A stretch of 48,453 nt of DNA from Planctomycetota bacterium (lineage in GTDB: Bacteria > Planctomycetota > Phycisphaerae > Phycisphaerales > UBA1924). Under the pieces are notes generated by a model that was not told the DNA's origin, ran no database searches, and saw nothing but the letters and a program-made list of their open reading frames with translations. A program made the translations under genes and the position numbers. The stretch spans positions 1 to 48,453 of the forward strand of contig JADFOF010000002.1 of assembly GCA_022563015.1 (NCBI GenBank). The letters run 5' to 3'. Below, piece after piece: positions 1-48,453 of this stretch. How positions within the stretch are numbered: position 1 is the stretch's first letter; the number at the start of each line of letters is the position of its first letter.

Positions 1-1056
1 GCGCCGAGCAAGGCGCGGTTCACGCTTCGACGCGGGGTGTCGTCGAGCGCGCTCGCGACGGCGTACGTTCAGCTCGCGGACCTGCTCGCGGCGGGCGTGC
101 CGCTCCTGCGTGCGCTCAAGCTGCTCGGGCGGAGCAAGTCCAGGCCCAGGCTGGCCTCCGCGTTTCGCGGGATTGCCGAGGCGATCGCCGAGGGTGAGGA
201 ACTCGCCGACGGCATGGCCGATCGCCCCGATGTGTTCCCCGCGGTGCACGTCGCGATGGTCCGGGCGGGCGAGCGAGGCGGATTCCTCGAAGAAGTGCTC
301 GCGAAACTGGGCGTCTTCGTCTCGCGCGAGGCGGAACTCAAGGGCAGAATCATCGGCAACATGATCTACCCGTGCGTGCTGGTCTGCGTCGGCTCGGTTG
401 TGCTGGGCATCATCTTCGGCTTCTTCGTGCCCATGTTCGAGAAGAACCTTGAACACATCGTGGAGATGCCGGCGATCAGCGAGCTGGTGTTCGGCGTGAG
501 CCGCCTGGTAAGACAGCACGGGCTGGTGGTGCTGATCGGAATCGCGGCCCTCGTCGCCACGTTCCTGTGGGCCCGCACGCAACCCGAGGTTCGACGCCGA
601 CTGACCGTGATCAGGACCCACGCGCCGCTGCTGGGCGCGATCGTGCGGGCGGTCGCGACCGCACGCTTCTGCCGGATGCTCGGCACGATGCTGACGAACG
701 GGATCCCCTTGCTGTCGGCGATGCAGATCGCGAAGGAGGCGGCGGGGAATGTCCTGATGGAAGAGTCGATCGACGCCGCGACCGAGTCCGTTCGAGCCGG
801 TGAGACGCTCGCCCAGCCCCTCGGCCAGAGCGGGCTGTTCTCGGAGGACGTGGTCGAGATGATCTCGGTCGCCGAATCGGCCAACAACCTCGGCAGCGTC
901 CTCGTCACGATTGCCGACACGATCGAACGACGGATCGATCGGCTTCTCGACACCGCGGTGCGGCTGATCGAACCAGCATTTATTGTGGTGATGGCCGTCA
1001 TGGTCGCGATCGTGGCGATCGGCCTCATCCTGCCGTTGACCCAGCTGTCCGCCTGA
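1..1056 (+). CDS. gspF: Type II secretion inner-membrane platform protein GspF, 5'-truncated by the window edge (track start 37 is an internal GTG)
   Basis: Open frame continues upstream of 37 to base 1 (APSKARFTLRRGVSSSALATAYVQLADLLAAGVPLLRALKLL...); GspF-type repeats LLAAGVPLLRAL / LTNGIPLLSAM and TM segments; followed by pseudopilin genes. Confidence 0.9.
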   Translation, partial: APSKARFTLRRGVSSSALATAYVQLADLLAAGVPLLRALKLLGRSKSRPRLASAFRGIAEAIAEGEELADGMADRPDVFPAVHVAMVRAGERGGFLEEVLAKLGVFVSREAELKGRIIGNMIYPCVLVCVGSVVLGIIFGFFVPMFEKNLEHIVEMPAISELVFGVSRLVRQHGLVVLIGIAALVATFLWARTQPEVRRRLTVIRTHAPLLGAIVRAVATARFCRMLGTMLTNGIPLLSAMQIAKEAAGNVLMEESIDAATESVRAGETLAQPLGQSGLFSEDVVEMISVAESANNLGSVLVTIADTIERRIDRLLDTAVRLIEPAFIVVMAVMVAIVAIGLILPLTQLSA

Positions 1057-1230
1057 GGGGCTCGCGAGCGGCTCCCGGCTCGATGATGCCCTCGGCCACG
1101 GTGCCCCGGCTTCCCGGTAGTTTCTCAGCGGGAGAACGAAAAACCCCGATTCGCGGACATTCTGGACCCCTGGCCGGTGTGCAGATAAGTCCTTGAAAAC
1201 CATGGAGTTCGCGGGAAGATGGGCCGGGAC

Positions 1231-1259
1231 TTGACAGCGGCCGCGCGCTAGGCTAGTTT
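1231..1259 (+). promoter_or_regulatory. Candidate sigma70-like promoter upstream of gspG (TTGACA-N17-TAGTTT)
   Basis: Perfect TTGACA at 1231-1236, 17-nt spacer, weak -10 TAGTTT at 1254-1259 in the gspF-gspG gap. Confidence 0.35.
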
Positions 1260-1453
1260 GGGCTAAGTAACTTAGGGCAGGCCTCGGAGATCTGTCGAGG
1301 TCGGCAACAAGACAGCGGATATGATCGGGTTGTGTATGGGTAGTGGTTGACCCATTCCCGAGAACGGTGAAACCTCGCCCTCGGAAGGCACAGCAGCCGC
1401 TCACCGCGGGCGGAGGGCACCCCGGTCGCCGATCCAGGAAAGGATGCTCACCG

Positions 1454-1948
1454 ATGAACCAGCGAATGTCTCAGGCACCGTCGCCGTCCCGACGGCGGGC
1501 GTTCACGCTGATCGAGGTCATGATCGTGCTCGCGATCATCGTCGCGATGGGCGGGATTGTCGCGGTCGCCCTCTTCCAGCGCCAGAAGCAGGCTGACGTC
1601 AGGATTACGAGGATCAGTCTCAAGAGCATCGAGTCGGCGATCGAGTTTTTTCGGATGGACTATCGACGCTTCCCGTTTGAGCAAGAGGGGCTGGCTGTTC
1701 TGTGGGACAAGGAGATGCTGGACCCCGACAGCGACGAATCGGTCTGGACCGCCTATCTCAAGAAAAAGCTGGACAAGGACGCCTGGGGCAGCGAGTGGGG
1801 TTATCGCGAGGAGAGCGAGTTGATCGAGGGCACGTACGACCTCTGGTCGAACGGCCCGGACGGGGAAGAGGGTACGGACGACGACATCATGCTTCGCGAG
1901 TCGGACGAGGAAGATGAATTCGGGTTCTCAGAGCCCGGCGGAGGCTGA
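1454..1948 (+). CDS. gspG: Major pseudopilin GspG
   Basis: MNQRMSQAPSPSRRRAFTLIEVMIVLAIIV prepilin motif; C-terminal YDLWSNGPDGEEGTDDDI typical of GspG. ATG at 1454 preferred over the track start 1343. Confidence 0.92.
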   Translation: MNQRMSQAPSPSRRRAFTLIEVMIVLAIIVAMGGIVAVALFQRQKQADVRITRISLKSIESAIEFFRMDYRRFPFEQEGLAVLWDKEMLDPDSDESVWTAYLKKKLDKDAWGSEWGYREESELIEGTYDLWSNGPDGEEGTDDDIMLRESDEEDEFGFSEPGGG

Positions 1949-1972
1949 GCCCAGCCGCGGGAAACCCATGCC

Positions 1973-2788
1973 ATGCGCAAGACGGCCCACATCGCGGCCG
2001 CACCCTCGGCCAACGACTGTCGCCGGGGATCCGCGCCGCGAACGGGTTTTACGATCGTGGAACTGATGATCGTGGTGACGCTCATGGTCGCGATCACGGG
2101 GATCGTCATGCCGTCCATGCTCGGTCGGCTCGCGGGCTCGATCGCGGACGCAGCGATCGGCCGGATCGAGGCGACCGCGATCCAGTGCCGGGCCCTGGCG
2201 CAGCAGGAGGGTCGCGCCCTCCGCCTGACCGCGCGGCCTCGCCCCGACGGTTCCGCCGGGATCTACATCGAAGCGATCGGGACACGAGCCTCGGGTCGGC
2301 ACAGCCTCGAGGACGTGCTCCCGGCGGACGGGCAGGAATCGCCCGATGAGTTCGAGCGGCGGACGGGCGATCCCCGCAGCACCTATCCCGCGTACGTGCT
2401 GCCCGATGGGTACGTTCTGACGCGCCAGCCGCCCCGTACTGATGATCGCGGGCTGTTCGCGGATCCGCAGCGTAAACTCGGCCGCGCCGGACGATCGAAC
2501 GACTTTGGGCCGCGGGATGATCAGCCGCCCGGCGCGCCGCGGAGCACCCCCGGCCAGCTCCGGTTGACGATCGCCGTGTTCCTCCCCGACGGGACCGCCC
2601 TTGCGGGGACGCCTTTGTACCTGATCGGAGAAGACGTGACGTTCACGATTGAGATCAATCGCTGGACGGGCGGCGTGCAGGCGAGGCGCGTGAGTGCCGA
2701 CGATGAGGGCGGGCTCGACGAGGACGGCTGGGATCAACAGGCGACCCAGAGCGAGCAGCCGATCGGCGCTCGGGGGAGCAGCCGATGA
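1973..2788 (+). CDS. gspH: Minor pseudopilin GspH-like
   Basis: Prepilin motif GFTIVELMIVVTLMVAITGIVMPSMLG; position in operon. Confidence 0.75.
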   Translation: MRKTAHIAAAPSANDCRRGSAPRTGFTIVELMIVVTLMVAITGIVMPSMLGRLAGSIADAAIGRIEATAIQCRALAQQEGRALRLTARPRPDGSAGIYIEAIGTRASGRHSLEDVLPADGQESPDEFERRTGDPRSTYPAYVLPDGYVLTRQPPRTDDRGLFADPQRKLGRAGRSNDFGPRDDQPPGAPRSTPGQLRLTIAVFLPDGTALAGTPLYLIGEDVTFTIEINRWTGGVQARRVSADDEGGLDEDGWDQQATQSEQPIGARGSSR

Positions 2789-3363
2789 GCCCGCGCACAC
2801 GCACCACCCGGCGGGGCGGGATCCTGCTCGAGGTGATGCTTGCGCTGGCGCTATTGGTCATGGGATCGATGGCGATCCTGAGCGCAATGTCGCAGAGCAT
2901 CCACAGTCTCGAAGCCACGCGGTTGAAGCAGCAGGCGGCGGATCTGGCGCGTTCGGCGATGGCCAGGATCGAGGCCGGCATCGCAACGCCGGAAACATTG
3001 CAAGGGCCCGTGCCCGCGTGGGAATCCGACCCGGAATCGGGCGCGGATGAACTGAACGACGGCGCTCTTCCCGACGAGTTCGGGCTGGCGGCCACGGTCG
3101 GATGGGGCGAGGACTCCGGGTGGGAGCTGGAGATCGACACCAGCCCCAGCCCGTTCGCGGGGCTCGCGATCGTGCGCGTTCGGGCGCTGCGGCGAGCGTC
3201 GGCTGACTCCGATCGGATCATGGGGCAGTACACGCTCGAGCAGCTCGTCCGCTTGGGAACGCTCGAAACGGACGAAGCGGGTGCAGAGGACGAACTGATG
3301 GAGGAGGCGCGCCGGGGCATCGCCCAAGAGCGCCGCCGCACAGGCCCGGGGGGCGGGCCATGA
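2785..3363 (+). CDS. gspI: Minor pseudopilin GspI-like
   Basis: RRGGILLEVMLALALLVMGSMAIL; ATGA overlap with the upstream gene. Confidence 0.75.
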   Translation: MSPRTRTTRRGGILLEVMLALALLVMGSMAILSAMSQSIHSLEATRLKQQAADLARSAMARIEAGIATPETLQGPVPAWESDPESGADELNDGALPDEFGLAATVGWGEDSGWELEIDTSPSPFAGLAIVRVRALRRASADSDRIMGQYTLEQLVRLGTLETDEAGAEDELMEEARRGIAQERRRTGPGGGP

Positions 3364-4118
3364 GGCGATCGAGAGGATTCACCCTGCTCGAGATCATGCT
3401 CGCCATCGCGCTCCTGATGGCGCTGTCATCGACGCTGTTCTCGTTCATGCTGAATCTGATGAGCGGTCGAGATCGCCTGATCGAGGCGTCGCGCGACGGC
3501 CGGGCCGGCAGCAGCCTCATCGAGCGGCTGGAGAACGACATTCTCGGTGCCATCGCCGGGGACGCGACGGTCGGGGCGGGGATCGACGGCCAGGAGCACA
3601 GGCTCACGCTCCTGACGCGTTCGGTCAACGTGCCCAGCGGGCCGGAAGAGCTCGACTGGGCATTGGGCGATCTGCTGTCGGCGCGGTATGTGTTCGATGA
3701 GGCGGCGTCGGAGGTGCGCACGGTCCGGCGGGCGATCGTGCCCGGCGGGTCGGTCTCGGAGGCTGACGACGAAGTGATCTCCAGTCGCGTGCGTCGGCTG
3801 CGGTTTCGCTATCACGACGGGCAGATGTGGCGGAGTTCGTACAACTCGCTGCAACGCAACGGCCTGCCGGTCGCGATCGAGGTGGCGATCTGGTTCGGCG
3901 ACCCGCCTTCGCGCCCCGCGCTCGGGTCGGATTTGCCTGAAGACGCCGGCGACAACACGCCGTTGCAGTTCGGCGATGACTTCCCGGAACAGCCGGCTTC
4001 TGACGCGGGTCGGTCTGTCGAAGGCGACGAGGGCCCGCAGACGTTCGGCGAGCCCGATCGCCTGCGCGTGATGGTGGTTCCTGACGGGCCGGTGGCGGCG
4101 TGGAAGGGGGGGCGATGA
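3360..4118 (+). CDS. gspJ: Minor pseudopilin GspJ-like
   Basis: MRRSRGFTLLEIMLAIALLMALSSTLFSF; ATGA overlap with gspI. Confidence 0.78.
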   Translation: MRRSRGFTLLEIMLAIALLMALSSTLFSFMLNLMSGRDRLIEASRDGRAGSSLIERLENDILGAIAGDATVGAGIDGQEHRLTLLTRSVNVPSGPEELDWALGDLLSARYVFDEAASEVRTVRRAIVPGGSVSEADDEVISSRVRRLRFRYHDGQMWRSSYNSLQRNGLPVAIEVAIWFGDPPSRPALGSDLPEDAGDNTPLQFGDDFPEQPASDAGRSVEGDEGPQTFGEPDRLRVMVVPDGPVAAWKGGR

Positions 4119-5767
4119 CCGCACTGTGCGCCAAGGCCTCTGGACGCGGCGTCGTGCTGATGGCTGTGCTGGTGGTGCTGACCATCGGCGCGCTCGTCGG
4201 CACGACGGTGCTCGCGATGACCTCGGCCGAGCGCGCGACGGCGGAGACATCGCTGCGGCGCACGCAGGCGCGGGCGCTGGTGTGGTCGGGCGTGCAGGCG
4301 GTGATGGCCGAGCTGGCCACACAGCGCGAGGACATCCTCCAAGGCCGCGACCCGCACGTCACCGAGGAATGGACTGTTTTCGAGCGTCAGGACGGCACGC
4401 GCGGCGTGTTTCGACTCATCCCGATCGGCGCCGATGGGCTCCCGATCGTGAGCGAGTCGGCCAAGCTTGACGTGAACCATGCCACGGCGGAGATGCTCGA
4501 GGCCCTGCCGATGATCGATCGAACGCTCGCCGACGCGATCGTGCAGGCCCGCGAGCAACGCCTGTTCAGGAGTGTCGAGGAGCTGATCGCCGTGGACGGG
4601 ATCGACGCGGACCTGCTCTACGGGCAGCCCGGCGCGTTCGCCGGCGAGGACGCGTTGATGCAGGGTGGCGACCGACCGGCGCTGACGGAAGTGCTCACGG
4701 TGTTCAGCTTCGATCCCAATATCCAGGCCGGGATCGGGCGCGAGGGGTACCGCCACCGGGGCGACCTGCGGATCAACCTCAACACGCCGTGGTCCGAGCG
4801 CCTCGGCAGGGCGATCGCGCGTCGCTACGACGACAACGTGGCGAACGTCGTGAAGGGGTTGAAGGAGCGCGGGGTCGAGTTCGAGTCCAAAGCCACGCTG
4901 GTCGAGGTGCTGAGCGACTTCAACGTTCCACCCAGGGACTGGGCCGAGGTGTTCGACGTGTTCACGGTATCGTCCGATCCGTACCTGCTCGGTCGGGTGG
5001 ACGTGACGCGGGCGTCGCAGATGGTGCTGGCGTGTTTGCCGGGGTTCGACGACGCGATCGCCCGGAGCGCGGTCGAGATGCGAGACGGGCTTGACGCCGA
5101 GTCGCTCAAGAGCCCGACCTGGCTCGCGGCTGAGGAGGTGCTGACGGCGGTCCAGTACGCCCAGTGTGCCGACACCGTGACCACCCGGTCGATGCAGTGG
5201 CGTGTGCGGATCGAAGCAGGGCTGCTCCGCGACGACGCGCAGATCAACTGGAGCGGGGGTGATCGGGGCAACCCGGCCGAGGCGGACTTTGAGTCGCTCG
5301 CGTATCTCTACCAGGAGGACGCCGGCCTGATGGACCGGGTGGTGGTGGAGGCGGTGATCGACATCTCGTCGGCCCGGCCGCGCGTCGCGTACCTGCGCGA
5401 CCTCACCCTGATGAGCGTCGGGTGGGCGATCCGCGACGAGATCGTGGAGGCGCAACTCTGGGAGCAGCAGCCCGACGACCGAACCGCCCGGGACGACACG
5501 CCGGACGAGGGGCTCGGATCCGCCCAAGACCCCGCGGAATTGACCATCGGCGGTTCGATCCAGCGCGGGGCACGTCCCGGGTCAGACTCCGGGGTCGGAC
5601 AGCGATCGATGCGCGCGGGCAATGGGCCGGAACGAAAGGTTGGCGCGGCCCCGGGGGTCTCGGCCGACGAGAACGAAGATGCGACAGGTCGGGAGCAGGA
5701 CATGCCCGAAGCCGGGCCCGATCGAAGATTGGGCCGCTGGACCACTGGCCAGGGAGTCGGCCGATGA
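4115..5767 (+). CDS. gspK: Minor pseudopilin GspK-like
   Basis: N-terminal hydrophobic segment GVVLMAVLVVLTIGALVGTTVLAM plus helix-hairpin-helix-like LDVNHATAEMLEALPMIDRTLADAIVQARE; ATG at 4115 overlaps the gspJ stop (track start 4100 is GTG). Confidence 0.8.
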   Translation: MTALCAKASGRGVVLMAVLVVLTIGALVGTTVLAMTSAERATAETSLRRTQARALVWSGVQAVMAELATQREDILQGRDPHVTEEWTVFERQDGTRGVFRLIPIGADGLPIVSESAKLDVNHATAEMLEALPMIDRTLADAIVQAREQRLFRSVEELIAVDGIDADLLYGQPGAFAGEDALMQGGDRPALTEVLTVFSFDPNIQAGIGREGYRHRGDLRINLNTPWSERLGRAIARRYDDNVANVVKGLKERGVEFESKATLVEVLSDFNVPPRDWAEVFDVFTVSSDPYLLGRVDVTRASQMVLACLPGFDDAIARSAVEMRDGLDAESLKSPTWLAAEEVLTAVQYAQCADTVTTRSMQWRVRIEAGLLRDDAQINWSGGDRGNPAEADFESLAYLYQEDAGLMDRVVVEAVIDISSARPRVAYLRDLTLMSVGWAIRDEIVEAQLWEQQPDDRTARDDTPDEGLGSAQDPAELTIGGSIQRGARPGSDSGVGQRSMRAGNGPERKVGAAPGVSADENEDATGREQDMPEAGPDRRLGRWTTGQGVGR

Positions 5768-7353
5768 TCGGTAAAAAGGTACAATTCGCGCTCGAGATCG
5801 ACCGCGATCGCATCTGCGCGGTCCACGCGGATGTGCAGCGGCATCGGGTTGCGGTGCGGGCCTGGTGCTGCGCGGATCGGCCCGACGAGATCGACCCGTC
5901 GAACGCGGAGGCGGTGGGGGGCTGGGTCGCCCGCGAGCTTGCTCGATCGGGTATGCCCAGGAGCGGGGCCGTGATCGTCGTCCAGCGGGCGGAGGTCGTC
6001 CTCAAGAGGTTCATTCTGACCGTCGACGAGCAGTGGCGAGACGAGGATCTGGTCTCGATGGTTCGGCTGCAGATCTCGCGCCAGATCCCGGTGCCGATGG
6101 AGGGCACGGCGGTGGACTTCGTCCAGTTGCCCCAGAGCGTCTCGCCCACCGCGCCCGGTGCGGACGAGCAGCAGGGGCGTGTCGTGCGCGTGCTCGCCGG
6201 CGCGCTGCCGGGAGATCGGCTGAACTGGATCCGGGAGACGGCCAAGCGTGGTGGGCTCGGCGTCAGCCGCATCGGCCTGCGGGCGTCCGGTGCCGCAGCG
6301 GTCTTCGCCGAAACCTCCATCGCCCATGACGGGCCCATCCTCGGGGTCGCGCCCGGAGCGGCCTCGACCGAGTGCGTCATCGTCGAGAACGGTCGCCTGC
6401 TCTTCGCACGCGCTGTCGATCTGCCACTCCCTGACGACGCGGACATGCTCCCCGACTATGCCCAGCAGGTCGCGGTCGAGGCGAAGCGGACGTGGATGGC
6501 CTATCGCGCCAACCCGGATTCATCCGAGGTTCACGCGGTGTCGGTGCTGGGGCATGGCCCGGTTGCGCACGACATCGGGCGGGTCTGCGCGGCGGAGCTC
6601 GAGATGCCGTACGAGCGTCTGCGGCTGTCGGCGGCGATCGAGTTTCCGCCGGAGATGACCGACTGGGAGCGCAGCGTGGCGCTGCCGTTGATCGGCCTCA
6701 TGGCCGAGTCGGTCTTCACCGAAACTACACTGGACTTCCTGCATCCACGCCACGCGCCGGACCGGGCGGCGACACGCCGGCAGCGTGCGCTGCTGGGGGT
6801 GCTCGCGGCCGTGCTTGTGTTCGGGTCATTCGGCGCGTTCGGCTGGCTGCGCCTCGGGGATCTCGAGGATCGGCAGCAGAATCTGGAAGATACTCTCGGC
6901 CGGGCGCGCGTGAGCCACGCGAAGTTTGTCGTCGAGTCGGCGCGGCTGAGCCATCTCGAGCACTGGATCCAGCCGAGCGTCGACTGGGTCGCCCACCTCG
7001 CGTGGTTGAGCGATCACCTGCCCAGCACGCAGGAGGCGCGATTGGACGGCTTCGGCGGCGTGATGGACGGCGAGGTGGTGTTCACCTTGCCGCGCGGTGT
7101 GCGCGATATCACCAGCGGCCGGTGGTCGTCCAGCCAGAGCGTCGAGATCTCGCTGGGCGGGCCCGCCGTCAGCCGCGACATCGCCGACCAGTTCCGCGAG
7201 AGGCTGCTCGGGTCAAACGTGTACCGGGTCGACACGCGCGGGGCCGACGTGGCGGATTCATTCCAGCTTCTCTTGCACACCTCGCTTGGTTCACCGGCCG
7301 ACGCTGTGGTTCCCGCGGATGATCCCGACGCAGGACCGGAGGGCGAAGGATGA
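5764..7353 (+). CDS. GspL/PilM(-PilN)-like assembly protein
   Basis: N-terminal MIGKKVQFALEIDRDRICAVHADV (actin-like PilM/GspL style), central TM (ALLGVLAAVLVFGSFGAFGWL) and coiled coil. ATG at 5764 overlaps the gspK stop; the 643-aa track ORF overextends upstream. Confidence 0.65.
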   Translation: MIGKKVQFALEIDRDRICAVHADVQRHRVAVRAWCCADRPDEIDPSNAEAVGGWVARELARSGMPRSGAVIVVQRAEVVLKRFILTVDEQWRDEDLVSMVRLQISRQIPVPMEGTAVDFVQLPQSVSPTAPGADEQQGRVVRVLAGALPGDRLNWIRETAKRGGLGVSRIGLRASGAAAVFAETSIAHDGPILGVAPGAASTECVIVENGRLLFARAVDLPLPDDADMLPDYAQQVAVEAKRTWMAYRANPDSSEVHAVSVLGHGPVAHDIGRVCAAELEMPYERLRLSAAIEFPPEMTDWERSVALPLIGLMAESVFTETTLDFLHPRHAPDRAATRRQRALLGVLAAVLVFGSFGAFGWLRLGDLEDRQQNLEDTLGRARVSHAKFVVESARLSHLEHWIQPSVDWVAHLAWLSDHLPSTQEARLDGFGGVMDGEVVFTLPRGVRDITSGRWSSSQSVEISLGGPAVSRDIADQFRERLLGSNVYRVDTRGADVADSFQLLLHTSLGSPADAVVPADDPDAGPEGEG

Positions 7354-8315
7354 AGTTCGCCGGCAAGCACATCGCGATGAGCGTCGGCGCGCTGCTGGGC
7401 GTGATCGCAGTCCAACGCGCGTACAGCGTGCTGTACGCCTCGCCTCGCGATGCGCTCAACACGAAGATCAGCAGGCAGCAGGAGGAGCTGAATCGGTATG
7501 TCGGTGACGCGGCCGCAAGGGATGAACTCACCGGCAGGCGCAGCGAATTCATCGCAACCACACTCGGCGGCCAGGTCGACGAAGTGCAGCACGAGTTCCG
7601 AACGCGACTGACCGAAATCGCCAGGACGAGCGGTCTGATCGAGGAAGAGATCAAGGTGAGCAGCGGGAATCCGAGGTTCCCAGCCAATCCGGCGGCTCGA
7701 AGAGCGACGAAGTCATGGCGGGACCTCTTCCGCGCCGATCCGGATTTTGCGGTGATGGAGGGGCAGGTTCGCGGCGTGGGCACGCTCGATGACGTGCTGC
7801 GCACGGTGGCAACCATCCAGGCGCAGTCGTGGGCGCACCGTGTGGACTCGATCTCGCTGCGACCGTCGGCCGACGCCGAGACGTTCGAGCTGCGCGTGGG
7901 TGTGCGGACGGTGTTCCTGCCGGGCGAGAATCCCGAGACACTTCCGCCGGTGGAGGAACTCCCGATCAACGGGGAGATGGCCTGGGCGGGCATCGTGGCC
8001 AAGAATGTGTTTCGAGAGCCCAAGCCGACGGAGGCGGTCGTTGTGGCCCCGCCAACGCCCGAGACTCCGGTCGGCAAGCCGTCCCCGCCCTATCACGAAT
8101 GGCGTATGGTCGGCGTGTGGGACGGCGCGAATACGCTGGGTGTCATTCTTGTCAACACGCGCACCAAGGTTTCCCGGCTGCTCGTGCCCGGGGACCGTGT
8201 GCTGGGAGCGAAGCTGATTTCGGCGGCCGGTGAGCGGGCCCAGTTCGAGGTTGAAGGCACGCGCTACGAGCTGCTGCAGAAGCAGACGCTGGCCGAGTGG
8301 AGAGAACTGCACTAG
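7350..8315 (+). CDS. GspM/PilO-like protein with a C-terminal GspC homology-region-like segment
   Basis: N-terminal TM and coil (MSVGALLGVIAVQRAYSVLY...TKISRQQEELNRYV); C-terminal EWRMVGVWDGANTLGVILVNTRTKVSRLLVPGDRVLGAKLISAAGERAQFEVEGTRYEL resembles GspC HR domains; ATGA overlap with upstream gene. Confidence 0.55.
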   Translation: MKFAGKHIAMSVGALLGVIAVQRAYSVLYASPRDALNTKISRQQEELNRYVGDAAARDELTGRRSEFIATTLGGQVDEVQHEFRTRLTEIARTSGLIEEEIKVSSGNPRFPANPAARRATKSWRDLFRADPDFAVMEGQVRGVGTLDDVLRTVATIQAQSWAHRVDSISLRPSADAETFELRVGVRTVFLPGENPETLPPVEELPINGEMAWAGIVAKNVFREPKPTEAVVVAPPTPETPVGKPSPPYHEWRMVGVWDGANTLGVILVNTRTKVSRLLVPGDRVLGAKLISAAGERAQFEVEGTRYELLQKQTLAEWRELH

Positions 8316-8363
8316 AACAATCGCGCGGCCCGGCCGCGCCTTACGGAGTCAGGGAGCCCGGCA

Positions 8364-11300
8364 ATGGACCGCAAGCAACACACATCATTGGCATTGGCGA
8401 TGGTCTTGACGGCTGGTCTGGCCGCACCGTCATACGCGATCATGCAAGAGAGCGTTCTCGCTGCGGACACGGCGCCGGCAGCGGTCACGCCTGAGGACCC
8501 GGGCCCACCGGCTGTCGATCCCGAGAAGCTGATTCGATTCAACTTCACGGAAGCGCCGTATTCAGCGGTGCTCGAGGCGTTCTCGCGCGAGTCCGGCTTG
8601 CCCATGATCCGCGAGGCCGAGCCGCCCGAGACCACGATGACCTTCATCAGCGGCAGCGCGTACACGTTCGACGACGCGCTGGGCATCCTCAACCAGTTCT
8701 TGAGAATGCACAACGTCTATGTGGCGCACGAAGACAACTATCTGTACTTCCGCACGCTGAAGGACGAAGCCCGTCAGGCGCGCCAGCCGGTCGGCGGACC
8801 CGTACCACCAGGCATTCCCGGGTACGAGATCGTGACCGTCACCATCCCGCTCAACAACGCGGCCGCGGCCACGACGCGGGAGAAGATCGAACGGCTGGTC
8901 GATCCGGACTACGGCAGCGTGATCGACGTGCCCGGGCCGAACTTTCTGATCGTCACCGAGACCGCCGATCAGTGCCGCAGGATCTGGGAGATCGTGTCGA
9001 TGATCGACGCCGATCTCGTGGATTTCAAGACCGAGTTGTACACACTCAAGTACTCCAAGGCGCAGGACGTGTACACAGCCCTGAAGGAACTGGTCAAGGT
9101 CAAGACGATCGAGACGATCATCGACCTGAAGGGCAACGTAACCACGCAGGTCAAGGACGGCAACGTCGACGGGCTCAACTTCTGGGCCGATGAACGCACG
9201 AACTCCATCCTTCTGGTCGGGCCGATGGCCCGCATCCAGGTCGTCACGGAACTGATCGAGCTGCTCGACGTTCCGGGCGGGCCCGGCGGCGAGCGGGAGA
9301 TGCGCACATTCCTGCTCGAGTCGATCACACCAGCGCAGGCGGCCACGAGCCTGGGCGATCTGTTCCGCGCGGTGCCGGATGATCGCAAGCCGACGATTCT
9401 GCCGCTGCCGGAGGTGGGCAAGATCACCGTCGTGGCGGCTCCGGGCGAGATGCTGCACGCGATATCGCTGCTGGGCGAGATCGACCCGGACTCAACGTCC
9501 GCGCTGCGCCCGCAGGGTGAGACGCCCGGCACCTATGGCAATCGCACGTACAAGCTCGTCCGCCTGGAGCACGTCACGCCGCAGCAGGCCGAGCAGATCG
9601 TCAAGCGATTGCTCACGGCACGGCAGCAGACCGTGCTGCGTTTCACGCCCTCGCCGGACGGCCGATCGTTGATCGTGTCCGGCCCATCGACGGATGTGGA
9701 GAGCTTTGAGACGCTCGTCGCGGGGATAGACCTCGCGCCCGATTTTGATAAGGAGTTCCGCCTTGTCCGCGTGACCAAGGGAGACCCCGCCCGGGTGCTG
9801 GCTCGGGCCGAGAGTCTCTTCACGGAAACCGGTCAGGCCGAGAAGCACCCCCTGACCATCTCGCTGGACAACCAGACCGGCGAGATCCAGTTGATCGGAT
9901 CCCGGCAGGGTCTGGCAGCGTTCGAGTCGTTGTTGCGCACGGTTGAAGCCGGCGTCGAGATCGACACCGAGGCACGCCATTACGTCCTTTCCCATATCTT
10001 GCCCAGTTCGATCGTGTCGAGTCTGACGCGGCTGTCGCGCCCGCTGCTCGAGCCGTCGGACGGCTCGGCGTACATCGCGCCGAGGTTCGAGGCGCTGGAC
10101 GAGCTGGACCGGCTGATCGTTCGTGCCGAGCCCGACCAGTTCACCATCATCGAGGAACTGATCGATGTCCTGGATCAAGAGGCGCCCGGCTCGACGCAGA
10201 TCCGATTCGAGCGCGTGCGGATGGGTGATCCGAACACGCTGGTGCAGCGTGCGCTGTCGCTGTACGAGGAGCGCACGCAGGGGATGGACGACCGCGACGC
10301 CGGGCCGGTGAACGTCGAGGTGGACACAGCCTCGGGCACGCTGGTCATCCGGGGAACGGCCGGTGGCATCCGGCTGTTCACCGAGTCGCTGACCCAGGTC
10401 CAGCAGCTCGTGCCGCCGCAACGGACCATGCGGATCGTCGATATTCAGAACGTGCGTGCGTCCGAGATCATCGAGCCGTTGCGCCAGTTCCTCGACTCCA
10501 CCGACCCGGTCGATCCGGCGCGCCGGGTCCCGGACCCGGACCTCGCCGTGGTCGAGCGGACGAACTCGCTGCTGGTCACGGCCGAGGACGCCCAGCACCG
10601 GCTGATCGCGGACTACGTGCGCCGGCTGGACGTGATCGAGCGGTCGGACCTGCCGCCGTTGCGGCTGCTTCAGATCAAGACCGCCGATTCGGCCGCCATC
10701 GCCTCGATGCTCACGCAGCAGTACGCCAAGCGTCCGCAATCGGACCGGGCGGCGCGGCCTGTCGAGGTGCGGGCGGACACCGCCACCAACACGCTCATCG
10801 TGTCGGCGCACCCGGAGCTGTACGACGAGATCAAGGACTTCGTCGAGCTGCTCAACACGCAGGAAGACGAGCCGGAACGCCAGACCATCCTGTTCCCGCT
10901 CAAGGTTGCCAAGGCGGACCTGGTCGCCGCCGCGATGGACAGGCTCTTCCCGGTGCCTCCCATGCCCCGTGATTCTCGCAACCGTCCGATGCCGTGGCTG
11001 CAGAAGGAGAAGGAGATCACGGTCTCGGCCGAGACGAGCAGCAACTCGCTCATCATCGACGCGCCGACGGACCGGATTCCTTCGCTGGAGGAACTCGCGC
11101 GCAAGCTCGACATCGTGGAGCTGCCGCCACAGGCGCAGCTGCGCACCTATCGCGTCATCAAGGCCGACCTCACCGCAGTCGCCACCACGCTCCGGGGCAT
11201 GTCCTCAAAGGGCATCCTCTCGGCCCCGGCGCAGCCCGGCAAGCAGCCCGTGCAGGTCGTGATCGAGACCGAGCCGCGGAGTTCGACGCTCATCGTGGCC

Positions 11301-14300
11301 GGCGACGAGGTCACGTTCGAGCGCGTCGAGCAGTTGCTCGAGGATCTCAACGAGGTGATCGTCGAGAGGGGCCTTCGCATCATCCCGATCGTCAATGCCC
11401 AGGTCGAAGACGTGCGCGAGCGGGCGCTGGCGATCTACAACGCCCAGATCGAATCGCTGCCCGGTGCCACACACGTGGACGTCACCATCAACTCCAAAAC
11501 CAACTCACTCGAGGTTGTCGGCGACGAGGACGCGCTGGGACGCTTCGTGAAGATTCTCGATGAGCTCCAGCGTCAGGCCGGACCCGCCCGCGAGGTTCGC
11601 ATCATCGAGCTGCGCCTGGCCAAGGTCGCCGACGTCGTCGGCTTCCTCGAGGAGATGGTCTCGGCGAGCGAGTCGATGCGGATCCAGGGCGGGCCCACGC
11701 CGGTCTTCGAGCCGATCGAAACGACCAACTCGCTGATGGTGGCCGCAACGACGGCGCAGTTTCCCATCATCGAGTCGCTGGTGCGGAGTCTGGACGCGCA
11801 GCAGACGGTCGATCGTCCGCCGCTGAAGATCCTGGCGCTGGACGCGACCGACGCAACGAGTCTGGCCAGCGTGCTGCAGCGCACGTACGACCAGAGGCCG
11901 ATGGACGAGCGGGCGAAACAGCCGGTCGAGATCCAGTCCGATCCCGCGACCAACACGCTGATCGTCTCGGCGCACGAGGACCTGCTGCCGGAGATCCAGG
12001 ACATCGTGCGCGAGCTCAACCAGAGCCGCATCGGCGACGAGGATCGCGAGATCCGCATCTTCCCGCTCCGGGTCGCGCGTGCCGAGGACCTGGCCAGGAC
12101 GATGGACGAGATGTTCCCCGTGCCGCCGATGCCCAAGGACTCGCGGGGCCGACCGCTCCCGCACCTGCAAAAGCCCAAGGAGATATTCGTTCGCGCCGAC
12201 CGCGCGACGAATTCGATCATCGTGGACGCCCCGGCCAAGCGGATGGCCGAGTTCAACGAGATCGTGAAGATGCTCGATTCGCCTCGGCAGTCGGACGTCG
12301 AGGTGCGCACGTACCGGATCGAGCGTGCGGACCTGGCGGCGGTGACGCGCACGCTGCAGGATCTCGCCTCGCGCGGCGCGCTCCCGCAGAGCGGGCAGAC
12401 CCCCGTCACCGTCAACGCCGAACCGATCAGCCGTACGCTCATCGTCAGCGGCCCGTCGGAGGTGTTCGAGGCGGTCGAGCAGATCCTGCTCGATCTCGAC
12501 GCCAGGCCCGACATTCCCCCGACCACGTTGAAGATGTACACGCTGAAGCACGCCCGGGCGGAGCGGCTGTCGAGCCTGCTCACCGATCTTCTGACGACCC
12601 GGCTGCGCGAGCAACAACTCGAGGAAGGGTTCGCCGTCGCGAGCATCGAAAGTCTGCTGCACGTGGCGGCGGATTCGGCGACCAACACGCTCATCATCTC
12701 CGCGCCCGAGGACGTGCAGCTGATCGCGGCGGAATTGATCAAGGTGCTTGACAGTGAGGCCGCACAGGTCGGGCGCGCGATCATCCGTGTGGTTCCGCTT
12801 ATCTACACCGACGCGGCGCAGGTCGCGCAGGATCTGATCGGCGCCCTGGCGAACTACGATTTGCCCACTGGCGGGACGGTCAGTGTGGTCCCGGCCCGCG
12901 GCTCGAACGCGCTGGTGCTGTCGGGCGCCGCCAAGGATCTCGACAAGATCGAAAAGGAGCTGATCGCCAACCTCGATCGTCAGCCGTTCGATCCGGAGAA
13001 GCCCGCCGTCGAGACCTTCGGGCTCGAGCACGCCGACGCGACCGCGATCGCTCAAACCGTCGAGCGCCTGCTCAAGGAGCAGCAGGAGACCGACCCGCGC
13101 ATCTTGCAGCTCATGGCGCGGTATCAGCGGAATCGGCCCGACCTGTTCAAGCAACCGTCGATCCGTGTCGAGGCCGAGCCGCGGACGAACTCGCTGCTCG
13201 TGTCCGGGACCGCCGCGACCATCGAGCTGGCGACAGCCATCATCGAGCGTCTGGATCAGCCGGCCGAGCAGGAGGAGCGTGAGTTGGTCACCTTCACACC
13301 GATGCGTGCCGACGCCGTGACGCTCGCCGCCGCCGTCTCCCGCATCGCCGAACAGACCATCGTGCGCACGCGCCGTCCGCTGGAGATCGTGGCCGAGCCG
13401 ACCTCGGGGAGCGTGCTCGTGATCGGCTCCAAGGAGCAGACCGCGCAGGTGGTGCTTCTGCTGGCGGAGTTTGACGACCGGACGCCGACCATCCCGCGGG
13501 TCGAGGTCGGCGTGTTCGATGTGATGCACACGGACGCCAGCTCCGTCGCGCGCACCGTGCAGGCGATGCTCAACGACCGTTCCCGCTGGCCGGACGAACT
13601 CCGGCGCGCCGAGCGCGCGGGGGTGGGCGTGCCGCAGCCGACCGTCAACGCGGACGGCAACAGGCTCGTCGTCAGTTCGCCCGTCGGGCTGATGGCGCTG
13701 GCGAGCGAGCTCATCGCGACCATCGATCAGCCGCCCAGCGGCGGCACACGCGAGGTGCGTGTATTTCGGCTGCACAAGGGCGAGGCGGAATCCGTCGCGA
13801 CGGCGGTCCGCCTGGCACTGGAGTCCAGCGCCGAACCAGGCCAACCCGTCCCCGTCGTGACACCCGAGCCCGCGAGCAATTCGATCGTCGTGTCCGGCCT
13901 GGCCGAGCAACTCATCGAGGCGGCCGAACTCATCACGTCGATGGACGACGCGGTCGAGCCGGGCGGCATGGGCGTGCGCACGATCTTTCTGGAGCACGCA
14001 CGGGCCGAGGCCATCGCCCCCATCATCGAACAGATATTGGAGAAGGAATCGTTCTTCGACCAGCTCGCGCCGTGGGAGAGAAGCCGCTACGTGGGCCGGT
14101 TCGGGGCCCCCCCGGACCAAGGCGGAATTCGTGTCTCCGCCGAACGCCGGCTGAACGCGATTGTCATCAGCGCGCCCGTCCATGTGCTCGAACTCGCTGA
14201 GCAGGTCGTGCACGAACTCGATGTGGACAGGGCGGACGCGGCCGCGTCAAGACCCATCCGCGTCATTCCGCTGCTCAACGCCGACGCGGCCCAGCTCGCG

Positions 14301-17300
14301 GCCAACGTCGAGGCGGTGTTCGAGGAAGACGAGTCCGGCGACCCGCCGCCCACGATTCGCGTCGATATAGAGGGCAACGCCCTCATCGTCCGCGCGACGA
14401 CCGATCAGATGGCGATGATCGAATCGCTGGCGAAACAGCTCGATTCGGCGGCGTTCGGATCACAGCGACAGCTCCGCATGATCCCGATCGACCGGTCCAA
14501 AGTGGACGCGACGATCATGGCCCTGACGCTCAAGCGCCTCATGGAGCACCGGGGCGGCGTCAAGGTCGAGGTCATCACCATCGAAGAATTGCTCACTGAG
14601 CCCGAGGAAACCGAGGACCCGGGCGGGGTGGGCCTGGCGCCCCCCGGGCGTGGCACGGGCCCCGCTGACACAATCGCGCGCATCGCCGCATATGCCGTCG
14701 CCGCGCAGCCGGAGCAAGTAGACAATTCGGGAAAAGTGGACGGGTCGGCTGGCGAAGTGGCGCAGCTCGACCCCGATGACGATACGCCCGTCATCCGGAT
14801 CGCCGTCGACCTCGACACCAACATGCTGGTCGTGATCGGTCCGCCGCGCCTGACCGACAGACTGTTTGAGCTTGTCACACATCTCCAGGACCAGATGCCC
14901 GCGGAGCCGACGGCGGTCCACATCGTCCCGCTTCCGGCCAGCATCAACCCGACGGACGTGCAGCGGCTTGTGAACCAGACCGTCCAGCAGGTCGGTCGCA
15001 CCTCGCCGACGAACCCGGGCGGATTCACCGGCAGGGTGGTGGCGCAGCCGGATCCGAGCGGCGGGGCGCTCATCGTCTGGGCCAACGACACCGACTTCGC
15101 GTCGATTCGCGAGATCATCACCTCGGTGGTCAAGCTCGACACGGCCACGCGGCTGACCATCAAGGTCTATCGCCTCGAAAACATCACCGCCCAGCGGGCG
15201 ATCCAGGCCATCAACGACCTGTTCACCGCCAGCCCGCGTGGCCGGCAGGCGCGCCGAATCCGAGGGCTCGACCTCACCATGCAGACGTCGGACGGGCGGG
15301 AGATCCGCGGCAGGCTCGACCCGTCGCTCATCCGTGTCACGGCGGATCCGAACGGCACGTCGATCATCGTCGCGGCGCCGGGCGATTCGATCCCGCTGAT
15401 CGACGAGCTGATCGGCGTGATGGATCAGAGCGACGTGTCCGAGCGGCTGTCGATCCGGCGGTACGCCCTGACCAACGCCCGGGCGGACGACCTCAACCGC
15501 ACGCTCCAGCAGCTCTTCGACGCCCAGCGGCAGGGGCCGAATCGAAACGAGATGCCACAGGCGCAGTTCATCGCCGATCAGCGGACGAACTCGCTGCTCG
15601 TGACCGCGTCGGAGGCGCAGCATCGCGAGGTGGAGCGGCTGCTCGTTGCTGCGGACGCGGCCGAGCTGGACGACGGGCTCGAACTCGAGATCATCACACT
15701 GCAGCACGCCCTGCCGTCGATGGTCGAGAAGATCATCAAGCAGGTGATCGTCGGCAACGATCCGGGGCGCGAGGGCCGCGTTCAGATCTCGGCCGATGAC
15801 GCGAGCAACGTGCTGGTCGTGCGCGCCTCGCCCGAGGACTTCTGGAATATCAGGCGGATCGTGGCCGAGGTGGACGGGGCCGACGTCGGGCAGCTCGCGG
15901 TTCGATCGATCAAGCTCGATCGCGCCGACGCGCAGAACGTCGCGCAATCGCTGCAACGATTCTTCCAGGACCGTGCGAGCGTGGCGAACCGAGCCGGTCG
16001 CGGCGGTGCCCGAAGCCGCGTCGCGATCACGGGCGATCGGCGGTCCGGCACGATCGTTGTCGCCGCCTCGGACGAGGACTTCGAGCAGATCCAGTCTCTG
16101 GTCGAGATGTTCGATCGGGAGAACGCGCAGGGCGACTGGCAGTTCCAGATCGTGCCGCTCAAGCACGCGAGCGTGTCGGACATCGCCGGGACGGTTGAGG
16201 ACATCGCCAATCAGATTCAGTTCGGCGGCTACTTCTTTTTCCGTCCGCGCGGGGCAGAGCAGGGTCGCGAGGACAAGATCTATGTGCGGAGCAACGAGCG
16301 CACGAACAGCCTGGTCGTGTTCGGAACCGGAGAGTTGTTCGATCAGATCCTGGGCGTGATCGAGAAGCTCGACCAGCCGTACTCGACGCAGGCGCTGCGC
16401 GTGGTCAAGGCGATCCGCGTCGAGGGTGCGGATCTGCGCGCGATGGCCCGGGTGGTCACGCAGGCGATGGAGAACCCGAATCGCGAGCGATGGTGGCTGC
16501 CCGATGCGGACGCCGTGCAGGTGCAGGTGGATCAGCGGCGACGGCTGCTCATGCTCATCGGGCCCGCCGAGCGCGTTGACATCGCGTTGGGGTACATCGA
16601 GGACCTGGCGCGGGCCGGCACACCCGAGACTCGCGAGATCGACACGATCGCGCTCCGACACGCCGAGGCCAGCGCAGCCGCGCGAAGCATCACCAGTTTC
16701 TTCCGCGATCGCGCCCGGGCGATGGGGCTGGCGGATCAGGAGGTCACGGTGATCGGCTCACCGGACGGCAACGTGCTGATCGTGTCGGCCGACCCCGAGC
16801 AGATGGTGCTGCTTCGCGATCTCGTGGCTCGGATCGATACCCCGACCGATGATGGCCGGCGCACGGAGGTGTACGTTCTCAAGCACACCACGGCCGAGGA
16901 GGCTGCGGGAACCATCAAGAGCCTCATGGATACCTCCGGCGAGGACGCGGTCCGCGTCATGCCCCAGCCGAGCACCAACGCGATCCTGGTCTCGGCCCCG
17001 GAGGATCAGTTCGAGCACATCGACGCGCTCATCGCGCAGCTGGACGTCGAGCCCGATCTCGAGGACGCCAGCATTGTCTCGGTGACGCTGCAGAACGCCC
17101 GGGCCGAGGACGTGGCCGAAGCGCTGCGCGACGCGCTGCCCGACACGATCAAGGTCAAGATCACGCCGGTATCGCGAACCAACTCGATCATCGTCAGCGG
17201 CACGCCCGAGGCCGTGAAGCTCGTCATCGATCAGATCCCGATATTCGAGATGGAGCCGTCCAGGCCGGCGATCGAGTTCCGGCGCTTCCAACTCACGAAC

Positions 17301-20300
17301 GCGGACGCGTTTGACGTCGTGATGACTTTGGAGCGGCTGGCGCGGGGAATGGATCGATCGCGCAACGCGCCCGAGCCGAATATCGACTACCTGCGTGACG
17401 AAAACGTCGTGCTCATCACCGCGCCGCTGGAGCAGATCGAGACGCTCTCGCAATGGATCGAGCAGCTCGATGTCACTTCCGAAGACGATCAGGTCACCGA
17501 TTTCGTCGAGTTGGAGTACGCCCAGGCCGAGCAGGTCGCCAACGCCCTGGACGTGTTCTACGGCCCGTACGCGAGGCAGGCCAAGACGCCCGGCGCCCGG
17601 AACGTGTCCATCGTGGCCGACCCGGTGACGAACTCGCTGATCATCAGCGCCAACGAGACGGAATGGATCAACATCCGCGCGTTGCTCGAGCGGTTCGACA
17701 ATGAGAAATACGACACGGCGCAGACCATCCGGCTGATCGCGCTCAAGCACGCGGACGCGGCGACGGTCGCCCGCGCGCTCAACGAGGGCTTCCGTGCGCC
17801 CATCGAGGCCCAGCTGCAGCGCGAACGCATCCAGATCGAGGCACGCGAGCGGGGCCGGCGAGGCAGAAACGACGACTTCGGGTTCGCCCAGCCCGCCGTT
17901 CTGCTCGACCTGGACGACACGCCAACCGTGTCCGCTGAACCGATGACAAACTCGTTGATCATCTTCGCCAGCAAGAAGCAGATCCAGCGGATCGAGAAGA
18001 TCGTCGAGCAGCTCGACAGCGACGAGTTCGTTCAGATCAACCAGCCCCGCATCATCCCCATCACGACCGGGCGCCCGAGCGAGATCGCGGGCGTTATCCG
18101 CCAGACATTCGAGAACCGAAGCGTGCGCAGCGGTCCGCGCAGCCTGCTGGTTGTGGGCAGCGATTCGGCGGGAGTCCTGATCGTGCGCGCCGATGAGGCC
18201 GACTTCGCACAGGTCCTGGCGCTGGCCGAGTCCCTACAGCAGGAGGGCCTGGAGTCGTTGCCGACCGTGCGCACGATCGCGCTGCACGGCACGCCCGCGT
18301 CGAGACTGCGCGACACGCTGCTGGCGTCGTTCCAGCCCGTGGCCCAGAAACGCGGCGAGTCACTCGCGATCACCGTCGATCGGTCGAGCAACCGCCTCGT
18401 CATCTCGTCGAGCAAGGACCTGTTCGAGCAGATCCGCGAGGTGGCGCTGGAGCTGGACGGCTCGTTGGGCGGCCCGGAGGGCTTGCGCGATGGGATCGGG
18501 CAGTCCGTCAAGATCGTCAATGTCACGAACAACGATCCCGCCGCGATCCGACAGATGCTCAATCAGATGGGTGTCATGCGGGGTCAGCCCGCCGATCTGC
18601 CCGGCGTTGTGAACGATCCCGTGCAGGTCGTGCCGCTGCGCACGAGGCGCGCCGTCGCGCTGATCGGCAACCCGGTGGACATCGAGGCGGTGGCCTCGCT
18701 CATCGCGGTGATCGACGCTGAGCCGCTCGCGTCGGAACAACACATCGCGATTGTGCACCTGATGCAGAACGATGCCGACCGCGTCGCCTCGGCGATGCGG
18801 GAATTGCTCGACGTGGCCTCGGGCGCGAACACGGCTCCGGCACAGGCGCTTCAGGAGCAGATTCGTCGGCTGAACATTGCCCGCAACGGCATCGGCGACG
18901 AGGACTTGTCGCTGGACCTTTCGGTTCCGATCAGACTCATCCCGGATTCAACGACGAATACTCTCTCAATCGCATCGACGATAGAGAACGTCGCCGCGCT
19001 GATAGTACTGGCAAAGAGTTTCGACACACTGGCGCTGGGCGACGCGGTGGTCGTCCGCATCTTCGCGTTGGAGAACGCGGACGCCGGGCGAACCAAACGC
19101 GTGATCGACGAGCTGTTCCGGCAGGGCGAATCCCTGAGTCGTCTCCCGGGTTCGCAGCGTCTGAGCACCCCGACCACAGCCACGGGCAAGGCGCTCGCGG
19201 GCACGATCGCGGTCTCTGTGGACGAGCGCACCAACGCGCTCATCGTCGCGGGCCGAGAGGAGGCCGTCGCGTTCGTCGAGGTGCTCATCGGCCAGCTGGA
19301 CTCCGATGAGGCTGCCAACTGGGTCGAAACTCGGGTAATCGCCCTCGAGCACGCCGACGCGCTTCGGTTGGCCGAGACGCTCCGTCGCGTGATCGTACAC
19401 GGCCAGCGAGAACTGCCCGGGGCGATGGGTCTGCAGCGGCAGGTCGCAAGGCTGCTCATGAGGGACGGCGACGGTCCCGAGGGAAGGATTGAGGCCGACC
19501 TGTTTCTTCCATTGACCGATGTCATCATCGAGGCGGAAGAGCAGCTCAACGCCCTGATCGTGGTCGCGTCGTCGTCCAACCTCAGGGTCGTGGGCAAGCT
19601 GGTCGAGATGCTCGATGTTCCGCTGGCCGGCGCCGACAACACCGTTCGCATCTACCCGCTGGAGTTCGCGGCGGCGGACCGCGTGGCGTCGATGATCGAC
19701 GGCTTCTTCGAGCGGCGTGAACGCTCCAAGCTCATGCGACCCGAGGACACAGTCATTATTACGCCGGACCTGCGGACAAACTCGCTCATCGTCTCGACCA
19801 GCCCCCGCAGCTTTACGCTGATCGAGAGTCTGCTCAAGACGATGGACGGCGAGGAGCGCGACTTCACGGTGGGGATCCACGTCCTGCCGGTCGAGGGCGC
19901 CGATGTGGCCCGGCTGGCACCGAAGATTCAGGCCGCAATGACCGAGCGTATCCAGGCCGGTCGGCGCGCCGGCGACGTGTCCTCGCCGCTCGATACGTTC
20001 CGTGTCGATGCGGATCCGACCACCAACGTGCTGCTGGTGACCTCCAGTGATGAAAACCTGCAGATCGTGAAGGATCTGATCGAGGCGTTGACGGCCGAGG
20101 GCGTGCCGGACGTGCGGGCCGCCGAAGGCTTCGCGATCATTCCCGTGACGACCCAGCCGCCCGAAGAGATCGCCGCCCACATCAACGAGATCTATGTGAG
20201 CAAGGAGAATGAACGTCGTGGCGAGGGCACGATCAGCGTGCGCCCCAACGAGCGTCTCAGCGCGCTCATCGTGAGCGGCACCGAGGAGGACATCAAGCAG

Positions 20301-22163
20301 ATCCGGTCGCTGGTGGAGCGGCTCGACATGGCCGAGATCATCCAGGAACGCATCATCAAGCGCTTCGAGCTGGTGTCGTCCGACGCGCTGGCCGTCTCGA
20401 ATCTCCTGCAACAGGTGCTGGCCGGGCCGCCCGTCGGGCGAGGGCTCGGTGGAAGCGAGGCAGCGTTCAAGGTTCGGTACAACGATGTCGAGATGGAACT
20501 CGACGCCGCCACCCGCGCCCAGATCGCCGTCACGCCCGAGCTTGGCACGAACTCGATCTTCGTCCAGGCGCCGCCGGACGCGATGGCCTTCATCGAAGAG
20601 GTCGTCAATTCGGTCGAGCAGTCGCAGAACCTTGAGCGGACCATCGAGACGTTCCACCTGGTCAACGCGGACGCGAGGCAGATGGCCGAGGTGCTCAGCG
20701 CGCTGCTCAACCTCCGCCAGCAGGGCAACCGCATGATCCTCATTCCGACGCGCCGGCAGGGCGACGAGGAGCCCGAGGACCAGGAGGGTCTGTCGGGCAC
20801 GACGCTCACCGCAGTGCCCGACGAGCGGCAGGAGTTGTCGATCACGATCGACGCCCGGACCAACACGCTGCTGGTCTCCGGCACGGAGGAATACCTCGAT
20901 CTGGTGCGCAACATCGTGACCGAGCTGGACTCAATCGAGGCGGACGAGCGCGCGACGCTCGTGTTCGACCTGCAGAACGCCAAGGCCGAAGAAGTGGAGC
21001 AGCGCCTGCGAGACCTGTACCGGGCCGAGTCCGAAGCCCGGCAACGCGCCCTCGGGGGCCAGGAGGGCGGGTCGGCCAGCTCGGTATTCGAGCGGGAGGT
21101 TACGGTGGTCGGGGACGTGGCCTCGAACAAGGTCATCGTTCAGACCTCGCCGCGCTACATCAAGCTGGTCGAGGACATCATCAAGGAGCTCGACGCCCGT
21201 CCGCCGCAGGTCGAGATCCAGGTGCTCCTGGCCGAGGTGACGCTGGACGAGAGCACGCAGTGGGGAGTGGACTTCGACATCACCGATTTCGGGGGCGACA
21301 TGTACACGTTCGGGTCGCTCGCCGCCGGGGCCGGCGTCGCGTCGGCGCTGGGCGTGCCGAATCTCACGCTCTCTTCGGCTGACTTCGGAATTATGATTCG
21401 ATCGCTCGAGGCCCAGGGCCGCCTCGAAGTCCTCAGCAGGCCCAACGTCACCGTGAACAACAACCAGTCGGCCCGCATCAATGTGGGCCAGAACATCGCG
21501 CTGGTCACCGGCACGCAGTTCTTCGCGCAGGGCAACTCCCAAGCGATCGTAGAGCGAGAGGACGTGGGCATCATCCTCGAAGTCACGCCCTCGATCAGCA
21601 GCGACGGGTACGTGCGGCTGGAGATCTCGCCCACCATCTCTCAGGTCTCGGGCACGTCGGATCAGATCTCCGCGGGCGTGTTCTCGCCGCGCATCGACAT
21701 TCGAGAGATACAGACGACCGTCACGATCCGCGACGGGCAGACGATCGTCATCGGCGGCCTCATCCAGACCACGTTGGTGGATCGCGAGACCAAGGTGCCG
21801 TTCTTTGGAGACCTCCCGATCATCGGCCCCCTCTTCCGGTCCACGGATACCAACATCGTCAAGACGGAGCTGCTCGTCATCCTGACACCCACGATCATCC
21901 CTGGGGATGGTGTTCAGCACGCAACTCGTGTCAATCAGATTATCGCCGAAGAGATTTCCAGGAGATCCAACTCCGAGACGCTGCTCAAGATCGTGGAGGA
22001 GATGCAGCGCGGACCGGCGAAATCTGATTCCGCACCGGACGCCGATGCGCCCGGCAAGGGCGACAAGTCGGGCGAGAAGTGCATGGGCGAAGTGGACGAC
22101 GAAACCGAGAAGACGCACTCCAAAGCGCCCGCTGGTTCTGATCCCCCGGAGCCCGGAGCATGA
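8364..22163 (+). CDS. Giant type II secretion-like secretin (4599 aa) with about 50 tandem N-domain repeats
   Basis: Signal-peptide-like N-terminus; N0-like domain (LIRFNFTEAPYSAVLEAFSRESGLPM...); about 50 copies of a (T/S)N(S/T)L(I/L)VSG...I..L...LD motif; C-terminal secretin domain with RLEVLSRPNVTVNNNQSARINVGQ, DGQTIVIGGL, KVPFFGDLPIIGPLFRS, KTELLVILTPTII. Single uninterrupted frame. Confidence 0.93.
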   Translation: MDRKQHTSLALAMVLTAGLAAPSYAIMQESVLAADTAPAAVTPEDPGPPAVDPEKLIRFNFTEAPYSAVLEAFSRESGLPMIREAEPPETTMTFISGSAYTFDDALGILNQFLRMHNVYVAHEDNYLYFRTLKDEARQARQPVGGPVPPGIPGYEIVTVTIPLNNAAAATTREKIERLVDPDYGSVIDVPGPNFLIVTETADQCRRIWEIVSMIDADLVDFKTELYTLKYSKAQDVYTALKELVKVKTIETIIDLKGNVTTQVKDGNVDGLNFWADERTNSILLVGPMARIQVVTELIELLDVPGGPGGEREMRTFLLESITPAQAATSLGDLFRAVPDDRKPTILPLPEVGKITVVAAPGEMLHAISLLGEIDPDSTSALRPQGETPGTYGNRTYKLVRLEHVTPQQAEQIVKRLLTARQQTVLRFTPSPDGRSLIVSGPSTDVESFETLVAGIDLAPDFDKEFRLVRVTKGDPARVLARAESLFTETGQAEKHPLTISLDNQTGEIQLIGSRQGLAAFESLLRTVEAGVEIDTEARHYVLSHILPSSIVSSLTRLSRPLLEPSDGSAYIAPRFEALDELDRLIVRAEPDQFTIIEELIDVLDQEAPGSTQIRFERVRMGDPNTLVQRALSLYEERTQGMDDRDAGPVNVEVDTASGTLVIRGTAGGIRLFTESLTQVQQLVPPQRTMRIVDIQNVRASEIIEPLRQFLDSTDPVDPARRVPDPDLAVVERTNSLLVTAEDAQHRLIADYVRRLDVIERSDLPPLRLLQIKTADSAAIASMLTQQYAKRPQSDRAARPVEVRADTATNTLIVSAHPELYDEIKDFVELLNTQEDEPERQTILFPLKVAKADLVAAAMDRLFPVPPMPRDSRNRPMPWLQKEKEITVSAETSSNSLIIDAPTDRIPSLEELARKLDIVELPPQAQLRTYRVIKADLTAVATTLRGMSSKGILSAPAQPGKQPVQVVIETEPRSSTLIVAGDEVTFERVEQLLEDLNEVIVERGLRIIPIVNAQVEDVRERALAIYNAQIESLPGATHVDVTINSKTNSLEVVGDEDALGRFVKILDELQRQAGPAREVRIIELRLAKVADVVGFLEEMVSASESMRIQGGPTPVFEPIETTNSLMVAATTAQFPIIESLVRSLDAQQTVDRPPLKILALDATDATSLASVLQRTYDQRPMDERAKQPVEIQSDPATNTLIVSAHEDLLPEIQDIVRELNQSRIGDEDREIRIFPLRVARAEDLARTMDEMFPVPPMPKDSRGRPLPHLQKPKEIFVRADRATNSIIVDAPAKRMAEFNEIVKMLDSPRQSDVEVRTYRIERADLAAVTRTLQDLASRGALPQSGQTPVTVNAEPISRTLIVSGPSEVFEAVEQILLDLDARPDIPPTTLKMYTLKHARAERLSSLLTDLLTTRLREQQLEEGFAVASIESLLHVAADSATNTLIISAPEDVQLIAAELIKVLDSEAAQVGRAIIRVVPLIYTDAAQVAQDLIGALANYDLPTGGTVSVVPARGSNALVLSGAAKDLDKIEKELIANLDRQPFDPEKPAVETFGLEHADATAIAQTVERLLKEQQETDPRILQLMARYQRNRPDLFKQPSIRVEAEPRTNSLLVSGTAATIELATAIIERLDQPAEQEERELVTFTPMRADAVTLAAAVSRIAEQTIVRTRRPLEIVAEPTSGSVLVIGSKEQTAQVVLLLAEFDDRTPTIPRVEVGVFDVMHTDASSVARTVQAMLNDRSRWPDELRRAERAGVGVPQPTVNADGNRLVVSSPVGLMALASELIATIDQPPSGGTREVRVFRLHKGEAESVATAVRLALESSAEPGQPVPVVTPEPASNSIVVSGLAEQLIEAAELITSMDDAVEPGGMGVRTIFLEHARAEAIAPIIEQILEKESFFDQLAPWERSRYVGRFGAPPDQGGIRVSAERRLNAIVISAPVHVLELAEQVVHELDVDRADAAASRPIRVIPLLNADAAQLAANVEAVFEEDESGDPPPTIRVDIEGNALIVRATTDQMAMIESLAKQLDSAAFGSQRQLRMIPIDRSKVDATIMALTLKRLMEHRGGVKVEVITIEELLTEPEETEDPGGVGLAPPGRGTGPADTIARIAAYAVAAQPEQVDNSGKVDGSAGEVAQLDPDDDTPVIRIAVDLDTNMLVVIGPPRLTDRLFELVTHLQDQMPAEPTAVHIVPLPASINPTDVQRLVNQTVQQVGRTSPTNPGGFTGRVVAQPDPSGGALIVWANDTDFASIREIITSVVKLDTATRLTIKVYRLENITAQRAIQAINDLFTASPRGRQARRIRGLDLTMQTSDGREIRGRLDPSLIRVTADPNGTSIIVAAPGDSIPLIDELIGVMDQSDVSERLSIRRYALTNARADDLNRTLQQLFDAQRQGPNRNEMPQAQFIADQRTNSLLVTASEAQHREVERLLVAADAAELDDGLELEIITLQHALPSMVEKIIKQVIVGNDPGREGRVQISADDASNVLVVRASPEDFWNIRRIVAEVDGADVGQLAVRSIKLDRADAQNVAQSLQRFFQDRASVANRAGRGGARSRVAITGDRRSGTIVVAASDEDFEQIQSLVEMFDRENAQGDWQFQIVPLKHASVSDIAGTVEDIANQIQFGGYFFFRPRGAEQGREDKIYVRSNERTNSLVVFGTGELFDQILGVIEKLDQPYSTQALRVVKAIRVEGADLRAMARVVTQAMENPNRERWWLPDADAVQVQVDQRRRLLMLIGPAERVDIALGYIEDLARAGTPETREIDTIALRHAEASAAARSITSFFRDRARAMGLADQEVTVIGSPDGNVLIVSADPEQMVLLRDLVARIDTPTDDGRRTEVYVLKHTTAEEAAGTIKSLMDTSGEDAVRVMPQPSTNAILVSAPEDQFEHIDALIAQLDVEPDLEDASIVSVTLQNARAEDVAEALRDALPDTIKVKITPVSRTNSIIVSGTPEAVKLVIDQIPIFEMEPSRPAIEFRRFQLTNADAFDVVMTLERLARGMDRSRNAPEPNIDYLRDENVVLITAPLEQIETLSQWIEQLDVTSEDDQVTDFVELEYAQAEQVANALDVFYGPYARQAKTPGARNVSIVADPVTNSLIISANETEWINIRALLERFDNEKYDTAQTIRLIALKHADAATVARALNEGFRAPIEAQLQRERIQIEARERGRRGRNDDFGFAQPAVLLDLDDTPTVSAEPMTNSLIIFASKKQIQRIEKIVEQLDSDEFVQINQPRIIPITTGRPSEIAGVIRQTFENRSVRSGPRSLLVVGSDSAGVLIVRADEADFAQVLALAESLQQEGLESLPTVRTIALHGTPASRLRDTLLASFQPVAQKRGESLAITVDRSSNRLVISSSKDLFEQIREVALELDGSLGGPEGLRDGIGQSVKIVNVTNNDPAAIRQMLNQMGVMRGQPADLPGVVNDPVQVVPLRTRRAVALIGNPVDIEAVASLIAVIDAEPLASEQHIAIVHLMQNDADRVASAMRELLDVASGANTAPAQALQEQIRRLNIARNGIGDEDLSLDLSVPIRLIPDSTTNTLSIASTIENVAALIVLAKSFDTLALGDAVVVRIFALENADAGRTKRVIDELFRQGESLSRLPGSQRLSTPTTATGKALAGTIAVSVDERTNALIVAGREEAVAFVEVLIGQLDSDEAANWVETRVIALEHADALRLAETLRRVIVHGQRELPGAMGLQRQVARLLMRDGDGPEGRIEADLFLPLTDVIIEAEEQLNALIVVASSSNLRVVGKLVEMLDVPLAGADNTVRIYPLEFAAADRVASMIDGFFERRERSKLMRPEDTVIITPDLRTNSLIVSTSPRSFTLIESLLKTMDGEERDFTVGIHVLPVEGADVARLAPKIQAAMTERIQAGRRAGDVSSPLDTFRVDADPTTNVLLVTSSDENLQIVKDLIEALTAEGVPDVRAAEGFAIIPVTTQPPEEIAAHINEIYVSKENERRGEGTISVRPNERLSALIVSGTEEDIKQIRSLVERLDMAEIIQERIIKRFELVSSDALAVSNLLQQVLAGPPVGRGLGGSEAAFKVRYNDVEMELDAATRAQIAVTPELGTNSIFVQAPPDAMAFIEEVVNSVEQSQNLERTIETFHLVNADARQMAEVLSALLNLRQQGNRMILIPTRRQGDEEPEDQEGLSGTTLTAVPDERQELSITIDARTNTLLVSGTEEYLDLVRNIVTELDSIEADERATLVFDLQNAKAEEVEQRLRDLYRAESEARQRALGGQEGGSASSVFEREVTVVGDVASNKVIVQTSPRYIKLVEDIIKELDARPPQVEIQVLLAEVTLDESTQWGVDFDITDFGGDMYTFGSLAAGAGVASALGVPNLTLSSADFGIMIRSLEAQGRLEVLSRPNVTVNNNQSARINVGQNIALVTGTQFFAQGNSQAIVEREDVGIILEVTPSISSDGYVRLEISPTISQVSGTSDQISAGVFSPRIDIREIQTTVTIRDGQTIVIGGLIQTTLVDRETKVPFFGDLPIIGPLFRSTDTNIVKTELLVILTPTIIPGDGVQHATRVNQIIAEEISRRSNSETLLKIVEEMQRGPAKSDSAPDADAPGKGDKSGEKCMGEVDDETEKTHSKAPAGSDPPEPGA
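8820..21200 (+). repeat. Array of about 50 diverged secretin N-domain (N1/NolW-type) coding repeats, about 80 codons each
   Basis: Manual count of the terminal beta-strand/helix motif, from GPNFLIVTETADQCRRIWEIVSMID to ASNKVIVQTSPRYIKLVEDIIKELD. Confidence 0.88.
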
Positions 22164-22702
22164 GCCGGCTCGCGATCGACAGACGGTGCCGCGATGGAAG
22201 GCGCGTCCTGCGCACCGCCGCGCCTGTGGCCTTGTGTATCGCGATGATTTCCTGCGCGAGCGATCGCGCCGGCAGGAGGTCGCTGGGCAAGCCGCCGCAG
22301 GACGCCCAGCCGGCCCATCTGGTGATGGGCGTGCTCGGAAAGATCATCGATTCGGACGAGAACGGGTTCCCGGACACAATCGTCGTAGTGGTCAACGTGA
22401 TGATCCGCGTTCATCCCGTGCCGATCACACCCCCGGGCACGTTTGTGTTTCGACTCGAGGACGAGGATGGCACGGTTCTGGTGCGGTGGGAGCTGGACGA
22501 GGAATCGACGCGTGCGGCCCGGCGGCCGGCGACGCTGATCGGCCCGGGATACGTGTTCCGCCTCAGTATTCTCGACAAGATCCCCGACGCCATGCCGCCC
22601 ACCTCGATGAGCCTCAGCGCGACCTTCCTGCCCACCGTCGGCGAGCCGGCCGAATCCTCGGGGCGCAAATACGTGCGGTTCGGTCGCGATCGCGGTTATT
22701 AG
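22160..22702 (+). CDS. Small putative lipoprotein translationally coupled to the secretin gene
   Basis: ATGA overlap with the secretin stop; signal peptide with lipobox-like CIAMISCAS; no family recognised. Confidence 0.65.
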   Translation: MSRLAIDRRCRDGRRVLRTAAPVALCIAMISCASDRAGRRSLGKPPQDAQPAHLVMGVLGKIIDSDENGFPDTIVVVVNVMIRVHPVPITPPGTFVFRLEDEDGTVLVRWELDEESTRAARRPATLIGPGYVFRLSILDKIPDAMPPTSMSLSATFLPTVGEPAESSGRKYVRFGRDRGY

Positions 22703-22836
22703 GGCCGAGCATCGCGCGGAGATTTACGACCCATCGATCGAGAAATCGAACGATGCCCCCCGGACGGGTCGATACCCCGTCTATCATTGTGTCTACAGCT
22801 CACGAACACCAAACAAGAGCAGGACAAGAGGGCAAC

Positions 22837-25707
22837 ATGAGTTCCGGGCCACGCGGCATTGGGGTGTCCGTCAACGGTTGGAACGCCGAGTATCTGGATG
22901 CTCAGTTCGCGGCGTTCGAGCGCGATCCAAGATCGCTTCCCCCGGACGTGCGGGCTTTCTTCCAGGGGTTCGAGCTGGCCCGCCGGGGTGAGGCCTCGCT
23001 CGGCGGCGACGACAACCGCCTTGTACGCTTCCAGGGATCCGTTGACGATCTGGTGCACATGTACCGTGAGATCGGGCACCTGGCCTCGGCGGTCAACCCG
23101 CTGAACCGCGAGCCCGCGCGTCCCGAGGAGCTCACGCTCGCCTACCACGATCTGAGCGAGGATGACAGGGGCCGGCCGGTCGTCTCGGCCTCCGTCGAGC
23201 TGCCGGAAAACCCCACGCTGGGCGACTTGGTGGACAAGCTCGAAAAAACCTACTGCCGATCGATCGGCGTCGAATACATGCACATCGCGACGATCGAGGA
23301 GCGCGAATGGGTCCGGCGCAGGTTCGAGCGCCACGACGGGCTGATCCCGCTCGAGCGCGGCGATCGGGTCCACCTGCTGCGACAGCTCCTGCAGGCGGAA
23401 TCGTTCGAGCACTTCCTGGCCAAACGCTACCCCGGCCAGAAGAGGTTCAGCCTCGAGGGCGCACAATCGCTCATCCCGCTGCTCAACCATCTGTTCGAGG
23501 CGGCATCGGCGCTGGGCGTCGAGGAGGTCGTGCTGGGGATGGCCCACCGCGGTCGGCTCAATGTCCTCAACAATGTCATCGGCAAAACCTACGAGCAGAT
23601 ATTCACCGAGTTCGAGGACAGCTGGGCGGAGGACTACACCGACGGCGGGGGCGACGTCAAGTACCACCGGGGCTACTCCGGAACACGGGAGTTTCGTGGC
23701 GGCCGAACGCTCAAGCTCGTCATGTCCTCGAATCCAAGCCACCTGGAGTCGGTCGATGGAGTCGTCGAGGGTCGCTGCCGCGCCAAGCAGAGGCTGCGCG
23801 GCGATCTCGAGCGTCGGCGCGTCATCCCGGTGCTGATTCACGGCGACGCCGCCGTCGCCGGCCAGGGACTGGTCGCCGAGGTGCTCAATCTTTCGCAGCT
23901 GGAGGGGTACACAACCGGCGGCACGATCCACATCGTCGTCAACAATCAGATCGGGTTCACGACCTCGCCCGCCGACGCACGGTCCAGCCGTTATTGCACC
24001 GACGTCGCAAAGATGATCGACGCCCCGGTGTTCCACGTGAACGGCGACGATCCGGAAGCCTGTGCCGCGGTCGCTCAGTTCGCGATCGAGTATCGCCAGC
24101 AGTTCCGCAAGGACGTATTCATCGATATGGTGTGCTACCGGCGCTACGGGCACAACGAGCAGGACGAGGCGTCGTTCACCCAGCCGCTCCTCTACGAGAA
24201 GATCTCAAAGAAGCCCGGCGCGCTCAAGGAATACGCGCAACGACTGCTGGCCGACGGCGTCATCGACGAGGCCGACATGCGCACGATCCGCGAGCGGCTC
24301 GAACAGGCGCTGGATCAGGCACAAGAGGCCGCCAGGATATCGCCCTACGATCCGACGATCGACCCCGGCAGCCATCGCTGGCAGGGGATGACCGGTGAGT
24401 ACAAGTTCGACGATCACGACACATCGGTGCCGATGGAGGTTCTTCGGGAGGTCTGCGCCGCGATCGGCCACGCCCCGGAAGGGTTCAATCTCAACCGGAA
24501 GCTCGCGAAACTCCTCAAGGCCCGCGCGGCGCTCCCCGAGACGAAGCACATCAGCTACGCCGACGCGGAGACGCTCGCCTACGGCACGCTCCTGCTGGAC
24601 GGGTACGGCATCCGGGTGAGCGGCCAGGACTGCCGACGCGGCACGTTCAGCCACCGCCACGCCGTGCTCCGCGACGCCAAAACCGCCGAGCCGTACATCC
24701 CGCTCAACAACATCCGCGAGCTGGGTGTCTACTGCACGGACGAAGCGCCCGGCACGACCGCTCCCGACGGCAGACCCCGGCAGGGCACGCTGTGCATCTA
24801 CGACAGCCCGCTGTCCGAGCAGTCCGTGCTCGGGTTCGAGTACGGGTACTCACTCGTCGATCCCGGCATGCTCGTGGTGTGGGAGGCGCAGTTCGGCGAT
24901 TTCGCCAATGGCGCACAGGTCATCATCGACCAGTACCTCGCCTCGGCGGCGGCGAAGTGGGAACGCTGGTCCGGGCTGGTGCTGCTGCTGCCGCACGGGT
25001 ATGAGGGGGCCGGGCCGGAGCACTCGTCCGCACGCCTGGAGCGCTTTCTACAGCTGTGCGGCAACGGCAACATGGAGATTGTCTACCCGACCGACGCCTC
25101 GCAGATCTTCCACGTCCTGCGCCGCAGCGTGGCGCGGTCGTTCCGCAGGCCGCTGATCGTCATGACGCCCAAGAGCATGCTGCGTGTGCCGACCGCGACG
25201 ATTGACGAGCTCGCCCACGGCCGATTCCGCGAGATCATTGATGATCCGATCTTCACCGCCGAGGGTGCTGCCGGCACGGCGTCCCCGCCCAGAAGCGGCG
25301 TTCGACGCGTCATCTACTGCACGGGCAAGGTCTATTACGATCTCGCCAAACGCCGTGAGCAGCTCGCCCGGACGGATCTGGCGATCGTTCGGATCGAGCA
25401 GCTCTACCCGTTTCGGACGGCGATGCTCGAGGAAATCAACACGTCATACCCCGCCGCTGCCGAGCGCGTGTGGGTCCAGGAAGAGCCTCGCAACACCGGC
25501 GCGTACCAATTCATCGCGGATGCATTTTACGATGAGCTCGGGATCGATCGCATCGGGTACATCGGGCGGGACGCCAACGCATCGCCCGCGGTCGGGTCGC
25601 TCAGCGTGCACAAGCGCGAACAAGAGGCGATCATCGCAAAGGCGGTCGGCCCTTCGCCCGATACAAGTGCTGCCCGGCCCGGGAGGAGAATTTCCGCCTC
25701 GGCGTGA
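22837..25707 (+). CDS. sucA: 2-oxoglutarate dehydrogenase E1 component
   Basis: GRLNVLNNVIGK, GDVKYHRGYSG, SNPSHLESVDGVVEG, TGGTIHIVVNNQIGFTTSP, YRRYGHNEQDEASFTQP, FEYGYSLVDPGMLVVWEAQFGDFANGAQVIIDQY. ATG at 22837 preferred to the long track extension. Confidence 0.97.
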   Translation: MSSGPRGIGVSVNGWNAEYLDAQFAAFERDPRSLPPDVRAFFQGFELARRGEASLGGDDNRLVRFQGSVDDLVHMYREIGHLASAVNPLNREPARPEELTLAYHDLSEDDRGRPVVSASVELPENPTLGDLVDKLEKTYCRSIGVEYMHIATIEEREWVRRRFERHDGLIPLERGDRVHLLRQLLQAESFEHFLAKRYPGQKRFSLEGAQSLIPLLNHLFEAASALGVEEVVLGMAHRGRLNVLNNVIGKTYEQIFTEFEDSWAEDYTDGGGDVKYHRGYSGTREFRGGRTLKLVMSSNPSHLESVDGVVEGRCRAKQRLRGDLERRRVIPVLIHGDAAVAGQGLVAEVLNLSQLEGYTTGGTIHIVVNNQIGFTTSPADARSSRYCTDVAKMIDAPVFHVNGDDPEACAAVAQFAIEYRQQFRKDVFIDMVCYRRYGHNEQDEASFTQPLLYEKISKKPGALKEYAQRLLADGVIDEADMRTIRERLEQALDQAQEAARISPYDPTIDPGSHRWQGMTGEYKFDDHDTSVPMEVLREVCAAIGHAPEGFNLNRKLAKLLKARAALPETKHISYADAETLAYGTLLLDGYGIRVSGQDCRRGTFSHRHAVLRDAKTAEPYIPLNNIRELGVYCTDEAPGTTAPDGRPRQGTLCIYDSPLSEQSVLGFEYGYSLVDPGMLVVWEAQFGDFANGAQVIIDQYLASAAAKWERWSGLVLLLPHGYEGAGPEHSSARLERFLQLCGNGNMEIVYPTDASQIFHVLRRSVARSFRRPLIVMTPKSMLRVPTATIDELAHGRFREIIDDPIFTAEGAAGTASPPRSGVRRVIYCTGKVYYDLAKRREQLARTDLAIVRIEQLYPFRTAMLEEINTSYPAAAERVWVQEEPRNTGAYQFIADAFYDELGIDRIGYIGRDANASPAVGSLSVHKREQEAIIAKAVGPSPDTSAARPGRRISASA

Positions 25708-25759
25708 GCCGCCGCATCCGACCCGCAGTTGACCAGCGTACGAGAGAAAGCCCCGCACC

Positions 25760-27040
25760 ATGCCCGTCGACATCGTGATCCCGAACGTAGGCGAGTCGGT
25801 CACCACCGGCGTCATCGCCACGTGGCTCAAGTCCGACGGCGAGTGGGTCGACCGCGACGAGACCGTGCTCGAACTCGAGACCGACAAAGTCACGATGGAA
25901 GTGCCGGCGCCCGCCGCCGGGCTGGTGTCTCACTCGGCCAACGAGGGCGACGAGGTCGAGGTGGGTTCGGTCGTCGGCTTGATCGACGATGCCGCCACGC
26001 CGCCCGCCAGGCCGACCGCGCAGACGGATACGACGACCGTCGAGTCCTCCACCGCCGAACCTGCCGCGGCGATCGCAGTCGCGGATTCGGCCGGTCCAGC
26101 CGCGCCGTCGCCCAAGACCACGACCGCACCGCCCGTGAGCAGCGAGTCCCGCGCCACGCCGCTCGCGGCTAAGGTGGCCACGCAGTTGGGCGTCGATCTC
26201 GCGAACGTCGTCGGCACGGGCGCCGGCAACCGCATTCGCGAGCAGGATGTGCGGACGTTCGCGCAGTCGGGCCCGGGCGGCATCGAGGCGGCGGAGTCGG
26301 CGCCGGATCCCGTCGCGACCCGGGGTGTCACGCGCGAGCGCATGTCGCCGCTGCGCCGGCGCATCGCCCAGCGGCTGGTCGAGGCCCAGCAGACGGCCGC
26401 GATGCTGACCACCTTCAACGAGTGCGACATGACACACGTCATGGCGCTGCGCAAGAAGCACAAGGAGGCGTTCGCGGAGAAGTTCGGCGTGGGCCTGGGA
26501 TTCATGTCGTTTTTCATCAAGGCCGCCGCCGCCGCGTTGCGGGCCTTTCCCAGAGTCAACGCCTACATCGTCGATGACGAGGGCAGCCCAGCCGTCGAGT
26601 CGCACGATTTCTACGACATTGCCGTGGCGGTCTCGACGCCCAAAGGGCTTGTGGTCCCGGTGATTCGCAATGTCGAGCGCCTGTCGTTTGCCGAGATCGA
26701 GCTGGCCATCAAGGATCTCGCCGCCCGGGCGCGCGACGGAAAGCTGTCGCTCGACGAGATGACCGGCGGCACGTTCACGATCACCAACGGCGGGGTCTTC
26801 GGCAGCCTGCTCTCAACACCGATCCTCAACCCCCCGCAGTCGGCCATCCTCGGCATGCACACGATCAAGAAACGTGCCGTCGAGGACCCGGACACTCCGG
26901 GGCAGATCGTCCTGCGCCCCATGATGTACCTCGCTGTGAGCTACGACCATCGCATCGTTGACGGCGCCGAAGCCGTGCAGTTCCTCGTGGCCGTCAAGGA
27001 AGCCATCGAGGATCCGAGCCGGCTCATGCTCGAACTCTGA
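25760..27040 (+). CDS. sucB: Dihydrolipoyllysine succinyltransferase (2-oxoglutarate dehydrogenase E2)
   Basis: Lipoyl domain with [12 protein letters not shown], peripheral subunit-binding segment, C-terminal catalytic [16 protein letters not shown]. Confidence 0.96.
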
Positions 27041-27146
27041 TACCGACCGCAGTCGGCGCGCAAGCGCGTACGGCGCACATGATTCGTGGACTCATCGTCA
27101 GCGGGGTTGCGCCTGATGCGGCGTCGGATTCCGCGTGCGCGGGCGC

Positions 27147-27641
27147 CTAATCCCGCCCGGGTTCGAGCAGATGCTCGAGCAATCCTCCGCACGCGGTCCA
27201 CAGCATGTCGTACACGCGCTCGAACCCGTCGCCCGAGCCGCTGTATGGATCCGGCACGTCAAGCTCTCGCCCTTCGCGATCGCGCACCGCAGGGTCGAAC
27301 GAGCGCATGAGCCGAATGCGCCCTGGCGGCGCGCCCAGCGCGACCAGATCACCGACATTCAATCGATCCATCGCTACGAGCAGATCAAATCGCTCAAAGT
27401 CGCGCTCGGGATCCACCTGGCGACCGATGCTGGTCAGTTCGATTCCGTGCCGGGCGCCCACTTCGATCGAGCGCGCGTCGGCGGCGTGACCCACGTGCCA
27501 ATCCCCTGTCCCGCACGAGTCCACCTCGAACCGATCCAGCACGCCCCGCTTATCGGCCATGTGCACAAAGATCCCCTCCGCCAGTGGAGAGCGGCAAATG
27601 TTTCCCATGCACACGAATAGCACGCTGGTTCGGTCACTCAT
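27147..27641 (-). CDS. Low-molecular-weight protein tyrosine phosphatase family protein
   Basis: VLFVCMGNICRSPLAEGIF P-loop and DVPDPYSG general acid motif; ATG at 27641 overlaps the stop of the upstream minus-strand gene. Confidence 0.92.
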   Translation of the reverse strand: MSDRTSVLFVCMGNICRSPLAEGIFVHMADKRGVLDRFEVDSCGTGDWHVGHAADARSIEVGARHGIELTSIGRQVDPERDFERFDLLVAMDRLNVGDLVALGAPPGRIRLMRSFDPAVRDREGRELDVPDPYSGSGDGFERVYDMLWTACGGLLEHLLEPGRD

Positions 27642-28843
27642 ACCGGGAGCGTAGCCGGTTCGTCGGCCCTCGATGCGGGCGCGCGGCGGACCGTGGCCCA
27701 CGCCCGCTCGATCGCGGCGGCGAATCCCAGGCCGTCGATCGCGGCCGCCGCGGCCGAGGCACGCGCCGAGACCGACTCCAGAAGGCTTCGATCCGACAGG
27801 ATGGGCAGAAGCTTGCGGGCGAGTTCCGGCAAAGACGCGTTGAACGCAACGCACGCCTCGGCGACCTCGTGCGGGTACAACGACTCGACGGCCAGCGAGC
27901 GCGGTGCCACGACCGGCACGCCCGCACGGTGAGCCGCGGCGATCAAGAGCGTCGCGCTCGTGAGTGGTGGGGGCGCCCCCGGGTTCGCCCAAGACCGATC
28001 TCCTTCGCACACCCCTACGTCGGCGATGCGCAGCAGGTCCGGCAACGGACGCTCGCTGACGAAGACCCGCCACGATCGACGGCGACCCGCGTGAAAACGC
28101 AGCGCCCGTGCGAGCTGGCTCGCACCCCTGGGAACGACTCCCACGCACGCGCACCCGCTCGTCTGGAGCACGTCCAGCAAGAACATGAACCGCATGGCAT
28201 CGGCTTGTGCCGCCGTCTGACCGAGCAGCAGCAGCACAATCTCGTCGGGCGTGATGCCGACGGAGCGCCGATTCACGTCGCGCTCGGTCTCGATGAGTTC
28301 GACAGGAGACGGCAGCGGCGCGACGCCGATCGAGCGAAAACCGCCGAACGTGTCCTCCCATGCCTGCCGCGCCTGCTCTGCGAGCACCACGAGCGCGGTC
28401 CCGCGCAGGGCCGCGCCCAGCCGCCATCTCACGATCCGCCCCGTCGGGAGCCACCGCGCCCCGATCGCGCCGTACTGAGTCGGCCGCTGCAAGAGCGCGA
28501 CCGCGCGCGGGACGCCAGGCACGGCTGCGTGTGCCAGGCACAGCGTCTGCTCGCTCCAGCAGTGCACGACATCGGGCTCGCCGCACTCAGCGATTACGCG
28601 CCGCAAAGCGGGTTTGGCCGTCATGATCCGTCCGGGGCTGGCGCGCAGGTGCATCGCGTGGCCAAGCGCGTGCGCGTCGGCTGACATCGTCGTATTCGAC
28701 CCGCCGATCAGGCAGATCTCGTGCTCGGTCTCGCGCGTGTGAGCGACGAGTGAGCGGTAGGCATAGAGCGCTGCGTCGCCGCCCGGCTCGGGGCCGATTC
28801 CCGGCGTCGACGCGCCCACGTCGATCAAGTGGAGGATTCGCAT
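27638..28843 (-). CDS. Glycosyltransferase-like protein (GT4/GT-B style)
   Basis: MRILHLIDVG...GGDAALYAYRSLVAHTRE N-terminus and C-terminal AAAHRAGVPVVAPRSLAVESLYPHEVAE; start set at ATG 28843. Confidence 0.6.
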   Translation of the reverse strand: MRILHLIDVGASTPGIGPEPGGDAALYAYRSLVAHTRETEHEICLIGGSNTTMSADAHALGHAMHLRASPGRIMTAKPALRRVIAECGEPDVVHCWSEQTLCLAHAAVPGVPRAVALLQRPTQYGAIGARWLPTGRIVRWRLGAALRGTALVVLAEQARQAWEDTFGGFRSIGVAPLPSPVELIETERDVNRRSVGITPDEIVLLLLGQTAAQADAMRFMFLLDVLQTSGCACVGVVPRGASQLARALRFHAGRRRSWRVFVSERPLPDLLRIADVGVCEGDRSWANPGAPPPLTSATLLIAAAHRAGVPVVAPRSLAVESLYPHEVAEACVAFNASLPELARKLLPILSDRSLLESVSARASAAAAAIDGLGFAAAIERAWATVRRAPASRADEPATLPV

Positions 28844-28853
28844 GTGTTCGTTG

Positions 28854-29546
28854 TCAGTTCCCCTCACGGGCGCTGAAGGTCTGCTCAACTTCATAAAAGA
28901 GTTCCGCGATCGCCTTGCCGCTGTACAGCGCCAAGTCGAGTTCAACCTGCGCCCGCGCGGAGAACGACTCGGGCAATGAGGTCGTCTTCGCGTCCATCTG
29001 AACGGTCATCTTGTACCCGGCCGGGGCGTCCGGCCACAGGACGGTGTCGTTGACCGCGTCCACGACCTTGACGCGGACGACCGAAGTGGGCCGAAACGTC
29101 TGCCCGTCCGGCGCCAGCGTGAACCTGTCGAACGTGACCCAGAGGACGACCTCCGCCCCGACATCGCGGCCGAGTTGCGGGATGGTCCGGCGCTCACCCG
29201 GCGTCTCGCGGTTGACGAGCGCGAGCACGTACTGTGAGCTCACCATGTCCACGGCCACCGCGCGCCGGTCGATCAGGCGTTCCTCGATCTGCTGCGAGAC
29301 CACCACGCGGTACTGCCGCCGCGGGAAAACCGTGTTCGGATCGTCCACGAGGACCGTCGTCACGCGGTGCTTGTCGAGCGTGTATTCCTCGGGCACGCGA
29401 GGGGGTCCGTGCGCGAGCAGAAAGGCCGGGCCGAGGATGTTGCACCCGGCCGCCCACAGGATGGTACTGCCGATCAGCGCGGACAGAACACACACGCTCG
29501 ACCGCCGAACGATCCGAGCCGTATTGAGATCAGAAGTCCAGATCAC
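28854..29546 (-). CDS. Putative lipoprotein
   Basis: Signal peptide plus lipobox-like STILWAAGCNILG; probable GTG start at 29546 overlapping the preceding lipoprotein gene. Confidence 0.6.
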   Translation of the reverse strand: MIWTSDLNTARIVRRSSVCVLSALIGSTILWAAGCNILGPAFLLAHGPPRVPEEYTLDKHRVTTVLVDDPNTVFPRRQYRVVVSQQIEERLIDRRAVAVDMVSSQYVLALVNRETPGERRTIPQLGRDVGAEVVLWVTFDRFTLAPDGQTFRPTSVVRVKVVDAVNDTVLWPDAPAGYKMTVQMDAKTTSLPESFSARAQVELDLALYSGKAIAELFYEVEQTFSAREGN

Positions 29547-30228
29547 GCGGCTCCTCGTGGTCGTACATGAGCCAGGCGGCACGGCGTGCGAACCGCTCGA
29601 TAAGCGCGCCCTGCACCTGCGCGGCGGTGTAGTCCGCAGCCGTGTGTCCCTCACCGGGCGGAAAACCGACGCGGACCTGGGTCTCGAAGACCGCGTCGTT
29701 GGGAAGAGCCGAATCGATCGCGAACACGCGGACGGTTCCCGCGGCCTCGCCCTTCCAGATAAACCTGTTCCCGGCGTCGTGCAGCTGCAACGAGAAGATG
29801 TCGATGACGACCAGGCGCGAGACCTGAAGTTCCTCGCCCAGCTCCGCCGGCATCATGGCCCGCCAGCGCGGGTGGTTCGCCAGCCACTGCAGCTGCCTGC
29901 TCGGAGGGATGTAACCGGTCGTCTCCCCGGTACCCTTGGGCTCCGGGAGATTCGCGCTGAGCAGTTCGTTCACATTGATCGAGATGAGGTCCGCCGCACC
30001 GGGAAAATCCGCCAGAATCGCCCGGTCGGCTCGGACAACCACCGTGAAATTCTGCCCGGGAAGTCCGTCGTACTGCCCGGCCACCTTCTTCGGCGTGCTC
30101 TCCTGCACGGTGTAGGCAATGAAACCGAGCAGCTGGCATCCGCCCGAAGCGCACGCGCCAGCCGACAGCCCCAGGGCCGCGGTGATCCGACATGACCTTC
30201 TCAGCGATTCTCTGTTCAACGCCCACAC
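29530..30228 (-). CDS. Putative lipoprotein
   Basis: GLSAGACASGGCQLLGF lipobox-like N-terminus; GTG start at 30228; overlaps the next lipoprotein ORF. Confidence 0.6.
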   Translation of the reverse strand: MWALNRESLRRSCRITAALGLSAGACASGGCQLLGFIAYTVQESTPKKVAGQYDGLPGQNFTVVVRADRAILADFPGAADLISINVNELLSANLPEPKGTGETTGYIPPSRQLQWLANHPRWRAMMPAELGEELQVSRLVVIDIFSLQLHDAGNRFIWKGEAAGTVRVFAIDSALPNDAVFETQVRVGFPPGEGHTAADYTAAQVQGALIERFARRAAWLMYDHEEPRDLDF

Positions 30229-30259
30229 TCCGAGGGGAGGAAACTGACCGCTCCGGCCC

Positions 30260-30718
30260 CTACGCAGAAGACCAGGTCACGATCTTGTACGCCCACGCGG
30301 CCAGGACGGCTCCACCGATTATCCACATGACCGCAGGCCGGACCATCCCGGCGGCGGCCTGGCCGATCCCCGATCCGAACAGCGCCACGTGCAGTGACCC
30401 CCAGAACGCGATTGCCGTGCCCAGAGCGAGGAGAAACCCGAACGGCTGGGCCGCTGCCGACGCCACGAACGATCCCTCAGCCGCGAAGGCGAACGCGGTC
30501 GTCATCCCACAGGTCGGGCAGGGCCTGTCGAGCATGGTCGCCCAGGAGCACTCGCGCATCCCGAGCTGCGTGTGCGTGCCGTGACCGTTTGCCGAGGGGT
30601 TCAGCCATGCCGCCACGCTCAGAAGCAGGAGACAGCCGGACGCGATGAGGCCTGCCAACGCCCTGCCCACCCCCGGCACCGAGGCCGATCGCGAGCCGGT
30701 TGTGGTGGCGCTGGGCAT
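30260..30718 (-). CDS. DUF2752-like membrane protein
   Basis: Hydrophobic segments and DRPCPTCGMTTAFAFAAEG (CPxCGxTxA signature). Confidence 0.8.
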   Translation of the reverse strand: MPSATTTGSRSASVPGVGRALAGLIASGCLLLLSVAAWLNPSANGHGTHTQLGMRECSWATMLDRPCPTCGMTTAFAFAAEGSFVASAAAQPFGFLLALGTAIAFWGSLHVALFGSGIGQAAAGMVRPAVMWIIGGAVLAAWAYKIVTWSSA

Positions 30719-30752
30719 GGCCCGGATTGTAAGGGCGCCATGGCGAGCGGGA

Positions 30753-31610
30753 TCAGGCCGACCTGCCGTGCCGACGTGCCGGATCCCAATCGTCCCGCCA
30801 GGGGTTGCGTGCCTTCAGCCCGTCCACGGCACCGGCGGCGAGCGGACCCGGGCGGCCCAGCAGGTATCCCTGGGCGTACCCCACCCCCAGATCAGTCACG
30901 GTCTCAAGCTCCTCGGGACGCTCGATCCCTTCGGCCACCACACGGATCCCGTTCTCGTGCGCGAATCGCACAATCGCCGCGACGAGGCTCTGTCGGAACC
31001 GGTCTGTGTCGATACCCGCCATGAGCAGCCGATCGAGCTTGAGCCAGTTCGGCCGGATCGAGGATATCTGATTCAGCCCGCTGGCGCCCGCACCCACATC
31101 GTCGATGGCGATATCGAATCCGCGGGCGCGCAGTGATTGGACCCGCTCGGGCAGCCCCGGCAGCAGCCCGCCGGCACAGCGCTCCGTGATCTCGAGCACG
31201 ATGTCCGCCGGCGACAGCTCGGGCGTCACACGCAACGCCGCGGAAATCTCGCTCATGAACCGGTCGTCCATGATCACCGAGGGCGAGCAGTTCAGGAAGA
31301 GCCTCACGCCGCTCGGCCAGCCTGCCAGCCCCCCGAGCGTCACCGCCCGCGTCAGTCTTTCGAGTGGCCAGAGCATGCCCAGTTGCTCCGCGGCCTCGAA
31401 CAATTCGCCCGCGTTCGAGAACGCGCACCCGTCCAGCGGTCGGCTGAGCGCTTCGAGACCGAACGTCCGCCCCTCACGCAGTTCCACGATGGGCTGAAAC
31501 ACCGACTCGATGCACCCGCCGGCGATCGTCGTCCTTAGCCGCTGACGCTTCGTTCGCCACTCGCGGCTGATCCGCCGGCGCGTCGTCTCTAGTTCTGTCG
31601 CCCATGGCAT
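30753..31610 (-). CDS. EAL-domain protein (cyclic-di-GMP phosphodiesterase-like)
   Basis: FQPIVELREGRTFGLEALSRP, LEITER, AIDDVGAGASGL, KLDRLL, VVAEGIE, GYAQGYLLGRP. Confidence 0.9.
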   Translation of the reverse strand: MPWATELETTRRRISREWRTKRQRLRTTIAGGCIESVFQPIVELREGRTFGLEALSRPLDGCAFSNAGELFEAAEQLGMLWPLERLTRAVTLGGLAGWPSGVRLFLNCSPSVIMDDRFMSEISAALRVTPELSPADIVLEITERCAGGLLPGLPERVQSLRARGFDIAIDDVGAGASGLNQISSIRPNWLKLDRLLMAGIDTDRFRQSLVAAIVRFAHENGIRVVAEGIERPEELETVTDLGVGYAQGYLLGRPGPLAAGAVDGLKARNPWRDDWDPARRHGRSA

Positions 31611-31886
31611 GTCCTGGCCTCTCTCCAGCCGCCGCTGCGGCTTCTCTCATCCCCGCTCTGATCTCTCCCCATCCGGGCGTCGCACCGCTCCGCACGTCTC
31701 CACATTCTGGGATCGGCCCTGTCAAGACAGAACTTCCTTCGATCAGGCTGCCGGCGTCGGCACCGGCGCGGTTGCACCACCACGACCGTCTGGGACGGTG
31801 CGTTCTCGGGCAAAGTCCTCTGCACAGGCTGGTTTTCGGATGCTCCCGAACGCGCTGAAGGACCGATTACACCGCTTCAAGCGCGC

Positions 31887-32288
31887 TCAGTTGAACGTGA
31901 ACACGCCCTTGCGGAATCCGTACAGGTACGCGACGATCGTCGTGAACAGGAAGAAGAAGATTCGGCCCAGCCAGACCGTCGCCTGCTCAGACCCCACCGA
32001 CAGGTTCGGGAACGTCATCGCCCACGGGTACAGGAAGATGATCTCCACGTCAAAGAGCAGGAACACCATCGCGATCTCGTAGAAGCGCACGTTGAAACGC
32101 TTGCGGGCCGTGCCCACCGGGTTCATCCCCGACTCGTAGGTCATGCTCTTCACGTCGCCCGTGCGGCGCGGTCCGATCAGCCGCGTCAGCACGAGGTTCG
32201 CCACCGCGAAGCCCGTGGCCATCACGATGACCAGGCCCACCGCGAGGTAGTTGGTGAGATCCGTGGACGCGAGCGTGGGGGCACTCAT
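31887..32288 (-). CDS. nuoA: NADH-quinone oxidoreductase subunit A
   Basis: YESGMNPVGTARKRFNVRFYEIAMVFLLFDVEIIFLYPWAM; ATG at 32288 rather than the long track extension. Confidence 0.95.
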   Translation of the reverse strand: MSAPTLASTDLTNYLAVGLVIVMATGFAVANLVLTRLIGPRRTGDVKSMTYESGMNPVGTARKRFNVRFYEIAMVFLLFDVEIIFLYPWAMTFPNLSVGSEQATVWLGRIFFFLFTTIVAYLYGFRKGVFTFN

Positions 32289-32386
32289 GGGTGCGGATGA
32301 TAGCCGCCCGTCCCCGGATTCGGCCCCTTCCGGCCACGCTCGCGCCACCGGTGGAACGTGGCGGGAACCCGCCGCCCACTGCCCCT

Positions 32387-32556
32387 CTGCCCCCTCTCTC
32401 CCCGGGGAGAGGAAATGCCAGCCCGTAAGGGCTGGCGAGGTGAGGGTCCGGCATCGACATCGTCGGCTCGTGAGATCCAAGCGGTTTGTCGCTCGATCAA
32501 GCCAGAGCTCAAGAACCCTCACCCCAGCCCTCTCCCAGGGGGAGAGGGAGCCGGAG
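32387..32556. repeat. Inverted pair of intergenic palindromic units (REP/BIME-like)
   Basis: CTCTCCCCGGGGAGAGG ... GCGAGGTGAGGGT followed in opposite orientation by ACCCTCACCCCAGCCCTCTCCCAGGGGGAGAGGG. Confidence 0.65.
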
Positions 32557-32584
32557 CACGGCATGGCCTTTCGGCCCCCGGCTT

Positions 32585-32634
32585 GACTGTCAGCTTGGCA
32601 GCCGCCCGGAAACCGCGAGGGGTCGCTGACAGTC
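32585..32634. promoter_or_regulatory. Perfect 10-bp inverted repeat GACTGTCAGC-N30-GCTGACAGTC upstream of groEL1
   Basis: Arms at 32585-32594 and 32625-32634; about 185 bp before the groEL1 ATG. Does not match CIRCE. Confidence 0.45.
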
Positions 32635-32818
32635 GGACCTGGGGGGCCAGGATTGGAGATCGGCTCTAACTCAATACAGGGCCGTGCTTTGCGTCCAGAC
32701 CCGCTTTGGCACCGCGATTGCCGCCCTTGGGACCGGGGAGTGCACGCGCCCAGAGTGTCGGGCGGGCTCTCGCCGGCTGATTCCCAACCCCACACCCGTA
32801 CAGACGGAGCAACGACCC

Positions 32819-34582
<1,764 letters not shown>

Positions 34583-34584
34583 CT

Positions 34585-34863
34585 ATGAACAACCGCAGAA
34601 TGCACGTGAGAACGCCAGATGGCCAGGAGCTAACAGGCGACGTCTGCACTCTTAAAAACAGAGTGGGAGACCACAATCCCGATCACATCGTAAAGGTGGA
34701 GGTTCCAGAGGACATTGCCCATTTGCCAGGGATGTGCCGTCACATCGAGGTGCGCTTCGGAGTTCCGGATGGCTTGTGGAAAGCGTTGGAAACTGCGGTC
34801 CGTACCCGGCTCGGCGAGGGCTTCGGAGTCAGCGTTGTGAAGGGAACCAATACTCCGGAATAA
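34585..34863 (+). CDS. Hypothetical protein, 92 aa
   Basis: ORF starts 2 nt after the groEL1 stop; composition differs from neighbours; no family recognised. Confidence 0.45.
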   Translation: MNNRRMHVRTPDGQELTGDVCTLKNRVGDHNPDHIVKVEVPEDIAHLPGMCRHIEVRFGVPDGLWKALETAVRTRLGEGFGVSVVKGTNTPE

Positions 34864-35019
34864 GCATGAGTGAGGTAACAAGATCAATCGACGAATTGGC
34901 AGGGGATGAGGCCCCGATCACGAAACGCAGACTGGGACGTGTGCGGTCAATCACTCCAAGGTCAAGTCCTCGTCACGAAGCTGCTTGACTGACTATCACT
35001 CTCCCGCTGGTCCAGACCA

Positions 35020-35346
35020 ATGAACACTGACGAAATCATCCAGGAAGTCACCCGTCGGCTCGTGGAGGGCTTCCGGCCTCGCCGCGTGATACTGTTCGGC
35101 TCGCAGGCCCGGGGGACCGCCGACGAGCGCAGCGACGTCGACTTGATCGTGATCATGGATCTTTCGCCCGATCAGGACCGGTTCGAGGTCTCGACCCGCA
35201 TGAGCCGATGCCTGCGGGGCCTGATGGTCGGCTGCGATATCATTCTGTTCACCGAGGCGGAGTATGACCGTGAATGCCGTATCCCGGGCACCGCAGCGCG
35301 CTACGCGTCTCGCGAGGGGAAGACGCTTTATGCGCGCGCCGCGTAA
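35020..35346 (+). CDS. MNT-type minimal nucleotidyltransferase (HEPN/MNT antitoxin class)
   Basis: VILFGSQARGTADERSDVDLIVIMD matches GSxARG...SDxDL. Confidence 0.85.
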   Translation: MNTDEIIQEVTRRLVEGFRPRRVILFGSQARGTADERSDVDLIVIMDLSPDQDRFEVSTRMSRCLRGLMVGCDIILFTEAEYDRECRIPGTAARYASREGKTLYARAA

Positions 35347-35375
35347 GGACATCGAGGAGAAAGTTCGCCAATGGT
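35330..35375 (+). pseudogene. Truncated HEPN-domain gene start (about 16 codons), fused to a groEL 3' fragment
   Basis: ATG overlaps the MNT stop region; MRAPRKDIEEKVRQWL resembles HEPN N-termini (EEVRQWLxKAEEDL) and then becomes groEL tail sequence. Confidence 0.5.
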
Positions 35376-35467
35376 TGCATCGTCACCGAGAAGCCCGAGC
35401 CCAAGGACGACCACGCCGCCACGGTCACGGCGGCGGCATGCCCGGCATGGGCGGGATGGGGTTCTGA
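35376..35467 (+). pseudogene. Duplicated, frameshifted groEL 3'-end fragment
   Basis: TGCATCGTCACCGA...AAGGACGACCACGCC and a 33-bp identity CGGCGGCATGCCCGGCATGGGCGGGATGGGGTT (34546-34578 = 35431-35463); CIVTEKPEPKDDHA then frame change into [12 protein letters not shown]. Confidence 0.85.
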
Positions 35468-35487
35468 GGAGTATCCGAGACCTTGTG

Positions 35488-36171
35488 ATGTCTGACAAGC
35501 CCATCATCTTGGTTCTTGAATCCAGCGATGCGAATCCCGCCTCGATGCTGAATGCGGAAAGCGCTGCGCTGCAATCTGTCGGAGCAGTACTCGATTTCGA
35601 CGTTGAGGTTGTTGAGATTACCTCAGCCGATGATTTCAAGAGAGCCGCGTGTACTTTCAACTCGCAAGGCTTTTGTGTTCTCTATGTCGTTGCACATGGG
35701 GACTCCCACGGCCTTAGACTTGCTGACGGGAGTTTTGTCGACTGGAAGGCTTTTGTGAATTCGTTTGACTTCAAGCATCCCGACCTGACGAGCCTCGTCC
35801 TCTCCTCATGCAGTTGCTTGGACGGAGATGCTCTGGTGGAGGCACTTCAGAGTTCATCGCTCGTTACGCCCAAGAACGTGTTCGGATTCAAGCAGTTGCT
35901 GAAGTACGAGGACGCAATCCCTTCGGGTGTACTTCTTCTTCGAGCGTTACCAGCCAATAACTCATCCGATGTCGCGGCATCGCTAGCCGCGATGTATTTG
36001 GCGTTGAAGGTGGACATGTGGTACTACGTTCGAAACTCGAACGGCGATTACGATTATGTTCGGGGTTCGCAAATATTGGACAGTATTTGCGATCCGCAGA
36101 AAGAAAAGTTGGGATGGAGGAAGGGCCTGCTGGAAGACCGCGGAATCTTCCCTGTTGAAGCAATCAACTGA
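35488..36171 (+). CDS. Small caspase/CHAT-like protein (putative His-Cys dyad)
   Basis: GFCVLYVVAHGDSHGLRLADG (His) and LTSLVLSSCSCLDGDALVEAL (Cys) in the order and spacing expected for caspase-fold peptidases. ATG at 35488. Confidence 0.55.
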   Translation: MSDKPIILVLESSDANPASMLNAESAALQSVGAVLDFDVEVVEITSADDFKRAACTFNSQGFCVLYVVAHGDSHGLRLADGSFVDWKAFVNSFDFKHPDLTSLVLSSCSCLDGDALVEALQSSSLVTPKNVFGFKQLLKYEDAIPSGVLLLRALPANNSSDVAASLAAMYLALKVDMWYYVRNSNGDYDYVRGSQILDSICDPQKEKLGWRKGLLEDRGIFPVEAIN

Positions 36172-36221
36172 GAGACAACATCGGAGGCAGAGTCCTCCCT
36201 GGATAACTGGAGACAAAGCCA

Positions 36222-36512
36222 ATGGCAGTCAAACCACTCGAAGATCGTGTCCTGGTCAAGCCCGTCGAGGCTGAGAGCATGACAGAATCAGGCATCTACC
36301 TCCCCGAGGCCGCAAAGGAGAAACCCGTCAAGGGCAAGGTCGTCGCCGTCGGCCCGGGCAAGCGCCTGGACAACGGCAAGCGCGCCGACCTGTCCGTCAA
36401 GAAGGGCGACACCGTCGTCTACGGCAAGTACGCCGGCACAGAGGTGGAGATCAAGGGCGACAAGCACCTGATCCTGCGCGAGACCGAGCTGCTCGGGATC
36501 ATTGTCGGATGA
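36222..36512 (+). CDS. groES: Co-chaperonin GroES
   Basis: MAVKPLEDRVLVKPVEAESMTESGIYLPEAAKEKPVKGKVVAVGPG...VVYGKYAGTEVEIKGDKHLILRETELLGIIVG. Confidence 0.98.
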   Translation: MAVKPLEDRVLVKPVEAESMTESGIYLPEAAKEKPVKGKVVAVGPGKRLDNGKRADLSVKKGDTVVYGKYAGTEVEIKGDKHLILRETELLGIIVG

Positions 36513-36956
36513 GGCACTGGGCATCAGGCATCAGGCACTAGAGAGGCCACACGCGTGAGCAGCCAGATCCGTTCTCATCGAGACTTGATCGCATGGCGCA
36601 AAGCGTTCGAATTGGGTCTTCGCGTCTACCGAGCGACGAAGGTATTCCCGCCCGACGAGCGGTTCGGCTTGATCTCACAGCTTCGGCGTGGAGGCGTAGC
36701 TGTCGCGAGCAACATCGCGGAAGGCTACGGGCAGTACGGCCGATTACCTGCGCTATCTCCGCATCACCCGGGGCGCGCTGTACGAGATCGACACCCAGTT
36801 GCTCTTCGCACACCAGCTTGGATATCTGAACGAACCGGAGCACATCGCCTTGCAGGATGGAGCCGACGAATGCGGCCGCGTTCTCGCAGGACTGATCAGA
36901 AGTATCGAGAATGACACGAAACCGCAACCAGTGCCTAGTGCCCAGTGCCTAGTGCC
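36513..36956 (+). mobile_element. Putative ~444-bp IVP-type four-helix-bundle element bounded by inverted 4x7-mer arrays
   Basis: Left array GGCACTG GGCATCA GGCATCA GGCACTA (36513-36540); right array CAGTGCC TAGTGCC CAGTGCC TAGTGCC (36929-36956); encloses a four-helix-bundle ORF. Confidence 0.6.
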
Positions 36957-36960
36957 TTAG
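36555..36960 (+). pseudogene. Frameshifted four-helix bundle protein (23S rRNA intervening-sequence protein family)
   Basis: HRDLIAWRKAFELGLRVYRATKVFPPDERFGLISQLRRGGVAVASNIAEGYG, then continuation in another frame: STADYLRYLRITRGALYEIDTQLLFAHQLGYL... Confidence 0.75.
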
Positions 36961-36969
36961 GGAACCACA

Positions 36970-38583
36970 ATGACCACCAAACAAATCATGTTTCAGGATT
37001 CCGCCCTTGGGCTGATGAAGAAGGGTGTCGATCAACTCGCCGACGCCGTCAAGTGCACCATGGGCCCGTCCGGCCGACACGTCGTCATCCAGAAGTCGTG
37101 GGGCGGACCGACCGTGACCAAGGACGGCGTGAGCGTCGCCAAGGAGATCACGCTCCCCGAGCCATTCGAGTCCATGGGGGCCAAGATGGTCAACGAGGTC
37201 GCGAAGAAGACAGCCGACATCGCCGGTGACGGAACCACCGCCGCGACCGTGCTGGCCCAGGCGATCCTGACCGCGGGCCTTCGGTACGTCTCGTCGGGGG
37301 CGAACCCGGTGCACATCCAGCGTGGGATCAACAAGGCCGCCGTCGCCGCCGCCGCCGCCATCGACGACATGGCCGTCAAGTGCAAGGGCAAAGCCGACTA
37401 CAAGAAGATCGCCACGGTTTCATCAAACAACGACGCCGAGGTCGCCGAGATGATCGCCGAGGCCATCGACAAGGTCGGGCCCGACGGCGTGGTCGAGGTC
37501 GAGGACGGCAAGAGTGCCGACACCACGCTCGAATACGTCGAGGGCATGCAGTTCGATAAGGGCTACCTCTCGCCGTACTTCATGACCGACCCCAAGACCG
37601 CCGAGTGTGTCTTCGAGGACTGCCTCATCCTCATCCACGAGAAGAAGGTCTCCAACCTGACGGATCTGCTGCCGTTGTTGAACAAGACGATCACCACCGA
37701 CAAGCCGCTGCTGCTCATCGCCGAGGACGTCGAGAACGAGGCCCTGGCGACATTGGTCGTCAACCGCCTCCGCGGCTCGCTCAAAATCTGTGCGGTCAAG
37801 GCGCCCGGCTTCGGCGACCGGCGCAAGGCGATGCTCGGCGACATCGCCGTGCTCACCGGCGGCACATTCTTCGCCGAAGACCTCGGCCGAAGCCTCGACT
37901 CGATCGAGGTGAATGAACTCGGCCGGGCCAAGAAGATCGTCATCACCAAAGACGACACGACCATCATCGAGGGCGCCGGCAAGAAGAGCGACATCAAGGC
38001 CCGCGCCGATCAGATCATGACTCTCTGGGACAAGTCCACCAGCGACTACGACAAGGAGAAGCTGATGGAGCGTCACGCCAAGCTCACCGGAGGCGTGGCG
38101 ATCATCAAGGTCGGCGGCGCCACCGAGATCGCCATGAAACAGCGCAAGGATCTCGTGCAGGACGCGCTGCACGCGACGCGGGCGGCGGCTAAGGACGGCT
38201 ATGTGCCCGGCGGCGGCGTCGCACTCATCCGCGCCCAGGACGCCATCGAGGACGCACGCAGGAAGGCCAAGGGCGACGAGAAGTTCGGCTTCGACATCGT
38301 CCACAACGCCGTCGAGTCCTGCGCCTGGCAGATCGCCGCCAACGCAGGGTACGACGGCGACATCGTCGTCGACGAGATCAAGTCCGGCACGGGCGGGTTC
38401 GGCTTCAACGCCGACACCGGCGAGTACGGAGACCTGACCAGGCAGGGCATCATCGATCCGGCGCTTGTGGCCAAAAGCTCGCTGACGAACGCGGCCTCGG
38501 TCGCCGGCCTCATGCTCACCACCGACGTCATGATCACCGAACTCAAGGACGACGAGGAGGCGGCCGTCGGTGCGACCGCATGA
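36970..38583 (+). CDS. groEL: Chaperonin GroEL (copy 2), no GGM tail
   Basis: [79 protein letters not shown]; ends DDEEAAVGATA. Confidence 0.97.
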   Translation: MTTKQIMFQDSALGLMKKGVDQLADAVKCTMGPSGRHVVIQKSWGGPTVTKDGVSVAKEITLPEPFESMGAKMVNEVAKKTADIAGDGTTAATVLAQAILTAGLRYVSSGANPVHIQRGINKAAVAAAAAIDDMAVKCKGKADYKKIATVSSNNDAEVAEMIAEAIDKVGPDGVVEVEDGKSADTTLEYVEGMQFDKGYLSPYFMTDPKTAECVFEDCLILIHEKKVSNLTDLLPLLNKTITTDKPLLLIAEDVENEALATLVVNRLRGSLKICAVKAPGFGDRRKAMLGDIAVLTGGTFFAEDLGRSLDSIEVNELGRAKKIVITKDDTTIIEGAGKKSDIKARADQIMTLWDKSTSDYDKEKLMERHAKLTGGVAIIKVGGATEIAMKQRKDLVQDALHATRAAAKDGYVPGGGVALIRAQDAIEDARRKAKGDEKFGFDIVHNAVESCAWQIAANAGYDGDIVVDEIKSGTGGFGFNADTGEYGDLTRQGIIDPALVAKSSLTNAASVAGLMLTTDVMITELKDDEEAAVGATA

Positions 38584-38603
38584 GACGTTGGGCGGGGAAA
38601 GCC

Positions 38604-38624
38604 CGCGGCGCTTTGTACGCCGCG
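38604..38624 (+). terminator. Possible hairpin after groEL2 (7-bp stem CGCGGCG/CGCCGCG, 7-nt loop), no U-tract
   Basis: CGCGGCG CTTTGTA CGCCGCG between groEL2 and dnaJ. Confidence 0.3.
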
Positions 38625-38691
38625 CGAGCCTCGGATCTAAAGACCCGCCGGCTCGATTGACGATTGTGAGTTAGCGGGATCGGAGCGCCGC

Positions 38692-39840
38692 ATGCCCACC
38701 ACGCGCGACTACTACGAAACCCTCGGCGTCGAGCGAGCCGCCGACGCGGACGAGGTCAAACGCGCCTACCGCCGCCTCGCGATGAAGTACCACCCGGATC
38801 GCAACCCTGACGATCCAGAGGCCGAGGCCAAGTTCAAGGAACTCGCCGAGGCCTACGAGGTGCTCTCGGACGACAACAGGCGGAAGATGTACGACCGTCA
38901 CGGCCACGCGGGGCTGCGAGGAGCAGGCGCCGCCGGGCACGACTTCTCGCGCATGAACGTCGACGACATCTTCTCGATGTTTACTGACATTTTCGGCGGG
39001 GGGTTCGGGCAGGCGGCGCCGGGGGCCCGGCGCAGCGTCGCGCGCGGATACGACCTCGAAACGGAGGTCACGCTCGCACTCGCCGACGTGCTCGAAGGCT
39101 GCGAACGCCAGGTCGAGTTCACGCGCCTGGACGTGTGCGACGAGTGCACCGGCTCGGGCGCCAGGCGGGGCACCGCGCCAATCACCTGCCCGACCTGCGG
39201 CGGCAACGGCCGGGTCCAGCAGCAGGGGCTGGGCGGCATGTTTCGGATGGTCACCGCGTGTCCCTCCTGCCGCGGGCGAGGGCGGATCGTGAAGGAACTG
39301 TGCGAGGCCTGCCGCGGCAAGGGACGCGTGCCCAAGAAACGCACGCTGTCGGTCAAGATCCCGCGCGGCATCTCGTCCGGACAGGCGGTGCGCATCCAGG
39401 GCGAGGGCGAACCTCCCCCGGCCGAATCATCGCCGACCGGCGCCGGCGTCCGTGGCGATCTGCATGTCGTCATTCGCGTGAAAGACCACGAGCTGTTCCA
39501 GCGCGAGGGCGATCATCTCGTTCTCGAGATGCCGATCAGCTTCTCGCAGGCGGCGTTGGGCGCGGACGTGCAGATTCCCACGCTCAACGGGCGCGCCGAG
39601 TTGACGATTCCGCGAGGCACACAGCACGGCGCCATCTTCCGCCTCAACGGCAAGGGGCTGCCCGGTCTTCGCACCCCCCGTCGGGGCGACCTGGTCGTCG
39701 CGATCCGCATCGAGATTCCGAGGAAACTCAACGCCAGGCAGGAAGATCTGCTGCGTTCGTTCGCCAAGACAGAGGATCACGACGTTCTGCCGGTAAGCCA
39801 CGGATTCTGGAAGAAAATAAAGGACCTGATCGGGAGCTAG
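38692..39840 (+). CDS. dnaJ: Chaperone DnaJ
   Basis: [35 protein letters not shown]-domain with HPD; four CxxCxGxG-like zinc-binding repeats. Confidence 0.97.
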
Positions 39841-39864
39841 CGGCTCTCGCCGGGACATCGCGAT

Positions 39865-40575
39865 ATGAGCAGACGCAGCAAACAAAGCAAAGACCACCAC
39901 GACGACGCCGAACCAGCCGACTCCATCGACCCCACCGAGATCGCCGACCCCGGTGAGCAGGCCGAGGCGCTCGACATCGAGGCGCCCGACATCAAGGCGG
40001 ACAATGACGCCCACGTCTTCGACCTTGACGCAGGGCCCGAGGATTCTCTGGTGTTCGAACTCGAACGCCGGCTCGGCGAGATGGAAACCGAGGTCGCCGA
40101 ATATCGAGACAAGTACCAGCGGGCGCTCGCCGATTTTCAGAACTTCCAGCGTCGGTCGCAGACCAACGAGCGGAACGCCCGCGAGCAGGGTGTGCGCGAT
40201 GTGCTCGAGAGTCTGCTCGGCGTGCTCGATCATTTCGAGCTCGCCATCGCGCAGGACATCTCGACCGTGACGACCGAGCAGCTCGTCAGCGGCGTGGGCG
40301 TCATCAAGAGCGAGCTGCTGCGCGCGCTTCAAGCGCACGGCGTCGGGCTGATCTCGCCCGAGCCCGGGGACGAGTTCGACCCCAACACCCATGAGGCGGT
40401 CGTGCACCAGGCGGTCGAGGGAGTCCGGCCCGGGTGCGTCTCGATGACGCTCCAGGCGGGTTACACCATCCGCGACCGCGTGGTCCGCCCCGCCAAGGTC
40501 GGTGTGGCGCCAGGCCCATCCGCCGATGAACCCGCTGATGATACCGCTGATGAACTCGAACAGAGCGAGGACTGA
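39865..40575 (+). CDS. grpE: Nucleotide exchange factor GrpE
   Basis: YRDKYQRALADFQNFQRRSQTNERNAREQGVRDVLESLLGVLDHFELAI; FDPNTHEAVVHQAVEGVRPGCVSMTLQAGYTIRDRVVRPAKVGVA. Confidence 0.95.
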   Translation: MSRRSKQSKDHHDDAEPADSIDPTEIADPGEQAEALDIEAPDIKADNDAHVFDLDAGPEDSLVFELERRLGEMETEVAEYRDKYQRALADFQNFQRRSQTNERNAREQGVRDVLESLLGVLDHFELAIAQDISTVTTEQLVSGVGVIKSELLRALQAHGVGLISPEPGDEFDPNTHEAVVHQAVEGVRPGCVSMTLQAGYTIRDRVVRPAKVGVAPGPSADEPADDTADELEQSED

Positions 40576-40581
40576 GCGACC

Positions 40582-40902
40582 ATGCCGACGTATGAGTACC
40601 GCTGCGCCGCGTGCGAGCATGAATTCGAGCTGTTCCAGCCCATGAGCGAAGGCTCCAGGCGCAAGTGCCCCGAATGCGGGAAGATGAAGCTGATTCGACT
40701 CATCGGCACCGGCGCCGCCGTCATCTTCAAGGGCTCCGGCTTCTACCAGACCGACTACCGCTCCGAGTCATACAAGAAGGCGGCGGAGAAGGACAAGAAA
40801 AGCATGGACGGCAAGTCGGACGCGAAGAAGAAGGGCGGCGACAAAAAGGGCAAGGCCGAGGCGCCTTCGAAAAAGCCGTCCGGCGAAGCGTCCAAAGACT
40901 GA
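40582..40902 (+). CDS. FmdB-family zinc ribbon protein with Lys-rich tail
   Basis: MPTYEYRCAACEHEFELFQPMSEGSRRKCPECGKMKLIRLIGTGAAVIFKGSGFYQTDYR. Confidence 0.93.
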   Translation: MPTYEYRCAACEHEFELFQPMSEGSRRKCPECGKMKLIRLIGTGAAVIFKGSGFYQTDYRSESYKKAAEKDKKSMDGKSDAKKKGGDKKGKAEAPSKKPSGEASKD

Positions 40903-41023
40903 TACACACTCGCGGACAACGTCGCACACCGCGATCACGCACGGTCGGTGTTCACAACCCTCGAGCGCCGACTGAAATCCGTATCAGCATCCGGCGATGG
41001 AGTGGACCTATCCTCTGATCGGC

Positions 41024-41404
41024 ATGATCGTCGGCCACGGCATCGACATCGCGTCCATTCCCCGCATCGAGCGATCGCTGGAGCGCTTCGCCGAGCGGTT
41101 TCTTCAGCGGTGCTTCACGCAACGCGAGCAGGACTACGCGCAGGGTCGTCGGCGTCCGGCCACGCACCTCGCCGGACGCTTCGCCGCCAAGGAAGCCGTC
41201 CTCAAGGCGCTCGGCACCGGGTGGCGCAGCGGCATCGCCTGGACCGACATCGAGATTCTGTCCATGCCGACGGGTGAACCGGCCCTGACGCTTCATGGAA
41301 TGGCGGCCCGGATCGCCGAGGAGCGCGGCGCCACACGGTGGTGGATCTCGATCAGCCACACCGAAGATCACGTCATCGCATCAGCAATCGCGACCTCGGA
41401 CTGA
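41024..41404 (+). CDS. acpS: Holo-[acyl-carrier-protein] synthase
   Basis: MIVGHGIDIASIPRIERSLERFAERFLQRCFTQREQDY...LAGRFAAKEAVLKALGTG...ISISHTEDHVIASAIA; alternative start 40997. Confidence 0.93.
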   Translation: MIVGHGIDIASIPRIERSLERFAERFLQRCFTQREQDYAQGRRRPATHLAGRFAAKEAVLKALGTGWRSGIAWTDIEILSMPTGEPALTLHGMAARIAEERGATRWWISISHTEDHVIASAIATSD

Positions 41405-41443
41405 CACGCCTTTGGGGCGCATGAGGGCGCGGTGGCGCCTCGA

Positions 41444-42490
41444 TCACCCGCCGCCGCCGGGAGGTGGCTCGACCGGTTCGCCCTCGGACGGCGCAATCTG
41501 AACGCGCTCCAGCTCGCGCCGATGCGGCAGGAACTCGTCCGCGTACCACTCGCGCCATTTCCGGTCGTCGAATCCGAATCCGGGGACCGGCTGACCCATG
41601 CCCGCGCTCGCCAGATCGACCAGCGAATAGTACACGTCCATGTGGTAGGTGATCACCGCGGCGTCGATAACGCGCATGACGACACCCTCGGTAATAACGC
41701 TGATGGTCGGATCGAATCCGACCGCGCTGTCGGCGACGACCGGCGTCAGGTCGCTGACGAACGCCTGCTGCGTACCGACGAGGATGTACGCCAAAGCGCC
41801 GGTTCCGTCTCCGCTCCGAGCGCCGCCCCCGCCCACCTGCGCGTTGATCATCATCGGGATCGCGTCGTAGATCCGCAGGATGTTGGCCACGTGCGCCGCC
41901 GACCCGAGTTCAACGTCCGAACGCCCCTTGCGCAGCCCTGTCGCGACGACCCAGAGCACGCTCTCGGAGACCTCTCCGGTCTGTTGGTATCGCTTCGTGA
42001 GCCGCTCCGCGGCGCTTCGGCGGATCTTCTTCTCGTCATCGAACACCGCGGTCCAGGCCAGCGTTCCGTCCGACTCGTCCGTGCCCAGCGCCGCGAGGTG
42101 GTCGAGGATCGCCTCGCGGACATCATCGCCCTCGCGCCGGAAAATATCGAGCAGGCTCGGGAACGACGCGGGATCGGTGAAGTCCCGCAGGCGTTCAATC
42201 CCCGCCTGCCGGATCTCGATGTTGCGGATGTTCCTGAAGTACGTCGCGCGGATCTTGCGGAGCTGACGTTCGACATCGACCCGCCGCTTCTGGAAGTCGC
42301 GATACTGAGCCATCGCCGGGTCATCCGGCGCGGGGAACTCGAACATCGCGTCCGGAGGCGTCTGGACCGTGGGCGCGGAGATGTTCATGTCGGCCTGAGC
42401 GGCAGCCCCAAAGGTGAACGCAAGCGAGCAGACCACCGCCGTCCCCATCGCCGCCCGGTTCGACCTCGGTCGTCGCATAGCTCGCTCCAT
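41444..42490 (-). CDS. Secreted HEAT-repeat-like hypothetical protein
   Basis: Signal peptide-like N-terminus (MGTAVVCSLAFTFGAAAQA) and helical repeats (FPSLLDIFRREGDDVREAILDHLAAL). Confidence 0.6.
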   Translation of the reverse strand: MERAMRRPRSNRAAMGTAVVCSLAFTFGAAAQADMNISAPTVQTPPDAMFEFPAPDDPAMAQYRDFQKRRVDVERQLRKIRATYFRNIRNIEIRQAGIERLRDFTDPASFPSLLDIFRREGDDVREAILDHLAALGTDESDGTLAWTAVFDDEKKIRRSAAERLTKRYQQTGEVSESVLWVVATGLRKGRSDVELGSAAHVANILRIYDAIPMMINAQVGGGGARSGDGTGALAYILVGTQQAFVSDLTPVVADSAVGFDPTISVITEGVVMRVIDAAVITYHMDVYYSLVDLASAGMGQPVPGFGFDDRKWREWYADEFLPHRRELERVQIAPSEGEPVEPPPGGGG

Positions 42491-42733
42491 CGGGGGGTGA
42501 TCCGTCTCAGCCGCGCTGCCGTTTCATCCTAAAACGAGCCGGGCCGATGACTTCAGAAGCGCCCGGCCGGGTTTCGCTGTCGGCCCGGGCCTTCCCCCTG
42601 TGTATAACGCACGGCGGTCTCGGCGGTTCCCTGTTCGGAGCCCGGAAGGGGTTTCGATGCACGACAGGCGGACCCACGCTACGCTCTGGGGCCCGCTGAA
42701 GGGGCCAGGCTCACGCCCCCGGGATCGACGCCA

Positions 42734-44224
42734 ATGAGTCTCCACTGGCCCATCCTCCGCACGCTCGCCGCCCATCCCGGGCGAACGATTATCCACGACG
42801 ACCGTGGGAAGTACCGCTCGATCGAGATCCTGGTGGGCGCCCTGCACGTGGCCGCCGCCATCGCGCCCCGCTGCCGTACCGACACGGTGGGCCTGCTCCT
42901 GCCCACCAGCGCCGCGTTCCCGGTCGCCGCCCTGGCCGGGTGGATTCTCGGCAAGGTCGTCGTTCCGCTCAACTACCTGCTCAAGCCGGACGAGCTTCAG
43001 TTCGTGATCGACGACTGCGGCACGGACACGGTGCTGAGCGTCAAGCCGATGCTCGAGCACCTGGGCGCCGCCCCCCGCGTCGACACACTGCTCATGATGG
43101 AGGACATCCCGCTCAAGGGGATTCCCGCGCTGCGCTGGCCCGCGTCTGCCAAAGACGACGATCTGGCGGTCCTGCTGTACACGTCCGGCACGAGCGGCAA
43201 GCCCAAGGGCGTCATGCTCACCCACGGCAACATCTCCGCCAACATCCGCCAGTGCGTCCAGTGGGTCCGGTTCACAAAGCGCGACACGCTCCTGGGCGTG
43301 CTCCCGCAGTTCCACAGCTTCGGGCTGACGGTGCTCACGCTCTTGCCGTTGACCATCGGCGCCCGTGCTGTCTACACCGCCCGCTTCGTGCCCGGCAAGA
43401 TCGTCAGGCTGTTCCGCGAGCATCGCCCCACCGTGTTCATCGGGATTCCCTCGATGTACGGGGCGCTGCTGACCGTCAAGAACGCCAGCCCCGACGACTT
43501 CGTCTCGCTGAAGTTTGCCGTCTCCGGCGGCGAGCCGCTGCCCGACGACGTGGCCGAGCGATTCCGCGAGCGGTTCGGTATAACCATCAGCGAAGGATAC
43601 GGGCTCACCGAGACTTCGCCGGTGACCAACTGGTGTCGGCCGCATGAGTACCGCGCACACTCGGTCGGCCCGGCCCTGCCCCGCATCGAAACCCGGATCG
43701 TCTGCCTCGAATCAGAGCGCGATCTCGGGCCCGACGAGGAGGGTGAGATCCGCTTCCGCGGGCCCAACATCATGAAGGGCTACTTCAACCGACCCGACGA
43801 GACCGCCGCGGCGTTTGACGAACGCGGGTACTTTCGCACCGGCGACATCGGCAAGCTCGATAAGGACGGCTTCCTGTCGATCACGGGCAGGCTCAAGGAA
43901 ATGCTCATCATCGGCGGCGAGAACGTCTTTCCGCGTGAGATTGAAGAGGCGCTCAATCACCATCCGTCGGTGCACGCCTCGGCCGTGCTGGGAATGACCG
44001 ATCCCGTCCGCGGCGAGGTGCCCGTCGCGTTCGTCGAGCTGGAAGAGGGCGCCGATTTCGACGAGGGTCAGCTCAAGGCGTGGTGCCGCGACGCGCTGGC
44101 CGGATACAAGGTTCCCAGGCAGATCCGCCGCGTGGACCAGCTGCCGCGCAACCCCACGGGCAAGATCATGCGCCGCGAGCTGAAGCCGCTGATCGAGAGC
44201 GATGCGGCGGGCAAGAACGCCTAG
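42734..44224 (+). CDS. AMP-dependent acyl-CoA synthetase/ligase
   Basis: LLYTSGTSGKPKGVMLTHGN, GYGLTETSPV, YFRTGDIGKLDKDGFLSITGRLKEMLIIGGENVFPREIEEAL, RNPTGKIMRREL. Confidence 0.95.
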   Translation: MSLHWPILRTLAAHPGRTIIHDDRGKYRSIEILVGALHVAAAIAPRCRTDTVGLLLPTSAAFPVAALAGWILGKVVVPLNYLLKPDELQFVIDDCGTDTVLSVKPMLEHLGAAPRVDTLLMMEDIPLKGIPALRWPASAKDDDLAVLLYTSGTSGKPKGVMLTHGNISANIRQCVQWVRFTKRDTLLGVLPQFHSFGLTVLTLLPLTIGARAVYTARFVPGKIVRLFREHRPTVFIGIPSMYGALLTVKNASPDDFVSLKFAVSGGEPLPDDVAERFRERFGITISEGYGLTETSPVTNWCRPHEYRAHSVGPALPRIETRIVCLESERDLGPDEEGEIRFRGPNIMKGYFNRPDETAAAFDERGYFRTGDIGKLDKDGFLSITGRLKEMLIIGGENVFPREIEEALNHHPSVHASAVLGMTDPVRGEVPVAFVELEEGADFDEGQLKAWCRDALAGYKVPRQIRRVDQLPRNPTGKIMRRELKPLIESDAAGKNA

Positions 44225-44251
44225 ACTCGATTTCTCGGGAGACCTCTCACC

Positions 44252-44899
44252 ATGCAGCTGTATATCGACACCGCGAATCTTGACGAGATCAAGGAGGCGC
44301 ACGACCTGGGCGTGCTCGACGGCGTGACCACGAACCCGACGCTCATCGCCAGGGAGGGCGTCGACTACGGCAAGCGGCTGGCCGAGATATGCGAGGTCGT
44401 CAAGGGCCCGGTCTCCGCCGAAGTCATCGCCCTCGACGCGGCGGGCATGATCGAAGAGGGCGTGCAGCGTGCCGAGATCGCCGAGAACATTGTCGTCAAG
44501 CTGCCCTGCACCGTCGACGGGCTCAAGGCGTGCAAGTCGCTCACGGACCGTGACATTCGTACCAACCTGACGCTTTGTTTTCAGCCGCTCCAGGCGCTCA
44601 TGGTCGCCAAGGCCGGGGCCTTTCTCGTCAGCCCGTTCATCGGGCGCATCGACGATATCGGCGAGGACGGGATGGACCTCATACACCGGATCCGCGCCAT
44701 CTACGACAACTACGGGTTCGAAACCAAGATCCTCGCGGCCTCGATCCGTCACCCGAAGCACATGCTGGACTGCGCGCTCGCGGGCGCCGACGTGGCGACG
44801 GTGCCGTTCAAGGTCATCGCCCAGTTCATGCAGCACCCGCTGACGGACAAGGGGCTGGACGCGTTCCTGGCGGATTATCAGAAGACGTTCGGCCGGTGA
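44252..44899 (+). CDS. Transaldolase / fructose-6-phosphate aldolase family
   Basis: MQLYIDTANLDEIKEAHDLGVLDGVTTNPTLIAREG, VVKLPCTVDGLKA, KILAASIRHPKHMLDCALAGADVATVPFKVIAQFMQHPLTDKGLDAFLADYQK. Confidence 0.95.
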   Translation: MQLYIDTANLDEIKEAHDLGVLDGVTTNPTLIAREGVDYGKRLAEICEVVKGPVSAEVIALDAAGMIEEGVQRAEIAENIVVKLPCTVDGLKACKSLTDRDIRTNLTLCFQPLQALMVAKAGAFLVSPFIGRIDDIGEDGMDLIHRIRAIYDNYGFETKILAASIRHPKHMLDCALAGADVATVPFKVIAQFMQHPLTDKGLDAFLADYQKTFGR

Positions 44900-45105
44900 A
44901 CAGGCGTCGCGTCTCTGAATGACGAATATCCGTCGCGAACAAGCCCGCGCGTGCCGCCGTACTTGGAGTGCCGCGGCGAGCCGTGATCCTCGGTTATCAG
45001 ACAGTTCCGGGGCACGTGCGCGTCGCTCCGATGGGACAAAGAGGCCTGGTGTGCCCGGTATCGTTGCCGAGGCGTCGAACATGTGGCAAAATACTGGCAC
45101 CGGGG

Positions 45106-45133
45106 TCGACAGGTGCCTAAAGCCTGCGACAAT
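45106..45133 (+). promoter_or_regulatory. Candidate promoter TCGACA-N16-GACAAT upstream of the NusG-like gene
   Basis: -35-like 45106-45111 and -10-like 45128-45133. Confidence 0.3.
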
Positions 45134-45187
45134 AAAGGGTTCGAGGCGATAGGCCGTCGGCACGCGTGGTGTAGACTCGGGACCATC

Positions 45188-45206
45188 GCTCGGGGAATCC
45201 CCGAGC
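45188..45206 (+). promoter_or_regulatory. Leader hairpin GCTCGGGG-AAT-CCCCGAGC before the NusG-like gene
   Basis: Perfect 8-bp stem with 3-nt loop, about 50 nt before the ATG at 45258. Confidence 0.45.
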
Positions 45207-45257
45207 CGGGGCACAGGGTCGGGCGATCGATGCATCGAAGATGCGGAGGTGTGTGAG

Positions 45258-45845
45258 ATGATCGCGGAGGTCGGTGTCATCGAGACGCTCGGGCACGAGT
45301 CGAGCCGACCGATCGTGACTGATCCCTTCGCGGATTCGGACACCGAGGTGGGCGGATTGCGAGCCGAGTGGTTCGTCCTTCACACGCGCAGCCGACAGGA
45401 GAAGGTCGTCGCCGAGCATCTCGAGCGGATGGCGATCCGGCACTTCCTGCCCATGGTGAAGGTGGAGCGTCGTTACGCCCATCGTCGTCGGATCGTGCTC
45501 AAGCCCATCTTTCCGTCGTATGTGTTCATGCGCGGGACATGGGATGACCGGGCTCGAGCGCTCTCGACCAATCGCATAGCGAAGGTGATCGAGGCGCCCG
45601 ATCAGACGCGGCTGATTCATGAACTAAGACAGATCCACGCGGCGCTCGCCGCGGGAGTGACCCTGGATCCGTACCCCTACCTGCGTGTCGGTCATCGGGT
45701 GCGGGTGAGATCGGGCCCCCTCATGGGGGTCGAAGGGCTGGTCGAGGAGCGACGTAAGCCCCACAGGTTGGTTCTGCAGGTGCAGACGCTGGGCCAGGCC
45801 ATGAGCCTGGAACTGGACGCGGACCTGCTCGAGCCGATGGACTGA
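45258..45845 (+). CDS. NusG-family specialised antiterminator (UpxY/RfaH/LoaP-like)
   Basis: EWFVLHTRSRQEKVVAEHLERMAIRHFLPMVKVERRYAHRRRIVLKPIFPSYVFM (NGN domain) and RVGHRVRVRSGPLMGVEGLVEERR (KOW). Confidence 0.85.
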   Translation: MIAEVGVIETLGHESSRPIVTDPFADSDTEVGGLRAEWFVLHTRSRQEKVVAEHLERMAIRHFLPMVKVERRYAHRRRIVLKPIFPSYVFMRGTWDDRARALSTNRIAKVIEAPDQTRLIHELRQIHAALAAGVTLDPYPYLRVGHRVRVRSGPLMGVEGLVEERRKPHRLVLQVQTLGQAMSLELDADLLEPMD

Positions 45846-45860
45846 TCGAGGGCGGAGCCC

Positions 45861-46103
45861 ATGCGCAGTCCGGTAATTGATCTGCACGCGGGAATGCGTG
45901 CACGAATTGTGCGCGCCAAGGGGCCGGAGGCCGCGCTCATCGCCCATGCCGATTCGCTCCGTCGGTGGGAAATCCCCAATTCGGACCGCCGAGCGGTCGC
46001 TGCGGCACACAGCGCGGCCGAAGGCGGACGCCCGGATCCCGTTGTGCAACCTGGGCCGAAAACGACGGTGGCGCGGGTGCTGGGGAGTGCGGATTCGGGG
46101 TAA
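45861..46103 (+). CDS. Hypothetical small protein, 80 aa
   Basis: ATG preceded by a GGGCGGAG purine-rich stretch immediately after the NusG-like gene; no family recognised. Confidence 0.3.
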   Translation: MRSPVIDLHAGMRARIVRAKGPEAALIAHADSLRRWEIPNSDRRAVAAAHSAAEGGRPDPVVQPGPKTTVARVLGSADSG

Positions 46104-46180
46104 TCAGGGCGAAAGCGGCGGCCTGGACAAGATGCGTAACCGATAATGGACTCTTGGAGAGGTAACGTAGGGAGTTCATC

Positions 46181-48453
<2,273 letters not shown>

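What the first reader, a model, noticed from the sequence alone, without database searches (positions are those of the whole stretch)
8364..22163. Giant secretin: about 50 tandem N-domains in one 4599-aa GspD-like protein
Seen: one 13.8-kb frame with an N0-like domain, about 50 repeats of a roughly 80-aa unit each ending in a TNSLIVSG-like strand plus a helix ending LD, then one canonical secretin domain. Established: ordinary GspD secretins have N0 plus three N1-N3 domains, and each N-domain forms a ring layer in the periplasmic channel. Inference: 12 to 15 subunits would stack about 50 rings, giving a tunnel far longer than an ordinary periplasm. It could bridge an enlarged or invaginated periplasm such as that of Planctomycetota, or project as a filament. 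Strong divergence between repeats in an intact frame argues for long-term selection and against an assembly artefact.
Basis: partly seen in the sequence, partly recalled or inferred. Interest (0 to 1): 0.97.

Follow-up and report, generated by a model that had tools for sequence, protein, structure and literature searches.

The report
Giant 50-ring bacterial secretion tunnel protein
A planctomycete gene encodes a type II secretion outer-membrane channel protein with about 50 stacked-type domains where known relatives have up to six, and close relatives across a whole bacterial class keep equally giant versions with each domain in its own conserved place, implying an extraordinarily long channel through the cell envelope that nobody appears to have described.

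Summary
ORF 8364-22163 (+) is one intact 4599-aa frame: signal peptide, N0 domain, 50 tandem N-type (beta-alpha-beta-beta-alpha) repeats over residues 160-4277, and one canonical secretin domain. It is the last large gene of a type II secretion operon (GspF-G-H-I-J-K-L-M/C-D, then a lipoprotein). It is not an assembly artefact: 45 complete fused homologues with 22-62 repeats (median 47) were recovered from the same bacterial class, several in closed single-contig genomes, and the largest is 6165 aa with 62 repeats. Within the order the repeats are one-to-one orthologous and collinear (for example 49 of 49), under strong purifying selection (omega about 0.09). Giant and operon co-occur (28/30 versus 1/25 genomes). 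Some lineages split the array over two or three consecutive genes. The most likely mechanism is a GspD-type oligomer whose N-domains stack as about 50 rings, roughly 130-210 nm if fully extended. Membership in the GspD/secretin family is well supported. Ring stacking, the length in cells and bridging of an enlarged periplasm are inference. I found no earlier description in the open literature searched. Verdict: a new, extreme variant of a known kind, and very interesting.

The parts
37..1056 (+). GspF (inner-membrane platform); near the contig edge, 5' part probably missing
   Evidence: PF00482 E=4.9e-53; orthologue at the same place in 9 relatives
1343..1948 (+). GspG, major pseudopilin
   Evidence: PF08334 E=2e-20 and N_methyl; conserved in relatives
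1973..2788 (+). GspH-like minor pseudopilin
   Evidence: Prepilin-type N-terminus, weak N_methyl E=0.0075; position conserved
2785..3363 (+). GspI-like minor pseudopilin
   Evidence: Prepilin-like N-terminus by eye; conserved position; no significant Pfam hit
3360..4118 (+). GspJ-like minor pseudopilin
   Evidence: N_methyl plus weak PF11612 T2SSJ, E=0.00074 but below cut-off
4100..5767 (+). GspK
   Evidence: PF03934 T2SSK E=2.1e-7 and PF12836 HHH_3 E=3.2e-15
5761..7353 (+). GspL/PilM-like protein (likely start at 5761)
   Evidence: PF11104 PilM_2 E=4e-6, just below cut-off; orthologue in 28 of 30 giant-bearing and 1 of 25 giant-less family genomes
7350..8315 (+). GspM/PilO-like protein with a C-terminal GspC-HR-like domain; candidate inner-membrane partner of N0
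   Evidence: N-terminal TM, Pro-rich linker, C-terminal RLLVPGDRVLGAKL-like stretch read by eye; no Pfam or PDB hit, so inference; conserved directly upstream in 9 relatives
8364..22163 (+). Giant GspD-type secretin, 4599 aa, 502 kDa
8364..8438 (+). Sec signal peptide (MDRKQHTSLALAMVLTAGLAAPSYA)
   Evidence: Read from the sequence; inference, no predictor was run
8532..8774 (+). N0 domain
   Evidence: Profile of relatives matches GspD N0-N1-N2 structures; AF2 model pLDDT 87 and Foldseek to PulD/XcpQ/GspD N-domains
8841..21194 (+). Array of 50 N-type (Secretin_N) repeats, residues 160-4277
   Evidence: AF2 of repeats 28-32 gives five E-H-E-E-H units, Foldseek best hits are GspD-family secretins
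10200..12500 (+). Recent duplication of a 5-repeat block (repeats 7-11 and 12-16; 9/14 are 47% and 11/16 49% identical)
   Evidence: part of this block is missing in several relatives
21405..21899 (+). Secretin (outer-membrane barrel) domain
   Evidence: PF00263 E=1.5e-46 on the protein and 1.7e-48 on the genome; phmmer to solved GspD E=3.9e-41
22160..22702 (+). Small lipoprotein, candidate pilotin-like partner
   Evidence: Lipobox-like Cys; homologue directly downstream of the giant in 7 relatives; function inferred from position only

Best explanation
The gene encodes the GspD secretin of a type II secretion system in which the usual few periplasmic N-domains were expanded, by duplication of blocks of repeats, to 50. 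Shown: sequence, domain order, operon, conservation and selection. Inferred: about a dozen or more copies form an outer-membrane barrel through the C-terminal domain; the N-domains stack as about 50 rings into one very long conduit; N0 at the far end docks on the inner-membrane platform, probably through the GspM/GspC-HR-like protein encoded just upstream; a pseudopilus moves cargo along the conduit. The number of layers would set the reach. At 25-42 A per ring, N0 plus 50 rings would be roughly 130-210 nm, which requires a wide periplasm at these sites or a curved or compressed stack.
For: One frame with N0 + 50 repeats + secretin. It lies in a conserved T2SS operon. Giant and operon partner GspL co-occur in 28/30 versus 1/25 genomes, Fisher p=3e-12. 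45 complete fused homologues with 22-62 repeats, several in one-contig genomes. Repeats are orthologous position by position: 49/49 with G060, 48/48 with G023, 38 of 39 in order with G086, against about 10-11 by chance. Omega 0.093 against a same-genus relative over 3959 codons. The 14 repeats nearest the membrane are 99% retained across 35 relatives, and gains and losses fall mainly in the middle and come in blocks of 4-5, as expected of a spacer with specialised ends. Solved secretins use the same domain to build ring layers; Thermus PilQ with six rings is 350 A long and spans a wide periplasm (PMC5745081). AF2 and Foldseek give N-domain folds and GspD hits.
Against: No structure, expression or imaging data. 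AF2 pTM is low (0.43 and 0.53), so the arrangement between domains is not determined. A conduit of 130 nm or more is far longer than an ordinary periplasm, and no measurement exists for these organisms. Planctomycete crateriform complexes sit where the cytoplasmic membrane is close to the outer membrane (PMC5394234). Splitting of the array over 2-3 genes in some lineages means one covalent chain is not essential. GspC-HR and pilotin assignments rest on position and pattern only.
Confidence: 0.58

Rival explanations
1. Same secretin, but only the N0 end and the membrane-proximal repeats form rings; the middle of the array is a flexible or folded string of domains (a tether, or a sponge around the channel) that lets the machine reach inner membrane at variable distance.
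For: Low inter-domain confidence in AF2. The 14 C-terminal repeats are the most conserved and the middle varies most. The planctomycete periplasm is variable in width (PMC5394234). Thermus PilQ is flexible between rings (PMC5745081).
Against: Every repeat keeps the N-domain pattern, its own positional identity and low omega, more than a loose linker needs. Linkers are short, about 9 aa.
Confidence: 0.25
2. The machine is mainly a fibre-extruding (pilus-like) system, such as the pili-bearing crateriform structures of planctomycetes, rather than a protein secretion system; the long stack guides a long pseudopilus.
For: T2SS and type IV pili share all these parts. Pili-like fibres leave crateriform outer-membrane structures in other planctomycetes (PMC5394234). 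A major pseudopilin is in the operon. GspE is not in the operon and many GspE/PilB ATPases exist in the genome.
Against: The operon has GspK and the GspH-I-J set and is T2SS-like. The NCBIfam GspD model scores far above PilQ. The published crateriform work is on species of another class, whose GspD is about 1300 aa by my counts (the species link is from my own knowledge).
Confidence: 0.14
3. The array is cut off after export or has a separate periplasmic job (binding substrate or peptidoglycan), and the secretin works with few rings.
For: Secretin-less N0+array proteins exist elsewhere in the phylum (2690 and 3259 aa), one beside GspE/GspF. In some class members N0+array and array+secretin are separate genes.
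Against: 45 fused versions are conserved. The split genes stay adjacent, in order and in the same operon place, which suggests one stack built from several proteins.
Confidence: 0.1
4. Assembly artefact or chimeric repeat expansion.
For: The window is a contig of a fragmented MAG, 461 contigs. G075 shows the array broken into three overlapping frames.
Against: Giants of similar size in closed one-contig genomes G086, G036, G102, G326, G130. Repeats only 22% identical cannot collapse or expand in assembly. Collinear orthologues.
Confidence: 0.01

Closest known systems
GspD, type II secretion secretin (for example E. coli 5wq7, Klebsiella PulD 6hcg)
   Same: Order N0 - N-domains - secretin barrel; type II operon; sequence and fold matches in N0-N2, mid-array and barrel
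   Different: 50 N-type repeats instead of three (N1-N3); 4599 aa against about 650; no pilotin-binding S-domain identified
Thermus thermophilus PilQ (six N-rings, 350 A long)
   Same: The earlier example of a lengthened N-ring stack, which spans a wide periplasm (PMC5745081)
   Different: Type IV pilus/DNA-uptake secretin with N0-N5 only; here 8-10 times more layers and a T2SS operon
Type III (InvG/MxiD) secretins and other ring-building-motif proteins
   Same: Same small ring-building fold
   Different: One or few N-domains; needle complex; none of the T3SS genes here
Planctomycete crateriform structures (PMC5394234)
   Same: Large outer-membrane complexes of planctomycetes that contact the cytoplasmic membrane, some with pili-like fibres; possible sites of such machines
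   Different: Protein identity unknown in the text read; described in another class; no link to this gene tested

Membership tests
Secretin superfamily | C-terminal secretin barrel domain (PF00263) | tested here: met
   E=1.5e-46, 158 bits against cut-off 27.5; phmmer to solved GspD E=3.9e-41
Secretin superfamily | N-terminal ring-building N-domains (PF03958) | tested here: met
   36 significant Pfam stretches; 50 repeats by iterated HMM; E-H-E-E-H fold and Foldseek hits
Secretin superfamily | Homo-oligomeric ring of about 12-19 subunits in the outer membrane | not testable with these tools
   Needs biochemistry or cryo-EM
Type II secretion secretin GspD | N0 domain of GspD type | tested here: met
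   Profile hit to GspD 5wq7 residues 7-241 E=6.9e-27; Foldseek to PulD 6hcg and GspD 3ezj. Pfam alone did not recognise it
Type II secretion secretin GspD | Model-specific score (TIGR02517 type_II_gspD, cut-off 351 bits) | tested here: met
   1140 bits, though inflated by repeats; best stretch residues 4048-4515 matches model 118-593
Type II secretion secretin GspD | Encoded with GspE-M core genes | tested here: met
   F, G, K by Pfam, J and L weaker, H/I/M by position; co-occurrence p=3e-12. GspE is not in the operon; ATPases lie elsewhere
Type II secretion secretin GspD | GspC with HR domain that binds N0 | tested here: inconclusive
   HR-like C-terminus by eye on ORF 7350-8315; no Pfam or PDB profile hit. 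HR domains are known to share only 10-17% identity (PMC9239104)
Type II secretion secretin GspD | Pilotin/S-domain targeting | tested here: inconclusive
   Conserved lipoprotein directly downstream; no S-domain recognised
Type II secretion secretin GspD | Three N-domains N1-N3 after N0 | tested here: not met
   50 repeats instead; hence filed as an extreme variant, not an ordinary member
Type IV pilus secretin PilQ | AMIN domains and PilMNOPQ operon | tested here: not met
   No AMIN hit; T2SS-type operon

The most novel reading that the evidence does not exclude
A class of planctomycetes builds type II secretion conduits of about 20 to more than 60 stacked protein rings, up to well over 100 nm long, in which every ring layer is a distinct, individually conserved element. 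In some lineages the same stack is assembled from two or three different proteins. Ring number would be an evolvable ruler for envelope width.
Probability: 0.5. Interest if true: 0.97.

Novelty: new variant of a known kind. Interest (0 to 1): 0.92.

Why it matters
Known secretins have up to about six N-domain layers, so a conserved family with 22-62 changes the known size range roughly tenfold. It predicts a very large envelope machine (about 7.5 MDa if 15 subunits, by calculation) in bacteria whose unusual envelopes have long been debated. It gives a direct test of whether secretin ring number measures periplasm width. The one-to-one conservation of about 50 layers also offers a rare case of a long repeat array frozen in place rather than homogenised.

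Tried and rejected
Assembly artefact: rejected by closed genomes and collinear orthologues. Frame or stop artefact: rejected. Chance repeat detection: rejected by shuffled, reversed and ordinary-secretin controls. PilQ identity: rejected. First attempt to extract loci in Python failed on file layout (repeated). One Pfam call failed on wrong strand coordinates and one on a wrong frame (repeated). GspC-HR profile against PDB found nothing useful. The genome-contig scan with a single protein returned only the same-genus contig, so organism names of most relatives are unknown and comparison across phyla was not possible. Literature searches for giant or multi-N-domain secretins in planctomycetes found none; subscription papers and preprints were not searchable. 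Positional orthology with families f5, f8, f15, f16 and others was not detectable, so whether expansion was single or repeated across the class is open.

Full report
Observation. The frame 8364-22163 (+) is open from ATG to stop and encodes 4599 aa. Pfam finds 36 significant Secretin_N stretches and one Secretin domain. NCBIfam's GspD model scores 1140 bits, best on the C-terminal part. A repeat HMM seeded from 12 units and iterated resolves 50 repeats without large gaps, residues 160-4277, about 56-97 aa each with linkers near 9 aa. One repeat carries a long insert. Shuffled and reversed sequences give no hit below 1e-3, and the ordinary secretins of the same genome give 0-4. Repeats share 22% identity on average. 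The highest pairs (47-49%) are five repeats apart, the trace of a recent five-repeat block duplication.

N-terminus and fold. Residues 1-25 look like a Sec signal (sequence). Pfam does not recognise an STN/N0 domain. A profile of 28 relatives over N0 and the first three repeats matches solved GspD N0-N1-N2 at E=7e-27, and a mid-array profile matches GspD N-domains at E=3e-20. AlphaFold2 models of N0 to N3 (pLDDT 87) and of repeats 28-32 (pLDDT 80) give the N-domain folds; each of the five mid-array units is strand-helix-strand-strand-helix. Foldseek against the PDB returns GspD, PulD, XcpQ and ExeD first. Low pTM (0.43-0.53) means the relative placement of domains is not determined.

Operon. 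Directly upstream on the same strand lie GspF, GspG, two pseudopilin-like proteins, GspJ-like, GspK, GspL/PilM-like and a GspM/PilO-like protein whose C-terminus resembles a GspC HR domain by eye. That last point is unproven: the profile found no PDB hit, but HR domains are known to share only 10-17% identity (PMC9239104). A small lipoprotein follows the giant. The order is conserved in nine relatives for the upstream genes and in seven for the lipoprotein. GspE is not in the operon; the genome has 15 PF00437 matches elsewhere.

Distribution. In 100 relatives plus this genome, about half carry 25-76 Secretin_N matches, in single frames of up to 5018 aa, and the rest carry 12 or fewer except one with 19. 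In the same family, the GspL orthologue is found in 28 of 30 giant-bearing and 1 of 25 giant-less genomes, Fisher p=3e-12 (the two exceptions are fragmented assemblies, and so is the single giant-less genome with GspL). So the giant is the secretin of this operon, gained or lost with it. Five single-contig genomes carry it: G086 4856 aa, G036 4526, G102 4557, G326 3776, G130 4634, frame lengths stop to stop. I extracted 45 complete fused versions with N0, 22-62 repeats (median 47) and a secretin domain; the largest, G141, is 6165 aa with 62 repeats. The same-genus contig is titled Planctomycetota bacterium.

Evolution. Within the order, repeats pair one to one and in order: 49/49 with G060, 48/48 with G023, 47/47 with G036, 38 of 39 with the more distant G086, where chance gives about 10-11. 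Missing repeats come in blocks, mainly positions 7-12 and 18-21, while the last 14 repeats are 99% retained in 35 relatives. Against the same-genus relative, 3959 codons give dS 0.123, dN 0.011, omega 0.093. Each layer therefore has its own long-conserved identity. With other families of the class no positional match is detectable, so expansions may be independent or too old to align.

Split and secretin-less forms. In families f19 (G289) and f21 (G129) the same operon place holds two or three consecutive genes: N0 plus repeats, repeats only (G129), and repeats plus secretin. Outside the class, GspD proteins are about 1300-1500 aa, and separate N0+array proteins without a secretin exist (1495, 2690, 3259 aa), one of them followed by GspE and GspF genes. 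N-arrays are thus a phylum-wide theme, and the giant fused form belongs to this class.

Mechanism. Shown: it is a GspD-type secretin with 50 N-domains in a T2SS operon, conserved and under purifying selection. Established: secretin N-domains form stacked ring layers, and Thermus PilQ with six such rings is 350 A long and spans a wide periplasm (PMC5745081). Inferred: the 50 repeats stack as rings, giving about 130-210 nm at 25-42 A per ring (arithmetic; the 42 A figure assumes a secretin cap of about 100 A in PilQ), with N0 at the inner membrane. Neither study measured organisms known to carry the giant. Projection outward as a filament conflicts with the known topology of secretins. A partly unstacked, flexible array is the main rival.

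Novelty. No paper in the open-access library describes such secretins. It is a new, extreme variant of a known family, not a new kind of machine. It would be close to a new kind of structure if the long stack is real.

Noticed in passing
L082 + L063 (G289) and L074 (G129): The array is split into two or three consecutive genes in the same T2SS operon place: N0+repeats, repeats only, repeats+secretin. A stack could be built from several proteins.
   Followed up: partly
L061:741-10520, L062:9771-17843, L066:7806-12293: Outside the class, N0 plus many N-domains with no secretin domain (3259, 2690 and 1495 aa); the first is followed by GspE and GspF genes. Function unexplained.
   Followed up: partly
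L057 + L058 (G141:C18): Largest found: one 6165-aa frame with 62 N-repeats and a secretin domain.
   Followed up: partly
G084:C113 (L068) and G084:C34 (L069): One genome has two different giant arrays (about 3700 and 4231 aa).
   Followed up: no
L049 + L050 (G075): The array is broken into three overlapping frames in a two-contig genome; sequencing frameshifts or real split genes, not resolved.
   Followed up: no
window 22160-22702: Lipoprotein conserved directly downstream of the giant with a D(T/S)D(G/E)NGxPDT-like motif; candidate pilotin.
   Followed up: partly
window 21907-27040: 2-oxoglutarate dehydrogenase E1 and an acyltransferase E2 lie just downstream of the secretion operon on the same strand; among the ten relatives compared only G015 shows the E1/E2 pair in its fetched downstream region.
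   Followed up: no
window 32684-34582 and 36970-38583: Two chaperonin (Cpn60) paralogues, followed by DnaJ, GrpE and a zinc-ribbon protein.
   Followed up: no

Follow-up and report, generated by a model that had tools for sequence, protein, structure and literature searches.

Secretins of known structure carry three to six periplasmic rings, which are formed by their N-domains (PMC5745081). Secretins of the type II secretion system (T2SS) have three ring-building domains, N1-N3 (PMC10550240). PilQ of Thermus thermophilus, a secretin of the type IV pilus and of DNA uptake, stacks six rings over a length of 350 angstroms with 757 residues, and its extended N-module has been tied by the authors to a wide periplasm (PMC5745081). 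The periplasm of planctomycetes can be greatly enlarged, as documented for Planctomycetia but not for Phycisphaerales (PMC5394234).

The window analysed here, a stretch of 48,453 nucleotides from a Phycisphaerales planctomycete, contains an open reading frame whose 4599-aa product is, judged by its sequence, a T2SS GspD with an N0 domain, 50 N1-type domains and a secretin domain (Table 1). The NCBIfam model TIGR02517 scores 1140 bits against it, summed over many repeats, at a cut-off of 351; in Pfam, Secretin_N matches in 36 stretches and the secretin domain once. Our own model of the N1-type unit (beta-alpha-beta-beta-alpha) identified 49 domains, which together with one divergent domain after N0 give 50; this model was at first circularly permuted, starting at strand 2, and was later re-phased, so the earlier D numbers do not coincide with the present N numbers but are offset from them. 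The N0-N1 part is 27% identical (E 8e-16) to that of the order's short canonical GspD, a protein with three N1-type domains. A profile of the orthologues matched GspD chains in the PDB, including the N0 region, with the best stretch lying mostly in N1, and Pfam STN had no match in the giant. The protein thus shares with GspD the N0, N1-type and secretin domains and the F-M operon neighbours, and GspD provides its best sequence and fold matches. It differs in having 50 N1-type domains instead of the three (N1-N3) of described T2SS secretins, and in its higher-order repeats. This is a difference of size in a protein of the same kind, which makes it a variant of GspD rather than an ordinary member. 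With Thermus PilQ it has an extended N-module in common, although PilQ has no such large array. We found no report of a secretin of this size within the open-access literature searched, and a 50-domain GspD is new as far as that literature shows.

The giant gene lies among T2SS genes in the order F-G-...-K-L-M-D, and the same order is seen in a single-contig genome (G116) as far as families match. Within the three small genes after gspG, N_methyl matched weakly in 1973-2788 and, together with a weak T2SSJ match, in 3360-4118, while 2785-3363 had no Pfam match. GspL was found in 84 of 163 genomes of the family, 79 of which also have the giant. The lipoprotein gene that overlaps the giant's stop codon has a homologue in 76 of 78 giant loci, with the lipobox Cys32 invariant in 30 of 30. 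Its product carries a D-x-[DN]-x-N-G-x-x-D-like motif and belongs to no known family; its predicted fold is a beta-sandwich, without a match to a pilotin fold. It is possibly a dedicated pilotin. Further downstream on the same strand are a 2-oxoglutarate dehydrogenase E1-like gene, so named by sequence, along with a 2-oxoacid dehydrogenase acyltransferase gene (~22900-27040), two closely spaced Cpn60-family chaperonin genes (32684-34582 and 36970-38583), and then dnaJ (38692-39840).

Table 1. Features of the window, with the evidence for each
Feature	Position	Strand	Evidence or remark
gspF, cut by contig start	1-1056	+	TIGR02120, PF00482
gspG	1343-1948	+	PF08334; TIGR01710 over cut-off
Three small genes, H/I/J-like by position	1973-4118	+	prepilin motifs in outer two
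gspK-like	4100-5767	+	PF03934, HHH_3
gspL/PilM-like, true start probably near 5758	5422-7353	+	weak PilM_2
gspM-like	7350-8315	+	no family match; similar ORF directly upstream of giant in 65/78 loci
Giant gspD, 4599 aa	8364-22163	+	signal-like N-terminus, N0, 50 N1-type domains, secretin domain; TIGR02517
N0 domain, aa 57-130	8532-8753	+	match to short canonical GspD; orthologue profile matches solved GspD chains
N5-N6, related to N7-N8 at offset 2	9723-10166	+	N5-N7 z 4.4, N6-N8 z 3.4
Block A, N7-N11, aa 602-993	10167-11342	+	offset-5 z values, tree
Proline-rich insert of N10, RLFPVPPMPRDSRNRPMPWLQKEKE	10941-11015	+	in helix 1-strand 2 loop, predicted as ordered
Block B, N12-N16, aa 994-1376	11343-12491	+	directly adjoins A; offset-5 z values, tree
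N15 counterpart of N10 insert, MFPVPPMPKDSRGRPLPHLQKPKE	12111-12182	+	conservation, position, model
N17-N20, first copy of four-domain repeat	12492-13466	+	offset-4 z, shuffle
N21-N24, second copy of four-domain repeat	13467-14435	+	offset-4 z, shuffle; deletions
Secretin domain	21405-21899	+	PF00263 E 1.5e-46; solved GspD best E 2.4e-41
Lipoprotein gene, candidate pilotin	22160-22702	+	overlaps giant gspD stop by 4 bases

A secretin-domain search with a limit of E 1e-40 detected orthologues in 82 of the 163 genomes from the window's family. Almost all are giants, some of them cut by contig ends, and orthologues also occur in several families of the order; the named orthologue records belong to Planctomycetota and Phycisphaerales. 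Among 392 genomes sampled across the phylum, for which only matches at E 1e-32 or better were visible, frames longer than 2400 aa were confined to this order and those elsewhere reached up to ~1500 aa. Giants are present in single-contig genomes (G036, G108, G116 and G188) and are therefore not assembly products. The short form in L101 is truncated at a contig end and was left out as a full-length control, L102 being used instead. In the same genus as the window, a 98% identical giant (L016, genome G001) is without N2-N7 and has an unrelated start, which may be an artefact of a contig end or of the frame. The arrays of two families, f1 and f2, align to that of the window position by position, and every position is represented by an orthologue in other genera. 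Domain counts range from ~30 to 53 among the giants. The mode is 50, shared by many genera and seen in 21 of 79 giants (17 after re-phasing of the model, which in some arrays fails to detect the first domain). The modal count and the orthology of each position would suit an array that acts as a ruler for envelope width, with selection holding it near 50. This is a rather doubtful reading given the spread of counts and the shorter arrays, which are common and sometimes found within one genus, and a fixed length is not required because giants with 30-37 domains also look intact.

When the giant was compared with itself, the two best ungapped off-diagonals were at offsets of 388 aa (aa 723-831 against 1111-1219, 51 of 109 identical, score 250) and 389 aa (aa 828-916 against 1217-1305, 43 of 89 identical, score 232); the third-best scored 121. 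The preliminary description of this DNA had reported that 10428-11355 and 11595-12510 align about 390 aa apart and had named a dot plot among the checks. The alignment is borne out over 300 residues with 44% identity (57% in DNA), the off-diagonals at +388 and +389 aa are the strongest of the whole protein, and the motifs lie where they were placed (the two inserts of Table 1, and ATNTLIVSAH... at 10782 and 11946). Position-averaged over 31 orthologues, the offset-5 z values were 4.1 for N7-N12, 5.3 for N8-N13, 9.8 for N9-N14, 11.1 for N10-N15 and 7.2 for N11-N16, and the flanking pairs were at background (N6-N11, z 0.7; N12-N17, z -1.5). Domain n therefore pairs with n+5 inside the block and not outside it, and a repeat phylogeny also joins n to n+5, a test that the preliminary description had set. 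Blocks A and B form a tandem at 10167-12491 without a spacer, with borders in the linkers between domains, and the sequence thus shows a unit of exactly five whole domains and a single tandem duplication. The interval first given for it, 10428-12510, captured the five-domain offset but starts inside N8 and omits the left pair, N7/N12, which is weaker than the block core. A breakpoint inside a domain, with D11 as a two-domain hybrid, had appeared under the permuted model and proved to be its artefact, as re-phasing puts the borders between domains.

The inserts of N10 and N15 are both conserved, each between helix 1 and strand 2, with invariant P/D positions in 38 orthologues, and in the AlphaFold model pLDDT is ~77-86 around the N10 insert. 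The fold is common to all domains and there is some background similarity between them, so that A and B might in principle resemble each other by convergence or through the common N-domain fold, with no duplication at all. We regard the chance of this as negligible and reject it on the offset-5 z pattern, since five consecutive pairs match at one offset, including a 25-residue insert, and similarity falls sharply at both block ends. Shuffling of the domain order reached the observed run in 0 of 2000 trials (earlier domain phase). A and B almost certainly arose by duplication.

To date the duplication, 79 orthologous giants from Phycisphaerales-type planctomycetes were typed for the two blocks by score threshold, which detected both blocks in 41, one in 19 and none in 19. 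Every A block is closer to A and every B block closer to B. All A copies form one clade that spans the two families, with the f1 and f2 parts inside it (support 99-100); the values were 99 for A of all families, 100 for A of f2 and 70 for A of f1, where support is only moderate (70-87). Within f1 and within f2, single-copy blocks group with that family's B copies. A tree with the singles outside A+B was rejected (209 log-likelihood units worse, AU p 4e-38), and the single-copy proteins are therefore losses. It is very improbable that the duplication was recent in some lineages, with the single-copy state ancestral and copy A merely fast-evolving. All 19 single-copy blocks are B-like, as an unduplicated ancestor might be, but the block tree, under the model used, rejects such a history on three counts: the single A clade of f1 and f2, the cost of holding A+B together without the singles, and the position of the singles with B copies of their own family. 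Homogenisation between the copies was looked for by comparing identities and not found, as A and B are 0.44 identical both within and between genomes; A-A and B-B identity across families is 0.53. At 44% identity the two are old rather than recent, near-identical copies. We conclude that the duplication very probably preceded the split of f1 and f2 and was followed by secondary losses.

On a core-domain tree (earlier domain phase) no fewer than 14 changes of the two-copy state are forced, with the losses scattered. Among 72 mapped arrays, N41-N50 were present in all 72, and occupancy was lowest at N7-N12 (0.54-0.69) and N18-N21 (0.61-0.67). Most five-domain deletions are at N7-N14 and four-domain deletions at N18-N23; the commonest, of N18-N21, was seen in 14 arrays. 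Such counts are not independent, since related arrays have events in common. Every single-copy array keeps B-type N14-N16, with A-type or mixed domains before them. In L024, L029 and L043, N7 is followed by N13, and in L025 and L059 the B type begins at N12. Such hybrid junctions are as expected from recombination between A and B. The variation among most living relatives is thus whole-block loss rather than growth, and the later history of f1 and f2 is mainly one of contraction. The preliminary description had proposed growth by multi-domain segmental duplication, which holds for the origin of the block; the event is old, however, and later change in f1 and f2 was mostly in the other direction. 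The many independent block losses would also suit neutral drift of array size by inter-repeat recombination, with no specific role for the second copy. We consider this unlikely in view of the B-type N14-N16 kept in every single-copy array, the constancy of N41-N50 and the conservation of both inserts. Higher-order tandem repeats of domain arrays are known from the super-repeats of titin. The giant's repeat resembles these in its several-domain period and its growth by segmental duplication, and differs in lying in a bacterial secretin, where the later event is more often that one copy is lost.

An AlphaFold model that covers aa 641-1414, starting inside N7 and ending inside N17, consists of serial beta-alpha-beta-beta-alpha units with a mean pLDDT of 79, and its best Foldseek matches are the N-domains of GspD/ExeD/XcpQ. 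Relative domain placement is not predicted (pTM 0.35 for the ten-domain model). This poor inter-domain order, and the long inserts in several domains (e.g. aa 2025-2172), would fit a flexible domain string that binds partner proteins, substrate or peptidoglycan. Such a string is nevertheless improbable, given that the N-domains of solved secretins form rings (PMC5745081), that the linkers between most domains are a few residues long, and that domain lengths in the block barely vary between genera (sd 0.5-3.4 aa). We are somewhat inclined to the view that the array works as a ring-stack channel, and most likely it would be a periplasmic channel of exceptional length, working for the gspF-M operon next to it. 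As in GspD and PilQ, neighbouring copies of each domain in the oligomer would close into a ring, and the array would be a stacked tube. At 3-4 nm per ring, taken from the six-ring, 350-angstrom PilQ, 50-51 rings would extrapolate to roughly 150-200 nm, a length that would suit the enlarged planctomycete periplasm. The N-module has expanded to 50 ring-building domains, where three are usual, with one tandem duplication of five domains, whose copies diverged without homogenising and of which many lineages lost a block. Five-domain blocks could come or go with domains and reading frame unbroken. Taken as a whole, an outer-membrane T2SS secretin with an old five-domain duplication, block losses and a stacked tube is probably the best explanation. 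More tentatively, Phycisphaerales-type bacteria may bridge a very wide periplasm for type II secretion with tubes of ~50 stacked rings, of the order of 150-200 nm, and the gain and loss of multi-domain blocks would set their length. The conserved 50-domain form can be traced domain by domain across genera, and it offers a dated example of a ring-stack machine lengthened and shortened by whole-domain units. Across the natural series of array lengths (~30-53), the length of the channel can be compared with the width of the envelope and with the gain or loss of blocks.

Other repeat layers flank the five-domain block. The offset-2 relation of N5-N6 to N7-N8 (shuffle p 0.0015, earlier domain phase) is an older two-domain layer, weaker than the block. 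The four-domain repeat of N17-N20 and N21-N24 (offset-4 z 2.8 for N17-N21, 1.1 for N18-N22 and 4.3 for N19-N23; shuffle p 0.012, likewise in the earlier phase) is also an older layer and weaker than the block core. In the giants of f5 and f6 (L086, L091, L094, L095 and L097) only about the last nine domains correspond to the window's array, which suggests that most of these arrays arose separately or diverged past recognition. In L097 (G236), domains 21-34 comprise roughly six copies of a two-domain unit that are 55-89% identical; in L091 the identity of a two-domain pair is 68-85%, and L094 has four-domain units. Growth by multi-domain units thus continues outside f1 and f2, with recent two-domain units in L097 and L091. 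Assembly collapse of repeats could affect L097; for A and B it is unlikely, as the copies are only 57% identical in DNA. In other families of the phylum (G436, G589, G624, G660 and others), secretin frames of 1200-1500 aa are perhaps intermediate expansions.
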